The notes under the pieces were generated by a model. The model was not told the DNA's origin. It searched no databases and saw only the letters and a list, made by a program, of their open reading frames with translations. This document shows positions 1-58,727 of a DNA stretch of 58,727 nt, piece by piece; within the stretch, counting starts at the first letter, position 1, and the number at the start of each line of letters is the position of its first letter. Location of the stretch: assembly GCA_015272515.1 (NCBI GenBank), contig JACYLN010000135.1, forward strand, positions 1 to 58,727. The letters run 5' to 3'. This DNA is from Leptolyngbyaceae cyanobacterium C42_A2020_001. GTDB lineage: Bacteria; Cyanobacteriota; Cyanobacteriia; Leptolyngbyales; Leptolyngbyaceae. Both the position numbers and the translations under genes were made by a program.

Positions 1-175
1 TAGAAACTTTGCTAACTCGCCCTGCGTCTCCTCGGTTGGTGATGCGGGGATCTCGCCCAACTAAAAAAATCTGTGCTAACGGAAAACCTGAGAAAACAAG
101 ATGATCTACCGCTTGCCCGATCGCGTCCAAACTCGGAAGAATTGCGATCGCGCGGCTGTATTGATTAATAGCCAT
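1..175 (-). CDS. Partial protein with general-stress-protein (GSP17M-like) N-terminus
   Basis: Only the first 58 codons lie in the window; the gene runs off the left edge. The visible protein starts MAINQYSRAIAILPSLDAIG and continues with a SGFPLAQIFLVGRD stretch. That pattern (a strand, a helix, then 'SGFP..ivGRD') resembles the short alpha/beta domain at the start of cyanobacterial low-temperature-induced and general stress proteins, which often have a glycine-rich membrane-inserting second half. The start codon is preceded by a purine-rich GGGGAAG stretch that could act as a ribosome binding site. The call rests on one short motif, so it is tentative; the rest of the gene is needed to decide. 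Confidence 0.4.
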   Translation of the reverse strand, partial: MAINQYSRAIAILPSLDAIGQAVDHLVFSGFPLAQIFLVGRDPRITNRGDAGRVSKVS

Positions 176-441
176 CTTCCCCACCCCCGCTGCAAACGCA
201 GCCAGGAAATTTGTATCTTATATAACTAATCTATCTTTTCAAACGTTGAAAAAGGGGAAATGTCAAGGTCTTGTAACTGCTAAGAATGATTGAGAGTTGC
301 AATATTCTGCAACAAATTCATTGAGGTTGAAATCGAGCGATCGCTGTTTAATCTTGCGCCGGTGGGGTGCAGCAAAATCTTTTGTGTTCAATCTGACGAG
401 CATGAGTACAATGCCAGAGTCAATTTTGTACCTATGAGTAG

Positions 442-1632
442 GTGGATCGAGTAACGGTGGGCAAGCGATGTTGGTGGCGATTACTTTTCATTGGCTGGGC
501 GCTATTAGTGAGTACGGTATACGCCCCTGACTCGGCGCTAGCAGTTGTCGGAAACGTGCCGCTGTATTTAGCACAAACTTCCTTAGACCATTTGCAAGAG
601 TATCAACAACAGATTGAACGCCAGAGATCGCAGCTTTCTGAAGAACGCGATCGCCTCAAACAATTGGAAGGAGCCGCTCAAAATACCCTTAAAGGTCTGG
701 ATAAAGGAATTAAAACGACCACAAAGCAACTTCAAGTTGGTGAAGGTCAGCTTCAATCTGAGACTCAAAAACTCAGACAATTAGAAACCAAATTGACACT
801 TGCTGAGGAAGCGTATGAGCAGCAGCGATCGTCCACAATTGCGCGCCTGCAATTTTTACAGCGACAACGAGTAAACCAGGGATGGGCAGTGTTGCTGCAA
901 AGCCAAAGTCTCAATGAATTTTTGGATCGGCGTTATCAGCTTAAACGGGTACATCAAGCCGATCAACAAACTTTAATAGGTCTAAAATCTGATGCTGACA
1001 AATTGGAACAGCAACGTAATGCCGTAGAACAAAAGAAAAATGAAATTACACTGCTAACGCAACAACTATTGGCACAAAAAGGAGAATTGGAAGCGCTTGC
1101 GATTGATCAAAAAACTTCCATTGGACGATTGAACAGCGATCGCCGGGCGATGGAAATTGCCGAAACTCAGTTAGAGCAGGATTCTCGTACCCTTAGTTCA
1201 CTGATCATGCAGCGGATTGCGAGGGGGGAACGGGTTGCCTTTCGCGGCAGCGGTCAAATGTTGCTACCTGTTGCCGGAGAGATTACTAGTCCTTTTGGTT
1301 GGCGAACCCATCCGGTTTTGGGCTACGAACGGTTTCATGCAGGGCTAGATATTGGTGCCGATTACGGTTCGGTCATCCATGCGGCTGAACGGGGAACGGT
1401 CATTTTTGCAGGCTGGTATGGTGGCTATGGCAACGCGGTTGTGATTGATCATGGTGGCAATATCTCTACCCTCTATGCTCACACTAGTGAGTTGTATGTG
1501 GTGGAGGGGCAAAGCGTCCAGCGAGGGCAGGCGATCGCCGCTGTGGGTTCAACGGGACTCTCCACCGGACCTCACCTGCATTTTGAAGTTCGCCGGGATG
1601 GAGAACCCACCGATCCAGTGGCATTTCTTTAG
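442..1632 (+). CDS. Murein hydrolase activator / M23 family peptidase with coiled coil
   Basis: This 396-residue exported protein is built like EnvC/NlpD-type factors that cut, or activate the cutting of, peptidoglycan cross-links at cell separation. A hydrophobic N-terminal segment (about residues 11-35) looks like a signal peptide. Residues about 48-260 are a long Gln/Glu/Lys-rich coiled coil. Residues about 275-396 form a LytM/M23 domain: HPVLGYERFHAGLDIGA carries the HxxxD zinc motif and GPHLHFEVR the HxH motif. Because the zinc ligands are present it may be an active endopeptidase rather than only an activator. The start is GTG; no in-frame ATG lies before the signal peptide. It is followed 51 bases later by a tRNA gene on the same strand. 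Confidence 0.85.
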   Translation: MDRVTVGKRCWWRLLFIGWALLVSTVYAPDSALAVVGNVPLYLAQTSLDHLQEYQQQIERQRSQLSEERDRLKQLEGAAQNTLKGLDKGIKTTTKQLQVGEGQLQSETQKLRQLETKLTLAEEAYEQQRSSTIARLQFLQRQRVNQGWAVLLQSQSLNEFLDRRYQLKRVHQADQQTLIGLKSDADKLEQQRNAVEQKKNEITLLTQQLLAQKGELEALAIDQKTSIGRLNSDRRAMEIAETQLEQDSRTLSSLIMQRIARGERVAFRGSGQMLLPVAGEITSPFGWRTHPVLGYERFHAGLDIGADYGSVIHAAERGTVIFAGWYGGYGNAVVIDHGGNISTLYAHTSELYVVEGQSVQRGQAIAAVGSTGLSTGPHLHFEVRRDGEPTDPVAFL

Positions 1633-1683
1633 ACATAGCCGTCCGTCAGAGAAATGCTATACTTGCAATGCACATCTGTGCGA

Positions 1684-1756
1684 GGGCATGTAGCTCAGAG
1701 GATAGAGCACCAGATTCCGGTTCTGGGTGTCGCAGGTTCGACTCCTGCCATGCTCG
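1684..1756 (+). tRNA. tRNA-Arg (anticodon CCG)
   Basis: A 73-nt cloverleaf can be folded. The acceptor stem pairs 1684-1690 with 1749-1755 (one G-U), with G1756 as discriminator. The anticodon stem CCAGA/TCTGG (1710-1714, 1722-1726) encloses a 7-nt loop TTCCGGT with anticodon CCG at 1717-1719, which reads the Arg codon CGG. The T-arm contains GGTTCGACTCC. CCA is not encoded. The opposite-strand HAD gene ends only two bases downstream. Confidence 0.95.
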
Positions 1757-1757
1757 T

Positions 1758-2531
1758 TTAACGATTGGCAATGAGAAGTTGAGCGAGTTCACAGAAGCCG
1801 TCTGCTTCGGGGGCAGTGGTGATATAGGTGGGATGGTACTTTAAGTGATCGCCATACTCTCGCACGTTGGCAACCCCAACCGAGAGGGGAAAATTTTTAG
1901 GGTCAAATAAACTTTCGTCATTGGGGCTATCGCCAACGGTTACCAGGTTGGCTGAAGTGAGCGTTGGAAAGTATTGATCCAGCACTTTAAACAGTCCGTT
2001 AGCCTTTGTTTGTTGAGGATATTTAATATGAACTTGCACCGTGCTGTAGGTGATTGACCAACCATTTTCCTGACAGCGATCGCTGATTTGTTCAAGCTCT
2101 AATTGAGTCAATCCCTGCACATCAAACGTCCAATCTGTGAGGCGATAGCGATTATCTAGCGATTCTTGCAGATGGGGAAATTCCGCTTTTAATTGAGCAA
2201 ACATTTGAGCCAATTGAGCGCGATGATCTTGCAAATCGGAGATTGGTACTAACCATGATTCAACGCTGGAATTGCTGGAAAAAAAGATGCCGCCATTTTC
2301 AGAGATCGCGCCTGCAACGGGTAAATAATGCGCCAGCCCACTCACCCATCCAGCGGAACGCCCAGTCACAATCACCGTTTGAATGCCAGCGATCGCGAGT
2401 TTTTCTAACATTTTGAGCCACACAGATGTCAATTTCCCCTGCATTGTCACCGTGCCATCCATATCAGTGGCAATTAAACGAATCAGTTGCAAACGGGCCA
2501 TCTCGGCTTGCGATAAAACAGTAGAACGCAT
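1758..2531 (-). CDS. HAD-superfamily hydrolase, Cof-type phosphatase
   Basis: A soluble 257-residue phosphatase of the HAD-IIB (Cof) class, which typically dephosphorylates sugar phosphates or cofactors. Motif I is DMDGTVT near residue 22, with the nucleophilic and acid/base Asp; motif II is the VTGRS stretch near residue 56; motif IV is GDSPNDESLF near residue 201, with the Mg-binding Asp residues. A type IIB cap fits between motifs II and IV. Length is normal for the family. It converges on the tRNA-Arg gene. A later in-frame ATG at 2501 (MARLQLIR) is an alternative start; neither has a convincing ribosome binding site. The substrate cannot be read from the sequence. Confidence 0.8.
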   Translation of the reverse strand: MRSTVLSQAEMARLQLIRLIATDMDGTVTMQGKLTSVWLKMLEKLAIAGIQTVIVTGRSAGWVSGLAHYLPVAGAISENGGIFFSSNSSVESWLVPISDLQDHRAQLAQMFAQLKAEFPHLQESLDNRYRLTDWTFDVQGLTQLELEQISDRCQENGWSITYSTVQVHIKYPQQTKANGLFKVLDQYFPTLTSANLVTVGDSPNDESLFDPKNFPLSVGVANVREYGDHLKYHPTYITTAPEADGFCELAQLLIANR

Positions 2532-2768
2532 TTGTAAAAATGAAATAGGTTATCAACTATGAGCGGAATTCACCATCAGCCCCATCCAGCTAAGAACAGA
2601 AATTTTTCCAAAGAAAAACTACAAGTTTGGACGCGGGACAAGGCTCAATTTTTACATTTTCAACAGAATTCCTGATCATTTTCTCAAGATCGCGTATTTT
2701 AAGTACAAGTGTATTGATATTGGGTGTTTTATTCATAACGATTCGCTCCCTAAACTTCCCTCCATGCC

Positions 2769-4403
2769 ATGCAAACTCTGACCTCGGCGCAACGCGATAC
2801 GGTGTATTTACAAGAGGCAATCCGGGCAGGAATTCACAAACCCCTGTTAGCCGCATTGTATGAGGTGCATCAGCAGCCATCGCTGCAAGATGGTGAAACC
2901 GGGTTAGGCGTAGCACCCGCCAATCGCATTGCGCTAGAAGAAATTAGTACATTTGAAGGGCAGGTTCGGCTGGCAGCAAACACCGTGCGAAGTTTTACCG
3001 AGTCTCTGATTACCCAAAACTGGAAGGATGCAGACCTCTGGCACGGCGAACAGGGGCGTTATAGCGACGCATTTTTGCAACGGTTGGCAGGTGGGTTTGT
3101 TGCGGCTCCAACCGATGCTGCCGCCGCTCAATTAGAACTCTGCGATTTTAATGAACTGCATCGAGTTTATTTGCGGTTTGCCACTGCCGATTGGCAAGAA
3201 ATTGGTAAACTCCAGTCTCAATCGTTTGTGGATGATGCGCTGCGATCGCTAACACGCCAATTGCTCAATCAATATTTGGGTTTAGACAGTCAGCAAGCGG
3301 GCTTACTAGAAGCAGTCCGGCTATGGCAGGGGTTCGATGATCGAAATGACGCGATCGCCTATCTCGCCAAAGAACTCGCCCTACCACTCGACAGTGCCCT
3401 ACTATTTTTCCTGCGGCAAGCCCTTGCCAGCTATGCTGCCTATCCCCATCAGCGAGAAGCCTTACTGCAATGGGTGCGGCTCTGGCATCAGTTCGATTCA
3501 CGCGAAACCACGATCGTTCATCTCCAGCAGCGGCAATTTCCCTTTGATGCCATTCTTGATACTGCCCTTATGACTTTTGTGCAGCGCTTGCCCCACCTGT
3601 TTCAAGGCAATGGACAACATCGAAATGCACTGGTGGAAGGGTTTCGTCACTGGCAACAGTTAGATAGTCGCCCTGCGGCTCTAGTTGCGCTTGGTGTCAA
3701 CCCCGATTTGTTCGCAGGCGTGGTTTTGACCCCGGCAGAAATGGCTCAAGCCACCAACCAAACTGATCGCGCTTTGATAGAATTCATCCGTCAAATTCCC
3801 GCGATCTACACTGGCTCCTCTCTTCAGCGGGAGTCGTTGCTCTACCTGGGGCAACTCTGGTATGGCACCACCAGCCAACCCGCCACAATCCAGGCTTTGT
3901 TAGGCGATTTGAAACGGGCTGAAACGGCGCGGAGAGATAGCATTGATGCGATTCCTAAACCCGTTCCAGCTCCTCTGCCTGATCCACCCACCCACTGGAC
4001 ACCCAACACCCTCTATCCCCATGCCACCATCTTGCCAAATGGCAGCTTTACCTGGGCAGAAGCCACTAGCGGAGGACTCTATCTTCCTCCCAACCAGGCA
4101 GCAGTAGATGTAATTGTTCACATGGCAGAACGGTTGCAGCATTTGCGCGATCGCATCGGTCGTCCCCTGTCAATTCTGCGCTGGTACTGCCCCGTAGAAG
4201 CCGATACCGTCTCCACTCAATTTCCCAACCATCATCACGCCCTCGGCGATGCCGTCTTGTTTTACTGCGATGGGCTAACCGGACGACAGCTTTACTGGTT
4301 TCTCCATCCCTGGTGGGACGGTGGTCTGGGGCATCACACTCGCTATCCTTACTTATGTTACGTAGATGGTAGAAGCGATCGCGTTCGTTGGCTGCAACGT
4401 TAA
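2769..4403 (+). CDS. Helical-repeat protein with degenerate peptidase M15_3-like domain
   Basis: A 544-residue protein without an obvious signal peptide. Residues about 174-382 hold three to four copies of a roughly 55-residue helical unit with the signature 'R..LL..vRlWqqFDSR..aI..L', for example LLEAVRLWQGFDDR, LLQWVRLWHQFDSR and LVEGFRHWQQLDSR. A proline-rich linker (about 396-412) leads to a C-terminal domain (about 415-544) that resembles the peptidase M15_3 / D-Ala-D-Ala carboxypeptidase-like family: FTWAEATSGG, a helix, LRDRIGRPLSILRWY, HHALGDAVLF and a closing GGLGHH...YVDGR. Two positions that are usually zinc ligands look substituted (Leu in place of Asp after GDAV; Tyr or Cys in place of the last His), so catalysis is doubtful. 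The natural role is unknown; wall binding is a reasonable inference. Confidence 0.6.
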   Translation: MQTLTSAQRDTVYLQEAIRAGIHKPLLAALYEVHQQPSLQDGETGLGVAPANRIALEEISTFEGQVRLAANTVRSFTESLITQNWKDADLWHGEQGRYSDAFLQRLAGGFVAAPTDAAAAQLELCDFNELHRVYLRFATADWQEIGKLQSQSFVDDALRSLTRQLLNQYLGLDSQQAGLLEAVRLWQGFDDRNDAIAYLAKELALPLDSALLFFLRQALASYAAYPHQREALLQWVRLWHQFDSRETTIVHLQQRQFPFDAILDTALMTFVQRLPHLFQGNGQHRNALVEGFRHWQQLDSRPAALVALGVNPDLFAGVVLTPAEMAQATNQTDRALIEFIRQIPAIYTGSSLQRESLLYLGQLWYGTTSQPATIQALLGDLKRAETARRDSIDAIPKPVPAPLPDPPTHWTPNTLYPHATILPNGSFTWAEATSGGLYLPPNQAAVDVIVHMAERLQHLRDRIGRPLSILRWYCPVEADTVSTQFPNHHHALGDAVLFYCDGLTGRQLYWFLHPWWDGGLGHHTRYPYLCYVDGRSDRVRWLQR

Positions 4404-4512
4404 ATTGTTATAAAATACTCGTTTATTTTCTTTAAATCCGCTACACCAGTTGATGTCTGCCTTCGTGTTTTGGGAACCATACACCTAGATTCAACTTTCT
4501 AAGAAAGCCGCT

Positions 4513-5322
4513 ATGTCAGCTCCTATTGTTTTCATGGCACCGTTACTGGCTCAAGCTGGCAACAAACCCACAAAACCCAAAGCCTCCTCAGCCGTTGAAA
4601 CTGCCTCAGCCGCCAACTCTGTTGCGTCTGCCACCTGTAACAATCAACCCTGGATGTTTGCTACGGGTGGATTGTTGCTATTGATCGTGGCATTGGGCGT
4701 ATTTTCTAAACTAAGTGCCGATAAAGCTGCAAAACAGCTTAAGTTTGAAACCTTCAAAAACCGTGAACTTCAGAAGAAACTGAAATACGCTGCCGAAACT
4801 ATCGGCAAAATGGAGCGTAACCCAGACCTCATCCACTCACGAGAATTTAACCTTGACTACCTGCGGATGCGGATGGAAGAAGAACTCTTCCACTTCTCCA
4901 TCCTGAACCAGATTAAAATTAAGGTGAAAGAAAAAATCAGCGTGGCGCTGCGTCCGGGGCAAGGAAATCAGGGTGAAATTGGGATTGCCAGCACTGGACG
5001 ACACATTGATGAAGTCTTTGATGTGGAGTATGAACCCGGTGATATGCCTAAAGGCACCAAACGCGTACTTTTCCGAATTCAAATCAAAATCTTCAAGCTG
5101 CCAACCCAGCCCACCTCCGTCACCATCAACCAGATCATCGACTGCATCGAAACGTACCTCAGCCCTACTGGTGACAACGACACCTGGCAACCGACCATTC
5201 AAGGACGCATTGCCAATATGCACTGGGATCAAAAAGCCAAGCCCACGCCTCTGTTGGTGTTAGAGCAAACTCAAGAAGGCTCTAACGTAACATTTAGAAC
5301 AACTCGGATGGCTCATAATTAG
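4513..5322 (+). CDS. Conserved bitopic membrane protein with cytosolic coiled coil
   Basis: Function not recognised. The 269-residue protein has a short Ala/Ser/Thr-rich N-terminus, one strong membrane segment (about residues 49-67, GGLLLLIVALGVFSKL), then a charged Lys/Glu helix (about 70-105) and a mixed alpha/beta domain to the end. In that domain, GTKRVLFRIQIKIFKLP and ITVxx-like strands suggest a beta-rich fold. A weak AAGAAAG stretch precedes the ATG. The gene lies 110 bases after the M15-like gene and 67 bases before devB on the same strand, so it may be cotranscribed with envelope and export functions. It could be an anchoring or scaffold protein; nothing catalytic is visible. Confidence 0.6.
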   Translation: MSAPIVFMAPLLAQAGNKPTKPKASSAVETASAANSVASATCNNQPWMFATGGLLLLIVALGVFSKLSADKAAKQLKFETFKNRELQKKLKYAAETIGKMERNPDLIHSREFNLDYLRMRMEEELFHFSILNQIKIKVKEKISVALRPGQGNQGEIGIASTGRHIDEVFDVEYEPGDMPKGTKRVLFRIQIKIFKLPTQPTSVTINQIIDCIETYLSPTGDNDTWQPTIQGRIANMHWDQKAKPTPLLVLEQTQEGSNVTFRTTRMAHN

Positions 5323-5389
5323 TTCTTTCCCCAAGACTCCGCAAGTGTGTCAAAATCGTTAGACAAAGTCCCACAAAAAACGACATTGC

Positions 5390-6529
5390 GTGAGTACCTT
5401 GGGTGAAAAGCAACTATTGAAGTCTGGAAAGTGGATCGCTGTATTAATTGCAGCGGCACTTGGAGTAGCGGGTTTAGGAATTTTCATGGCGTTGCGCCCT
5501 TCCCAAACTAGCCAAACCCCAACTGCTTCTCCATCGCCAACAGAAGCAGTTAACGAGAATGCGATCACTGCGTTGGGTCGCTTAGAACCAGAAGGTGAAG
5601 TGATTAAAGTTGCTGCCCCTTCTAGTGGTGGTTCTGCAACGCCGATTTTTGGTACCCCTCGCATTGCCCGCTTATTGGTGAAAGAGCGCGCAGAAGTTAA
5701 AGCAGGGCAACCGATCGCTGTGCTGGACACTTATGATCGCTTAATGGCAGCCGGACTCACAGCCCAAGCAGAAGTGCAAGAAGCCCAAACCCGCCTGGCT
5801 CAGGTGCAGGCTGGGGCAAAAATTGGCGACATTGAAGCCCAGCGAGCCATCGTCAATGCTCGATTAGCAAACGTGGAGCGGTTGGAATCAGAAATGCAAA
5901 CGGCTCGGTGGGAGGCAGAACGCTACAAAAATCTGTTTCAATCGGGTGCGGTGTCTGAGCAGGAAGCTAGAAATCGTCAATTGAAATATACAACGGCGGC
6001 TCGGCAATTTGAGCAGGCAAAACGGGAACTGGAAGAGGCAAAAAATACTCTCAATAGCGTTGCAGAAGTGCGTCCAACCGATGTGCAGCAGGCACAGGCA
6101 GCGGTCAACGTGGCGGTGGCAAACTTGCAACGAGCAAAAGCAGATTTGGATGCTTCGGTGGTGCGATCTCCCATCAACGGTCAAGTCATCAAAGTTCACA
6201 CCCGTGAAGGGGAGCAAGTTGGCAGCAACGGCATCGTTGAAATCGGCAACATTGGGCAAATGATGGCAGTTGCCGAAGTATACGAAACTGATATTCCCAA
6301 AGTGCGAAAGGGGCAGCGAGCAACGATTACAGGTAGTGCTTTCCCAGGAGAAATTAGCGGCACCGTTGACCAAGTTGGGCTACTGATTCAGAAAAATGAT
6401 GTGCTAAATACTGACCCGGCTGCTGATACGGACGTGCGCGTAGTAGAAGTGAGAATTCGCCTGGATGACAGCCGTCTAGTTTCTGGACTCACGAACTTGC
6501 AGGTTAAGGTCAAGATTCAACCTGATTAA
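5390..6529 (+). CDS. devB: DevB-type membrane fusion protein of an ABC exporter
   Basis: A 379-residue periplasmic adaptor of the HlyD/DevB class. In cyanobacteria DevBCA exporters work with a TolC-like outer-membrane channel; the Anabaena system exports heterocyst glycolipid. An N-terminal membrane anchor (about residues 12-35) precedes a lipoyl-like half (ALGRLEPEGEVIKVAAPSS), a long alpha-hairpin coiled coil (about 118-250, rich in QAxAE) and the second lipoyl half (VVRSPINGQVIKVHTREGEQ), then a beta-barrel with GQRATITGSAFPGEI. The start is GTG; any later ATG would cut the anchor. The devC gene follows after two bases. No devA ATPase gene is present nearby, so the cargo and energy source are unknown. 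Confidence 0.85.
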   Translation: MSTLGEKQLLKSGKWIAVLIAAALGVAGLGIFMALRPSQTSQTPTASPSPTEAVNENAITALGRLEPEGEVIKVAAPSSGGSATPIFGTPRIARLLVKERAEVKAGQPIAVLDTYDRLMAAGLTAQAEVQEAQTRLAQVQAGAKIGDIEAQRAIVNARLANVERLESEMQTARWEAERYKNLFQSGAVSEQEARNRQLKYTTAARQFEQAKRELEEAKNTLNSVAEVRPTDVQQAQAAVNVAVANLQRAKADLDASVVRSPINGQVIKVHTREGEQVGSNGIVEIGNIGQMMAVAEVYETDIPKVRKGQRATITGSAFPGEISGTVDQVGLLIQKNDVLNTDPAADTDVRVVEVRIRLDDSRLVSGLTNLQVKVKIQPD

Positions 6530-6531
6530 TC

Positions 6532-7689
6532 ATGTTTGCCATTCCCCTCGCCTGGCTCCAGCTTAAACGCGAAAAGATTCGCCTTCTCATTGCCCTCGCC
6601 GGGATCGGCTTTGCCGTAATTTTGATGTTTATTCAGTTGGGCTTTCAGGATGCACTGTTTGATAGTGCCGTGAGGCTGCATCAAAACTTACAGGGCGATA
6701 TCTTTTTAGTTAGCCCTCAGTCTACTTCGCTGATTGCCATGCGGAGCTTTTCTCAACGCCGACTGTATCAAGCCTTGGGGTTTCCGGGTGTGGAATCGAT
6801 TAGCCCGATTTATCTAGATTTTGCACTCTGGAAAAATCCGACCAATCAACGCACACGCGGCATCTTGGTGATTGGGTTTGATCCAGCCGACCCGGTGTTT
6901 AGCAAAGAACTGGTTCCCAATCTGGCACCGATTAAGCTGCCAGATGTGGTGTTGTTCGATCGCAAATCTCGTGCTGAGTTTGGTCCCATTGCTGACCTAT
7001 TTGCCACGGGCAAACCAGTGCAAACTGAAGTGGCAGGGCGCAGGGTAACGGTTGGCGATTTGTTTGACTTGGGGGCATCGTTTGGTGCGGACGGTAATAT
7101 CATCACTAGTGATTTAAATTTCATTCGCATCTTTGACCGCCGCGACAAAGGGTTGATTGATGTAGGGGCTATCAAACTTAAGCCGGGGGTCAGCGTTGAG
7201 TCTATCCTGCCAGCAATGAAAGCTCGGCTTCAGGATGTTACCCAGGATGTGAAGGTTTTCTCAAAAGAAGAATTCATTCAGTTTGAGCAAAATTATTGGC
7301 GTAGCAGCACCGCGATCGGTTTTATCTTCACGTTGGGAACCGCGATCGGTTTTCTGGTGGGGACAATCATTGTTTACCAGATTCTCTACACCGACATCAC
7401 CGATCACCTGCCGGAATATGCCACGCTGAAGGCCATGGGCTACAAAAATTTTTACTTGCTCAATCTGGTGTTTCAGGAGGCGATTATTTTGGCAGTGCTG
7501 GGGTATATTCCGGGTTTTCTGCTGTCGTTGGGGTTGTATAACCTGACTCGCAACGCGACATCTTTGCCAATCGCTATGACCATTGCACGGGCAGTGATCG
7601 TATTCATCTTGGCCGTGACGATGTGTGTGATCTCCGGCGCGATCGCCGTTCGCAAAGTTCAAGATGCTGACCCTGCCGATATTTTCTAG
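6532..7689 (+). CDS. devC: DevC-type ABC transporter permease
   Basis: A 385-residue inner-membrane permease of the FtsX/MacB-like DevC family. It starts with MFAIPLAWLQLKREKIRLL and a first membrane helix (about 17-40), has a large periplasmic domain (about 45-260), and ends with three helices (about 265-295, 315-340, 350-372). The cytoplasmic segment DHLPEYATLKAMGYKN matches the conserved coupling region of this family. The start codon lies two bases after the devB stop, so the two are translated together. The usual third gene, devA (ATPase), does not follow; the next gene is dps on the same strand. Confidence 0.88.
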   Translation: MFAIPLAWLQLKREKIRLLIALAGIGFAVILMFIQLGFQDALFDSAVRLHQNLQGDIFLVSPQSTSLIAMRSFSQRRLYQALGFPGVESISPIYLDFALWKNPTNQRTRGILVIGFDPADPVFSKELVPNLAPIKLPDVVLFDRKSRAEFGPIADLFATGKPVQTEVAGRRVTVGDLFDLGASFGADGNIITSDLNFIRIFDRRDKGLIDVGAIKLKPGVSVESILPAMKARLQDVTQDVKVFSKEEFIQFEQNYWRSSTAIGFIFTLGTAIGFLVGTIIVYQILYTDITDHLPEYATLKAMGYKNFYLLNLVFQEAIILAVLGYIPGFLLSLGLYNLTRNATSLPIAMTIARAVIVFILAVTMCVISGAIAVRKVQDADPADIF

Positions 7690-7893
7690 CCTGCAATTTT
7701 GCTATCTAACCCCTGCTGCTCTTAGCCGTGCGCCTGGAGTAAAATCCTATCGTCAGCATTTGGATAAAAATCGAGTTGCTAAACCGTATTCATAACGAGT
7801 ATGATTTAGGAGGGCGGATGAAAGCGATCGCAACGAATATTTACTGCGAGTCGCATTCAACCCAAGTTGAATCCAAAGATTTTAGGAGACGCT

Positions 7894-8373
7894 ATGACGA
7901 CCACACTTCAAACCGCAGCGACCCATTTAGTCAAAGCGCTCAATCGGCAACAAGCAAACACCCTTGTTGCTTACCTCAACTACAAAAAATATCACTGGTT
8001 AACCTACGGTCCTTTGTTCCGCGATTTGCACCTTTTGTTTGAAGAACAGGGTGCTGAAGTGTTTGCCATGCTGGACGAATTGGCAGAACGCAGCCTAATG
8101 ATTGATGGAACCCCTGTTGCTGACCCAGGCGACTACCTGCCGATCGCCACCGTTAAAGCTTCGGTGGGTAAGCTATCGGTTTTTGAGATGGTGCAAGAAG
8201 CGATCGCCACCCACGAACAAATCATTCAGGAAATGCACGACGATGCTGAAGCGGCTACCAATGCAGGCGACATCGGCACCGCAGACTTGTATACCCGTCT
8301 TGTACAGGTTCATCAGAAGCATCGCTGGTTCTTGAAAGAAATCCTGAAAAAAGGCGATGGATTGGTTGTGTAG
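7894..8373 (+). CDS. dps: Dps-family DNA-starvation / ferritin-like protein
   Basis: A 159-residue four-helix-bundle ferritin of the Dps type, which forms dodecamers, oxidises Fe(II) with peroxide and protects DNA. The first helix shows YHWLTYGPLFRDLHLLFEEQ followed by FAMLDELAERS, which carries the His, Asp and Glu residues of the inter-subunit ferroxidase site. The C-terminal helix has LVQVHQKHRWFLKEIL. The ATG at 7894 is chosen over an in-frame upstream start because AGGAG lies at 7884-7888. A second AGGAGGG lies at 7808-7814 before an out-of-frame ATG at 7818 that overlaps dps. Regulation by oxidative stress or iron is likely from family knowledge, but no operator was identified. Confidence 0.88.
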   Translation: MTTTLQTAATHLVKALNRQQANTLVAYLNYKKYHWLTYGPLFRDLHLLFEEQGAEVFAMLDELAERSLMIDGTPVADPGDYLPIATVKASVGKLSVFEMVQEAIATHEQIIQEMHDDAEAATNAGDIGTADLYTRLVQVHQKHRWFLKEILKKGDGLVV

Positions 8374-8654
8374 AAATTGAGGGTAGCGGGTGTAGGGTAT
8401 AGGGTAGCGGGAAGGTAAAAAGATTTTGGATTTTAGATTGTTGGTTGGGGTAGAGAAGTCAGCAGCCAGGACTCAGAAGATAAGAAGGTAGAGGAAACGG
8501 AGAAGCTAGGGAAAACCTTCAAAATTCAAAATTCTCTAACTCTTCAATCTCCACTCTTCAATCCTCAATCGTTTCTTCCTCCCTCATCCTCACCTTCCCC
8601 AATCTCCTCCCCCTGACTCCCCATCCCCGATTCCCGATCCCCCCATTTCTCCCT
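8374..8654. repeat. Strand-asymmetric purine-rich then pyrimidine-rich intergenic element
   Basis: The first half (about 8378-8515) is almost all purine on the plus strand, with repeated GGGTAGCGGG and AGAAG units. The second half (about 8530-8652) is almost all pyrimidine, with repeated CTCCCC/ATCCCC units. The two halves can pair imperfectly, so the element resembles a large degenerate inverted repeat. A similar element lies at 14575-14703. No gene is visible in it. Confidence 0.5.
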
Positions 8655-9509
8655 ATGCCCCAACCTCTAACCCTAATTAGCGAAGTCCATTGTTTTGGTG
8701 GAAAACTTGGTTTTTATAAGCACCAGTCTGAGCAATGTCAGGGTGAAATGCGGTTTTCAGTGTATCAGCCGCCTCAGGCAGTATCTCATCCTGTGCCAGT
8801 GGTCTATTTTCTGTCGGGGCTAACCTGCACTGAAGAAAACTTTATGGCAAAGGCCGGGGCACAACGGCTTGCGGCTGAACTCGGTTTAATACTGGTAGCT
8901 CCTGATACCAGCCCTCGCGATACTGGAATTCCCGGCGAAGATGATGATTGGGATTTTGGTACGGGGGCGGGTTTTTATGTGGACGCAACCCAGGCTCCGT
9001 GGAACCAGCATTATCGAATGTATAGCTACGTGGTTGAGGAGTTACCTACCCTGATTGAGAAGCACTTTCCTGCTCGGAGCGATCGCCAGGGAATTTTTGG
9101 GCACTCAATGGGTGGTCATGGCGCATTAGTATGTGCTCTACGCAATCCTGAGCGGTTTCGGTCAGTGTCCGCCTTTGCACCGATTTGTGCACCCATGCAG
9201 TGTCCCTGGGGACAAAAAGCATTCACCCATTATTTAGGTGAGAACTGGGAAGAGTGGCGCGCTTACGATGCCAGCGAACTTGTTTTAACCGCAAAAGTTG
9301 CTAACCCAATTTTGATTGATCAAGGAACTGCTGATAAATTTTTAACGCCTCAACTAAAGCCACAGCTATTTGAGCAAGCTTGCATTCAGGCTGGTCAATC
9401 GCTCATCTTACGAATGCAAGCAGGATACGATCACAGTTATTACTTTATTTCAACATTTGTTGATGACCACCTGCGTCATCATGCCAGTGCCTTAATCGAT
9501 CCTGAATGA
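8655..9509 (+). CDS. fghA: S-formylglutathione hydrolase
   Basis: A 284-residue cytosolic serine esterase (esterase D family) that hydrolyses S-formylglutathione to formate and glutathione, the second step of glutathione-dependent formaldehyde detoxification. The nucleophile elbow GHSMGGHGAL is near residue 150. PVVYFLSGLTCTEENFMAKA is the oxyanion-hole strand typical of the family, DQGTADKFL carries the acid Asp, and YDHSYYFI the catalytic His. Length is typical. The partner class III alcohol dehydrogenase is not adjacent; zinc alcohol dehydrogenase genes of a related type lie 3-6 kb away on the other strand. The start ATG follows a pyrimidine-rich stretch without a Shine-Dalgarno sequence. 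Confidence 0.92.
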   Translation: MPQPLTLISEVHCFGGKLGFYKHQSEQCQGEMRFSVYQPPQAVSHPVPVVYFLSGLTCTEENFMAKAGAQRLAAELGLILVAPDTSPRDTGIPGEDDDWDFGTGAGFYVDATQAPWNQHYRMYSYVVEELPTLIEKHFPARSDRQGIFGHSMGGHGALVCALRNPERFRSVSAFAPICAPMQCPWGQKAFTHYLGENWEEWRAYDASELVLTAKVANPILIDQGTADKFLTPQLKPQLFEQACIQAGQSLILRMQAGYDHSYYFISTFVDDHLRHHASALIDPE

Positions 9510-9928
9510 GCATCAAGTCAACAAGATCAGCACCTGTCTTTGGTCTAGTTATTTGTAAAACTTGTTTGTAATCAAGGATGCAGTGTGATGTTTCTTTGAT
9601 GAAAGCAGCTTATTAGCCCAACCCTCCTATGCTTGGCTTCTCTATCTACAGAGGGTTTAAATGTATAGCGTGGCTCTCTATTGTTTTACAAGTAGTGAGC
9701 TACGATTACAAAGTAGTCAGTATTCAATGCTTCTAGTAACACTCGAATTACTTGTCCAATAACTGAGTCAAGCACTAGATGAATGCTGGATTAAGCCTGT
9801 AGTTATAAAGCCATTAATACTTGTGTAATCTTGCAGCTTTTTCCTTTCACTCTTTCCTTTGATTGATAGGTGCTTTCAAGGGGAGAGCTTTGTGTTTGCG
9901 TAGGAGTAACTGCAATAGGAATTGGAGT
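9510..9928. other. Intergenic region with a repeated TTACAA(A)GTAGT element
   Basis: No gene is visible. Two direct copies of TTACAA(A)GTAGT occur at 9686-9696 and 9706-9717, 20 bases apart (two helical turns). This spacing could bind a dimeric regulator acting on the downstream PAS-Crp gene. The region is otherwise AT-rich. Confidence 0.4.
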
Positions 9929-11113
9929 ATGAACAATATTAGTTCATTGAATAGACGAGTAAAATCTGCTTCAGAACGGTTATCTGAACTGTATCGAGTT
10001 GCTGACGCTTCCCCCTCTCCTGATCCTGAACTCTTACCAACGGCATTAAAAGAGTTAGGGATTGTCTCTGAGGCTTTACAAATTGCTATTCAAGAACTAA
10101 CACGCCAGAATGACCAATTGGTGGTGTTACAAAATGAGTTGAAAGAAGAGCAGCAGCGCTATCAAGATTTATTTGAACATATGCCGGATGGTTGTGTATT
10201 AACTGATTCACACGGTGTAGTGAAACAGGCAAATTGTGCGATGACATCGCTCATTAATACGCAGGCACAATTCTTAGTTGGTAAGTCGTTAAGCAGTTTG
10301 ATTGTGCCAGAAGATGCGTCGCTGTTTCAGACAAAATTAAGTCAAATCACTCAGTCTAGATCGCATTTAAGCGATCGCATTGAGTTCTCAGTTCGGTTAT
10401 ACCGTCGTCCAACCAATGTTTTTATTGCAACACTCGCTGTGAACGTTGTTCGCAAACAGGGTGATGGCTGCTTGCTTCAATGGGTGGTTCGAGATATCAC
10501 CGAGCGGAAACGAGCAGAAGCGGCTTTAGACAATCCGGAGTATGACCCAAGTTTTGATCGCCCACTATACCACTTCAATAAAGGTGAAACGATTCCGTTT
10601 GAACCACATTCAGTTTGGCTTGTGGTAGATGGAGTGGTGAAACTTACCACCATGTCGGAGCGGGGAGAAGAAGTAATTATGGGTTTGGTGGGAAACTCTA
10701 TGGTGTTTGGAGCAACATTGACGGCGTTACAAACCTATCAAGCGATCGCCCTATCAAACGTCAAACTGGCATTAATCCCAATTTCTGAAATTGCTCAATC
10801 GCCTCAATTAGCTCAGGCTTTGCTGTCTTCCTTAAAGCAACGGCTCCAGCAAACCGAAAGTTTACTAGCAATTTATGGTCAAATTCGAGTAGAAGAGCGA
10901 TTGAACAGTTTTTTGAACTTGTTGAAGCAAGTGATTGGACAACCCGTGGAGCAAGGAGTTCGGCTGCGGGCACGCCTCACCCATCAAGATTTTGCCAACG
11001 CTTGCTGCACTACACGCGTCACCGTTACTCGCCTGCTTGGCAAACTGCAAGAACAGGGTAAGATTTTTCAGGATGCTCACAATCATCTGATTTTGAGGGA
11101 CTGCGCTTTATAG
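9929..11113 (+). CDS. PAS domain-Crp/Fnr family transcriptional regulator fusion
   Basis: A 394-residue predicted DNA-binding sensor. An N-terminal coiled coil (about 1-70) is followed by a PAS domain (about 75-195: LFEHMPDGCVLTDSHGVVKQ to WVVRDITERKRAE), then a cyclic-nucleotide-binding beta-roll (about 210-310: VWLVVDGVVKLTTMSERGEE) and a C-terminal Crp-type winged helix-turn-helix (about 315-394: LTHQDFANACCTTRVTVTRLLGKL). The beta-roll does not show the clear RxS cAMP-pocket motif, so its ligand may not be cAMP. The start at 9929 is supported by AGGA at 9917-9920; an upstream in-frame start at 9863 would add 22 unlikely residues. It ends seven bases before the convergent acetoacetate-decarboxylase-like gene. 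Confidence 0.8.
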   Translation: MNNISSLNRRVKSASERLSELYRVADASPSPDPELLPTALKELGIVSEALQIAIQELTRQNDQLVVLQNELKEEQQRYQDLFEHMPDGCVLTDSHGVVKQANCAMTSLINTQAQFLVGKSLSSLIVPEDASLFQTKLSQITQSRSHLSDRIEFSVRLYRRPTNVFIATLAVNVVRKQGDGCLLQWVVRDITERKRAEAALDNPEYDPSFDRPLYHFNKGETIPFEPHSVWLVVDGVVKLTTMSERGEEVIMGLVGNSMVFGATLTALQTYQAIALSNVKLALIPISEIAQSPQLAQALLSSLKQRLQQTESLLAIYGQIRVEERLNSFLNLLKQVIGQPVEQGVRLRARLTHQDFANACCTTRVTVTRLLGKLQEQGKIFQDAHNHLILRDCAL

Positions 11114-11120
11114 GAATAAC

Positions 11121-11753
11121 CTACTGAACGGTAGGAACTTTTGCTACAACTTTAAGCGGGTTACTGTAAAAGCTCAGCCATGCCTGCCTCAATTCCAGCG
11201 CTGCAAAAGGGCTTTCTAGTGGAACCTGTAGCTTGGCTCCAATCAATTGCAAGTTAAATTGTCCTTGTGCTGTAAATAGCAAAAGCTGATCACTTAACTG
11301 GCTAAAAACGGATGCCGTTAAGGGTGGCAATGGCAAACCGGGAGATTGCCAGGTACAGCAAAGCGAACAAAGCACCCGATCGCCCTGCCTGACTTGAACA
11401 CAAGGTAAGCGATCGCCTGTCCATTCAAACTGAGCCAGTTCTTTGGGCAATCCCCAAATTTCTCGCCCGCCCGCAACCGATCTGGGATTATCCACGTAGA
11501 TATGAGAGATCCAGGAACCAATCTTTCCCGCGTGAGAAACTAAGCCACTGACAATGATCAATTCGTTGTACTCCATCGTGGACTTTGCGCGATCGTAATA
11601 AGCAACATAAACGCCGCCTACCGTTTTACCTGGCAAAACAGGGACGATTTGAAACGCAGGTGGAATCAACGAACGAACCCGCGAAATATCCAGGAGGTGC
11701 AGATTTAAGAATCCATTTCCTTGAATAGTCCACGGGGCGGGAGGATACATCAT
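11121..11753 (-). CDS. Acetoacetate decarboxylase family protein
   Basis: A 210-residue protein beginning MMYPPAPWTIQGNG, which is the usual N-terminus of cyanobacterial members of this family. The central NPRSVAGGREIWGLPKELAQ segment matches the conserved region that holds the Schiff-base Lys of true acetoacetate decarboxylases; a Lys is present here in GLPKE. Whether it acts on acetoacetate or, like many relatives, on another keto acid cannot be told. It is transcribed from the minus strand and ends against the PAS-Crp gene. Its start lies 14 bases beyond the 3' end of the upstream small exported protein, so it may be the last gene of the 16.5-11.1 kb run. Confidence 0.75.
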   Translation of the reverse strand: MMYPPAPWTIQGNGFLNLHLLDISRVRSLIPPAFQIVPVLPGKTVGGVYVAYYDRAKSTMEYNELIIVSGLVSHAGKIGSWISHIYVDNPRSVAGGREIWGLPKELAQFEWTGDRLPCVQVRQGDRVLCSLCCTWQSPGLPLPPLTASVFSQLSDQLLLFTAQGQFNLQLIGAKLQVPLESPFAALELRQAWLSFYSNPLKVVAKVPTVQ

Positions 11754-11767
11754 AAAACAGTAAATTT

Positions 11768-12187
11768 CTATTTGTACTGGTATTCACCGTAGTAATTGTC
11801 AGCCGTTTTTTCACTTCCACTCAAGGTTTCGCCAATTTTCTCCTTCACATCATGAGCAAATTCTTTGGTGCTGGGAGAAATGGGTTCATCCAGATTCAGC
11901 TTTTCACGAACGTTCTCGGCTGTTTCTTTGAGCTTTTCGCGTGTATTTTCAATCAAGTTGCCGTTCGTGTCAGGCTCTTGTGCTGAATTACGAGAATTCA
12001 AATCAGTTCGCTGGTAATTGACTTGAGCCAGTTGGTGCATGGGAATACCAGTCACGAATGGTTGAGCCAATGCTTGACGAAAACTAAAGCCAAACACCAT
12101 CACTGTAAAAATGAGCAGATTTAGAGTCAGCGACAGAGCTATTTTCAGGGTTCGCTGTAAGCGAATTTGAGTCTGAAATGATGTCAT
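11768..12187 (-). CDS. Small exported protein with amphipathic C-terminal helices
   Basis: A 139-residue protein of unknown function. The N-terminus has a basic stretch and a hydrophobic segment (about 15-35) ending FRQALAQ, a likely signal peptide or anchor. The rest is hydrophilic: ENTREKLKETAENVREKLN and AHDVKEKIGETLSGSEKTA are heptad-like, charged repeats similar to those in LEA, CsbD-like or stress-associated proteins. Start at 12187 is chosen because AGGAA lies seven bases upstream; an alternative ATG at 12202 overlaps the stop codon of the preceding dehydrogenase pseudogene by four bases (ATGA). It lies in the minus-strand stress-type gene run. Confidence 0.6.
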   Translation of the reverse strand: MTSFQTQIRLQRTLKIALSLTLNLLIFTVMVFGFSFRQALAQPFVTGIPMHQLAQVNYQRTDLNSRNSAQEPDTNGNLIENTREKLKETAENVREKLNLDEPISPSTKEFAHDVKEKIGETLSGSEKTADNYYGEYQYK

Positions 12188-12198
12188 AAACTTGTTCC

Positions 12199-13366
12199 TC
12201 ATGGTTTCAACAGCACTTTGATGCACTGGTCATGCTTGTGCTTGAACATTTCGTAACCGCGCTTTGTTTCTTCTAGTGGTAGTTCGTGCGTGAACACAAA
12301 CGATGGGTCGATGTCTCCTTTCATCACGTGCTCAATCAGTTTTGGAATGTACTTCTGACCGTGCATCTGCCCCATTCGCATGGTTAGTCCCTTGTTAAAG
12401 GCAGCACCCATCGGCATTTTGTCTACAAACCCAGCGTAAACACCCATGATGGACAAGGTGCCACCTTTACGACAGGCGACAATCATTTGTCTGAGAATGT
12501 TGGGGCGATCGGTTTCAAGCCGGACTGCTTGTTTAACCCGATCAAACACTCCCTCTACACCCATCCCATGCGCTTCTAAGCCACTGCATCAACGCAAGAG
12601 TCGGGACCGCGCCCACCTGTCATCTCTGTCAGGGCTTCCCCAGCATCGACTTCTTCATAATTGATGATTTCAGCGCCGCTTTGTTCTTTTGCCATTTGTA
12701 GCCGTTCTGGAAAGCGATCGATCGCAATCACTCTCTCGGCTCCCAGCAAGTACGCACTGCGAATGGTGAATTGCCCAACCGGACCGCATCCCCACACTGC
12801 GACGGTGTCACCTCGTTGAATATTGCACAGGTCTGCGCCCATATATCCTGTGGGAAATGCATCTGATATTGGCAGCGCTTGAGCGTCTGTTATTTCTTGG
12901 GGAACCTTGATAGCTCCATAGTCGGCAAAGGGAATGCGGACATACTCCGCTTGTGCTCCGGCGTAGCCTCCAAACAGGTGAGAGTAGCCAAAAATTCCGG
13001 CGGTGCCAAAACCAAAAATGGGTTCTTGCAGTCCACCGTTGGGGTTGGAGTTGTCACACAATGACCACTGCTGACGAGAACAATGGGCGCACTGACCACA
13101 GCCAATAATGGAAGAGACGACCACGCGATCGCCCACTTTTAGCTTTTTCACGTCGTTACCAACATCCACAATTTCGCCTATAAATTCGTGTCCGATGATT
13201 CGCCGGGCTTCATTGAGGGGATGTAACCATCGTAAATATGCAAGTCAGATCCACAAATTGTGGTAGCAGTAACCTTCAGAATGGCATCACGGGGATTGAG
13301 AATTGTTGGATCGGGTACGGTTTCTACTCGAACATCAGTAGCACCATGCCAACAAACTGCTTTCAT
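12199..13366 (-). pseudogene. Frameshifted zinc-dependent alcohol dehydrogenase (tandem copy)
   Basis: This is a second copy of the neighbouring dehydrogenase (13379-14554), covering its whole length (390 codons when repaired) but broken into three reading frames. The first break is near 13199-13201, where GGC-GA-ATC lacks one base that would restore GHEF after SMKPGD. The second is near 12580-12582, where one G seems missing from a GGG run in DAV(G)LEAHGMG. Both are single-base losses, and the protein on each side keeps the NAD-binding [12 protein letters not shown] motif, the CGQCAHC zinc cysteines and the CGSDLH catalytic motif. The rest is conserved, so decay is recent, or one or both breaks are sequencing errors in homopolymer-like sites. 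Confidence 0.85.
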
Positions 13367-13378
13367 CTAAGATTCTTC

Positions 13379-14554
13379 CTATGGTTTCAATACGACTTTG
13401 GTACAGTTTTCTTTCTTGTGCTTAAAGATGTCGTAACCGTGTGGTGCTTGATCTAATGGCAGATGATGCGACACGATCGCAGGCGGATCAATGTGACCAT
13501 TTTGAATGTGATCAAGCAGGGTGGGCAGATATCTATGAACGTGAGTTTGCCCCATTTTGATCGTGAGTCCTTTGTTGAAGGCTGCACCCATTGGGATCTT
13601 GTCTAAAAAGCCGCCATACACTCCTGCCAGAGACACATGACCGCCCTTGCGGCACGCCACGATCGCTTGACGGAACACATTAGGGCGATCGGTTTCTAGC
13701 CGTACCGCCTGCTTCACCTTGTCGTAGAACCCTTCTAAGCCCATGCCGTGTGCTTCTAGCCCAACCGCATCCAGGCAAGAATCGGGACCACGCCCACCCG
13801 TCATTTCTTTCAGCGCTTCACCGGGATCAATTTCTTCGTAGTTAATCACTTCGGCTCCAGCAAACTCTTGAGCCAGCTTCAACCGTTCGGGAACGCGATC
13901 AATCGCAATCACTCGTTCGGCTCCCAACAAAAATGCGCTCTTGATGGCAAACTGCCCCACAGGACCGCAACCCCAAACTGCCACAATATCACCAGGTTGA
14001 ATGTTGCAGTTTTCGGCTGCCATGTAACCTGTTGGCAAAATGTCTGTCAGGAACAAGACCTGATCATCCGTTAATTCGGCTGGAACTTTAAACGGACCCA
14101 CATCTGCAAACGGTACACGAGCATATTCAGCTTGACCACCAGCGTAGCCACCAAACAGGTGAGAGTAGCCAAACAATGCTGCAGGTGAATGTCCATACAA
14201 CTTTTCAACTGCGCCAGCGTTAGGGTTGGGATTGGAGTTGTCGCATAGAGACCACAAATCCCGTTGGCAGAAGAAACAGTTTCCGCAAGAGATGGGAAAT
14301 GGGATGATGACGCGATCGCCCTTCTTCAAATTCTTCACCTCAGGTCCGGTTTCAACCACTTCTCCCATAAACTCGTGACCAATAATATCGCCAGGTTGCA
14401 TGGAGGGGATAAAGCCATCATAAATGTGCAAATCAGAGCCACAGATGGCAGTTGATGTGATTTTGATGATTGCGTCTCGTGGATTAATAATTTCTGGATC
14501 GGGGACTGTTTCTACCCGCATATCCATCGCACCATGCCAACATACTGCTTTCAT
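13379..14554 (-). CDS. Zinc-dependent alcohol dehydrogenase (formaldehyde dehydrogenase-like)
   Basis: A 391-residue medium-chain dehydrogenase of the glutathione-independent formaldehyde dehydrogenase-like subgroup. The catalytic zinc site is seen as [10 protein letters not shown] (Cys near 38) and [12 protein letters not shown]. The structural zinc lobe is [15 protein letters not shown] near 97-111. The Rossmann NAD site is [13 protein letters not shown] near 185, followed by [13 protein letters not shown]. Such enzymes oxidise or dismutate short aldehydes or alcohols with NAD. The gene lies 12 bases upstream of its frameshifted copy on the same strand, downstream of SRPBCC and SDR genes, and likely belongs to one stress-type operon. 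Substrate cannot be fixed from sequence. Confidence 0.88.
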
Positions 14555-14705
14555 TTCGGTTAATACTCCAGTTGGTTAGATGAAGGGGGAATTAGAAGCT
14601 AGGAGAGAGGAGTTAGAAGACAGGAGTTAGGCTCTGCCCGCAGGAAGTCAGAAGTTAACAAATCCTCAGTCCTCAGCTCCCCCACCTTCCCTATCTCCAA
14701 GTCCT
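14555..14705. repeat. Second purine/pyrimidine asymmetric element
   Basis: Between the dehydrogenase and SRPBCC genes the plus strand runs GA-rich (about 14578-14665, repeated AGGAG, AGAAG and GTTAG units) and then CT-rich (about 14670-14703). This is the same arrangement and word content as the element at 8374-8654. It separates two genes of a probable operon. Confidence 0.45.
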
Positions 14706-15446
14706 TTATTGCTTTGAATCCCTGCCTCTACAAGAAGGCTGTCCTTTTGTTGTGGCGATTTCTCCAGCTTCCATTAGCATTTTGAAACGGCGGAGTTCCT
14801 CGCCAATTTGCTGCTCTGGTTCTTCGCCAAACAACTTTGCGATCGCAGCCGTCACTTGCCCTCCAGGAATGCTGTATTCCAACACGACTTTGACTTCCGT
14901 ACCGCGTCCGGGAGGGGCAGGCGTGAATCGAACGAAGCCAGAATTATCTACATCGGCACCTTCCACAGATGCCCAGGCAATCAATTGATTGGGCTGATCG
15001 TTGATAATTTCGGCATCCCACTCAACGCTGTTGCCCAGTGGCGCATTGGCAACCCAATGAGAACGCTTTTGATCAATCACCGTGACAGATTTGAGATGCT
15101 GCATGAAGTTGGGCAAGTTCTCGAAGTTGTGCCAGAACTGATACAACTCTTCGGGTGATCTGTTGAAAATGGTGACTGTTTTTTCAACTCGAATACTTTT
15201 GTCAACTCCAGTTGCGTCGGTCACGGTATCTTTCAAGCTTTTTTGTCCCATTGCTCCGTGATAGGCTAAACCGCCACCCGCCAGTGCCATCAACGCTCCT
15301 CGTAAAGATCGTTCTCGCAATCCCATCAGCACCATTGTGCCGCCTGTGATTAAAGAACCCCACCGCTCAGCGTCGGCGACTTCTCCACTACTAGAGCGAT
15401 CACCTGATAGCTGTTGATCCCCTTGATTTTCGGGTGTTGTTTCCAT
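14706..15446 (-). CDS. SRPBCC (cyclase/dehydrase) protein with DUF2892-like N-terminus
   Basis: A 246-residue protein. Residues about 25-75 (AERWGSLITGGTMVLMGLRE and LALAGGGLAYHGAMG-like stretch) resemble the YgaP-type DUF2892 membrane hairpin. Residues about 85-230 form a START-like SRPBCC domain: VEKTVTIFNRSPEELYQFWH, NLPNFMQHLKSV, then FTPAPPGRGTEVKVVLEY. Such domains bind hydrophobic ligands; fused to a membrane hairpin they are common next to stress-response oxidoreductases in bacteria. It lies 47 bases downstream of the SDR gene on the same strand. No catalytic residue can be assigned. Confidence 0.8.
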   Translation of the reverse strand: METTPENQGDQQLSGDRSSSGEVADAERWGSLITGGTMVLMGLRERSLRGALMALAGGGLAYHGAMGQKSLKDTVTDATGVDKSIRVEKTVTIFNRSPEELYQFWHNFENLPNFMQHLKSVTVIDQKRSHWVANAPLGNSVEWDAEIINDQPNQLIAWASVEGADVDNSGFVRFTPAPPGRGTEVKVVLEYSIPGGQVTAAIAKLFGEEPEQQIGEELRRFKMLMEAGEIATTKGQPSCRGRDSKQ

Positions 15447-15493
15447 TGATTTGTCTCCTTCTGGTTCAATATTTTCAAATCAACAAATGGGTT

Positions 15494-16498
15494 TTAGTCT
15501 TTGAACGCTTGCAAGGCAAACAACGCTAAAGCGCCGACTCCTGCGATCGCGCCCCATTTAGCGATGGGATTAAAATCCAGTACTTCTAGAAAACTAGGAG
15601 TTGCCAACTGACTAAAATTCCCTTCAGCTTTGTCATAGCCCTCAATTGGGTCGTACAAGTTATTGGGATCACTTTCATACTTAGTCGTTTTCGTATGCTG
15701 ACCTTTGATCGCAACTAAATTCAATAGCGCATCTGAAAGGTGTGGAGAAATTTTGTGAATGAAGTCTAATACTCGTCCTGTATCGCCCACTAAAAGATCG
15801 CGAGTTGGATGCTCAGCCGCATACAAAATTGCTTCAGCAACTAAGTTGGGTTGATAGTAGGGCGGCACTCCCGTCGGTTTTACACCTAACTTTGTTTTAC
15901 CCTTGTTGTAAAACGGGGTATTAATTACAGACGGCATGATGTTAGTAACACTGATGGGTACTCCTTCATGCATCAATTCAACTCGTAGGGAATCTAAAAA
16001 TCCTTCGATTCCGTGTTTTGAAGCAGCATAAGCACTTTGTAGAGGCAGTGATACGTGGGCTTCAACCGATGACACATGAATCAATGCTCCCCGTCCTTCT
16101 CGTCTCAAATGGGGAATTGCTGCCATCGCACCATACGCCTGCCCCAACAAATTAACTTCAATGACGCGCTTAAACTCTTCGGGGGTGATTTGCTCAAAGC
16201 GGGCAAACATGCCTGTAGCCGCCGCATGAACCCAGGTATCCAATCGTCCAAAATGCTCAACAGTTTTGTCTGCGATCGTCTTTACTTGGTTAAAATCGGC
16301 AACATCTGCAATAACAGCGATCGTGTCACCACCAAAACTGCGAATCTCCTCCACAAGTGAATCTAACCCTGCCTGGCTGCGGGCTGCGACAACAACCTTT
16401 GCCCCTTTTTTTGCAAACTGAAGTGCAGTTTCCCGTCCAATACCGCTAGATGCTCCAACTACTGCAACCACTTGTTGCTGAATCGATTTCAATTGCAT
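15494..16498 (-). CDS. Short-chain dehydrogenase/reductase (SDR) with C-terminal membrane tail
   Basis: A 334-residue NAD(P)-dependent oxidoreductase. The cofactor motif GASSGIGRETA is at about residues 15-25, with AARSQ after strand 2. The catalytic Ser lies in HVSSVEAHV and the Tyr/Lys pair in YAASKHGIE near residue 158. The last 25 residues (AKWGAIAGVGALALFALQAF) form a hydrophobic tail that may anchor it to a membrane. It is the first gene of a minus-strand run (SDR, SRPBCC, alcohol dehydrogenase, its pseudogene copy, small exported protein) seen as a stress-type cluster. Its substrate is unknown. Confidence 0.88.
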   Translation of the reverse strand: MQLKSIQQQVVAVVGASSGIGRETALQFAKKGAKVVVAARSQAGLDSLVEEIRSFGGDTIAVIADVADFNQVKTIADKTVEHFGRLDTWVHAAATGMFARFEQITPEEFKRVIEVNLLGQAYGAMAAIPHLRREGRGALIHVSSVEAHVSLPLQSAYAASKHGIEGFLDSLRVELMHEGVPISVTNIMPSVINTPFYNKGKTKLGVKPTGVPPYYQPNLVAEAILYAAEHPTRDLLVGDTGRVLDFIHKISPHLSDALLNLVAIKGQHTKTTKYESDPNNLYDPIEGYDKAEGNFSQLATPSFLEVLDFNPIAKWGAIAGVGALALFALQAFKD

Positions 16499-16878
16499 TG
16501 CTATCTATGTTCCTGAGGTTGATGACGTTCACTGCTGATGGCATTAATATTGAATGCTTGGTTTTGAGTTGCCAAGTTAATAATTGCAAGTTAATACCTG
16601 TCAGATAGGGTTTGCTTGCTGTTGTTAAAGCAAACACCAGTACAGTAACAACGCTACAACTACGATTCTTCTGTCTAAAGAATGAAGCTCGTTTCAACCA
16701 TTCATGTGTTCTGTTTGCTGACAATATTTTGAATAGAGAGAATCTTCCACTTCTTACAAATGTTTTCAGTCCAACGATGTAGCCATTTCCACTGCCTTTA
16801 GACAGAGGCTTTCAATTATCTTGGCAGTGATAAATAGAGAGGACTCTCTATTATGAAAAACTGCTAGGAGACATCAGG
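16499..16878. promoter_or_regulatory. Divergent intergenic region with an 8-bp inverted repeat
   Basis: This region separates the minus-strand SDR run from the plus-strand YihY run, so it should hold both promoters. A perfect inverted repeat, GTTTGCTT (16610-16617) and AAGCAAAC (16628-16635), has a 10-base loop and is a candidate operator. No open frame in it looks coding. Confidence 0.4.
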
Positions 16879-17763
16879 ATGAAAATACTTTCTATTTGGA
16901 AACTGCTAAAAGAAACATTTTCCGAATGGCAAGCAGACAAGGTGCCTGTGTGGGCGGCAGCACTGGCCTATTACACTGCTTTTTCTTTAGCGCCGTTGTT
17001 AGTGATTGCGATCGCGATCGCCAGTGCGGTATTTGGTGAGGAAGCAGCGCGGGGTGAAGTGGTAGGGCAAATTCAAGGGCTAGTTGGTAAGCCGGGAGCC
17101 GAAGCGATTCAGGCGATGTTACAGAACACACAAAAGCCAGGTTCTGGTGGCATTGTGGCCACCGCGGTAGGGATTGGAGCTTTGCTACTGGGCGCGTCTG
17201 GCGTATTTGGGCAACTGCAAGAAGCGCTCAATGCGATTTGGGGCGTACAGCCAAAACCAGGACGAGGTATGAGATTTTTTATTCAAAATCGGTTTGTGTC
17301 GTTTGCAATGGTGTTGGTGATTGGCTTTTTACTGTTGGTATCGTTACTTCTAAGTGCAGGGTTAGCCGCATTCGGTGCATTTTTAGGTTATCTATTTCCA
17401 GATTTGGCGATCGCGGGTCAAATTCTCAACTTTTTGATTTCGTTTGGAGTCATGGTGCTATTGTTTGGGCTGATTTATAAGGTGTTACCCGATGTCAAAA
17501 TTCCCTGGAAATATTTGTGGATTGGTGCGATCGTAACGGCATTACTGTTTAATATTGGCAAGTTTTTGATTGGTTTGTATTTGGGCAGCGGTAGCGTGAG
17601 TTCTACCTACAGTGCAGCGGCATCGTTAGGCATCATTTTATTGTGGGTATTTTACTCCGCTCAAATTTTGCTGTTTGGAGCTGAATTCACAAAAGTCTAT
17701 GCTAGAAAGCATGGAATGCACCGAATTAAGCCTGTTGAAGATGCTGTTTTAGTTGAAAAATAG
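16879..17763 (+). CDS. YihY/BrkB family inner-membrane protein
   Basis: A 294-residue polytopic membrane protein of the YihY/virulence-factor-BrkB family. Several hydrophobic helices are visible (about 28-50, 92-112, 135-165, 178-205, 212-235, 245-268), and WAAALAYYTAFSLAPLLVI near the N-terminus is the family hallmark. The biochemical role of the family is not settled; roles in transport have been proposed. A strong AGGAG lies upstream of the ATG. It heads a plus-strand group followed by DUF2993 and DUF2231 genes, all membrane or lipid related. Confidence 0.85.
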   Translation: MKILSIWKLLKETFSEWQADKVPVWAAALAYYTAFSLAPLLVIAIAIASAVFGEEAARGEVVGQIQGLVGKPGAEAIQAMLQNTQKPGSGGIVATAVGIGALLLGASGVFGQLQEALNAIWGVQPKPGRGMRFFIQNRFVSFAMVLVIGFLLLVSLLLSAGLAAFGAFLGYLFPDLAIAGQILNFLISFGVMVLLFGLIYKVLPDVKIPWKYLWIGAIVTALLFNIGKFLIGLYLGSGSVSSTYSAAASLGIILLWVFYSAQILLFGAEFTKVYARKHGMHRIKPVEDAVLVEK

Positions 17764-17982
17764 TCGATGTTGAATCGGTTTTATCAGTTTCATCATTTTA
17801 TAACTTGAGACAGAGTCTGCTCTAAACTCTCTCTACTGGCGTATGCGCTGCTTTCATCATGCTTGTCTCATAGAACTACGGGAACCACATTCAACTCGAA
17901 AATTGAAAGTTTCTCTAAAAAAGAGCTACGAATTTGGATGTAGGCAAGGTTTAGATCAAATTGTCTGGTTAGGAGACAGCGT

Positions 17983-18720
17983 ATGAATGGTGAGCCAGGA
18001 TTGGGAGAGCAAGCACTCAGCAAGATTGCGGAGGTTGGAATTACAAGTCAACTAGATGAGGTTGAAGAACTGAATATCGATATCCGAACAGATCCTATTA
18101 AAGCCATTCAGGGAGAGGTAGACTCTGTGGCGATCGAGGGGAAAGGAATGGTCATTCAACAAGACTTGAGAATGGAGAAGATAGAGGTTAAAACGGACAC
18201 GGTTTCGATTGATCCTCTAAGCGTTGTGTTTGGTAATATCGAGTTAACTCAACCAACTAATGCGGATGCTCGTATTCTGCTCAAAGCAACCGATTTAAAT
18301 CGCGCACTTAGCTCTGACTATCTTCGTCCCAAGTTGAAAAACCTGAAATTGCAGGTTCAAGAAAAACTGATTACGATTGATATTCAACAAGTGGAACTGA
18401 GTTTGCCAGGAGAAGGTAAACTTTCAATGTGTGCTGAGTTTTTAGTACGAGAAACGGGTGAGGTCAAGCAAGTTTCGGCGATTGTAGTGCCCCAATTGAA
18501 GAAGAATCAGCAACAGATATCTTTGGAAATTTTGTCGTTTGAGGGGCATGGAGTGACTCACGAATTGGCAAATACTTTGATTGAACAACTCATGAAACTT
18601 CTAGATTTGAAGAATTTTGATGTCCCAGGGATGTCGCTTCAGCTTAAGGAGTTTGAAGTTGAAAAGGATCAATTGGTGCTCCACGCCACGACAAAGATTG
18701 ATCAAATTCCTTCAAGTTAA
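17983..18720 (+). CDS. DUF2993 (LmeA-type phospholipid-binding) protein
   Basis: A 245-residue protein matching the DUF2993 pattern common in cyanobacteria and actinobacteria: alternating hydrophobic beta strands (VDSVAIEGKGMVIQQDLRME, ITIDIQQVELSLPGEGKLS) and a helical LNRALSSDY segment. In actinobacteria the relative LmeA binds phospholipids and assists lipomannan synthesis. No signal peptide is evident here. AGGAG at about 17971-17975 supports the ATG. It follows the YihY gene after a 219-base gap and precedes a DUF2231 membrane protein. Confidence 0.75.
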   Translation: MNGEPGLGEQALSKIAEVGITSQLDEVEELNIDIRTDPIKAIQGEVDSVAIEGKGMVIQQDLRMEKIEVKTDTVSIDPLSVVFGNIELTQPTNADARILLKATDLNRALSSDYLRPKLKNLKLQVQEKLITIDIQQVELSLPGEGKLSMCAEFLVRETGEVKQVSAIVVPQLKKNQQQISLEILSFEGHGVTHELANTLIEQLMKLLDLKNFDVPGMSLQLKEFEVEKDQLVLHATTKIDQIPSS

Positions 18721-18833
18721 GGGTTTGTTATAAAGTCTGCGATCGCCGCTTGATTTCATCAAACTTCCTCCTAAAGAGAGAAGCCTTATACGCTGAAACT
18801 TTTTAGTCTGTAATAGCTTGGAGGAAAAAAGTT

Positions 18834-19355
18834 ATGACGCAAACTCCCAATATTCCGCCGTTTATTGAAAGTGATGAGCGTGAGTGCCGCGATAGTGGCA
18901 TCGTTAGCACCGTTGCGATCGCAGGGCACCCACTTCATCCGCTGATCGTTACCTTTCCCATTGCATTTCTAACTGGCGCTTTTGGCACCGATCTGGGCTA
19001 CTGGTTAACCAGCGATCCGTTTTGGGCAAGAGCTTCTTTGTGGTTACTGGGAGCCGGATTTGTTTCGGGCTTGGTTGCAGGTGCTACTGGAATGATGGAT
19101 TTTCTTCGGATTGATCGCGTTAAAAAACACAGCGCAGGCTGGATTCATGCAGTTGGCAACATTGCCGCCTTGTTTCTGACGCTAGTTAACTGGTTCCTCC
19201 GCTGGAACGACCCGGCTGGCAAAGTTTTGCCGTTAGGCATCATCCTCTCCTGTGTGGTCGCACTCCTGTTGGGGGTGACTGGCTGGTACGGAGCTGAACT
19301 AATCTACCGTCATAAGGTTGCCGTGATTGGTTACAGCAGTCGGCGGGAACCATAA
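18834..19355 (+). CDS. DUF2231 membrane protein
   Basis: A 173-residue protein with four membrane helices. The early motif IAGHPLHPLIVTFPIAFLTG and the GATGMMDFLRI segment are typical of DUF2231, in which paired histidines near the membrane suggest a redox or metal role by analogy with cytochrome-type families. The function of the family is not established. GGAGG precedes the ATG. It is followed by a strong terminator hairpin and then a convergent gene. Confidence 0.8.
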   Translation: MTQTPNIPPFIESDERECRDSGIVSTVAIAGHPLHPLIVTFPIAFLTGAFGTDLGYWLTSDPFWARASLWLLGAGFVSGLVAGATGMMDFLRIDRVKKHSAGWIHAVGNIAALFLTLVNWFLRWNDPAGKVLPLGIILSCVVALLLGVTGWYGAELIYRHKVAVIGYSSRREP

Positions 19356-19380
19356 CCTTACATAGATTAAATACCCTGCT

Positions 19381-19421
19381 GCCCTCTTGAAAATGCTGAT
19401 GCATCTCTCAAGAGGGCTTTC
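19381..19421. terminator. Bidirectional intrinsic terminator
   Basis: Arms GCCCTCTTGA (19381-19390) and TCAAGAGGGC (19408-19417) pair perfectly over 10 bp with a 17-base loop, followed by TTT. It lies between the convergent DUF2231 gene and the 803-residue GAF gene, one base before the latter's stop codon. Confidence 0.75.
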
Positions 19422-19422
19422 G

Positions 19423-21834
19423 CTATTCTGCCGTGTGCCGCACCCGAACACGCACAAATTTTAGACCTGTCACTCCTTGTAAAGGTTCAACTGTTCCTTG
19501 CTCAATTGCTTCTTCAACTAAGCCTTCCCGCGTCAAATAGTGGAGATATTGTTGGTACTCTTCCAGTTCTTCACTAGTGGAATACACCAGTGTTAACATT
19601 CCAGGCTGCGTGATGCGAGTGTGAGTCTGTTCATCGATCGCTTTATCAATTCGCTTTTTCACAATTTCGTAGCGAGTATCGCGGGTTCCTCGCACATCAA
19701 ATAGTTTCTCGGTGGTTTCGTCGTGAAAAATATCCACTGTAGAATCTTGCACCAGTAATAGATGAGTGACTTGCATCTTGGTTTGGTCATTTGCCTGAAA
19801 TTTTAATGCCGCACGAGCACAATCACACATGGCGCGGAGTTGTTCGTACCGCAAGCTGCGAAGCTGAAACTTACCGAATTTTGAGTCGATGGACTGCCCT
19901 GCGTAGATCATGTGGTCAATGCCATCCGTGGTTTCAATGTCGCAGTAGTGAGGTGTAATTTGCTGCATCCGGTGTTGCCAGTGCTCCCAGGTTTCTCTCA
20001 AACAGGTATTCATTTGACTAATGGTTTGGTCATACTTGGCACGGGCAACATATACACACTGATGCTCATTGTCACAAGCTGCTTGATAGGCTTGAATTGC
20101 CGCGATCGCTCCCTCTCCACACTGAGCGAAATAGTCAAAATATACCTCCAGATGATTTTGCAGGTAACGGGTTTCAGCCACTTCGGCATCTACTGTAACC
20201 TTCTCCTGAATTCGCTGCATTCGCTCCAACAAATCCAGCCGGAGTTGCTCACTTAAGGCGCTGGCTTCTTCCGCACACACCGCTTCTACCACTGCCATGC
20301 CTAACCGCAGTTGTTCCAGTAAGTCTGCCTGAATTGCGCGATTTCGAGCATCTGACGAGCCGCGAATATCAGAAATTCCGTACAGCGGGTAGACATTGTT
20401 AAACACAATCGGTTCAGGTGGCAAGCCCATGCTGCGGCGTTCTGCCTCTTGCAAAAAGCGCCACTCCACTGCGGGATGAATATTGGTAATAAAGCGTTGT
20501 TGCACCAATTGCCGTTGGGCTGAGGTGAGTGCCCGAGCAAACGCTGGGATCAACTGCTCAGCGTGGCAAATGTCCAGTCCATCAAAATGGTTGGGGCGAT
20601 CGCTCATCAGCCCTACTAATCCCACAATTTGACCCTGCCGACCCTTTTGCAGAGAAGCATGACGGTCTGAGTTTGGCATACCAAGTTGAGAAATCAGAGG
20701 AATCATCAGCAACGAACGAACCCCCTGGGCTAGCAGTTGCCGTCCCAACTCTGTGCGACACTCATGCGCCAGATCCCGAATGCCCATCACCTGATTCAAC
20801 TGAAGCGCCTTCATCGCGTGGGAATCGCGGATTAGATCTAAGGGGTAGGTTGTGGCGTTAATTTCGGAGCGATCGCTGACCATAAACACCCGGATCTGGT
20901 CTTTTTCAATCGTCAAAATAATGGTGTTATCTGTACGGAACAGCGATTTCAACTGTTGGCTGACTAACTGAAACTTGTGAGGGCGCAAAATGGAATCGCG
21001 ATCGATTAACAATTGAGTAATCCGGCGAATGGTTTCCCGCACCGTCACATCCAACCCTTCCAGCAGCATCTCCCCTTCCACGCGGTAGTTCGTCAAAGAA
21101 AACCGTTGCTCCAGGTCGCGCAGTTGCTCCGGATCGTTTAATCGAGTATCCAACTCTTCCGGAGATAGGCTTGCCAAATTTAAATCGGCAAATTCATCAA
21201 GTTGCGGGTTCAACCGAGTGATTTGTAAAGTTTCAGAACGTAGCCAAAACTCGACATAGCGTGGTTCCGAATCTGGGGCACCAGGCAAAGCCACCATTGC
21301 TGGAGTTTCTAAAAGGCGGCAACTACTGGGATCAATTCCGTAAAATTCTCGCAGCATAAAGTGTAGCAAGTGGCGACGATAGAGCCGCAAAACTGCCCCA
21401 TAATCTTTTTCTGCCAGATGCTGTTTCAAAACAGTTCCCAAATGGATCGCCTCACCATTGACCAAAGGCTGCATTCCAAACGGAATATTCAAAAGTTGGC
21501 AGAAATAATGATTGGCATATTGAAGCGTTAAATTGACCGGATTGATCACCGCAATCAGAAGCTGACTACACCGATGAAAGGTCTGTAGCCAGGCAGAGTG
21601 CTCAACCCATGCTTGAAGTTGCTCAAGCTCTGGAGAATTGGGCAACTGGGCTTGTAACGTCTGCAAACATTGCCGCAGGTTCAGTAGGTCTGAGTTTGAG
21701 GTTTGCTCAGAAGCGATCCGGGTTTCACCTGCCGCTGAAAGGGACGATGACTGGGAAATGTACATGGAAGGGAGCAGAGGAGGAGGGGACTGACCATTCG
21801 TAGATGCATTAGTTTTCAGTAGAGTAACACCCAT
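19423..21834 (-). CDS. Large GAF-domain protein of unknown function
   Basis: An 803-residue soluble protein. Residues about 45-220 are a predicted PAS-like or helical sensory segment (FHRCSQLLIAVINPVNLTLQ, YANHYFCQLLNIPFG). About 255-450 look like a GAF domain (LLIDRDSILRPHKFQLVSQQ, LLAQGVRSLLMIPLISQLG, VGLVGLMSDRPNHFDGLD). About 460-803 form a long C-terminal region without any kinase, cyclase or HTH motif. It contains the striking YPLYGISDIRGSSDARNRAI stretch, helical bundles, and a final beta-rich part (FVRVRVRH). It may be a sensor with an uncharacterised output. It is monocistronic, converging on DUF2231; an AGGA lies 11 bases before its ATG. Confidence 0.6.
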   Translation of the reverse strand: MGVTLLKTNASTNGQSPPPLLPSMYISQSSSLSAAGETRIASEQTSNSDLLNLRQCLQTLQAQLPNSPELEQLQAWVEHSAWLQTFHRCSQLLIAVINPVNLTLQYANHYFCQLLNIPFGMQPLVNGEAIHLGTVLKQHLAEKDYGAVLRLYRRHLLHFMLREFYGIDPSSCRLLETPAMVALPGAPDSEPRYVEFWLRSETLQITRLNPQLDEFADLNLASLSPEELDTRLNDPEQLRDLEQRFSLTNYRVEGEMLLEGLDVTVRETIRRITQLLIDRDSILRPHKFQLVSQQLKSLFRTDNTIILTIEKDQIRVFMVSDRSEINATTYPLDLIRDSHAMKALQLNQVMGIRDLAHECRTELGRQLLAQGVRSLLMIPLISQLGMPNSDRHASLQKGRQGQIVGLVGLMSDRPNHFDGLDICHAEQLIPAFARALTSAQRQLVQQRFITNIHPAVEWRFLQEAERRSMGLPPEPIVFNNVYPLYGISDIRGSSDARNRAIQADLLEQLRLGMAVVEAVCAEEASALSEQLRLDLLERMQRIQEKVTVDAEVAETRYLQNHLEVYFDYFAQCGEGAIAAIQAYQAACDNEHQCVYVARAKYDQTISQMNTCLRETWEHWQHRMQQITPHYCDIETTDGIDHMIYAGQSIDSKFGKFQLRSLRYEQLRAMCDCARAALKFQANDQTKMQVTHLLLVQDSTVDIFHDETTEKLFDVRGTRDTRYEIVKKRIDKAIDEQTHTRITQPGMLTLVYSTSEELEEYQQYLHYLTREGLVEEAIEQGTVEPLQGVTGLKFVRVRVRHTAE

Positions 21835-22156
21835 GACTTATTGTTCCTTTCACGCAGATGAAATTAACGTCATCAATTGTGGATGGAATCACGGGCGTTT
21901 TCGTTAGATACGGATTAATTGCCCAAAAATCACTCAAACGTGGGGGGGCGATCGCTGCTTATCTCAAGTGTTCAACATCTCTCATTTGGCAATGTCACCC
22001 TTTCCCCACATTTCACATCTTTTAACCAGCCACCGATGTCGTGCCACTCAAAGCGCTAATCTAGAAACAAGTGATTGTAAACTTATACATTACTGTTTCA
22101 TCAACCGCCGCAAGGCAAATTCCATTCCGTAACTTACTAAACAACCCCACACAACC
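21835..22156. other. Intergenic region between divergent genes
   Basis: It should contain the promoters of the minus-strand GAF gene and of ffh. A TTGTAA / TATACAT pair near 22076-22090 is a possible ffh promoter, but spacing is poor. No small gene was seen. Confidence 0.3.
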
Positions 22157-23623
22157 ATGTTTGAAGCGCTTTCTGAACGTTTAGAGTCAGCCTGGAAAAC
22201 GCTACGCGGTCAGGACAAAATCTCTGAATCCAACATCAAAGAAGCTGTACGAGAAGTCCGGCGTGCTCTGTTAGAAGCAGACGTAAATCTTCAGGTGGTC
22301 AAAGACTTTGTTGCAGAGGTGGAAACAAAGGCTCAGGGCGCAGAGGTTGTTAAAGGAGTCCGCCCCGATCAACAGTTCATCGAAATTGTTTACAACGAAC
22401 TGCTTCAGGTAATGGGCGAGACGAATGCTCCCCTGGCAGAGGTAGAGCCGGGACCTACAATTGTGCTGATGGCAGGGTTACAAGGAACTGGTAAAACCAC
22501 CGCAACCGCTAAACTTGCGCTGCACCTGCGGAAGGAAAATCGCAGCACCATGCTAGTTGCCACGGATGTGTACCGCCCAGCCGCGATCGACCAGCTGATC
22601 ACGCTGGGTAAACAAATTGATGTGCCTGTGTTTGAACTTGGTAAAGATGCCAACCCAGTTGAAATTGCCCGTCAAGGCGTTGAAAAAGCTAGAGCTGATG
22701 GTATCAACACCGTCATCATCGACACCGCTGGTCGGCTCCAAATCGATCAGTCCATGATGGCGGAACTGGCACAAATCAAGGACACCGTAAAGCCGCACGA
22801 AGTCTTGCTGGTGGTGGATGCCATGACCGGGCAAGAAGCCGCCAACCTGACCCACACCTTCCACGAACAAATTGGCATTACTGGAGCCATCCTTACCAAA
22901 ATGGATGGGGATACGCGAGGTGGAGCAGCCCTTTCTGTGCGGCAGATCTCTGGGCAACCGATCAAGTTTATTGGGACGGGTGAAAAAGTCGAAGCCCTCC
23001 AGCCCTTCTACCCCGATCGCATGGCATCCCGCATTCTGGGCATGGGTGATGTCTTAACCCTGGTGGAAAAAGCGCGGGAAGAGGTAGACCTGGCAGAAGC
23101 TGAAAAGATGCAGGAGAAAATTCTCTCCGCTAAATTCGACTTCACCGACTTCCTCAAACAAACGCGCTTGCTGAAAACAATGGGTTCTCTCGGCGGCATC
23201 ATGAAGCTGATTCCGGGAATGAACAAAATTAGCAGTGATCAACTGGAGAAAGGCGAATCTGAGCTAAAGAAAGCCGAATCAATGATTAACTCCATGACGA
23301 CTGAAGAACGGAAGAACCCCGATCTTCTGGCGAGTTCACCCAGTCGTCGTCGTCGAATCGCTCGTGGCTCTGGCTACAAAGAAGCTGACGTGAGCGATTT
23401 GGTGAATAAGTTCCAAAAAATGCGGAACATGATGCAGATGATGGGCAAAGGTCAATTGCCTGGAATGCCTGGAATGCCTGGAATGGCAGGAGCAGGAGGG
23501 AACCCGATGGGTGGGAATGCTTACGGCGGCGGACAACCTGGTTGGCGAGGCTATCCTTCTGGTGGTGCGCCAGCGAAGAAAAAGAAGAAAGAGAAGAAGA
23601 AAAAGGGTTTCGGCACCTTATAG
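22157..23623 (+). CDS. ffh: Signal recognition particle protein Ffh
   Basis: The 488-residue GTPase that binds signal peptides and SRP RNA and delivers nascent membrane proteins to FtsY. The N domain starts MFEALSERLESAWKTLRGQ. G-domain motifs are GLQGTGKTTATAKLA (G1, near residue 108), DTAGRLQID (G3), TKMDGDTRGGAALS (G4) and GTGEKVEALQPF. The methionine-rich M domain (about 300-440) has MRNMMQMMGKGQLPG. The C-terminus is a Gly/Pro/Met-rich repeat followed by a run of lysines, as in other cyanobacterial Ffh proteins, here with three GMP units. It is transcribed alone; no rpsP gene follows. Confidence 0.97.
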   Translation: MFEALSERLESAWKTLRGQDKISESNIKEAVREVRRALLEADVNLQVVKDFVAEVETKAQGAEVVKGVRPDQQFIEIVYNELLQVMGETNAPLAEVEPGPTIVLMAGLQGTGKTTATAKLALHLRKENRSTMLVATDVYRPAAIDQLITLGKQIDVPVFELGKDANPVEIARQGVEKARADGINTVIIDTAGRLQIDQSMMAELAQIKDTVKPHEVLLVVDAMTGQEAANLTHTFHEQIGITGAILTKMDGDTRGGAALSVRQISGQPIKFIGTGEKVEALQPFYPDRMASRILGMGDVLTLVEKAREEVDLAEAEKMQEKILSAKFDFTDFLKQTRLLKTMGSLGGIMKLIPGMNKISSDQLEKGESELKKAESMINSMTTEERKNPDLLASSPSRRRRIARGSGYKEADVSDLVNKFQKMRNMMQMMGKGQLPGMPGMPGMAGAGGNPMGGNAYGGGQPGWRGYPSGGAPAKKKKKEKKKKGFGTL

Positions 23624-23931
23624 ACTCGTGACAAGCAGCTCAGGCGCGATCGCCGTGTTGAATTCTCAATGCGGCAAAATTTTGGTATTTGAGATTTAGA
23701 GGTGTTCTGGTTTAAACAGAAGATTGAGACGAATCAGCAGAGGAACGCAATCAATTATTTGTCAAAAGCATTCAGTTCAGCAGAAGCGGGGCAATTCTAT
23801 TCTGAAGCCATCTCGTGCACTCCAGATGAATTGATCTCAAAACCTCTGCTAATTCCTACTCAGTGCCTACTCAACTTATTAGTCGGCTGCATTCTCAATC
23901 AGTAACTCAATGAAACGCCAGCAGGGCAAAA
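23624..23931. other. Intergenic region, nothing recognised
   Basis: It lies between the convergent ffh and H1-tailed genes. It holds one HIP1-type site and no convincing terminator hairpin or gene. Confidence 0.3.
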
Positions 23932-24549
23932 CTATGCACTTGGCTTTCTCCGACCACGGGTTGAGGCAGGCTTCGACTGAGCTTCTTTTACCGTTTTTGC
24001 AGCCGTAGAAGCGGTTCGCTTTGGAGTCGGTTGTTTTACCGTCGCCTCACTCCCAGTTTTTGCCTTGGCAGCAGTTGTTGCTTTTCCATATCCACGAGTT
24101 GTTTTCGTAGATGTTGCAGTAGTGTTGTTAGCGGCCTTCGTTGAGTTTCCGGCACTCCCCAAACTCTTCGCAGATGATTCTGCTTTCGTCGCTCCTGCTT
24201 TCGAGGATGCTGACGTATCTGCATCAGCTTTTGCTTTCCGCCCTCTTCCAGTTCCGGTCTTTACTGGCTGCTCTTTCGTACTCCGCCGCCGACCTGAGGG
24301 AACGTAGTTTTTGAGTGTAAACGCACTAATTTTAATCCCCTTTTCTGTTAGCATCGCAGCTAACTCTTGATAGGTGTACCCTTTAGCTAGCGCTCCTCTA
24401 ACAGAGTCACGCATTTGATCGATCGCCTCTCTTAGCGATAACTCTTCTTTAGGCTTCTCTGGTAACGATTGGAGAAACGCGTTGGTATCTTTAATTGAGG
24501 CTTGTTTGACTGCGGATGCTTTGGATCGCTTTGTAGTTACTGCCGCCAT
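23932..24549 (-). CDS. Small helical-domain protein with histone-H1-like Ala/Lys/Thr tail
   Basis: A 205-residue protein in two parts. Residues about 30-85 (LSLREAIDQMRDSVRGALAK, then TYQELAAMLTEKGIKISAFT, LKNYVPSGRRR) look like a compact helix-turn-helix-type domain: 'ALAKGYTYQELAAML..KGI.IS..TLKNYV' is seen in several cyanobacterial and plasmid DNA-binding proteins. Residues about 86-205 are low-complexity, rich in Ala, Lys, Thr and Ser (TKAANNTTATSTKTTRG, KRTASTAAKTVKEAQSKP) and resemble eukaryotic H1 or bacterial histone-like tails. A nucleoid-associated or regulatory DNA-binding role is inferred. The ATG at 24549 is preferred over a GTG 12 bases upstream because an AAGGTGAT stretch precedes it. 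Confidence 0.65.
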   Translation of the reverse strand: MAAVTTKRSKASAVKQASIKDTNAFLQSLPEKPKEELSLREAIDQMRDSVRGALAKGYTYQELAAMLTEKGIKISAFTLKNYVPSGRRRSTKEQPVKTGTGRGRKAKADADTSASSKAGATKAESSAKSLGSAGNSTKAANNTTATSTKTTRGYGKATTAAKAKTGSEATVKQPTPKRTASTAAKTVKEAQSKPASTRGRRKPSA

Positions 24550-25037
24550 TTTCTCTATCACCTTGAAGTGAGTTGTATCTAAATAATTCTATGCCCAAAC
24601 TCTTGACTTGGATACAACTTTCTAATGCATTGACGTTAAAGATACTAAAGAAGAACAATTACACTTCCAGACAATCGGTTGATTCGATTTGAGTGACTGG
24701 CAGAGCGGTTCAATCGGTAGAATGTTGGCACATCAGCCAAACCAGTTTACGCATCTTTGCTCACTGAATGCTGTATCCCAATGTCATAGAAAGGGAATGC
24801 AAAACTTTGCTTATAGGTAAACAATTTGGCGCGGATAGCCAAACAATTGAGGGCAAAAAACGGATGAGATCTTTCATCAATGAAGGATGAATAAATACCT
24901 TTGTACTGTTAAGGGTGCTAGCATCCTCAAATCAAGATTACTCAACTTAACCTCAAGGTTTAGCAGTGTGTCCTAAAGAACTTTCTATTCGCCTACTTTT
25001 TTGGCAGTATGCTTAGCACCTACGTAGGTTCATCATC
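24550..25037. promoter_or_regulatory. Divergent intergenic region upstream of ppk1
   Basis: About 490 bases without a gene separate the divergent H1-tailed gene and ppk1. A perfect 10-bp palindrome CCTACGTAGG lies at 25019-25028, just before the ppk1 ATG. No known operator, such as a Pho box, was recognised. Confidence 0.3.
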
Positions 25038-27203
25038 ATGGCTAGAGCAAAAGAAACCGCCCCTGAAATTGACTTGACTGATTCGCAGTATTATTTCAGT
25101 CGTGAACTAAGCTGGCTAGAGTTTAACGATCGCGTCCTGAATGAAGCCATTGCCTCGCGCAATCTCCTCCTAGAACGCCTCAAATTTGCTGCGATTTTTA
25201 GCTCAAACCTGGATGAATTCTTCATGGTGCGAGTATCCGCCATTCGAGAACAAGTGGATGCACAAGTCAGTAAACTCAGCCCCGATGGACGCACCCCTCA
25301 ACAGCAGCTAGAGGCAATCAGTCAACGTTTGCGCCCCATGGTGACCCGTCAGCATCAATTGTTTGAACAAGAATTACGCCCCTTGCTTGCTGCAAAAGGG
25401 GTTTACTTGCTCAACTATATTGACCTGAGTAAAGAACAACGCTTCTTTCTGCAACGGTATTTTGAAGACAATGTTTTCCCAATTCTCACCCCCCTGGCGA
25501 TCGACCCCAGCCATCCGTTCCCCCATATGTCGAACTTGAGTTTGAACCTGGCAGTGAGCGTCAAAGATCCAGTCACCGGGAAAGAACACTTTGCCAGAGT
25601 CAAAGTTCCCAATATTCTGCCTCGCTTTGTCGTTTTTCCAGAAGATTTGCACCAACCCCATCAAGACAAACTGAGCATTTGGACGGGTGTTCCTTTAGAG
25701 CAAGTAATTGCTCACAACCTGGAAGCGCTGTTTCCTGGAATGGCAGTTCAAGAGTATGGGTTTTTCCGCATTACTCGCGATGCTGACCTGGAAGTGCAAG
25801 AATATGAGGCAGATGACTTATTGCTCGCGATTGAACAAGAACTGCGTAAACGCCGATTGGGTGGCTTTGCCGTTCGTTTAGAAATACAGTCTACAATGCC
25901 CGATTCCCTACGCACTCCACTAATCGAGGAATTTGAACTGACGAAAAACGACATTTACGAAGTAGACGGCATCCTCAATCTCAAAGACCTATTTTCATTT
26001 CTGTCCCTGCCACTCGCAGAACTCAAAGATGCACCCTGGACAGCCGTTGTTCCGGCACGGTTAAAACACGTCAATGAATTTGAAACAGAAGCAGCGTTTG
26101 AAAATGAGGAAACGGTTGAAAATATTTTTTCGGTGATCCGGCAAGGAGATATTCTACTTCACCATCCCTACGAATCTTTTACCGCCACCGTACAGCGTTT
26201 TATCACGCAGGCAGCATCCGATCCAAAAGTGTTGGCAATTAAAATGACGCTGTATCGTACTTCCGGTGATTCACCCATTGTTAGAGCGCTCATTACGGCT
26301 GCTGAAAATGGCAAACAGGTGGGTGTGTTGGTAGAGCTAAAAGCGCGATTTGATGAAGCAAACAACATCACCTGGGCACGTCGCCTGGAAGCAGCGGGAG
26401 CCAACGTGGTGTACGGAATTGTGGGATTGAAAACTCACACAAAAGTCGTGTTGATCGTGCGCCAGGAAGAAGGACGATTGCGCCGCTATGTTCATGTTGG
26501 TACTGGAAACTACAATCCAAAGACGGCAGGTCTTTACACCGATCTGGGCTTACTCAGTTGCCGCGAAGACGTGGGGGCAGACTTAACGGATCTGTTTAAT
26601 TACCTGACGGGTTATTCTCGACAGCACTCTTACCGTAAATTACTGGTTGCTCCCGTGAACTTGCGCGATCGCATGACCGCCCTAATTCAACGAGAAACCG
26701 AAAATGCGAAAAATGGTCAGCCTGCTCGCATCATCGCTAAAATGAACGCCCTGGTTGATCCTGCAATTATTCGCACACTTTATCAAGCGTCTCAGGCAGG
26801 CGTGCAAATTGACCTAATCATTCGAGGGATGTGCTGCCTGCGTCCGGGGCTTGTAGGCATCAGCGACACGATTCGAGTAATCAGCATTGTTGGGCGCTTT
26901 TTAGAACACTCTCGTATCTTCTGGTTCCACAACAACGGACAAGAAGAAATGTACATTGGCAGCGCCGATTGGATGACACGCAACCTCGATCGCCGCGTAG
27001 AAGCGGTTACACCTGTAGAAGATCCCAAACTGGTTGATCAACTCAAAGACATTGTAAGCATTCTACTGAGTGACAATTGCCAAGCCTGGGAACTACAACC
27101 CGATGGCACCTACATCCAACGTCAGCCAGCCTCCAACGAGGATGAGCGCAGTGCTCAAGTAATCCTGATGCGAAACGCCCTCGAAGCTGCCGAAAAGGGG
27201 TAG
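25038..27203 (+). CDS. ppk1: Polyphosphate kinase 1
   Basis: The 721-residue enzyme that reversibly transfers the terminal phosphate of ATP to polyphosphate. All four domains can be followed: the N-terminal helical domain (YYFSRELSWLEFNDRVLNEA), the head domain (about 120-320), and the two PLD-like C1/C2 domains. The autophosphorylated His is in HVGTGNYNPKTAGLYTD near residue 488, and the second site is in HVRDR-like LEHSRIFWFHN near 622. Length is normal. rsmB starts 44 bases downstream. Confidence 0.97.
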   Translation: MARAKETAPEIDLTDSQYYFSRELSWLEFNDRVLNEAIASRNLLLERLKFAAIFSSNLDEFFMVRVSAIREQVDAQVSKLSPDGRTPQQQLEAISQRLRPMVTRQHQLFEQELRPLLAAKGVYLLNYIDLSKEQRFFLQRYFEDNVFPILTPLAIDPSHPFPHMSNLSLNLAVSVKDPVTGKEHFARVKVPNILPRFVVFPEDLHQPHQDKLSIWTGVPLEQVIAHNLEALFPGMAVQEYGFFRITRDADLEVQEYEADDLLLAIEQELRKRRLGGFAVRLEIQSTMPDSLRTPLIEEFELTKNDIYEVDGILNLKDLFSFLSLPLAELKDAPWTAVVPARLKHVNEFETEAAFENEETVENIFSVIRQGDILLHHPYESFTATVQRFITQAASDPKVLAIKMTLYRTSGDSPIVRALITAAENGKQVGVLVELKARFDEANNITWARRLEAAGANVVYGIVGLKTHTKVVLIVRQEEGRLRRYVHVGTGNYNPKTAGLYTDLGLLSCREDVGADLTDLFNYLTGYSRQHSYRKLLVAPVNLRDRMTALIQRETENAKNGQPARIIAKMNALVDPAIIRTLYQASQAGVQIDLIIRGMCCLRPGLVGISDTIRVISIVGRFLEHSRIFWFHNNGQEEMYIGSADWMTRNLDRRVEAVTPVEDPKLVDQLKDIVSILLSDNCQAWELQPDGTYIQRQPASNEDERSAQVILMRNALEAAEKG

Positions 27204-27246
27204 AGAATCTTGCTATCCTGGAAAAGCCCTGGACAGTTGCCGTATT

Positions 27247-28608
27247 GTGTCTCAAAACTCACGCCAACTCGCTTTTTTAGCGCTTCGAGAAATCCAGCGA
27301 GGAGCCTTTGCTGACGTAGCATTAGACACTATTCTACGACAAACGACCCTACCTTCTCTAGATAAGCGGCTATTGACTGAACTAGTTTACGGCACCATCC
27401 GACGGCAACGCACACTTGATGTTTTGATTGATCAACTCGGTAAAAAGAAAAGTCAACAACAACCTCCTGATTTACGCTTAATTCTGCATCTGGGGCTTTA
27501 TCAGCTCCGCTATCTCACTCATATCCCTGCTTCTGCGGCAGTGAACACAACGGTTGAGCTGGCAAAATACAACGGTTTCACTGGACTCGCGGGCGTTGTC
27601 AATGGCATATTGCGCCAGTACCATCGCCTCACCTCTGCTTCAAACACGCCAGATCCGCTGTTACTACCTTCCTCATCGACTCAGCAATTGGGCATTCTCC
27701 ACAGCTATCCTGATTGGATAGTGGATGTTTGGCTTCAGCAATTTGGGCAGTCAGAAACCGAACAGCTTTGCCGCTGGATGAATCAATCTCCCTCAATCGA
27801 TTTGCGCGTGAATCGGCTGAGAACAACAGTGACAGAGGTAGAGGCTGCCATGCAGGCAGCCGGAATCAAGGTTGTGCGAGTTCCACCCCTGCCCGACGCT
27901 TTGCGACTGGTTGAACACGTGGGGCGGATTCAGGATTTGCCAGGATTTCAGGAAGGTTGGTGGATGGTACAAGACTGTAGCGCTCAGCTAGTCAGTCATC
28001 TATTAGATCCTCAACCGGGTGAAATCGTGATCGATGCCTGTGCCGCTCCTGGTGGAAAAACGACTCACATCGCTGAATTGATGAACGATACTGGGACAAT
28101 TTGGGCGTGTGATAAAACCCCTTCTCGGCTTAAAAAGCTCCAGCAAAACTGCGATCGCCTCCAACTCCACTCCATTCGCATCTACGTGGGCGACAGTCGC
28201 ACTTTGTCGCAATTTCATCAACAGGCAGACCGAGTTCTGGTTGATGCCCCATGTTCCGGTTTAGGTACCCTGCATCGTCATGCGGATGCTCGCTGGCGAC
28301 AAACCCCCAACAGCATCGCCGAACTCACTCCTTTGCAAACCGGGTTACTGGCGCAAGCTGCATCCTGGGTAAAACCGGGGGGAGTACTTGTCTATGCCAC
28401 CTGCACCCTTCATCCTGCCGAAAACGAACACGTGATTAGACAGTTCCTAGCCACTCATCCCGCCTGGAAACTGGTTGCTCCAGATGCTTCATCTGTGGCG
28501 ATCGCGTTTACCACTGCCGATGGTTGGGTCAAAGTTTTGCCCCATCAGCATTCAATGGATGGCTTCTTCATGGCACGGTTGGAGCAGCAAGATTTGCTCA
28601 AACCCTAA
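27247..28608 (+). CDS. rsmB: 16S rRNA (cytosine(967)-C(5))-methyltransferase
   Basis: A 453-residue SAM-dependent RNA methyltransferase. Residues about 5-135 form a NusB-like RNA-binding domain (LALREIQRGAFADVALDTIL, then LLTELVYGTIRRQRTLDVLI). The catalytic domain shows DACAAPGGKTTHIAELM (SAM site near 259), DAPCSGLGTLHRHAD with the motif IV cysteine near 334, and YATCTLHPAENE with the second cysteine near 380. The start is GTG. It lies 44 bases after ppk1 and may be cotranscribed with it. Confidence 0.95.
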   Translation: MSQNSRQLAFLALREIQRGAFADVALDTILRQTTLPSLDKRLLTELVYGTIRRQRTLDVLIDQLGKKKSQQQPPDLRLILHLGLYQLRYLTHIPASAAVNTTVELAKYNGFTGLAGVVNGILRQYHRLTSASNTPDPLLLPSSSTQQLGILHSYPDWIVDVWLQQFGQSETEQLCRWMNQSPSIDLRVNRLRTTVTEVEAAMQAAGIKVVRVPPLPDALRLVEHVGRIQDLPGFQEGWWMVQDCSAQLVSHLLDPQPGEIVIDACAAPGGKTTHIAELMNDTGTIWACDKTPSRLKKLQQNCDRLQLHSIRIYVGDSRTLSQFHQQADRVLVDAPCSGLGTLHRHADARWRQTPNSIAELTPLQTGLLAQAASWVKPGGVLVYATCTLHPAENEHVIRQFLATHPAWKLVAPDASSVAIAFTTADGWVKVLPHQHSMDGFFMARLEQQDLLKP

Positions 28609-28690
28609 AACTTGTAGCAATTTTTGTTCACTTTCGCTCGTCTGCCCTATGGTAACGGTAGCAACTCGATGAGATAGAGGGAGTATCACG

Positions 28691-29107
28691 ATGACTACTA
28701 CCAGTTCAGACACAAAAACTCTGGTAAAAATCTTGATTGGCACCGCCTGGATCGATGGCAAGATTCAGCCTGAAGAGCGCGAATATTTGCACCGTATCGC
28801 CCAAGAGAAAGGAGTTGCCGATGAACCAGAGATTCAGCCACTCTTGTACGAATTTAGACCCGTATCTCCAGAAGAATGTTACGGATGGGTGAAGCAGTAT
28901 TTGGGCGATCGCCCATCTTCAGAATCGTGCCAACAGTTGCTAGAAGCCATTAGTGGTCTGATTTATAGCGACGGAACAGTTGCTACTGAGGAAGCGAAAC
29001 TGCTGACAGAGTTGCAAACGCTAGAATCAAGCAGCGACAATAACAGCAACTCGGTGATTAAGGCGATTCGCAACCTTTATCAACGGTGGATTGCCAAACT
29101 AGAGTAA
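28691..29107 (+). CDS. TerB-like tellurite-resistance-domain protein
   Basis: A 138-residue helical protein of the TerB type, seen in VLVKILIGTAW-like helix, WIDGKIQPEEREYLHRIAQE and a matching C-terminal half with SGLIYSDGTVATEEAKLLTE. The repeated acidic D-G-x-x/E-E pattern is the family's metal-binding signature. TerB-like proteins occur widely in cyanobacteria and are linked to membrane stress and metal response; a specific role is unknown. GAGGGAG precedes the ATG. It converges on psb35, with a 12-bp inverted repeat between. Confidence 0.75.
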   Translation: MTTTSSDTKTLVKILIGTAWIDGKIQPEEREYLHRIAQEKGVADEPEIQPLLYEFRPVSPEECYGWVKQYLGDRPSSESCQQLLEAISGLIYSDGTVATEEAKLLTELQTLESSSDNNSNSVIKAIRNLYQRWIAKLE

Positions 29108-29165
29108 GCCAAATCAGGGGCTGGTCGCACCTTTTATGCTTCAGTTCCCTATACCTGATTTGGCT
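29107..29165. repeat. 12-bp perfect inverted repeat between convergent genes
   Basis: AGCCAAATCAGG (29107-29118) and CCTGATTTGGCT (29154-29165) pair perfectly, with a 35-base spacer. There is no T run. It begins at the terB stop codon and may end transcripts or stabilise the 3' end. Confidence 0.5.
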
Positions 29166-29186
29166 ACATACTAACCGAACAAATTA

Positions 29187-29208
29187 CCTGGAATGTTTAC
29201 ACTCCAGG
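29187..29208 (-). terminator. Hairpin overlapping the psb35 stop codon
   Basis: Read on the minus strand, CCTGGA and TCCAGG (29203-29208 with 29187-29192) pair around a 10-base loop that contains the TAA stop of psb35, followed by TAATTTGTT. A terminator overlapping a stop codon is plausible. Confidence 0.45.
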
Positions 29209-29412
29209 ATTTTCGGAGTCTTTAACCTCTGGAACAATATCAGGACGTGCCTTATCTTCCCAACCAACCGGGCGCTTGGAGTTGTACCAGGCGATCGAGC
29301 CAATGGTCACAGCCGCAACAAACCCAATCACATATACTGCAGTAAACCAGGTGGGGAACTGTCCGCCTTGTTTTGCAGGAACTTCCATTAACAGGGTCAC
29401 TAGTAAATCCAT
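29197..29412 (-). CDS. psb35: Psb35-like photosystem II assembly protein
   Basis: A 71-residue one-helix thylakoid protein. It has a short N-terminus, FPTWFTAVYVIGFVAAVTIG as the membrane helix (about 19-40), then the conserved AWYNSKRPVGWEDKARPDIV stretch. This pattern matches Psb35 (Ssl2148 in Synechocystis), which stabilises the CP47 assembly module and its associated high-light-inducible proteins. It lies on the same strand as, and 322 bases downstream of, the hli gene at 29735-29905. The call is from a remembered sequence pattern and is not certain. Confidence 0.65.
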   Translation of the reverse strand: MDLLVTLLMEVPAKQGGQFPTWFTAVYVIGFVAAVTIGSIAWYNSKRPVGWEDKARPDIVPEVKDSENPGV

Positions 29413-29734
29413 ATAAACACTCCTTTCTGTCTAAAACCTTTGTTGAATCCTTAATACATTACAAACCTGAAGTTTATCAATCCATCCCCTTTGAGTCTGA
29501 GGCTTTACTCTACCTGTAGAAAGATAACTAGCTCAGGTTCCTGTTAAACTGCAGCCACAAAAGAGAGGGGATGCTGCTTTCACATCCCCACTTCGTGTTT
29601 AAGGTAACAATTCAAACCCATAATTCAGAGTCAGGGAGAGCGGAGCCAGTTCAATTAGCGGAGCCAGTTCAATTAAAGGAGCGCTCCCATATTCACCCTG
29701 CTCTTACACCTGCATCAAACAAACAAGCGCAGAA
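29413..29734. repeat. Intergenic region with hli terminator and an 18-bp tandem repeat
   Basis: GGGGATG/CATCCCC (29567-29573 and 29583-29589) forms a hairpin that, on the minus strand, is followed by CTCTCTTTTGTG, a likely terminator for hli. Two exact tandem copies of an 18-base unit beginning GCGGAGCCAG lie at 29640-29657 and 29658-29675. An open frame on the plus strand crosses this region but is unlikely to be a gene because it covers the hli gene. Confidence 0.5.
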
Positions 29735-29905
29735 TCAACCTAAACCCAACCAGGACAATAATCCTTGCCCAGTCGCATATTCGATCGCGAGTGCCAAAGC
29801 AAAACCAATCATGGCAGCTCGACCATTCAAACGCTCTGCATACTCATTAAACCCAAATTTGGGATCAGAAACCTTTGGTGAAACCGTGGGTTGTTGTTGA
29901 GTCAT
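29735..29905 (-). CDS. hli: High-light-inducible protein (one-helix CAB-like)
   Basis: A 56-residue gene missed by length filters. The translated core FNEYAERLNGRAAMIGFALA followed by LAIEYATGQGLLSWLGL is the chlorophyll a/b-binding motif of cyanobacterial HLIPs (ERxNGRxAMxGF). These proteins bind chlorophyll and carotenoid, quench excess energy and protect photosystem II assembly. The ATG is at 29903-29905 with GAGG upstream. A hairpin terminator follows at 29567-29589. A light-response-like element lies about 70 bases upstream. It is coupled by position to psb35, a known partner of such proteins. Confidence 0.93.
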   Translation of the reverse strand: MTQQQPTVSPKVSDPKFGFNEYAERLNGRAAMIGFALALAIEYATGQGLLSWLGLG

Positions 29906-30353
29906 GTCCTAATACCTCACTAAAAGTGGCTCACGACTTGGAGAAAATGCAACAGAACTAGCGATCGCTGTCCGTTACATTTCTTAACCTTATTCTATTC
30001 TAAAAACAATCGCGGTACATCAATACAAAAGCAAATTTTGTTGCCAAGTTTCCCAAGTCATGATCTTCGACTCAGCATTGTGTCAGCCAAATCTCGGTAA
30101 ACCGTCTCTTGCAGTACGGGCATCTCAACCATAATTCCCTCTTGTGGTAGCCCTCAAGCAGCTTGGAAGACGGTAGATTAATAAAGGAAAGGAATTTATA
30201 ACTCTTAACAAGGAGTTACAGTTTCTTAGAAAAACGGGTTTAACCTGTAATCTAATCCCTACCCAGTGCATCCAAATCGGGTGCCAAGCGGTAGACGATG
30301 GGCTTCTTTCAAGCTCATCAACTCGATTTGACACGTTTGGTAGGCACTGTCTT
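29906..30353. other. Divergent intergenic region between hli and the DUF1517 gene
   Basis: Besides the HLR1-like element it contains TAACTC/GAGTTA (about 30197-30218), a 6-bp hairpin. A GTA-rich stretch before 30354 may include the DUF1517 promoter. No gene is evident; open frames here lack family features. Confidence 0.35.
29974..29991 (+). promoter_or_regulatory. HLR1-like element upstream of hli
   Basis: GTTACATT (29974-29981), two bases, then TTAACCTT (29984-29991). The first half matches the HLR1 half-site (G/T)TTACA(A/T)(A/T) exactly; the second matches 6 of 8. HLR1 is the binding site of the regulator RpaB at high-light genes of cyanobacteria. It is on the strand opposite to the gene. 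Confidence 0.45.
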
Positions 30354-31325
30354 ATGTATAAAAAGTTGATCTCCCACATCAAACCATTGCTCAAGTCGTT
30401 GGCTGTCATAGCGCTGGTAATAGCTGTTACATTTGGTCATGCCAATGACGCGTGGGCAGCCACGGGGGGCGGTCGCATTGGGGGCGGTTCTTTCCGTGCA
30501 CCAATCCCTAGCCGCACTTATTCTGCACCACGCACCTATGCTCCTCCTGGAGGTGGTTACTATCCGGGTGGTGGCATTGGCTTTCCCTTTGTATTTCCCA
30601 CGTTTTGGGTTTGGGGCGGTGGGGGTAGTTTATTTACCATCCTGATTTTCTTTGCGGTTGCAAGCTTTTTGGTATCAAGTTTCCGGCGCGCCCGCGAAGG
30701 TGGCGACTTGGGCTACGATTCTGCTGTTAACCCAACCATTAGTATTGCTCGGTTGCAAGTTGGGCTGTTGTCGGATGCTCGTGAATTACAAGCGGACCTG
30801 AATAAGATTGCAATGTCGGCAGACACGAGTTCATCTACTGGGTTAGCTCAGGTACTTCAAGAAACAACGTTAGCGCTGTTACGCCACCCCGAATACTGGA
30901 CTCATGCTAGTTCTACAGCTCAACAAGCCCGCTTAGCCGGAGCTGAAGCAGAATTTAATCGTCTGCTTTTAACGGAGCGTAGCAAGTTTAGTCGAGAAAC
31001 TCTCTCTAATGTCAATAATCAGCTCAGACAAGCACCGATTGATGCAGTACTGGTTGGGAATGATGAGGGAGGGTCGCTAACCACTCAGCCTCTCAATGAT
31101 CCAGGCGAGTACATTGTGGTTACGCTGCTGGCGGGTGTTCAAGGCGAATTAAAGCTGCCTACCATCAACAGCACTGAGGAGCTTCGTCAGGCACTAGGGA
31201 TTTTGGGAGGTGTTTCCAGCGATCGCTTATTGGCACTTGAAGTTCTCTGGACTCCTCAAGCCGAAGGAGATGTTCTCACCCGAGACGATCTGATTGTTGA
31301 GTATCCAAATCTCAAAATGGTTTAA
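30354..31325 (+). CDS. DUF1517 family membrane protein
   Basis: A 323-residue protein conserved in cyanobacteria and plastids. A signal peptide or N-terminal anchor (about 12-35, ending NDAWAAT) precedes a Gly/Pro/Tyr-rich segment (APIPSRTYSAPRTYAPPGGG), then a membrane helix (about 95-113: LFTILIFFAVASFLVSSF), and a cytosolic or lumenal C-terminal domain (about 130-323) with ISIARLQVGLLSDARELQAD and the closing TPQAEGDVLTRDDLIVEYPN. A plant member of this family (FLAP1) affects photosynthetic acclimation to fluctuating light. Its place beside hli and psb35 fits a light-stress role, though its activity is unknown. Confidence 0.8.
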   Translation: MYKKLISHIKPLLKSLAVIALVIAVTFGHANDAWAATGGGRIGGGSFRAPIPSRTYSAPRTYAPPGGGYYPGGGIGFPFVFPTFWVWGGGGSLFTILIFFAVASFLVSSFRRAREGGDLGYDSAVNPTISIARLQVGLLSDARELQADLNKIAMSADTSSSTGLAQVLQETTLALLRHPEYWTHASSTAQQARLAGAEAEFNRLLLTERSKFSRETLSNVNNQLRQAPIDAVLVGNDEGGSLTTQPLNDPGEYIVVTLLAGVQGELKLPTINSTEELRQALGILGGVSSDRLLALEVLWTPQAEGDVLTRDDLIVEYPNLKMV

Positions 31326-31351
31326 CCATTGCTTTAATCTTAGGAACTTCA

Positions 31352-31382
31352 GGGAGGCAGTCATGCCTCCCTTTTGCGTTTC
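31352..31382 (+). terminator. Rho-independent terminator
   Basis: GGGAGGCA (31352-31359), loop GTCA, TGCCTCCC (31364-31371), then TTTTGCGTTTCTT. It ends the DUF1517 transcript 26 bases after its stop codon. Confidence 0.85.
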
Positions 31383-31498
31383 TTGATGTAACCTTCACAC
31401 ACTAAAACAATCCCTAAATCTGAATTCCCAAGTTCTTGTGCTGTACTAAAAAGCGGGGGAACACTATTGATAAGCCGTTAAGTTTGGGGAGGTGACCC

Positions 31499-32500
31499 TT
31501 GAGCCAGATTGGAGTCATTGCGATTGGGCGTAATGAAGGTGAGCGTCTACGCGATTGTTTGGAATCAGTGGTTGAAAAAGTTGCTCAAGTCGTTTACGTG
31601 GACTCTGGTTCGACTGATGGCAGCGTGCAACTAGCGCGATCGCTCAATGTAGAGGTCGTCGAACTCGACTTATCGATTCCATTTACCGCCGCTCGTGCCC
31701 GTAATGCTGGATTTGAACGTTTGATAGAACTCAATCCAGACCTGAAATACGTGCAATTCGTTGATGGAGACTGCGAAGTCGTTGATGGTTGGCTAGAACG
31801 CGCCCAGCAAGAACTCCACACTCATCCAGAAACGGTTGTAGTGTGTGGACGACGCAGAGAACGGTTTCCTGAAGCCACAGTTTATAACCGCCTTTGTGAC
31901 ATTGAGTGGAATACCCCCATTGGCGAAACCAAAGCCTGCGGCGGAGATGCCATGATGCGTGTGGCGGCGCTGCAAGCTGTAGGTGGGTATAACCCCACAT
32001 TAATTGCGGGTGAAGAACCTGAACTGTGTATGCGGCTCAGACAAAATGGCGGCAAAATCTTTCGTCTTGATGCTGAAATGACATTGCATGATGCTCAAAT
32101 GACTCGATTTAGCCAGTGGTGGAAACGTTCAGTTCGAGCAGGATATGCTTACAGCGAAGGATCCTGGTTACATGGTGCCCCACCAGAACGCCATTGGGTC
32201 AAAGAAACTCGTAGCATTCGCTTATGGGGTTTGATTATTCCATCTATTGCTCTATTAGCCGCAATCCCAACGAAGGGATTGAGCCTTCTATTGCTCGCTG
32301 GCTATCCCTTGATGGCATACCGCATTTATCAATATGCTCGTCGCTCTGGGCTTAACCCCCAAGATGCAAGGTTGTTTGGTGCGGCGTGTATGGTGGCAAA
32401 ATTCCCGCAAGCTCAAGGTCAACTCAGGTTTTACTGGGGCAAGGTGTTTAAGCAACCCTCTAAATTGATCGAGTACAACACACCTTCACCAGCACATTAG
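31499..32500 (+). CDS. Family 2 glycosyltransferase
   Basis: A 333-residue membrane-associated glycosyltransferase. The GT-A N-terminal domain shows IGVIAIGRNEGERLRDCLES, VVYVDSGSTDGS, and the DGDCE motif near residue 82 where the metal-binding DXD lies. A hydrophobic pair of helices (about 240-280: WGLIIPSIALLAAIPTKGLS) is near the C-terminus. The start is TTG, supported by a strong GGGGAGGTGA upstream. It opens the 31.5-45 kb polysaccharide region and probably adds sugars to a lipid-linked intermediate. Confidence 0.85.
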   Translation: MSQIGVIAIGRNEGERLRDCLESVVEKVAQVVYVDSGSTDGSVQLARSLNVEVVELDLSIPFTAARARNAGFERLIELNPDLKYVQFVDGDCEVVDGWLERAQQELHTHPETVVVCGRRRERFPEATVYNRLCDIEWNTPIGETKACGGDAMMRVAALQAVGGYNPTLIAGEEPELCMRLRQNGGKIFRLDAEMTLHDAQMTRFSQWWKRSVRAGYAYSEGSWLHGAPPERHWVKETRSIRLWGLIIPSIALLAAIPTKGLSLLLLAGYPLMAYRIYQYARRSGLNPQDARLFGAACMVAKFPQAQGQLRFYWGKVFKQPSKLIEYNTPSPAH

Positions 32501-32940
32501 TAATATTAATGTGTCAAATTTCTACTGGTTCTACTGCTTTTTAGTGGAACTGGCTAATAAACTACGCATGTTGACTGGAAAAGCAACTAGTAGCATAACA
32601 GCTCAGTGTTATTCCCGTTATGTAGTAATTTCCGAAGTTATTTTTGCTGCTAAATGTTTATCAGCAACCGCCATTTCAATGATTTTTGAATGAAGTGTTT
32701 CAGATGTTTTACAGAAGTGCTTAAAATCAGGACGAAGCGTTTAATACCTGCGACTTCGGTGATTACTAACATTGCTTTTGTATCGTTAAGCTACGCTTGC
32801 TTCTCTGAAAAAAGCTTAGGTGTTGATGTTTTATCACTTTAACTTATCGTTCAAATGTTCACGTTTTGTTGCTGCAACAGATGAGCTTTAGTTAAGCCAG
32901 ATGGGCATCCTTAGTAAAAGGCAAATATAACTTCTAGCCC
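32501..32940. other. Intergenic region
   Basis: GTTCTACT (32528-32535) and AGTGGAAC (32543-32550) form an 8-bp hairpin with one G-U pair and a T-rich loop, perhaps ending the GT2 transcript. The rest is AT-rich with no gene. Confidence 0.35.
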
Positions 32941-34605
32941 ATGCATTCATGGGGAAATTTAGGTGAAATGGCTAATTATTCCTTAGGGTCGATTTTGTTG
33001 CGCGAGGGCTTGATTACCGAAAGTCAGCTAGATCTCGCCTTGGAAAAGCAGTCGCAACAGGTCGAAACCGCAGGCTGGCAGCTACTTGGAGATATTCTTG
33101 TAGAGTTGGGTGCAATTACTAGAACGGAACTACAAGGTGCCTTAGATAGGCAAGCCAAGCTGTATGACCTTGAGTTTTTTAACGCAGCACCCCATCCTTC
33201 TACAACAAGTTTGAGAAAACGCCTCATTGATATTGCTGGGGCGATCGCTGGGTTAATCATCACCGCCGTCTTACTGCCCATTGTTGCGATCGCGATCTAT
33301 TTAAATTCACCTGGTCCCATTTTTACCGCCCAACCACGGGTTGGTTTGCGTGGCAAACATTTTTTGCTTTGGCGTTTTCGCACAACGACTCCTAATGCTG
33401 AAGCGTTGAGATTACAAGTTGCTCGCCAGAAGGGTTACAAGCTTTTCAACCCGTTGGATGAACCTGGTATCACATTTGTTGGTAAGATTTTGCGTCGTCT
33501 CTATCTGGATGAGCTTCCTCAATTTTTCAACGTTTTGCTGGGAGATATGAGTTTGGTTGGAACACGTCCCCCTACATTAGATGAAGTCAACCTTTACTCC
33601 ACTAGTGATTGGCAACGATTAGTTGTGAAACCTGGGATTACAGGACTTTGGCAAATTAGCCATCGCAAGTATCGGATGAGTTTTGAGGAGGTTTTGAAAA
33701 TTGACTTTTCCTACATTGATGGGTGGAGACAGCAGTTAGATTTTAAGATTCTGGTTAAAACGATCCTATATGTATTGTCGAGTCCGATACGCGCCCTGCA
33801 CCCGCGATCGCTGTCCCCCTTTTACAACGATTCTGTAAATATTCTGAACGTTTCGTTTGACAATATTTCCGCCATGGAGTTGTTAGAAAAACTTCAGCGG
33901 GGAGTTGTTTTTACTCCAAATGTTGACCATTTAATGAAATTGCAGAAAGATCCTGAATTCTTCAAGACTTATCTCAATGCAGATTACCGAGTTTGTGACA
34001 GCCAAATTTTGATCTATGCTGCTCGCTTTCTGGGCACCCCTTTGAAAGAAAAGATTTCTGGTTCTGACTTTTTCCCTACTTTTTGCCGATTTCATCGCAA
34101 TAATGAAGAAACAACGATTTTTCTTCTAGGTGGCGCGGAGGGAGTGGCCGACCGTGCAAAAGCCAAGATCAACAGCAAAATTGGTCGAGAAATTGTGATA
34201 GGTTCTCACTCTCCTTCCTTTGGCTTTGAGAAGAATGAGCAAGAATGCCAGGACATTATTGAAATGGTGAACCAATCTCGTGCAACTGTGCTGGCAGTTG
34301 GTGTAGGAGCACCTAAGCAGGAGAAATGGATCGACAAATATAAGCACCAGTTTACTCATGTCAAAATCTTTTTGGCAGTTGGTGCCACGATCGATTTTGA
34401 AGCGGGAACCGTTAAACGGGCACCTGTTTGGATGAGCAAACTGGGAATTGAATGGCTTTACCGCATTTATGCCGATCCAAAGCGGCTTTGGAAGCGATAT
34501 TTGGTGGAAGATCTTCCTTTCTTCTGGCTGCTCTTAAAGCAGAAAATAGGTAAATATACTCCGCCATCGTTTGGCACCTCAGGAAGTTTTTCAATTCATA
34601 AGTAG
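32941..34605 (+). CDS. MshEN-like / bacterial sugar transferase / WecG-TagA fusion
   Basis: A 554-residue three-part protein. Residues about 13-72 contain two tandem motifs, LGSILLREGLITESQLDLAL and LGDILVELGAITRTELQGAL, matching the paired helical repeats of MshEN/GspE-N domains; the leading Arg usual for c-di-GMP binding is Ser and Leu. Residues about 93-283 are a membrane sugar-1-phosphate transferase with a re-entrant helix (AGLIITAVLLPIVAIAIYL) and the catalytic Asp-Glu pair at 190-191 in YLDELPQFFNVLLGDMSLVG. Residues about 298-535 are a WecG/TagA/CpsF (GT26) glycosyltransferase with FTPNVDHLMKL, GSDFF and GVGAPKQEKWI. It would start a glycan on undecaprenyl phosphate and add the second sugar. 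An alternative ATG lies at 32968. Confidence 0.88.
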   Translation: MHSWGNLGEMANYSLGSILLREGLITESQLDLALEKQSQQVETAGWQLLGDILVELGAITRTELQGALDRQAKLYDLEFFNAAPHPSTTSLRKRLIDIAGAIAGLIITAVLLPIVAIAIYLNSPGPIFTAQPRVGLRGKHFLLWRFRTTTPNAEALRLQVARQKGYKLFNPLDEPGITFVGKILRRLYLDELPQFFNVLLGDMSLVGTRPPTLDEVNLYSTSDWQRLVVKPGITGLWQISHRKYRMSFEEVLKIDFSYIDGWRQQLDFKILVKTILYVLSSPIRALHPRSLSPFYNDSVNILNVSFDNISAMELLEKLQRGVVFTPNVDHLMKLQKDPEFFKTYLNADYRVCDSQILIYAARFLGTPLKEKISGSDFFPTFCRFHRNNEETTIFLLGGAEGVADRAKAKINSKIGREIVIGSHSPSFGFEKNEQECQDIIEMVNQSRATVLAVGVGAPKQEKWIDKYKHQFTHVKIFLAVGATIDFEAGTVKRAPVWMSKLGIEWLYRIYADPKRLWKRYLVEDLPFFWLLLKQKIGKYTPPSFGTSGSFSIHK

Positions 34606-34674
34606 TTCATCGTTTCTTGAGTAACCCTACCTGGTGCCAAACTTGCGTCATCGGGTGGGGTTTGCAGCAAGAGG

Positions 34675-35130
34675 CTACTGCTGGCTCAATTTCGTTGCTT
34701 GCTCAAAACTATAATAAGCTCGTTTGTATTGCCCTAATCGCTGTAAAGCAACTCCTCGAAATAGCCATGCTTCGTGGTCGTTGGGGTTTATCTTAAGCGC
34801 GCGATCGCAACTCTCCAACGCTTCCTGGCTCTTTTCTAGATAAAGCAACACAACTCCCCGAAAGATCCAAGTAGAAGAGTCATTCGGTTGCAATTCTAAT
34901 GCCCGATCAAAACTGAAAAGCGCTTCCTGATAACGCTTCAAGTTTGCCAATGCATCACCTCGGTGATACCAAATTGTTGCTTCATTGGGGCTGAGGCGGA
35001 TTGCGTGCTCATAAGCGGTCAACGCACGATTGTAAAATCCATCCTCTGCCCAGTTCAGCCCCTTCTCCAACCATACTTTGGCATTTTTCGAGTCAAGTTG
35101 TGTAGAAGCTTTTGCGGCACGTGAGTGCAT
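34675..35130 (-). CDS. TPR-repeat protein
   Basis: A 151-residue protein made of about four tetratricopeptide repeats, each of 34 residues, for example WYHRGDALANLKRYQEALFS and WLFRGVALQRLGQYKRAYYS. There is no other domain and no signal peptide, so it is likely a scaffold for protein contacts. It is transcribed opposite to the glycosyltransferase gene that ends 69 bases away. Its partners cannot be read from sequence. Confidence 0.85.
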   Translation of the reverse strand: MHSRAAKASTQLDSKNAKVWLEKGLNWAEDGFYNRALTAYEHAIRLSPNEATIWYHRGDALANLKRYQEALFSFDRALELQPNDSSTWIFRGVVLLYLEKSQEALESCDRALKINPNDHEAWLFRGVALQRLGQYKRAYYSFEQATKLSQQ

Positions 35131-35413
35131 ATCAATGTCCTATTAGTTTGGCGTTAACCACTCGCTCACGACAGTGTTATCGACAACATCAAGGCTAATA
35201 TCAACTGGTAGAGCCACCTTAAAGAGATTTTACACACGCGATGAGTAAAACATCGCTCAAAACACCGCCATACTACGTCATAATTTGCTAGCTGATTTTA
35301 GCAGTATGCTCAATCCCTGACGATAAAATTGTAAACTTACGTCAAATTAACGCTGTTATGCCGGGTCATAAGGCTTGTGAAGCGGTCAAAACATGGAGAA
35401 TTGGACGGTAAAC

Positions 35414-36478
35414 ATGAGTAAGCAGACGATTGGGCTTTTGTTTGGGGGATGTTCTGGAGAGCATGAGGTATCAATTTCTTCAGCACGGGCGATCGCGAAA
35501 GCGTTGACAGCGGAAAAGAATCAGACGAAATACACTGTATTACCGATTTATATCCACAAGGACGGACGTTGGTACGGATCTGAAATTGCACAACAAGTTC
35601 TGCAATCAGGAACGTCCCTTCAAACAACAGATTCCTTGTTGAGTGGTCAATCTCAGCAGTGCTGGCAATTCCCCGACGAAGTTGCCGACGTTGATATTTG
35701 GTTTCCCATATTGCACGGTCCAAACGGTGAAGATGGAACCGTTCAAGGGTTACTCAAGCTTATGCAGGTTCCTTTTGTTGGCTCGGGGGTACTTGGTTCT
35801 GCAATTGGCATGGATAAAATTGCCATGAAACAGGTTTTTGCTCAAGTTGGTTTACCTCAGGTTCAGTATGTCACCGTGAGGCGATCGCAAATTTGGTCAA
35901 ACTCCTGCATCTATCCAACACTGTGCGATGAAATTGAAGCAACGCTCGGCTACCCTTGCTTTGTTAAACCAGCGAATTTGGGGTCATCCGTTGGTATTTC
36001 AAAAGTACGGAACCGGGCTCAATTGGAAGCAGCTTTAGATAGTGCAGCCAGCTACGATCGACGCATAATTGTAGAAGCAGGTGTGGTTGCTCGAGAAGTG
36101 GAGTGTGCAGTTTTAGGAAATGATCAACCCAAAGCCTCAATTGTTGGCGAAATTACTTACCAAAGCGATTTTTACGACTACGCAACCAAATATACACAGG
36201 GCAAAGCAGACCTGATCATTCCTGCGGCACTTCCAGATGCAATCGCCGAAAAAATTCGAGATATGGCAGTTCAAGCCTTTTTAGCGGTGGATGGCGCAGG
36301 ATTGGCACGAGTTGACTTTTTCTACATTGAGGCTGCTCAAACGGTGCTAATTAATGAGATCAACACACTGCCAGGATTTACAGCAACCAGTATGTACCCT
36401 CAACTATGGGCGGCTAGTGGAATTTCGTTCCCTGATCTCGTTGATCAACTGATCCAACTCGCTCTTGAAAGAGAATAG
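35414..36478 (+). CDS. ddl: D-alanine-D-alanine ligase
   Basis: A 354-residue ATP-grasp enzyme that joins two D-Ala for peptidoglycan precursor synthesis in the cytosol. The N-terminus has [20 protein letters not shown]; the ATP-grasp core shows [48 protein letters not shown] and [29 protein letters not shown] holds the metal and product-binding residues. The ATG at 35414 fits family length; an in-frame ATG at 35393 would add seven residues. It sits inside a polysaccharide region but is a normal housekeeping ligase. Confidence 0.95.
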
Positions 36479-36611
36479 GTTCTTGTCAAATGATTAATTA
36501 ATTGGATGTATCTTTGAGCAGGAATTTAACGCTAACGATCCTGTTAGTTGCTCTGTAAACTGGGCATCTTAAAAAGAGAGTTTGGTAGTAGCTAATTCCT
36601 TTCATTAGCCA

Positions 36612-36627
36612 TGTGACGATCGTCACT
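36612..36627. promoter_or_regulatory. CRP-like palindromic site
   Basis: TGTGA-CGATCG-TCACT matches the CRP/SYCRP1 consensus TGTGA-N6-TCACA in 9 of 10 positions; the inner 14 bases (36613-36626) are a perfect palindrome. It lies 134 bases after ddl and 456 before rfbC. Confidence 0.5.
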
Positions 36628-36645
36628 TGCAACACGTTGGATCAC

Positions 36646-36690
36646 GGAGAGAAATTAGTTCATTTAGATGGTTCTCTCCATTTTTGAAGG
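36646..36690 (+). terminator. Terminator-like hairpin with T run
   Basis: GGAGAGAA (36646-36653) pairs with TTCTCTCC (36672-36679), with an 18-base loop, and ATTTTTG follows. It may end ddl transcripts, or a short RNA starting near the CRP-like site just upstream. Confidence 0.5.
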
Positions 36691-37082
36691 GGGTTCTATA
36701 ACTTTAAATACAGGGAGATTGCTGATATTTACTGAGTGGCTGAGACTGGTCAAATTGTGAATATTGGATGGAGTTGAGAAGTGCCTGATGCTCTTAATCA
36801 TTCTGACTACAAGAAGAAAAACTAAGGGTGCTATACCATCCTGATTTCTCAGGAGTTTTGTGGATTGGGAATCTTTTTCTGATATTGATGTGATTTTTTT
36901 ACTTGTGTCAACTTCTGAAAATTTATTTTTTCGTAAAGCGCCGATCAACAACATTGGATCGCTACTGCTTTAAAGCTATAACGCATACAGCGATCGCCAT
37001 CGGGCGAGTTGGAAAACTCTGGGAATTAAACCTGTAAGATGCTTGAACAGTCACCCGATCTCGACCTTATAAGGAAACTGAA

Positions 37083-37628
37083 ATGAATATCTTGCCCACA
37101 GAAATTCCGGACGTTTTGATCATCGAGCCACGAGTTTTCCAAGATGACCGTGGATTTTTCCTGGAAAGCTATAACTCGCAAGCCTTTGCTGAAAAAGCAG
37201 GTATCACTGCTCAGTTTGTTCAAGATAATCACTCACGATCAACCCAACACGTTCTGCGAGGTTTGCACTATCAGATAGAGCAAGCACAAGGAAAGCTTGT
37301 TCGTGCAGTTGTGGGTTCAATCTTTGATGTTGCAGTTGATCTTCGCAAGCAATCGCCTACGTTTGGACAGTGGGTTGGCTGTCTGCTGACTGCCGAAAAC
37401 AAGCGAATGTTTTGGGTTCCGCCCGGTTTCGCCCATGGGTTTTTAGTCGTTTCAGAAGTTGCTGAAGTCCTCTACAAAGCCACTGATTTTTATGCTCCTC
37501 AACATGAACGTTGCGTTTTATGGAATGACCCTGATCTAGCGATCGCTTGGCCCCTATCGGCCGACCCAATTCTTTCTGCTAAAGACCAGGCTGGCAAGCC
37601 TTTAGAATCCGCAGACGTATATCTGTGA
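37083..37628 (+). CDS. rfbC: dTDP-4-dehydrorhamnose 3,5-epimerase
   Basis: A 181-residue cupin-type epimerase, third step of dTDP-L-rhamnose synthesis. It has EPRVFQDDRGFFLESYNSQA, the HSRSTQHVLRGLHYQ motif with the catalytic His, VGSIFDVAVDLRKQSPTFGQW and PPGFAHGFLV, and the Tyr in VLYKATDFYAP, so the active site is complete. AAGGAAAC precedes the ATG. rfbA follows after 21 bases in the same operon. Confidence 0.95.
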   Translation: MNILPTEIPDVLIIEPRVFQDDRGFFLESYNSQAFAEKAGITAQFVQDNHSRSTQHVLRGLHYQIEQAQGKLVRAVVGSIFDVAVDLRKQSPTFGQWVGCLLTAENKRMFWVPPGFAHGFLVVSEVAEVLYKATDFYAPQHERCVLWNDPDLAIAWPLSADPILSAKDQAGKPLESADVYL

Positions 37629-37649
37629 TCCCACTATCCCTAACACATC

Positions 37650-38723
37650 ATGAAAGCAATCATTCTCAGCGGCGGTAAAGGCACACGACTGCGTCCTTTA
37701 ACCTATACAGGCGCAAAACAACTCGTACCCGTGGCAAATAAGCCAATCCTTTGGTACGGCATTGAATCTATTGTAAGAGCTGGCGTTACGGACATCGGCA
37801 TTATCATTAGTCCAGAAACTGGAGAGGAAGTGAAAGCGAAAACCGGAAACGGCGATCGCTTTGGTGCAAACATCACCTACATCCTGCAAGAACAACCTGC
37901 CGGTCTTGCCCATGCCGTTAAAGTTGCCCGTCCTTTTCTGGGTGATTCTCCCTTTGTGATGTACCTGGGAGATAACTTGATTCAGAATGAACTTGGGCAA
38001 TTCATGACAAATTTCAAAGAGCAGCACATGGACGCATTGATTATGTTGCGTCCAGTTTCCAATCCCACCGCCTTTGGGGTTGCAGAGGTCGATGCTCAGG
38101 GGCGGGTGCTTCACTTGGTTGAAAAGCCGAAGGTGCCACCGTCAAATCTGGCATTGGTTGGTATTTATTTCTTTGCAAATACGATTCATGCAGCGATTGA
38201 TCGAATTCAGCCATCGGCTCGTGGTGAACTTGAAATCACGGATGCAATTCAAAACCTGATCGATCATAAAAACCACGTGGAAGCTCGTCAGATTGAAGGG
38301 TGGTGGCTTGATACCGGGAAGAAGGATGACCTGTTGGAAGCCAACCAAATTGTTTTGGATACCTGTTTGCAATCTGCAATTTTGGGTGAGGTGGATGCCC
38401 GTAGCCAGATTTCTGGGCGTGTTCAAATTGGGGAGGGATCGAAGCTGATTAATTGCACAGTCCGCGGACCAGTTGTCATTGGGAACAATTGCCATCTCGA
38501 AAATTGCTTCATCGGACCTTACAGCAGCGTTGCAGATGAGGTAACCCTTATTGATGCAGACCTGGAGCACAGTGTTATTTTGCGCGGTGCAAAAGTGGTT
38601 GGGATTCAACAGCGGATTGTAGACAGTGTGGTGGGGCAACGAGCACAGCTCAAACTGGCTCCCCAGCGTCCTAAAGCCCTTCGGTTTATGATTGGGGATG
38701 ACTCACAGATTGAGTTAGCCTAG
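37650..38723 (+). CDS. rfbA: Glucose-1-phosphate thymidylyltransferase, long form
   Basis: A 357-residue nucleotidyltransferase that makes dTDP-glucose, the first step to dTDP-rhamnose. The N-terminal domain has LSGGKGTRLRPLTYTGAKQL and GDNLIQNEL, and EGWWLDTGKKDDLLEANQI is the sugar-binding segment. The last ~110 residues (about 245-357) are a hexapeptide-repeat left-handed beta-helix (VQIGEGSKLINCTVRGPVVI), which marks the long form found in actinobacteria and cyanobacteria. It is in operon with rfbC. Confidence 0.93.
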   Translation: MKAIILSGGKGTRLRPLTYTGAKQLVPVANKPILWYGIESIVRAGVTDIGIIISPETGEEVKAKTGNGDRFGANITYILQEQPAGLAHAVKVARPFLGDSPFVMYLGDNLIQNELGQFMTNFKEQHMDALIMLRPVSNPTAFGVAEVDAQGRVLHLVEKPKVPPSNLALVGIYFFANTIHAAIDRIQPSARGELEITDAIQNLIDHKNHVEARQIEGWWLDTGKKDDLLEANQIVLDTCLQSAILGEVDARSQISGRVQIGEGSKLINCTVRGPVVIGNNCHLENCFIGPYSSVADEVTLIDADLEHSVILRGAKVVGIQQRIVDSVVGQRAQLKLAPQRPKALRFMIGDDSQIELA

Positions 38724-38983
38724 CCAGGCGCAAACTCATTTTGTTACACAGTACTTTAAAGTCGATTCAGTGATGAAGCACTTGCAAATACGTTCGCTGT
38801 ATTGCTGTAAGTTTTTCCCACTGGTCGGCTTTATCTTCGTCGTTGGAACATGGCTTCATGAGTTTTTAACGGAGATTTTTCATGAGATCAGCAAATTATG
38901 GGATTTTCCGATTCTTTGTGGGAACGTTAAACCCAGGATGTTCAGATTTGTTGCGTCACTCATGAACAAGGCTTAGTTATCAC

Positions 38984-40027
38984 ATGCATTGGACTATTGC
39001 TGCCCCCTTTATTCACAATCCAGAAGTCGATGGTGATTGGTTGATTCCCTACATTCCGGGCAATCGCCATCAATTTAGCATCGTGCCTCACAGCGAACCA
39101 TTAGCAAACTGGCATAATAAATCTGCATCAGTAACCAGCTACCGCCAATGGCTCAAGTATTTAGACCAAGCTAAAGAAGCTGTGCACCAAACAAAGGGAG
39201 GCATCATTACGGTTTTTCCCCAGCTTGCTTCTGCGGTTGGGATTCATCAACAACTTGCCCGTAAGCAAATTCCAATTGTTGCTTGGTTGTTTAATGTTGG
39301 GGTGTGTTACCCAGGAGTACGCCGCAAGCTAGCACAACTTAGTCTCAAAAACGTCTCTCACTTTGTTGTTCATACTCGGCGAGAATGCGAGATTTATAGT
39401 CAATGGCTTGGTTTTCCTAAAGAGCGGTTTGAATTTATTCCCTATCAGTCCGCAGAGATCCCGGTCATCTACGAAGAGAACGAAACGAATCCTTTTATTG
39501 TGGCCATTGGATCGGCTCATCGAGATTTTCCAACACTTTTTGAAGTGGTTGAAAAATTAAATCTACCTACTGTTGTTGCCTCAGGACCGCGATCGCTAGC
39601 AGGGTTAAGCATTCCGTCACAAGTTCAAACCCCTTTTGGCATTGGCAAAAAGGATTGTTTACGCCTTGCCCAAGAAGCCCGAATTAATGTCATTCCTCTA
39701 CGACCAGATGATTTGGTGACAGCCGCTGGGCAAGTCACCATTGTTGAAACGATGCGGATGGGGCGAGCTATCATCGCGACCCGATGCAATGGAGCAGAGG
39801 ATTACATCATTCATGGTGAAACAGGTCTATTAGTTGAGCCTCAATCTGCTGAAGATTTAAAGCAAGCTATTGAGATGCTCTGGAATGACGCAACGCTGAG
39901 AAATCGTTTGGGGCAGGCAGCACAGCAATATGCATCCGAACATTTTTCAGATCAAGCCGTTGGTAGATCTCTGGGTAAAATTCTCAATCACTTGGCGGAT
40001 TCTTATTCCTGTGAAACTCCGCCTTGA
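38984..40027 (+). CDS. Family 4 glycosyltransferase
   Basis: A 347-residue GT-B enzyme. The C-terminal half holds the nucleotide-sugar site: FIVAIGSAHRDFPTLFEVVE, a strand-helix repeat, then IVETMRMGRAIIATRCNGAE with the E-x7-E-type signature and GETGLLVEPQSAEDLKQAIE. The N-terminal acceptor domain is ordinary. No clear ribosome binding site precedes its ATG. It lies between rfbA and another GT4 and probably adds one sugar to the same exopolysaccharide. The sugar cannot be stated. Confidence 0.8.
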   Translation: MHWTIAAPFIHNPEVDGDWLIPYIPGNRHQFSIVPHSEPLANWHNKSASVTSYRQWLKYLDQAKEAVHQTKGGIITVFPQLASAVGIHQQLARKQIPIVAWLFNVGVCYPGVRRKLAQLSLKNVSHFVVHTRRECEIYSQWLGFPKERFEFIPYQSAEIPVIYEENETNPFIVAIGSAHRDFPTLFEVVEKLNLPTVVASGPRSLAGLSIPSQVQTPFGIGKKDCLRLAQEARINVIPLRPDDLVTAAGQVTIVETMRMGRAIIATRCNGAEDYIIHGETGLLVEPQSAEDLKQAIEMLWNDATLRNRLGQAAQQYASEHFSDQAVGRSLGKILNHLADSYSCETPP

Positions 40028-40165
40028 ACCAATAAGGTTCAGAGTTTCCAAAATTGAAGGAACAGACAAATTAGAGAAAAGTCCTTCTAGCAACCAGGAA
40101 TTTGGTTTTCGATACTGTTAGCAAGCTAAGAATTGAGTCTTAAAGATATAGGCAGGAGCAATTCA

Positions 40166-41476
40166 ATGAGTGTGGTTAACCTAAAAGTTCTGATGATTGC
40201 CGAACATTGCAATCCAGATTGGGCATCTGTACCTCTGGTTGCCTACAATTTTTATCACGAAATTAGCCAGATTGCAGATGTAACCCTCGTAACTCATGGC
40301 AGAAATCGAGAGGGGTTTGAGCGACATAGCAGCCATACAAACGTTACTTATATTGATGAAAGCCCTTTAGCTCAAAAATATCATCGGTTGATTAGTAACT
40401 TGATTGAGAAAGGGCGTGCAAACTGGCCTTTATATTTAGCGCTTTCTTATCCTATTTACGCGGAATTTAATCGAAAAGTTTATCTTCTTTTTAATCAAGA
40501 TGTAAGAGCGGGAAAGTATGACGTTGTTCATGCAATTACGCCAGTAATGCCACGTTATCCTGTTTCCATGATTAGAGCATGTAAAAATACACCGTTGCTT
40601 TTGGGGCCTGTAAATGGAGGCGTTCCCTTTCCAGAGGGCTTTCAAGAAACTGCCAAAAAAGAAAAGGCGTTTTGGAATTTCTTGAAGCCATTTGGGCGAT
40701 ATCTTTTGCCGGGGTATGTGGAAACTTATAAGAAAGCAGATCGGATTCTATCAGGGTCAACCTATACCTTGAATATGTTGAAGCAACTATTTGGGATTGA
40801 AGATAACCGAATTGAGTTGTTTTTTGAAAATGGCATTTCCAAAGACTTTTTGCAGCCAGTGCATAAACAATCTCGCTCCGATAAGGTTGAACTGTTGTTT
40901 GTAGGTCGGCTTGTACCTTATAAAGGAGCTGATTTAGTCATAGAAGCGATTGGTCAACTTGATCCAATCTTGCAACATCGCCTCTCACTCACTATTGTTG
41001 GAGATGGGTCTGAGAGGGGCGAATTGGAAAGTCGGGTAGCTGAACTCAATCTACAAGAAATTGTGAAGTTTGCAGGTTGGGTGAAGCAGCAGGAGACGTA
41101 TGAGTATTACAGTAAATCTGATGTCTTTTGTTTCCCCTCTGTGCGAGAGTTTGGCGGCGCTGTTGTGATGGAAGCAATGGCTTGCGGACTACCTTCCATT
41201 GTGGTTAACAATGGAGGAATTGCTGAGTATGTGACTGAGGGAACAGGATTTAAGATTGAGCCTGTTTCGAGGGAGTATGTAATTAGAGAAATGGCAGACA
41301 AGATCCGACTGTTAGCTGAGGATGAAGCATTGCGATCGCAAATGTCAGAGAAAGCCGTTGAACGAGCCAGAGAGTTTGAGTGGAGTGCGAAAGCGAAGCA
41401 AATTGTTGAAATCTATGCCAAACTCCTGGTGCAGAAGAAGCTACAAACTAATTCAAGTGTTTCATTGAGTGTTTAA
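40166..41476 (+). CDS. Family 4 glycosyltransferase
   Basis: A 436-residue GT-B retaining glycosyltransferase. It begins MSVVNLKVLMIAEHCNPDWA. The donor domain is clear: LLFVGRLVPYKGADLVIEAI near residue 235, VGDGSERGELESRVAELN, FPSVREFGGAVVMEAMACGL carrying the E-x7-E pair, and ESVTEGTGFK-like VNNGGIAEYVTEGTGFKIEP. AGGAG at 40154-40158 supports the 40166 ATG over an upstream TTG. It shares its region with rfb genes and is probably part of one biosynthesis cluster. Confidence 0.88.
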   Translation: MSVVNLKVLMIAEHCNPDWASVPLVAYNFYHEISQIADVTLVTHGRNREGFERHSSHTNVTYIDESPLAQKYHRLISNLIEKGRANWPLYLALSYPIYAEFNRKVYLLFNQDVRAGKYDVVHAITPVMPRYPVSMIRACKNTPLLLGPVNGGVPFPEGFQETAKKEKAFWNFLKPFGRYLLPGYVETYKKADRILSGSTYTLNMLKQLFGIEDNRIELFFENGISKDFLQPVHKQSRSDKVELLFVGRLVPYKGADLVIEAIGQLDPILQHRLSLTIVGDGSERGELESRVAELNLQEIVKFAGWVKQQETYEYYSKSDVFCFPSVREFGGAVVMEAMACGLPSIVVNNGGIAEYVTEGTGFKIEPVSREYVIREMADKIRLLAEDEALRSQMSEKAVERAREFEWSAKAKQIVEIYAKLLVQKKLQTNSSVSLSV

Positions 41477-41561
41477 GATTGCTGGGTTTGCTCTGTTTGA
41501 GTGATTTGATTGCACTACTGTCTGTCCACGATTATTATTGAGAGCTAAAGCAGGTAAAGCA

Positions 41562-42656
41562 ATGACTTTTTCTGAAAACTCCCCATCTTCAAAGCAAGAA
41601 CGCCGACTGATTGTGACAGGCGGGGCTGGATTTATTGGTGCTAACTTCGTGCACTACTGGTGTGCAAAATATCCAAACGATCGCGTCATCGTTTTGGATG
41701 CACTCACTTATGCAGGGAACCGTCAAACCCTCGCATTGTTAGATACTCATCCCAACTTCCGCTTCGTTAAAGGTGACATTTGCGATCGCTCCCTTGTAGA
41801 TGCCTTAATTCAGGAAGAAGCGGTAGACACAATTGTTCACTTTGCCGCCGAGTCTCATGTGGATCGTTCCATTTTGGGTCCTGGTGCGTTTGTCCAAACT
41901 AACGTGGTGGGTACGTTCACGCTACTAGAAGCGTTTCGGCAGCATTGGCTTGCTGGCGATCGCCCCAGCCACTATCGCTTTCATCATGTTTCAACGGACG
42001 AGGTGTATGGCAGCTTAGGTTCAGATGATCCCGCTTTTTCAGAAACCACTCCCTATGCTCCCAACAGTCCTTATTCTGCATCGAAAGCGGGTAGTGATCA
42101 TCTAGTGCGGGCTTATCACCACACCTACGGGATGCCAACTACGATGACCAACTGTTCCAATAACTATGGTCCTTATCACTTCCCGGAAAAATTGATTCCC
42201 CTAATGTGTATTAATATCTTGCTGGGGAAACCGTTGCCTGTATACGGTGATGGGCAAAACATTCGTGATTGGCTGTACGTGAAAGACCATTGCAGCGCGA
42301 TCGATGCTGTGCTGGAGCGCGGCGTGATTGGCGAAACCTATAATGTTGGCGGCAACAACGAAGTCAAAAATATCGATCTCGTTCATATGCTGTGCGAATT
42401 GATGAATGAGTTAGCGCCTAAACTGCCCGTTCGTCCTGCCCAAGAGTTAATTACGTTTGTGAAAGATCGCCCCGGACACGATCGCCGTTACGCAATTAAT
42501 TCCACTAAGCTACAAAACGAACTTGGTTGGACTCCCTCAGTTACTGTGCAAGAAGGATTGCGCCAAACCGTAGAATGGTACCTGGAGAATGAAGCGTGGT
42601 GGCGACCACTGCTGTCGGAAGAGTATCAAGCTTACTACAGCAAAGTTTATGCATAA
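41562..42656 (+). CDS. rfbB: dTDP-glucose 4,6-dehydratase
   Basis: A 364-residue extended SDR enzyme, second step of dTDP-rhamnose synthesis. NAD site GGAGFIGANFVHYW, AESHVDRSI, and the active site HHVSTDEVYGSLG plus YSASKAGSDHLVRAYH (the Tyr-x3-Lys pair) are all intact. The ATG at 41562 is preferred over a TTG at 41538 because of AGGT just upstream. The next gene begins with the last base of its stop codon (TAATG), so translation is coupled. Confidence 0.95.
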   Translation: MTFSENSPSSKQERRLIVTGGAGFIGANFVHYWCAKYPNDRVIVLDALTYAGNRQTLALLDTHPNFRFVKGDICDRSLVDALIQEEAVDTIVHFAAESHVDRSILGPGAFVQTNVVGTFTLLEAFRQHWLAGDRPSHYRFHHVSTDEVYGSLGSDDPAFSETTPYAPNSPYSASKAGSDHLVRAYHHTYGMPTTMTNCSNNYGPYHFPEKLIPLMCINILLGKPLPVYGDGQNIRDWLYVKDHCSAIDAVLERGVIGETYNVGGNNEVKNIDLVHMLCELMNELAPKLPVRPAQELITFVKDRPGHDRRYAINSTKLQNELGWTPSVTVQEGLRQTVEWYLENEAWWRPLLSEEYQAYYSKVYA

Positions 42657-43711
42657 TGAGCAACGACTCAGCACTACCACCTCTTCCGTATCCCATCTAC
42701 TTCGTTCGCAATGATCCTGAACTTTGCGAAACTTTAGCCAATGTTTCCACCATGCCTCCGTTTGAGCAGTTCTACCGACCTGAATCGGGCGGCAGCAGTT
42801 CATGGATTGTACAAACCTACTTACAGTTGAAGTGTCGAGGGTTGGATGTGCGACTTGTTCCGCATTACATCCCCAACTCGATTTGTGTTGTTTCCCGTGA
42901 AGAATTGATGAAGCGGCAATTGCTCAAGCGCTGTTTGCCTTTCAGATGTTATCTCGTGGTTTGCCAGCAAGATCGCCCTCGTCCTTTCATCTGCGAACAT
43001 CGAGTTGTCCAGAACCGCATCAATGTCTTAGCTGAAACTGACCACTATATGCCGCACTGGTCTCAACCGGATCTAAAAGCCCGCAACCCAGAACGCGGCG
43101 ATCGCGTTGAGAACATCGTTTTTAAGGGGCGCTGGTATTACCTGCCAGAATCTTACAAGGATCACCATTTTATTGCTCAATTAGCTGCCTCCGGTTTCAC
43201 GTTTTCAACAGATACGGATCATCACGTCAATTTGAGCGATTGGACAGATTATTCCGAAGCGGATGTGCTACTGGCGGTTCGTCATCGTGCCAATCTCTAC
43301 CTAGAATCGAAACCCCCCACTAAATTGATTAATGCTTGGTTTGCTGGATGCCCAGCCCTCTTAGGACCTGAACCAGCCTACCAGGAGTTGCGCCAATCAG
43401 AATTGGATTACATCGAAGTCAACAGTCCGGAGGATGTGCTGCAAGCACTCCAGCGGTTGCGAACTGAACCCGGTTTGTATCAGGCAATGGTTGAAAATGG
43501 CTGGCAGCGAGCCAAGAACTTTACGCCGAGCGTAGTCGCGTCCCTTTGGCGGGATCTGCTAGCTGGTTCAGTTGCCACGGGATATCAACGATGGCGAGAT
43601 CAACCTTTTGTGTGGCAAACCGTTGGGCGGTTTCTGCAATGCGGCTACCGATTGGTTGAGCAAGAACGAGAACGTCGTCGTTTCAACGTTTTAACCGGAC
43701 GCAAGCGTTAG
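42656..43711 (+). CDS. Putative glycosyltransferase, GT-B like
   Basis: A 351-residue soluble protein that I do not recognise as a named family. The C-terminal half has a GT1/GT4-like donor-site pattern: DVLLAVRHRANLYLESKPPT followed by KLINAWFAGCPALLGPEPAY and then DYIEVNSPEDVLQALQRL, which resembles 'pTK..na..aG.Pal....ay.E......YI.v.s.edv..al'. Similar proteins occur in cyanobacterial glycan clusters. Its start overlaps the rfbB stop by one base, so it is made together with dTDP-glucose dehydratase and may use a dTDP-linked sugar. The sugar and linkage are inference. Confidence 0.65.
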   Translation: MSNDSALPPLPYPIYFVRNDPELCETLANVSTMPPFEQFYRPESGGSSSWIVQTYLQLKCRGLDVRLVPHYIPNSICVVSREELMKRQLLKRCLPFRCYLVVCQQDRPRPFICEHRVVQNRINVLAETDHYMPHWSQPDLKARNPERGDRVENIVFKGRWYYLPESYKDHHFIAQLAASGFTFSTDTDHHVNLSDWTDYSEADVLLAVRHRANLYLESKPPTKLINAWFAGCPALLGPEPAYQELRQSELDYIEVNSPEDVLQALQRLRTEPGLYQAMVENGWQRAKNFTPSVVASLWRDLLAGSVATGYQRWRDQPFVWQTVGRFLQCGYRLVEQERERRRFNVLTGRKR

Positions 43712-43973
43712 TTGTTGCCACCTATCAGCGATTTTACGGATCAACCAGTTACTTAACCTGATTAGCCAGGGATGACAAAGTGCATTCACCGAGGTAAGGT
43801 TGGTGCTAACTGACTAGGATCATAAGCATTCGCAATTTGTCAATGCTGGTGGAAATCATTTGTAGCGCGATCGCGGCTTCTAATTCTTGCCTGAGATGAT
43901 GTAAGACGGGTATTCTATTCGTTTCAGCTTTTGTTGTTTATTTATCCTTACCGCGGTTTAACGACCAGTAATC

Positions 43974-45098
43974 ATGAATCACACTCTCTCCTGGGGACTT
44001 ATCGTTGCAACCTATCAGCGTGAGCAAATTTTGCCACAATGCTTAAAGTTGGCAGTTGAACAAACACGCAAACCAACCGAGATCATCGTGATTGATGCCA
44101 GCGACAACTGGGAAAGCACACGTGACAAAGTCATGTCAGAAATCGCTACCACCGCTCCTGACATTCGCTGGATCTACACCGCTGCTAATCAACGAGGACT
44201 CCCCCTTCAACGCAATCAGGGATTGGATTTAGCCACCGCAGACATTCTATTTTTTCTAGATGATGACTCGTTAATGTATCCAGACTGTGCGGAAGAAATT
44301 TTAAAGGTGTATGAGGCAGATTCGGATGGAGTGGTAGTGGGTGTTCAGGCGGCATTGGTGGACGCGTTGCCATCTGATGTCGTTGTAGAAGATGAACAGA
44401 AGCCTGTTGGCTGGAAAATTGAACAGTGGATTCCGGGAGTGGTCAAACTGCAACGGTTTGTTTGGAAGCACATCTTCCTGATGAATAATGAGGTGCTATG
44501 TGTTCCTTACTACGGCGATTTTCCCAGTTATTCAGTGCCCCAGCCCCTTCTCGATCTCAACGCTCAGTTTATGCGGATCTTCCACGGTTGCCGGATGACA
44601 TTTCGGCGGGATGCGATTGCGAAGGAACGATTTGAGCCGCTGTTGCTATACTATGCCCTCAACGAAGATATGGATGCCAGCTACCGCGTGTCGAGCCACG
44701 GACTGTTGCTGGAAGCGGCAAATGCTAAACTTCATCACTTCCAAAGCAATAGCGGTCGATTGTCTCGATTCGTTGTGACGGCACTGTCTGCTCTGAATCA
44801 GGCTGTGTGTGTCCGACGATACTCCAATGATCTAAAGCGCGATCGCACCCGATTCTACATCCTAACCAGTCGTCGAGTGCTGGCTGAATTCTTTAAGGAT
44901 GGTTTGAGTCGCCGTTGGACATTCCCTCAACTGCGAGGTATTTTAACTGCCTTTCGATACGCTCCTGCCATTTTTAGCCTGCCAGAACACGAACTGGCCG
45001 ACTGGTACCCTCAGTTACAAAAAGAATTTGTTGTGCAGGGCAAGCCTCCCATACTCAGCAAAGACTGGTCAATTCAAACTGCACCTGTCCGAGGCTGA
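43974..45098 (+). CDS. Family 2 glycosyltransferase
   Basis: A 374-residue inverting glycosyltransferase. The GT-A domain shows WGLIVATYQREQILPQCLKL, IIVIDASDNWEST, NQRGLPLQRNQGLDLATADI and LFFLDDDSLMYPDC with the DDD metal site near residue 97; NEDMDASYRVS is the catalytic ED region. No membrane helix is visible. It is the last glycan gene of the region and is followed 18 bases later by a convergent DUF4346 gene. Confidence 0.88.
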   Translation: MNHTLSWGLIVATYQREQILPQCLKLAVEQTRKPTEIIVIDASDNWESTRDKVMSEIATTAPDIRWIYTAANQRGLPLQRNQGLDLATADILFFLDDDSLMYPDCAEEILKVYEADSDGVVVGVQAALVDALPSDVVVEDEQKPVGWKIEQWIPGVVKLQRFVWKHIFLMNNEVLCVPYYGDFPSYSVPQPLLDLNAQFMRIFHGCRMTFRRDAIAKERFEPLLLYYALNEDMDASYRVSSHGLLLEAANAKLHHFQSNSGRLSRFVVTALSALNQAVCVRRYSNDLKRDRTRFYILTSRRVLAEFFKDGLSRRWTFPQLRGILTAFRYAPAIFSLPEHELADWYPQLQKEFVVQGKPPILSKDWSIQTAPVRG

Positions 45099-45116
45099 AC
45101 CCTGCTCAATCAACTT

Positions 45117-45500
45117 CTAGTCCTGAATGTATTCTTGGTGATTCAGGAGGGCGGTTTCTGCTCGTTGAAATTCGCGCCCCAAATAGGATGCATGATCCAG
45201 GCGGGTCACCGGGCAGGGATGGGTTTGTTCAAAAATTTGTATACAAATCTCTTTTGCCGTTCTGCCGCTAAATACACGGGTTGGCACTCGCTCAACTTTC
45301 GTGTCACAAGGAATTGGCTTGCCAGTTTCAGGATCGCACGCTAACCCCCGCTCGTCGATGAAGTTAGTGAAATGCTTCGCACGAATGAGGTTTTCGTTGC
45401 GATCGACGTAGATGATGAAGTAGCCTCCTGGGTCCAAATCGATGGGTCGTTTGGAAAGCTCCTGGTCGAGGTCGATCGCCTGTATAACGGTCTGATTCAT
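45117..45500 (-). CDS. DUF4346-like protein
   Basis: A 127-residue protein. GGYFIIYVDRNENLIRAKHF, LACDPETGKPIPC, TRVFSGRTAKEICIQIFEQT and LDHASYLGREFQRAETALLN match the DUF4346 pattern found in cyanobacteria, where it is also seen joined to dihydropteroate-synthase-like proteins. The protein looks complete as a stand-alone domain. Its function is unknown; a pterin-related role is only a suggestion from that fusion. Confidence 0.6.
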   Translation of the reverse strand: MNQTVIQAIDLDQELSKRPIDLDPGGYFIIYVDRNENLIRAKHFTNFIDERGLACDPETGKPIPCDTKVERVPTRVFSGRTAKEICIQIFEQTHPCPVTRLDHASYLGREFQRAETALLNHQEYIQD

Positions 45501-45726
45501 ATCCCGCGCTGATTGTAAACGCTATTTAGGTATTGTTCTTCCCATCTTAGACGTTTATGATCAAAGGCTGACGGTTTACACCTCCGTAATCTCCCGAAGC
45601 TTTACCTGTCTTTCATTATTTTTTTCCTGATTTTCATCATTTATTGAATGCACCTTTGCTGCTAGCAAGGCATTCTTGGGAAGGATAGGTTTAGCCCCGT
45701 ACACTTTTTGAAGGAAGGCTGGCTCA

Positions 45727-46278
45727 ATGATTGACTCCTTCATTCCATCTGATCTCGCTGTTGCTCCGAATCCACCTGGACTGGCATCAAGCTTGAGGTT
45801 AGTCACAGTTCCGGTGGATGCTTACAACTTTTTTGAACTTTGGATGCCGCCCGAAGAAGCAAGTTTGATTCCTGAAGAGGCGATGCTGCTGAAGGACGAT
45901 CGCTTGCGACTGGAGGAAATCTGCGGCAAGCTCATGTGGTTGCTGGGAGCTGATTTGCTTTCTGGAGATAAAATCTGCACTCAAGAGCCGCTGTACGATT
46001 GGCAGAGTTTGATGCGGCTCATTCATCAGTCAGGGCAGCATTTTGATGCGATTACTGTTCACTACTCACCACAAACCATTCGCCCTTCTAATCAAGAAGG
46101 TAATCGTCCCTGTGCCTGGACAATAGCTCCCTCAACCTGGTGTATTTCCTTTTTAGAATTCAGCCCTGTAGAACGAGGTTATCAGCCAAATCCTTTGCCG
46201 TTGAGCGTAGCCATTACTTATGGGAAGCCGCTCACACGAAGGATGGAAACTGCCAACGCTGGGATGCGGTATACCTGA
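45727..46278 (+). CDS. Hypothetical cyanobacterial protein
   Basis: A 183-residue soluble protein of no recognised family. It has no signal peptide or membrane helix. The middle contains an acidic Leu-rich segment (DDRLRLEEICGKLMWLLGAD) and the end is Pro-rich and basic. Its start is 28 codons into a region of low codon signal, so the exact start is uncertain. It precedes the nucleoside hydrolase gene by 27 bases and may be cotranscribed with it. Confidence 0.5.
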   Translation: MIDSFIPSDLAVAPNPPGLASSLRLVTVPVDAYNFFELWMPPEEASLIPEEAMLLKDDRLRLEEICGKLMWLLGADLLSGDKICTQEPLYDWQSLMRLIHQSGQHFDAITVHYSPQTIRPSNQEGNRPCAWTIAPSTWCISFLEFSPVERGYQPNPLPLSVAITYGKPLTRRMETANAGMRYT

Positions 46279-46305
46279 AGGGGATGTATAGAACGCTGAG
46301 GAACC

Positions 46306-47238
46306 GTGGCTAGACCAGTCATTATCGATTGTGATCCGGGAGCCGATGATGCGATCGCGCTGTTTTTGGCGTTTGCTTTTCCCGATCAGTTAAATGTTTT
46401 AGGGATCACAACCGTTGCTGGAAACGTTCCTTTGGCGTTGACTCAAACGAACGCTCGTAAGATCTGTGAATTAACGGGTCAGCAAACCGTTCCTGTGTTT
46501 GCGGGGTGCTCACGTTCTCTACTGCGTCCCTTGATCACAGCAGAAGAAGTGCACGGTAAAACAGGGCTAGATGGCATCGATTTGCCCTCTCTCATCATGC
46601 TGCTTCAAACTGAACACGCCGTCCCGTTTTTAATTCAGCGTTTGCTCAGTTCTAGTGAACCGATTACGTTGGCAACGTTGGGACCCTTAACCAACCTGGC
46701 GGTTGCCCTGATTCAGCAACCCACGATCGCTCGCCAAATTCAAGAAGTTGTCGTAATGGGTGGAGCGGTGACCCAGGGCAACATTACACCTTCGGCAGAA
46801 TTTAACCTCTATGTTGATCCCCATGCGGCTCATGTGGTTTTGAGTGCTGGACTGCCATTGACATTGGTAACGCTGGATGTCACCCATCAAGCGATCGCAA
46901 CGCCAGAGCGAATGCAAGCCATAGCGGCAATTAATAACATTGTCAGTCGTGCGGCCATTGGCTTACTTAAGCACTATGGAGAATACGATATGAAGCGGTA
47001 CGGCACGGCAGGCGCGTTTCTTCACGATCCTTGTGTGATTGCCTACTTACTTCGCCCTGAACTGTTTACCACTCAATCAACCTATGTGGAAGTTGAGTTG
47101 ACAAGTGAGTTAACTCTGGGGCGAACAGTCGTTGATCTGTGGCAATCTACGCCTCATCCATCTAACGCCAAGTTAGTTGTAACTATTGATGCTGAAGGTT
47201 TTTTCCAACTTCTTGTGCAGGCTTTGTCAGCTTACTGA
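46306..47238 (+). CDS. Nucleoside hydrolase (IunH family)
   Basis: A 310-residue enzyme that cleaves the N-glycosidic bond of ribonucleosides to give base and ribose. The metal-binding DCDPGADDAIAL is at residues 7-18, GPLTNLA is the ribose-pocket turn, and EFNLYVDPHAA and the HDPCVIAYLL stretch carry further metal and substrate contacts. The start is GTG with AGGA just upstream. It is probably a salvage enzyme; specificity for purine or pyrimidine cannot be told. Confidence 0.92.
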   Translation: MARPVIIDCDPGADDAIALFLAFAFPDQLNVLGITTVAGNVPLALTQTNARKICELTGQQTVPVFAGCSRSLLRPLITAEEVHGKTGLDGIDLPSLIMLLQTEHAVPFLIQRLLSSSEPITLATLGPLTNLAVALIQQPTIARQIQEVVVMGGAVTQGNITPSAEFNLYVDPHAAHVVLSAGLPLTLVTLDVTHQAIATPERMQAIAAINNIVSRAAIGLLKHYGEYDMKRYGTAGAFLHDPCVIAYLLRPELFTTQSTYVEVELTSELTLGRTVVDLWQSTPHPSNAKLVVTIDAEGFFQLLVQALSAY

Positions 47239-47259
47239 CCGATGAGTTAACCCAAATCC

Positions 47260-47889
47260 TTAGCTTTGGGGATGCAGCATTTTGCGATATTGCTGTTGAA
47301 GCATCAGTGCCAGGGTAATTTGTTTGAATAGCCAATACAGGATGGCAATCACGCTGAAGCTAAGTGCCATAATCATCAGCGATCGCCCATCGAACAAGCT
47401 TTTGAAGAGTCCCACCATTACTTGAACCGGGCGCGTTGCCAGATCCCAACTATTGAAGCGCTCAAACCGTCCCAAATATACTCCAACCGCGCTTAAGCCA
47501 TGCAGCACCAGTTCAGCAGGGAAAACAAAACGCTCCATTCCTTGACGCTGAAGGTATTGCCCCAGATTCACCAGGGAAACAACATAAGCTGCAAACCCCA
47601 GCAGCACAAACAAGGCAAATTTAGGAAGAATCACAAGTGTGTTTAACAACAGCGAGTCCGTTCGCTGAATTTCTTCTACTAAATGAATTAAATCAGTCAA
47701 GGTGTAAGGAGCGTTGGGCAGGAAAACGATAAACACCACAAACCCAACCCACCAGACTATTGAACGCTTTAACCCAGTCTGAAATAACCAAACGCTTAGC
47801 AACCAGGGCATCAGCGCTAGAAGCAAATTCCATGCCATCCATCGATAGGCAAAGGGCAGGGCATACCAAATTGTCATCCACGTCATGCT
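47260..47889 (-). CDS. DUF1361 membrane protein
   Basis: A 209-residue protein with about six membrane helices. FLPNAPYTLTDLIHLVEEIQ is the family hallmark of DUF1361, also LVLHGLSAVGVYLGRFERFN and NSWDL. The function of the family is not known. The ATG at 47889 is preferred because AGGGAAAGC precedes it; upstream TTG or ATG starts lack this. It converges with the nucleoside hydrolase gene with a 21-base gap. Confidence 0.75.
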   Translation of the reverse strand, partial: SMTWMTIWYALPFAYRWMAWNLLLALMPWLLSVWLFQTGLKRSIVWWVGFVVFIVFLPNAPYTLTDLIHLVEEIQRTDSLLLNTLVILPKFALFVLLGFAAYVVSLVNLGQYLQRQGMERFVFPAELVLHGLSAVGVYLGRFERFNSWDLATRPVQVMVGLFKSLFDGRSLMIMALSFSVIAILYWLFKQITLALMLQQQYRKMLHPQS

Positions 47890-48163
47890 TTCCCTACTGA
47901 CCCAAATTGGCGCATTGTTGAAACAAACCCGATCCGGTTTTAACAAATTTAATAACAAGATGTGAATTTGATCATGCGCTAAAGTTTAATGGATGAAGCG
48001 TACAATCTACGTAAATTCACCAGTACCACTGGATCGTGAAGGATTCTGAGCGTCATTTCTGTTGGAGAAAATCGATTTCAATCGGCGAATGGATGCAGAC
48101 TGCTTCACAATAGTAAGCAAGTTATGGATGAAAAACTGCTATCAATCCTGAGAGTTTCCCTGA

Positions 48164-50158
48164 ATGAGTAACTCCGCTTCCGTATTGGAAGATCTGCTGA
48201 AAGCTGCACCCAGTCTGAGATCTCAGATTTATTTCAAAGCATCTCTGACCGCACTTTCCCATGCGATGGAGGATCAAGTTCTGGCAGGCAGCGATCGCCC
48301 CGTGGTGATCGCTAACTTTCAACGAGAACGTTTTTATCGCCAGGAAGCAAACCGCTATTTACGCATCTCAGAACGAACCGATCAGGTATATGTCTTGGCG
48401 GCACCCGAAACAGACTTTAGGAATCAGTCTGAGCATTATGAAACGATCGCCTTTGACCCAACCGATGCGCTGGCTCAAGAGTGGCATTTGATTGTGTTGG
48501 GACCGCGTTATGCTTCTTGCCTGCTCTGCCGAGAACGGCAAGGAACGATTGTTCCTGAAGTGGCAACTCAACTGGGTCCCGATCAGGCACGACGATTTGA
48601 AGGAATCTGGACATTTGATCGGCAAGTTGTTTGTAAAGCCGCAGACCTTCTGCTGGATCGGATTTTGGAATACCGCCCGGAACTGGCGGAAAAAATTGTT
48701 CAAGCCAAAACGAGCTTTCCAAAACAAGCAAAATCGGGGTTCAACAACGTGGATCCGGGACCGTTTGCCGAACGCCTGGTGACTTACTTGCAGGCAGGGC
48801 AATACAAACTGCTAAAAGCTTACCGCTCCATCGCCAGCCAGGAGCAGAAAGAACGCCTGGTCAACTCAATCACAGCAGCAATCCGGCGATCGCTCAACCC
48901 GGATGATATTCTCAGCGTTGCTGTTCAAGAATTGGGGCAAGTTTTACGAGCCTGTCGCTGTTTGATCTACCGCTGCAAGGCAACCGACACGGCTGTCAAG
49001 ATTCAGCATGAGTACCTGAGCGGAGATGTTCTGTCACTCGTGGGGCAATCCTGGAATTTAGCAGATAACCCCCTATTTCAGGCAGTGGTAAAACAGCAAG
49101 AGCGAATTTTTGTGGAAGATGCTCAGGCAGAACGGTGGAATTTGGGGGATCAACAAGTCGCTTCACCATCTATGCAGGCGCAGCAATGGCAAATTAGCTC
49201 CTGGCTAATGGTGCCCGTTGTGCATCAAAATCGACTGTTGGGCATGGTGGAAGTTCACCACTGCGGGCTTCCCTGTGACTGGAGCGATGCCAGTTTAGAG
49301 TTAATTGAAGCGATCGCGACTCAAATTGGGGTTGCCCTGATTCAAGCCGAAGCCTACGCTAACCTGGAAGACTTTAACCAACAGCTAGAAGCACTTGATC
49401 GTACCCGCAGCAACCTGATCGCTATCACCGGGCACGAACTTCGCACTCCCCTATCAACGATTCAAGTGTGTCTAGAAAGTCTTGCTAGCGAACCAGATAT
49501 GCCGATCGAACTGCGGCAAGTCATGCTGCAATCTGCTTTGACTGACGCAGAACGGATGCGGAAACTGATTCAAGACTTTCTCACCCTCTCTCAACTAGAA
49601 AGCGGGCGAGTGAAGTGGCATTTAGAACCATTGCCCGTTCAAGAATGCGTCGATTTAGCGCTCAGTAGCCTGCGAACCCGACAAACAGACAACTCCCTAC
49701 CCGAAATTACGGCACAGGTTTCATCGGAGTTGCCCCTGATTCGAGCGGACGGAGAATGGGTGGTAGAAGTGCTCTCAAAACTGCTAGATAACGCCTGCAA
49801 ATTTACGGAGCCAACCGGAAAAGTGGTGATTCAGGCCCATCCCAATGGTGGACAAATGGTAGAGCTAACGGTGACTGACACAGGACGCGGGATTGAGCCA
49901 AACCGCCTGGAAGCCGTGTTCGATCGCTTCTACCAAGAAGAAGGTGCCTTGCGGCGATCGGCAGGTGGCACTGGGTTAGGACTGGCCATCTGTCGCCAAA
50001 TCGTCACCGGATTGGGTGGACAAATCTGGGCGGAATCCGAAGGCAAAGACCGTGGTAGCAAATTTCACCTGACACTGCCAATTTTCAAAACAGATGAAGA
50101 GGAAAAACCAACGAAGCCAAGTCGGGAAAAAGGGCGATCGTCAAAGGGGCGACGCTAA
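48164..50158 (+). CDS. DICT-GAF sensor histidine kinase
   Basis: A 664-residue soluble two-component kinase. Residues about 20-170 fit the DICT sensory domain (KASLTALSHAMEDQVLAGSD, VVIANFQRERFYRQEANRY). About 230-390 is a GAF domain (SLNPDDILSVAVQELGQVLR, WLMVPVVHQNRLLGMVEVHH). About 412-480 is HisKA with GHELRTPLST, phosphorylated His near 424. About 530-640 is the ATPase domain with LDNACKFTEPTGKV, DTGRGIEPNR and GGTGLGLAICRQIV. The C-terminus is basic. There is no receiver domain and no response-regulator gene beside it. It is the last gene before psaD, and could regulate it, but this is only positional inference. Confidence 0.9.
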   Translation: MSNSASVLEDLLKAAPSLRSQIYFKASLTALSHAMEDQVLAGSDRPVVIANFQRERFYRQEANRYLRISERTDQVYVLAAPETDFRNQSEHYETIAFDPTDALAQEWHLIVLGPRYASCLLCRERQGTIVPEVATQLGPDQARRFEGIWTFDRQVVCKAADLLLDRILEYRPELAEKIVQAKTSFPKQAKSGFNNVDPGPFAERLVTYLQAGQYKLLKAYRSIASQEQKERLVNSITAAIRRSLNPDDILSVAVQELGQVLRACRCLIYRCKATDTAVKIQHEYLSGDVLSLVGQSWNLADNPLFQAVVKQQERIFVEDAQAERWNLGDQQVASPSMQAQQWQISSWLMVPVVHQNRLLGMVEVHHCGLPCDWSDASLELIEAIATQIGVALIQAEAYANLEDFNQQLEALDRTRSNLIAITGHELRTPLSTIQVCLESLASEPDMPIELRQVMLQSALTDAERMRKLIQDFLTLSQLESGRVKWHLEPLPVQECVDLALSSLRTRQTDNSLPEITAQVSSELPLIRADGEWVVEVLSKLLDNACKFTEPTGKVVIQAHPNGGQMVELTVTDTGRGIEPNRLEAVFDRFYQEEGALRRSAGGTGLGLAICRQIVTGLGGQIWAESEGKDRGSKFHLTLPIFKTDEEEKPTKPSREKGRSSKGRR

Positions 50159-50241
50159 GCATAGACAAGACGAAAGTCAGAAGCCAGGTGAATTTTAGAT
50201 GGATGGTTTTAGATTGACGATTTCAGATCGCGCAAAACTAA

Positions 50242-50258
50242 AGAACTGTTACAGTTCT
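50242..50258. promoter_or_regulatory. Perfect 7-bp dyad upstream of psaD
   Basis: AGAACTG-TTA-CAGTTCT, centred 76 bases before the psaD ATG. It contains GTTACAGT, close to one HLR1 half-site. Operator or 5' leader hairpin are both possible. Confidence 0.45.
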
Positions 50259-50325
50259 CAAAGAAGTCAGTAGCAGAGCACAGAGTGAGTGATAGGATTC
50301 CGTAAAACCCTAAGAGAGAACTCCA

Positions 50326-50745
50326 ATGGCAGATACTCTTACTGGACAACCCCCTATTTTCGGTGGTAGCACCGGTGGGCTACTGACAAAAGCACTTGTT
50401 GAAGAAAAATACGCGATTACCTGGTCAAGTCCTAAAGAGCAGGTATTTGAAATGCCAACCGCTGGTGCTGCTGTGATGCGGCAAGGTGACAACTTGCTGT
50501 ATCTGGCTCGCAAAGAGCAATGTTTGGCTTTGGGAACCCAACTGAAGACCAAATTCAAAATTGATTACAAGGTTTATCGGGTCTTCCCAAATGGAGAAAT
50601 TCAATATCTCCATCCGGCTGATGGTGTTTATCCTGAGAAGGTCAACCCTGGTCGTGTTGCAGTGAACAGCGTTCCTCGCAATATTGGCAAGAATCCTGAC
50701 CCCGCCAAGCTCAAATTTAGCGGTGTTGCACCTTACAACGCTTAA
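50326..50745 (+). CDS. psaD: Photosystem I reaction centre subunit II (PsaD)
   Basis: The 139-residue extrinsic stromal subunit that docks ferredoxin and holds PsaC on photosystem [41 protein letters not shown] and the ending [20 protein letters not shown] are the family's conserved blocks. The length is normal. It is monocistronic, with a strong terminator 25 bases downstream. Confidence 0.98.
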
Positions 50746-50769
50746 TCTAAGCGCTCTTATTTAATTTGA

Positions 50770-50806
50770 AAGCTCCAGGAAAAGACTCCTGGAGCTTATT
50801 TCTTTG
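50770..50806 (+). terminator. Rho-independent terminator of psaD
   Basis: AAGCTCCAGGA (50770-50780) and TCCTGGAGCTT (50787-50797) make an 11-bp perfect stem with a 6-base loop, followed by ATTTCTTT. Confidence 0.92.
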
Positions 50807-50949
50807 TAGCTATTTCAGAGCTTTCTGCAAGCAGTCTGTCTGCTTCGTACCCTTGAGGACAATAAATCATTCAAAATATAAAGTTCAAAGTGGCAAAGCC
50901 CGACTGGAAGCCATTTTGAACTTTTAACTTTTTTAATTAGTTCTGATTC

Positions 50950-51141
50950 CTAAGCGCTTTCCAACCAATCAAAAATTTTGTCTAGCTGTTCAATCGACAC
51001 AAGCCCGTATTGCCACAAAACGATTGGAAACAAGTTGGGAATGCGCTCTTCATGGCGCAACGCGACTTGAATTGATTCGGTGGGAATCAGTAGTTCTTCT
51101 TGGAGAAACCGGATGAGGCGGGCGAAGAGGGCGGAGTTCAT
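50950..51141 (-). CDS. DUF2949 small protein
   Basis: A 63-residue protein. LIRFLQEELLIPTESIQVAL and LFPIVLWQYGLVSIEQLDKI followed by FDWLESA match the cyanobacterial DUF2949 pattern. Its function is unknown. The reading frame is open for another 162 bases upstream, but those residues do not resemble the family, so the ATG at 51141 is chosen; no ribosome binding site decides it. Confidence 0.65.
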   Translation of the reverse strand: MNSALFARLIRFLQEELLIPTESIQVALRHEERIPNLFPIVLWQYGLVSIEQLDKIFDWLESA

Positions 51142-51340
51142 GGGAGCAACCTGGGATTGACTGAGGTGACGATAGACTCTGAGCAGTAAGTCTAATATCG
51201 TTTGTTTCCCATGATCGTTGGGTGATTGAAGCAGAAGCGATCGCGTGATCTCTTTGGCTGAACCGAGTGATAGGCATCTAAAGTAAGCGTGATAAGTGCC
51301 CATCTATCAAGTGATCTAGATCACTCAGACGAGCTTGTGC

Positions 51341-52855
51341 CTATGAACTGGGAGGCGTTAATCGCTGAGACTGCATTGGCGCGTCTTGGGTTTTGTCTTG
51401 TAGAACTACGATGAGTTGACGTTGATAGTCGATGAATCCATAGGCAGGGTATGCCAGCGCGATCGCGGGATCTTCAATCGTCTTGTTGCTAGCCATCCAC
51501 TCTTTTTGGTAATCTTGAGCGTTAACCTGGCGAACTTTGAACTGCCCAATTTGACCTTGATTGGGCACTTCGGCAGCAGCCTGTTGGCTCAAAGGCATGA
51601 GGTTTACGACTTTTGTTGGAGTGGATTGTGGCAGCGCGAGGTAGTCCTTAATTCCTTCAGGTCTGCTGGATGATGGTTGGTTAGTGGTTCCGGTTGCAAC
51701 TTGGGATGAGGGCGTGGAAGTAATCGCAGGTTGGGTAGGCGCGATCGCCGTGGAGGATACTGCATTCTCACTGACTGCCCCCCTGGTTTGAGGTTGAGAG
51801 GTGATACTGGGCGCAACTTCAACGGTTGGAGGATTTGGGATTAGAGTGTTTTGCTCAGTTTCAGAAGAATTGGATGATGGTGTAAACGGAGGTAGGGCAG
51901 TGGTGCTAGGTGCTTCCGTTGGCATTGATGGAGCCGAAACAGACGGTTCTACAGAGGGTTGATTGCCTGCGGGCAGGGTTTCGGGCTGGGCGATCGGTGA
52001 TAATGCTGCCTGCCGAGCGGCGGCTTCCTCAACACTGATGCGTGGAATGTTGACTGCTTGCGAAGTTTGCAGCTTTTGCACAGGCACTTTGGTTAGGCGA
52101 GGGCCCGATCGATTGGGTGTGGTCGCTGGTTTTAGTGCCAGGGTTTCTGGCATAGCGATAGGAACAGGTGCAGGTAAGTTTTGAATTTGCTGCAATTGTT
52201 GGAGTGATGAAGTTCTGCCTGAGGATGACTGAGAGCGGGGTTTGATGGATGATTGAGGTTTAACTTGAGGCAGCGATCGCTCGGTGCTCAATCGTTCTGG
52301 GGATGTGGAGGTTGGGCGGGGCAGATTTTTTGCTGCGTTTTGTTGCTTCGCCGAATCTGTTTCTTGGGTATTTTTAGATGGTTCGGCTGGCTTGAGTGCA
52401 TCCCCAATAATTAAACCCGAAACTACCGTTGTAGCGACTGCACCTGCACCAATTAAACCAATTTGCAATTTGGAACGAGAGGAAGATTGGACATTTTCAA
52501 CCGGGGATGATGAAGTTCCTAAATCTTCAAAATAATAACTGAAGTAGGTCAGCGGTCCTTCAATGTGAACGTCGTAGGGAGTGGTAGCACCAATTGATAA
52601 GTTGTTCTGACCGTCTGCGGTTTGAGCATGAGGCTGTGGTTCAGAAACAGAGGGTTGCTGATACTTGGGGTTGGGTGGAGGTGGTAATGGCGGTTGAGCA
52701 ATCGGCTTGCGATCGCTGGGTTGGGTATGATCAGGCTGCGATCGGGAAGCCATAGCTGACGACCTGTAAACGACTTTTCCCGAATTGCGCTCTGGCGTGA
52801 ATCTAGTTGATTCAGCAGAATGAGACCACTTTTTAAATCGGATGTTGCTGGTCAT
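51341..52855 (-). CDS. Pro/Ser/Thr-rich bitopic membrane protein
   Basis: A 504-residue protein without recognised domain. Residues 1-130 are polar and proline-rich (PPLPPPPNPKYQQPS). One membrane helix lies at about 130-152 (KLQIGLIGAGAVATTVVSGL). Residues about 155-440 are low-complexity, with Pro, Ser, Thr and Gln dominating (PSVEPSVSAPSMPTEAPSTT). A short structured end (about 445-504) has KVRQVNAQDYQKEWMASNKT and ALAYPAYGFIDYQRQLIVVL. AGGAG precedes the ATG. It is divergent from the SLBB exporter gene and may span the periplasm like a wall-crossing anchor, an inference from its composition. Confidence 0.6.
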   Translation of the reverse strand: MTSNIRFKKWSHSAESTRFTPERNSGKVVYRSSAMASRSQPDHTQPSDRKPIAQPPLPPPPNPKYQQPSVSEPQPHAQTADGQNNLSIGATTPYDVHIEGPLTYFSYYFEDLGTSSSPVENVQSSSRSKLQIGLIGAGAVATTVVSGLIIGDALKPAEPSKNTQETDSAKQQNAAKNLPRPTSTSPERLSTERSLPQVKPQSSIKPRSQSSSGRTSSLQQLQQIQNLPAPVPIAMPETLALKPATTPNRSGPRLTKVPVQKLQTSQAVNIPRISVEEAAARQAALSPIAQPETLPAGNQPSVEPSVSAPSMPTEAPSTTALPPFTPSSNSSETEQNTLIPNPPTVEVAPSITSQPQTRGAVSENAVSSTAIAPTQPAITSTPSSQVATGTTNQPSSSRPEGIKDYLALPQSTPTKVVNLMPLSQQAAAEVPNQGQIGQFKVRQVNAQDYQKEWMASNKTIEDPAIALAYPAYGFIDYQRQLIVVLQDKTQDAPMQSQRLTPPSS

Positions 52856-53179
52856 ACATCAAAGCTCCTGGAGGCTTAGCGCAATTAATTGGGCTGCTTT
52901 TCTCCGGTTCAGGTTGGGATATTTTGAACAAAGCAAAGGGAACAGTGATTGTATAACTTCTTCATAACTTTTTCTGACTATCAGGATCGCTACCCATAAA
53001 TTTTGATAGTCCGTACTAATACAAAGATTTTATGGAGTTCATTGGTGAAAACCGAGAGTGTCCGGAAAACCCAGAGCAACCACGTAACAATTAGTCAAGC
53101 AGTGTTCCGTGTGATTTTCGGATGTTCCTTTCTGATTAACCCCTTTGTTAACGTTTAGATAAGCTGCCAGGAGCCTACC
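52856..53179. promoter_or_regulatory. Divergent intergenic region
   Basis: It lies between the Pro-rich protein and the SLBB exporter genes and should hold both promoters. AGGAG at about 53169-53173 is the exporter ribosome binding site. No operator was recognised. Confidence 0.35.
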
Positions 53180-54643
53180 GTGAGCTTGGATAAAAAGCCC
53201 TCAAACCTGTTGCAACCCCCTTGTTTTAGCTACAAAGTACTTTTTCCTCTCCTGATTGGGGTGGCGATCGCGACACCTGTTGCTGCTGCTCCTCCTACCT
53301 GGCAAGCATCTCCACCCCGACAAACCATCTTTCAATCGGGTGAAGGAGATGGCTACATTCTAGGAGCGGGCGATCGCCTCAAAATTGACATCTTCAATGT
53401 CCAGGAATTTAGTGGAGAATACCAGGTTTTACCAAATGGTACGGTGAACCTGCCCCTGGTAGGCGCTGTAGGAGTACAAGGGCGAACTTTAGGACAAGCA
53501 GAACGGGCAATTTCTGCAAAATACAACCCCGTTTTACAACAACCCGTAATCACGGTCAGTTTAGTCACACCGCGTCCAATCCGGGTTGCCGTTGCAGGTG
53601 AAGTGAATCGCCCTGGAACCTACACCGTTCCCACTGCCAGCAGTTCTACAGAAAGTAATGTTCCCAGCCTCACTCGTACCATTCAACTGGCTGAAGGGGT
53701 TACTCAAGCGGCTGATTTGCGGAATGTGCAAATTCGTCGCAAACGCCCCGCAGGTAGTGCCGCGGATGAAGTAATCAAAGTCGATTTATGGTCACTTCTG
53801 CGAACCGGGAATTTACAAGAAGACATTCGTTTACGGGATGGGGATAGCATCCTGATTCCGGCAACAACGGCGGTCAATCTTGAAGAAGCCCAGCAATTGG
53901 CAGCGGCTAACTTTGCAGCCCGCAACAATCGCCCACTGAAAATTACCGTTGTTGGGCAAGTCAATCGTCCTGGTCCTTACACGCTGATTGAAGGAGCTGT
54001 GGGGCAACGAGATCAATTGATCAATCCAAACTTATTGCAAGTTCCCAGTGTCACTCGTGCTATCCAGGTCGCCGGAGGAATCACGCAACAAGCAGATATT
54101 CGGAACATTCAGGTTCGTAGATTGACTCGATTGGGACCGCCTCAAATTATCAAAATTGACTTTTGGAAGCTGTTGAAAGCAGGTGATGTACTGCAAGATT
54201 TACCATTACAAGATGGTGATACTATCGAAATTCCAATTGCAACAGCAGTGAACGATAGCGAGATTACAGAACTAGCAACTGCAAGTTTTTCACCTGACAG
54301 AATTACAGTGAATATCTCAGGTGAGGTTGAAAGACCGGGTGCCGTTTCGCTGCAACCAAATACTCCTTTAAATCAGGCAATTTTAGCGGCTGGTGGGTTC
54401 AATCGAAAAGCGGTTAAACGAGAAGTAACATTGATTCGTCTGAATCCAAATGGCTCAGTTACAAAACGCGATGTGGCAATTAATTTTGAGCAAGGTGTCA
54501 ACGATCAAGGAAATCCAGCTCTCCGCAATAACGACATTGTTATTGTTAGAAAAACAGGATTTTCCACTTTCCTTGATCGAGCCAATGATGTGTTGGGTCC
54601 TGTTACCGGGTTAGCAAACTTTTTCAGAATTTTTGGTTTTTAA
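53180..54643 (+). CDS. Polysaccharide export protein with SLBB repeats (Wza-like)
   Basis: A 487-residue exporter of the OPX family, which forms the outer-membrane or periplasmic channel for polysaccharide. A signal peptide (about 1-37, ending PVAAAPP) lacks a lipobox Cys. Residues about 50-130 are the polysaccharide-export domain (YILGAGDRLKIDIFNVQEFS). Three SLBB-type repeats follow: IRVAVAGEVNRPGTYTVPT, LKITVVGQVNRPGPYTLIEG and ITVNISGEVERPGAVSLQPN; the first two are followed by matching 90-residue insert segments, an internal duplication. The start is GTG with AGGAG upstream. A terminator lies 77 bases downstream. Confidence 0.92.
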   Translation: MSLDKKPSNLLQPPCFSYKVLFPLLIGVAIATPVAAAPPTWQASPPRQTIFQSGEGDGYILGAGDRLKIDIFNVQEFSGEYQVLPNGTVNLPLVGAVGVQGRTLGQAERAISAKYNPVLQQPVITVSLVTPRPIRVAVAGEVNRPGTYTVPTASSSTESNVPSLTRTIQLAEGVTQAADLRNVQIRRKRPAGSAADEVIKVDLWSLLRTGNLQEDIRLRDGDSILIPATTAVNLEEAQQLAAANFAARNNRPLKITVVGQVNRPGPYTLIEGAVGQRDQLINPNLLQVPSVTRAIQVAGGITQQADIRNIQVRRLTRLGPPQIIKIDFWKLLKAGDVLQDLPLQDGDTIEIPIATAVNDSEITELATASFSPDRITVNISGEVERPGAVSLQPNTPLNQAILAAGGFNRKAVKREVTLIRLNPNGSVTKRDVAINFEQGVNDQGNPALRNNDIVIVRKTGFSTFLDRANDVLGPVTGLANFFRIFGF

Positions 54644-54719
54644 TTAATCAAAGATCGACTTTTAAAAACTGAGTACTACCTGGTTATAAAAACCAGTAGC
54701 TATTATCAGCTTTCATTTG

Positions 54720-54765
54720 CCTCTGATAGCTCCCTCAGGGGAGGCAGTCGGAGGTTTTGCATTTT
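54720..54765 (+). terminator. Rho-independent terminator after the SLBB exporter gene
   Basis: Outer arms CCTCTGA and TCGGAGG (54720-54726, 54748-54754) and an inner stem CTCCC/GGGAG with loop TCAG form a two-part stem, followed by TTTTGCATTTTATT. Confidence 0.7.
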
Positions 54766-55104
54766 ATTGGATGGAAAAATCTTCTTGCAGATTGGGTTGA
54801 GCACTGTAAAACCCAGTACCAATCTTTTTTGGGTAAAGATCAGGATTTCGAGAGTGTTGTCAGTCAATCAGCGTTCAATGCTTTGAATGCGATGAATTGG
54901 CACGATTATTAAAATTTTTTGAGACAGCTAAACGACTGACACACAGCCTTTGAGGATATTTAAATTGTTAGGCTAGGTTAACAATGACTCAACTGTAATA
55001 TTTAAGAGTTTTGAGAAGTTGGTGATTAAATTGATCGAGATCTACGGAAACTATTTGCTGAGCGATGCGTCTAAAAAATCAAATACTGTAAATTCTGCTG
55101 AAAC

Positions 55105-55201
55105 ACTTCTGTTAGTTTAATTTAGTTGATTTCTTCGAACAATTGATTGATTCTGAAGAGGTTTTCAAAAGGTCAATTAGTTCTAAAAAACTAACAGAAG
55201 T
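55105..55201. repeat. 14-bp perfect inverted repeat with 69-base spacer
   Basis: ACTTCTGTTAGTTT (55105-55118) and AAACTAACAGAAGT (55188-55201) are exact reverse complements. Pairing extends imperfectly inwards. Each arm contains the ACTAACAGAA motif found twice more downstream. Confidence 0.6.
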
Positions 55202-55464
55202 TGAGAAATGACTGTATTTACTTCTCAGGCTTTTTATTTCTTTATATTCAGGGTTTTGTTTACCGTAAAGAATTCATGAAGTGCTCAGAAAAGCCGCATC
55301 TGCTCAGTAGAAGTAGCCCATAATAGTTCAATAATCAGGTCGCCTACCAGCCTTTTTGTTGCTAGTTATTAACTAATTGCAACCTGTGTGAAGACTAACG
55401 GAACACAATTTGAAACTAACGAAATCCGTTGAGTACTACCTGAAAAACAAGCTGGTTTGTGGTG

Positions 55465-56541
55465 ATGAAAATAGCTCTTGTTCATGACTATCTGACACAA
55501 CGCGGCGGCGCAGAGCGAGTATTTGAGCTACTCTGCAAACGCTTTCCAGAGGCAGATATTTTTACGTCGCTTTACGATCCAGATCGCACGATTGATTTAG
55601 GCGATCGCCTAGTCCGCACTACCGTTTTACAAGGCGTTCCTGGTGCCACCAAATACTTCAGACTCATGGCACCGTTTTACTATCCCGCCTTTCGCGCCCT
55701 TGATTTGCAGGACTATGACTTGATTATTAGTAGCAGCACTAGTTTTGCCAAGGCGGTGAGAAAACGTCCTGATGCTACCCACGTTTGCTTCTGCCACAAT
55801 GTTACGCGCTTTTTGTGGGACACCCAAACTTACCTGCGAGAATACAGTGATTATCAGAATTTCTACCCGTTCATTGAAAAGATTTTCCAGGCGATGCGAC
55901 GGATGGATCTGAAATACGCTCAAGAACCGGATCTCTACATTGCAAATTCCAGTATTGTGGCCGAGCGCATTCGCAAGATTTATGGAAAACGGGCGATCGT
56001 TATCAACTACCCAATTGATGTGAATCGTTTCACCTTTTCAGATAAGAAGGAAAATTATTATCTGGCATCGGCGCGGATGATTAGCTACAAACGGCTGGAC
56101 GTAATTGTAGAAGCGTTTAACTGGTTGGGCTGGACGTTATTGATCACAGGAGATGGTCCAGAACGCGAACGGTTACAAGCACAGGCGCTGGGGAATGTGA
56201 AGTTTTTGGGGCATGTGAGCGATGCTGAACGAACTGAACTCATGTCGAAAGCTCAATCAGTGGTTGTGGCAGCGCTGGAAGACTATGGATTAGTACCGGT
56301 CGAAGCTAATGCCAGTGGTACGCCTGTGATTTCTTACGGAGCGGGTGGAGTGCTGGATACTCAAATTCCAGGAGAAACGGGAATGTTTTTCAAACGGCAA
56401 ACACCTGAATCGTTGCAAACAGCGTTGTTAGAAGGAGCGAAAATTTTGTGGAACTACGAACAGATTCGCGATCATGCCGTCAAACATTTCTCGGAAAATG
56501 CATTTTTTAACAAGGTAGAACAAGTATTAGACTGCGTTTAA
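55465..56541 (+). CDS. WbaZ-type family 4 glycosyltransferase
   Basis: A 358-residue GT-B enzyme. The N-terminus MKIALVHDYLTQRGGAERVF is typical of the WbaZ-like mannosyltransferase group. The donor domain has NYYLASARMISYKRLDVIVE, VVVAALEDYGLVPVEANASG with the E-x7-E pair, and PGETGMFFKRQTPESLQTAL. Three in-line start codons (GTG, GTG, ATG) precede Lys2; the ATG is chosen. It is 48 bases upstream of the wzc gene on the same strand and both are under the repeat-rich leader. Confidence 0.85.
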   Translation: MKIALVHDYLTQRGGAERVFELLCKRFPEADIFTSLYDPDRTIDLGDRLVRTTVLQGVPGATKYFRLMAPFYYPAFRALDLQDYDLIISSSTSFAKAVRKRPDATHVCFCHNVTRFLWDTQTYLREYSDYQNFYPFIEKIFQAMRRMDLKYAQEPDLYIANSSIVAERIRKIYGKRAIVINYPIDVNRFTFSDKKENYYLASARMISYKRLDVIVEAFNWLGWTLLITGDGPERERLQAQALGNVKFLGHVSDAERTELMSKAQSVVVAALEDYGLVPVEANASGTPVISYGAGGVLDTQIPGETGMFFKRQTPESLQTALLEGAKILWNYEQIRDHAVKHFSENAFFNKVEQVLDCV

Positions 56542-56589
56542 TAACCAGTTTGATGATAATCACTAGTACAATTTGATCGGGTGAATTTC

Positions 56590-58727
56590 ATGCAGGCAAC
56601 TCAAAGCATCATCAATCCAGCAATTGAAGCTGAAGCAGGCTATGGACAGATTTTGGCTGTTCTGTTGCGGCGGAAGTTTTGGGTATTGGGAGTACTGGTA
56701 GCTGCGATCTGTGTGTCAGCACTCCAATCGATGCGGCAGGAGCCTACTTTCATCAGTAATATGCAATTGTTGATTGAGCCAAACTATCAGGGGAAGTCAA
56801 ATAGAAATAGCGCAAACTTAGAGAATGAATTTGCGGATGCCAATGTTGAAGTAGATGATGCAACTCAGATTAATTTGCTACAAAGTTCGGCACTTTTGCG
56901 ACAGGCAATGATCTTGCTGCAACCTGAATATCCGGAGATTGATCCTACGGATCCTGGGAATGTAGCGGCTTTTAAGAGAGCGATTAGCGTTAATCAAGTC
57001 GTTCAGCGAACAGGAAGAGACAACATTGCGACTAAGATTTTCCAGATTGTTTACACATCGGATGACCCGGTTAAAACACAGAAAGTGTTGAAAGCGCTGC
57101 AAAAGGTATATTTAGACTATAACCGGGAACAGCAACGACTAAGACTGGCTAAAGGATTGGCATTTGTTAACGAACAGCTACCTCAAATAAAAGGTAAACT
57201 GCAACAGTCTGAGACTGAGTTGAAGCAGTTTCGTAAAAATCAAGAACTGATCGATCCAGATTTGCAAGCAAAGGTGCAAACGGAGGCGTTGTACCGTATT
57301 CAGCAGGAACAACAAAACAATCAAGTTCAGTTGCGCGATCTACGTGCTCGCTTTGTAAATTTGCAGCAGCAGGTTGCCCTTTCGCCACAAAATGCGATCG
57401 CTGTGTCTCGTTTAAGCCAATCGACGCGCTATCAAAGCTTGCTGAATGAGATCCAAAAAACGGAACTGCAACTGGAGCAGCAGCGTGTGCGGTTCAAAGA
57501 CCGGACCCCGTTTGTGCAACAACTGATGAATCAACGTCAACGCCAGGTGGCACTGCTGCAAACCGAAACGCGCCGCCTGTTGGGATCATCCGCGCCGCTA
57601 TCAAGCAGCAGTGGAGAACAGCTTTTATCGCAAGGGCAATTAGGCGCGCTGGATCTGAACTTAGTCAATGCTCTGGTTGAAGCGCAAGTGAATTTGCAAG
57701 CGGCAGAAGCGCGTGAGCAAACGTTGAGAACGATTCAGCAACAGCTTCGGGAGGATCTGCGGCGTTTCCCGGAAATTTTAGCCGAATACGGACGATTGCA
57801 GCCAGAAGTGGAACTGTCACGGGAAACGCTGAAACAATTGCTGAAGGCACAGCAAGATATTGGTTTAGAAATTGCTCGCGGTGGGTTTGATTGGCAAGTC
57901 GTAGAAGAACCCCAGCTCGGTGCAAATACAAGTCCGGGTTTGATGCGAAATCTACTTCTGGGCGCAGTTGCTGGATTGTTGCTGGGAGGAGTTGCTGCCT
58001 TTGCCCGCGAAGCAATGGATGATGCGGTGCATACTTCTGATGAGCTGAAGAAGCAAGTTCCGGTGCCGCTTTTGGGAATGGTTCCAGCGTTGCATCTGGA
58101 ATCTGAGGAAGATCTGCCCCTGTTGAATTTGTCGTTTGGGCGATCGCGAGCATTAGTCAATCCCGACGTAAACTTGCTGCAATGGCAACCGTTCCGAGAA
58201 TCAATGGATTTACTCTATCAAAACATTCAATTGCTTAATGCTACAGAATCGTTAAAATCCCTAGTTGTGACATCGGCATTGGCAGGTGAGGGTAAATCGA
58301 CCCTGATTTTAGGACTTGCAATCAGTGCAGCCCGGTTGCATCAGCGAGTGCTGCTAATTGATGCAGATTTGCGTCGCCCCAGTTTGCATAAGCTACTCAA
58401 TCTACCCAATGATCGCGGTTTATCCACATTGTTGTCTAACGATAGTCCTATTCCCAACCAATTTGATGCCAGAGCATCGAATCTTCGTAGCAACATTTCA
58501 GTCATTACCGCTGGACCAACTCCCAGTGATTCGGCAAAGCTGCTCAGCTCTCAACGAATGCGCGAGGTGATTGCCAGATTCGAGCAGTCCTACGATTTAG
58601 TTCTGCTAGATGCACCACCCGTTTTGGGAATGGTCGATGCTATGCTCGCAGCGTCTTGCAGCAGCGGTGTGTTAATGGTTGGTCGCATTGATCGCGTCAC
58701 TCGCAGTGATCTCTCACAAGCGATCGC
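56590..58727 (+). CDS. wzc: Wzz/Wzc chain-length regulator with BY-kinase domain (partial)
   Basis: The gene runs off the right end; 712 complete codons are visible with no stop. The N-terminal Wzz domain has two membrane helices (about 29-48, FWVLGVLVAAICVSALQ; about 454-472, NLLLGAVAGLLLGGVAA) and a long coiled-coil region (about 190-420) between them. The cytosolic tyrosine-kinase domain shows Walker A AGEGKST at about 565-571, Walker A' LLIDADLRRP near 588, and Walker B YDLVLLDAPP near 671. It controls polymer length and export with the SLBB exporter. The C-terminal Tyr cluster would be outside the window. Confidence 0.92.
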   Translation, partial: MQATQSIINPAIEAEAGYGQILAVLLRRKFWVLGVLVAAICVSALQSMRQEPTFISNMQLLIEPNYQGKSNRNSANLENEFADANVEVDDATQINLLQSSALLRQAMILLQPEYPEIDPTDPGNVAAFKRAISVNQVVQRTGRDNIATKIFQIVYTSDDPVKTQKVLKALQKVYLDYNREQQRLRLAKGLAFVNEQLPQIKGKLQQSETELKQFRKNQELIDPDLQAKVQTEALYRIQQEQQNNQVQLRDLRARFVNLQQQVALSPQNAIAVSRLSQSTRYQSLLNEIQKTELQLEQQRVRFKDRTPFVQQLMNQRQRQVALLQTETRRLLGSSAPLSSSSGEQLLSQGQLGALDLNLVNALVEAQVNLQAAEAREQTLRTIQQQLREDLRRFPEILAEYGRLQPEVELSRETLKQLLKAQQDIGLEIARGGFDWQVVEEPQLGANTSPGLMRNLLLGAVAGLLLGGVAAFAREAMDDAVHTSDELKKQVPVPLLGMVPALHLESEEDLPLLNLSFGRSRALVNPDVNLLQWQPFRESMDLLYQNIQLLNATESLKSLVVTSALAGEGKSTLILGLAISAARLHQRVLLIDADLRRPSLHKLLNLPNDRGLSTLLSNDSPIPNQFDARASNLRSNISVITAGPTPSDSAKLLSSQRMREVIARFEQSYDLVLLDAPPVLGMVDAMLAASCSSGVLMVGRIDRVTRSDLSQAI

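Follow-up and report, generated by a model that had tools for sequence, protein, structure and literature searches.

Gene organization of the locus

The window, that is, the whole stretch of 58,727 nucleotides from Leptolyngbyaceae cyanobacterium C42_A2020_001 analyzed here, carries at 32941-34605 on the forward strand an uninterrupted open reading frame of 554 amino acids, in which an MshEN-type domain is followed by a monotopic phosphoglycosyltransferase (PGT) domain and a GT26 glycosyltransferase domain. The three-part fusion named in the original prediction, MshEN-like repeats joined to a PGT and a WecG/TagA enzyme, was recovered with NF053729 (42.0 bits), PF02397 and PF03808. The gene probably starts at M10 (ATG 32968) rather than at the first Met (ATG 32941), since all 16 aligned family sequences (the window protein and 15 relatives) have M10, and in 11 of the 15 relatives no start codon of the frame precedes it. 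As aggtgaa lies only 2 nt ahead of ATG 32968, a good ribosome-binding site is not claimed. The features are listed below.

31499..32500, +, GT2 glycosyltransferase gene directly upstream (domain search)
32968..34605, +, MshEN-PGT-GT26 gene from its probable start M10 (M10 in 16/16)
32980..33051, +, MshEN motif I, residues 14-37 (NF053729, phmmer, model; motif pattern from PMC5013675)
33082..33153, +, MshEN motif II, residues 48-71 (NF053729, phmmer, alignment, model)
33217..33777, +, monotopic PGT domain, residues 93-279 (PF02397; WbaP and PglC-type chains)
33508..33513, +, catalytic Asp190-Glu191 (alignment with LDELPQ of WbaP)
33829..34575, +, GT26 (WecG/TagA/CpsF) domain with C-terminal appendage, residues 297-545 (PF03808; TagA 7mpk/5wb4)
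34675..35130, -, TPR-type protein, downstream and convergent (TPR assigned by eye)
37083..42656, +, rmlC, rmlA, two Glycos_transf_1 genes and rmlB (domain searches)
53180..54643, +, Poly_export/SLBB (Wza-type) polysaccharide export protein (domain search)

A GT2 gene similar to that of the window lies upstream of the homologue in four other genomes (G386, G387, G400 and G411) and upstream of a stand-alone GT26 gene in G422, and a similar TPR-type gene is found downstream at two further loci (L005 and L051). Between the TPR-type gene and rmlC lies a gene for a D-Ala-D-Ala ligase. No RNA family reached its gathering score in 28000-40000, and promoter and terminator scans gave no excess over shuffled sequences.

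An assembly artefact or frameshift joining separate genes was considered and ruled out by intact three-domain frames in 8 of 388 class genomes among the matches listed, and further by the copy in G386, whose genome is a single contig.

The N-terminal MshEN domain

The curated match comes from NCBIfam model NF053729, a c-di-GMP-binding, MshE-related domain, which covers the N-terminus in two stretches and exceeds its cut-off of 38 bits. Of the three Pfam models that the original prediction had named, PF02397 and PF03808 matched as expected, but PF05157, the model for MshEN, found nothing at E <= 0.5, so that curated support for MshEN comes from one of two libraries. In a phmmer search, 69 N-terminal residues match MshE (5htl) at E 1.6e-4. 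A profile of 17 sequences, consisting of the 16 family sequences and the shortened stand-alone MshEN protein of the same genome (L001), retrieves PilF (7.5e-21), PilB (6.1e-12) and MshE (3.1e-9) from the PDB.

The structure predicted for the N-terminal 84 residues from the 17 aligned sequences has a pLDDT of 81, with helices above 90. Its six best Foldseek rows in the PDB are all c-di-GMP complexes of MshE or PilF GSPII-B (probability 1.00, rmsd 0.7-2.4 A over 58-60 columns), with E values of 0.03-0.4 and no row at E <= 0.001. In VIA-align, MshE 5htl scores Z 9.8 with an rmsd of 1.9 A over 59 aligned positions, and rows of PilF GSPII-B follow with Z 9.5, 9.4 and 9.0; the top unrelated row is human fumarase at Z 6.0. 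Such Z values are unconvincing alone for a helical domain; the sequence profile of the 17 rows also finds PilF, PilB and MshE. In this model the N-terminus of the window protein has the four-helix MshEN_N arrangement, with MshE and PilF GSPII-B as best matches, as the original prediction had anticipated for a structure of this region. The whole-chain model, at pLDDT 50, is too poor for use, and no contact between sensor and enzymes is visible in it.

The spacer between the two motifs measures 10 residues, compared with the canonical five, and three relatives in the family labelled f18 score 33-37 bits, below the cut-off of NF053729. In its own genome, MshEN matches occur in three frames, that of the window included. 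The conserved Leu and Gly residues of the domain may serve the fold alone.

The PGT and GT26 domains

Residues 93-279 match PF02397 (bacterial sugar transferase, the monotopic PGT family) at E 9.2e-53, and the core of the WecG/TagA/CpsF family (PF03808) covers residues 347-520 at E 1e-58. The original prediction held the Asp-Glu pair at 190-191 and the GT26 signatures to be intact, and alignment agrees: Asp190-Glu191 falls on the LDELPQ of WbaP, and T325, D353, R508 and R515 fall on TagA positions 37, 65, 214 and 221 as counted along the alignment. All 99 collected GT26 domains keep the equivalents of T325, D353 and R508, and 97 keep that of R515. By these alignments, both enzymes of the window protein have their catalytic residues. 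One homologue (L147 of G561, family f18) has Asp-Lys in place of Asp-Glu and a shortened PGT.

A long helix at about residues 91-122, a possible re-entrant membrane helix, appears in a low-confidence part of the model (pLDDT about 55-60). Ahead of the PGT core lie only about 90 residues, which are those matched by the MshE-related model; the four-helix bundle and CoA-binding-like domain of the WbaP type are absent.

The predicted c-di-GMP site

In characterized MshEN domains, each motif contacts a guanine through Leu2, Gly3, Leu17, Leu21 and Gln24 (PMC5013675, PMC11731258). All ten of these positions are occupied accordingly in the two motifs of the window protein. Across the family, each is kept in 14-16 of 16 sequences, and both Gln residues in 16 of 16. 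The mean entropy of the ten contact positions in the 16 sequences is 0.15 bits, versus 1.22 bits for the whole domain, a value as low being reached in 2 of 20,000 random draws from Leu/Ile/Val/Met/Gly/Ala/Gln columns.

Position 1 of the motifs departs from this pattern. The original prediction had noted that the leading Arg is replaced by Ser and Leu, and Ser14 and Leu48 are indeed the residues that open motifs I and II. In the 16 sequences, motif I begins with Ser (11), Ala (2), Thr (2) or Phe (1) and never with Arg, Lys or Leu, and motif II begins with Leu (13), Arg (2) or Met (1). The extended consensus allows R/K/L at this position (PMC11731258); Leu48 fits it and Ser14 does not, and the domain is for this reason filed as an MshEN fold rather than as a proven c-di-GMP receptor. 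The loss of Arg is less damaging than the original prediction implied, however, since PilF GSPII-B, with Lys and Leu at position 1, binds c-di-GMP at 6 nM, and its K167L variant binds better, at 2 nM (PMC11731258); Leu48 of motif II is thus compatible with the extended consensus, and the doubt raised by Ser14 stands. In MshE, changes at Arg9, Asp12 or Gln32 shift the affinity by at most about fivefold, although the same paper terms Arg9 and Gln32 important (PMC5013675). From the published work on MshE and PilF, Arg at motif position 1 appears dispensable, and binding by the window domain is plausible.

On these sequence features, c-di-GMP binding by the window domain is judged somewhat more likely than not. 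The messenger itself is very probably made in this organism, as its genome encodes 11 GGDEF domains above the cut-off, none of them on the contig of the window (C15).

Distribution and origin of the three-domain chain

In the family of the window, an N-terminal match was found in 14 of 42 genomes. Five carry complete three-domain genes (G000, G386, G398, G400 and G411), one (G387) has a fragment ending at a contig end and, on a separate contig, a GT26 piece, seven sister genomes (G415-G421) encode a two-domain MshEN-GT26 protein that lacks the PGT, and one (G396) has another MshEN protein cut by a contig end. Named carriers of the two-domain form are Stenomitos frigidus ULC18 and Lyngbya sp. 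HA4199-MV5, and Leptolyngbyaceae RU_5_1 is one of the three-domain form.

In a draw of 388 genomes from the class, 166 have a GT26 match at E <= 1e-90, and the full chain occurs in eight genomes among the matches listed, in addition to the G387 fragment; these matches are ordered by score, with full-length ones at the top, and about three candidates were scored per genome. Among the matches listed, the eight are the five complete carriers named above and, from family f18, G534, G554 and G561. In a draw of 386 genomes from the phylum, the full chain was found only in the window's own genome, with 52 genomes having a match at E <= 1e-60. The survey across cyanobacteria proposed with the original prediction thus finds that the fusion recurs but is not general. 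Confinement to the genus of the window was rejected, given carriers in family f18 and, within family f1, in further genera; generality in cyanobacteria was rejected on the 166 genomes with a GT26 match as against eight full chains among the matches listed. The three-domain protein is real, conserved and rare.

In a midpoint-rooted PGT tree of 35 rows, in which the other PGTs are those present in the fetched loci, the PGTs of the eight three-domain proteins cluster with the G387 fragment in a single group (SH-aLRT 100). In a GT26 tree of 99 rows, the three-domain proteins, the two-domain proteins and two stand-alone genes (G422 and G423) fall on one side of a branch with support 73, within which the family f1 group has support 97. 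The GT26 tree leaves out L003, which duplicates the window gene in truncated form, as well as identical domains, matches with fewer than 200 aligned residues or E above 1e-20, and the two GT26-MshEN proteins of G070 (L194 and L199), which were obtained after it was built. The trees point to a three-domain chain that is apparently of one origin. Its simplest account would be that the PGT was then lost in one genus, and both sensor and PGT in another, the order of events being our reading of the trees.

Other c-di-GMP modules on GT26 enzymes

GT26 proteins with extra C-terminal length were first noticed from open frames. Of 11 scanned, eight carry a C-terminal MshEN above the NF053729 cut-off (L015 80.1, L035 68.2, L045 81.2, L083 77.0, L104 61.8, L135 48.1, L194 88.4 and L199 64.8 bits); L078 (36.6 bits) and L080 (23.8 bits) fall below it and L105 has no match at E <= 0.001. 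Applied to 388 genomes of the class, a profile built from nine of these proteins finds 11 genes of the full form in 10 genomes. Seven of the genes belong to the profile itself, that of G045 is nearly the same as that of G033, and the new ones are two genes in G452 and one in G457.

In family f18, an EAL domain lies N-terminal to GT26 in 8 of 14 genomes searched (for example, PF00563 at E 3.6e-42 in L077). Seven of the eight genes have an open frame, and the copy in G534 contains two in-frame TGA codons. These EAL domains keep E-x-L-L-R, seven of eight have DN for DD, and the Glu of A-E-x-V-E is missing from all eight, as read from their sequences, with L077 aligned to solved EAL proteins. If these are the positions that tell catalytic from non-catalytic EAL domains, which we take to be so, the domain appears degenerate in all eight, and a role as receptor fits an EAL domain that lacks catalytic residues better than one as phosphodiesterase. 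The three-domain protein and an EAL-GT26 protein occur together in two genomes, G534 and G554.

On the GT26 tree, the C-terminal MshEN requires six changes, two of which are forced by well-supported branches. Holding all MshEN-bearing GT26 proteins in one clade gives an AU p of 0.015, and holding only those with a C-terminal MshEN gives a marginal p of 0.044. Both groups were defined after inspection of the tree and include three weakly supported rows, namely L102 and L103 (the same as or close to L080 at 23.8 bits) and L105 (no match); architecture labels came from length and short patterns, and these three were relabelled by hand for the tree. With groups named post hoc and three weak rows, several origins of the MshEN-GT26 combination are likely, not proved.

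The partners of MshEN were sampled in 40 class genomes, taken in listing order among genomes with an MshEN match and therefore a small, non-random sample. Many matches lie in small frames or in untyped frames of PilB length (about 670-716 aa). Among ten longer MshEN proteins that were typed, seven from this set and three from G255 and G296, the partners were GT26 (two, both in G070), GalE epimerase (two), GT2 (one), pentapeptide repeats (two), M23 peptidase (one) and none that was clear (two); G109, in the 40-genome set, has one more GT26 with MshEN. In this small, non-random sample, the enzymes joined to MshEN tend to be those that act on glycans and nucleotide sugars, and GT26 recurs among them. 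Since MshEN is promiscuous in cyanobacteria, joining GalE, GT2, pentapeptide and M23 proteins as well, fusion alone is modest evidence of control.

What c-di-GMP modules repeatedly join is GT26, not the PGT, given the MshEN-GT26 proteins that lack a PGT, the GT26 proteins with a C-terminal MshEN and the EAL-GT26 proteins. Among 91 GT26 loci with no PGT in the chain, a PGT gene lies in the flanking sequence covered (mostly 1.5 kb) at seven, at six of them on the same strand as GT26 and at five of these within 180 nt.

Proposed mechanism and alternative explanations

With the domains, the predicted fold, the residue conservation and the recurrence of the fusion obtained here, it is proposed that the window protein is a bifunctional initiator of lipid-linked glycans with a built-in second-messenger receptor, its output being tuned by c-di-GMP; we give this reading an even chance. 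The PGT domain, held at the membrane by its putative re-entrant helix, would transfer a sugar-1-phosphate from an NDP-sugar to undecaprenyl phosphate, and the tethered GT26 domain would add the second sugar to this product, both steps being suggested by family chemistry and intact catalytic residues. At the N-terminus, the two 24-residue motifs of the MshEN domain would enclose one c-di-GMP, held chiefly through stacking leucines and the two Gln residues. The altered domain arrangement could raise or lower the output of disaccharide-lipid, and c-di-GMP would thereby set the share of undecaprenyl phosphate committed to surface polysaccharide. Ligand, direction of control, sugars and polymer all belong to the proposal.

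The controlled step would most likely be that of GT26, since MshEN occurs on GT26 where no PGT is present and a C-terminal MshEN or an EAL domain occurs on other GT26 proteins. Control could perhaps operate through the switch between dimer and membrane-bound monomer proposed for TagA, which is thought to be inactive as a soluble dimer and active once its C-terminal appendage folds on the membrane (PMC6493773). Such a switch might be driven by a tethered membrane PGT or by a receptor placed right behind the appendage.

A more general proposal, which we advance tentatively and hold to be somewhat less probable than its opposite, is that GT26 is the point at which cyanobacteria in general commit to assembling a lipid-linked glycan, and that this point is controlled by c-di-GMP. 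The putative receptors would be attached to it in three arrangements: an N-terminal MshEN with or without a PGT between, a C-terminal tandem MshEN, and an N-terminal degenerate EAL domain. The window protein would be the most integrated form, in which a single chain combines detection of the messenger with loading of the first sugar and addition of the second, though it lacks the Arg for guanine stacking.

The most substantial alternative is that the MshEN domain has lost c-di-GMP and acts structurally, dimerizing the enzyme or docking a partner in place of the N-terminal domains of large PGTs. Docking has a parallel in the N-terminal domain of Xanthomonas citri PilB, which meets PilZ, and PilB-PilZ structures are among the fold matches. 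The occupation of motif I position 1 by Ser, Ala, Thr or Phe in all 16 sequences, the long spacer and the three f18 members under the NF053729 cut-off also agree with such a role, and an MshEN relative that does not bind, XpsE, is on record (PMC5013675). However, the Gly, Leu and Gln positions that XpsE has lost are kept here, with both Gln residues invariant among the 16, and an unrelated c-di-GMP domain, EAL, is attached to the same enzyme family elsewhere. A structural role is regarded as possible but doubtful.

It is unlikely that the fusion is chiefly a channelling device, in which the PGT hands its lipid-linked sugar to GT26 and the sensor is a passenger. The adjacency of PGT and GT26 genes in some other genomes and the single group formed by all three-domain PGTs would suit it, but the seven sister genomes that keep MshEN on GT26 with the PGT absent are the opposite of what a passenger sensor predicts; this counter-evidence is qualified by G422 and G423, which lack MshEN and PGT alike. 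Binding of another nucleotide or small ligand, such as c-di-AMP, cGAMP or a nucleotide sugar, seems highly improbable. In 15 of 16 sequences a small residue occupies the position that stacks on the first guanine, which could change selectivity, and WbaP has an accessory domain for sensing uridine nucleotides (PMC10942596); yet characterized MshEN binds cGAMP more weakly and c-di-AMP not detectably (PMC5013675), and both motifs retain the Gly that reads guanine through its backbone.

Relation to known systems

The window protein is a variant of two known kinds, the MshEN-glycosyltransferase and the bifunctional PGT. That MshEN can be fused with glycosyltransferases in general has been described (PMC5013675). 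The closest functional parallel is NfrB of Escherichia coli, a GT2-MshEN protein in which a receptor of the c-di-GMP type is likewise fused to a surface-polysaccharide glycosyltransferase, and for which c-di-GMP binding and requirement were demonstrated (PMC8669469). As far as that source describes it, NfrB is a GT2 with processive-enzyme signatures and a C-terminal MshEN, whereas the window chain has an N-terminal MshEN on PGT and GT26 and no GT2 domain, and so lies outside the NfrB-type architecture. Bifunctional monotopic PGTs (Bi-PGT) also fuse a PGT core to another functional domain (PMC10942596), in comparison with which the window protein has two additions, GT26 behind and MshEN in front.

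The large monotopic PGTs WbaP and EpsZ have the same catalytic core and a regulated initiating step (PMC10942596, PMC12802240), but their regulation, as given there, is by UMP or EpsW~P, and the window protein has neither the four-helix membrane bundle nor the CoA-binding-like domain. TagA/WecG enzymes share with it the equivalents of T37, D65, R214 and R221 and the C-terminal appendage; TagA is a single-domain protein proposed to be switched by the membrane (PMC6493773), while the window GT26 is tethered to a PGT and a sensor. With the MshEN/GSPII-B domains of MshE and PilF it has in common the two 24-residue motifs, the fold and the Leu/Gly/Gln contacts (PMC5013675, PMC11731258), differing in the lack of Arg/Lys/Leu in motif I, the 10-residue spacer and the missing MshEN_C subdomain.

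Among the matches listed in the open-access literature, no paper on the MshEN-PGT-GT26 architecture was found, an absence of little weight that agrees with the earlier expectation that this architecture is not already well characterized; open-access literature on EAL domains and glycosyltransferases of cyanobacteria likewise yielded no paper on it. The interest of the window protein derives from the wider pattern, in which the same GT26 enzyme carries c-di-GMP modules in differing arrangements, and which suggests direct signal control over the starting of cell-surface sugar chains. Synthase-type pathways are often controlled by c-di-GMP, and the post-translational control of Wzx/Wzy-type pathways is incompletely understood (PMC12802240); a sensor built into the initiating enzymes, if true, would be a direct answer on the latter. 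The natural series of three-domain, MshEN-GT26 and stand-alone GT26 proteins at one locus, together with C-terminal MshEN and EAL-GT26 forms, makes the question testable, and GT26 would offer a handle for controlling cyanobacterial surface polysaccharide.

The original prediction had called a sensor-gated start of glycan synthesis unusual. This is upheld, but signal control of the initiating step has precedents, namely EpsW~P acting on EpsZ (PMC12802240) and cyanobacterial STAS-PGT proteins. The latter likewise place a small signalling domain ahead of a small PGT, but the domain is STAS rather than MshEN and GT26 is lacking. No MshEN was found ahead of ordinary long PGTs (about 330-390 aa) among the seven scanned, six of which carry STAS, as does L091; STAS-PGT fusions are present in these genomes, the window's own included.

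MshEN and other signalling domains on glycan-synthesis enzymes

Beyond the MshEN-PGT-GT26 chain, MshEN was also found attached to GT26 itself: genome G070 encodes two GT26 proteins (L194 and L199), each with a strong C-terminal tandem MshEN that scored 88.4 and 64.8 bits, respectively, against the NCBIfam MshE-related model NF053729. The same genome additionally encodes MshEN-pentapeptide proteins (L195 and L200). In the GT26 tree, 11 grouped proteins, including L127 and L130, carry an N-terminal extension of approximately 60-190 residues, which matched no Pfam family above the cut-off in L127 and L130, the two of the 11 that were scanned.

MshEN was further detected at the C-terminus of the UDP-glucose 4-epimerase GalE, and these fusions are possibly c-di-GMP-responsive sugar-nucleotide enzymes:

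L196 (genome G091), 527-1750: GalE with C-terminal MshEN (NF053729, 45.7 bits)
L205 (genome G255), 208-1434: GalE with C-terminal MshEN (NF053729, 58.3 bits)

In L201 (G085), whose frame exceeds the fetched stretch, MshEN (PF05157, 47.6 bits) precedes a GT2 glycosyltransferase, a pairing shared with Escherichia coli NfrB but in reversed order. An M23 peptidase (L207, G296) bears two MshEN motifs at its N-terminus.

STAS is a further signalling domain carried by the initiating enzyme. It lies N-terminal to a small PGT in L056, L084, L088, L089, L091, L092 and L093, comprising six of the seven long PGTs of one scan and L091, found separately. One copy belongs to the window's own genome:

L056, contig C134 of G000, near 51618: STAS-PGT

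Separately, EAL precedes GT26 in single chains from cyanobacterial family f18 (L077/L139 and L140-L146), with the fusion present in 8/14 f18 genomes searched. These EAL domains lack catalytic residues.

Histidine kinase in the window

The stretch 48164-50158 encodes a histidine kinase that carries DICT, CHASE6_C and GAF domains.

The name of the matched DICT domain refers to diguanylate cyclases and two-component systems.
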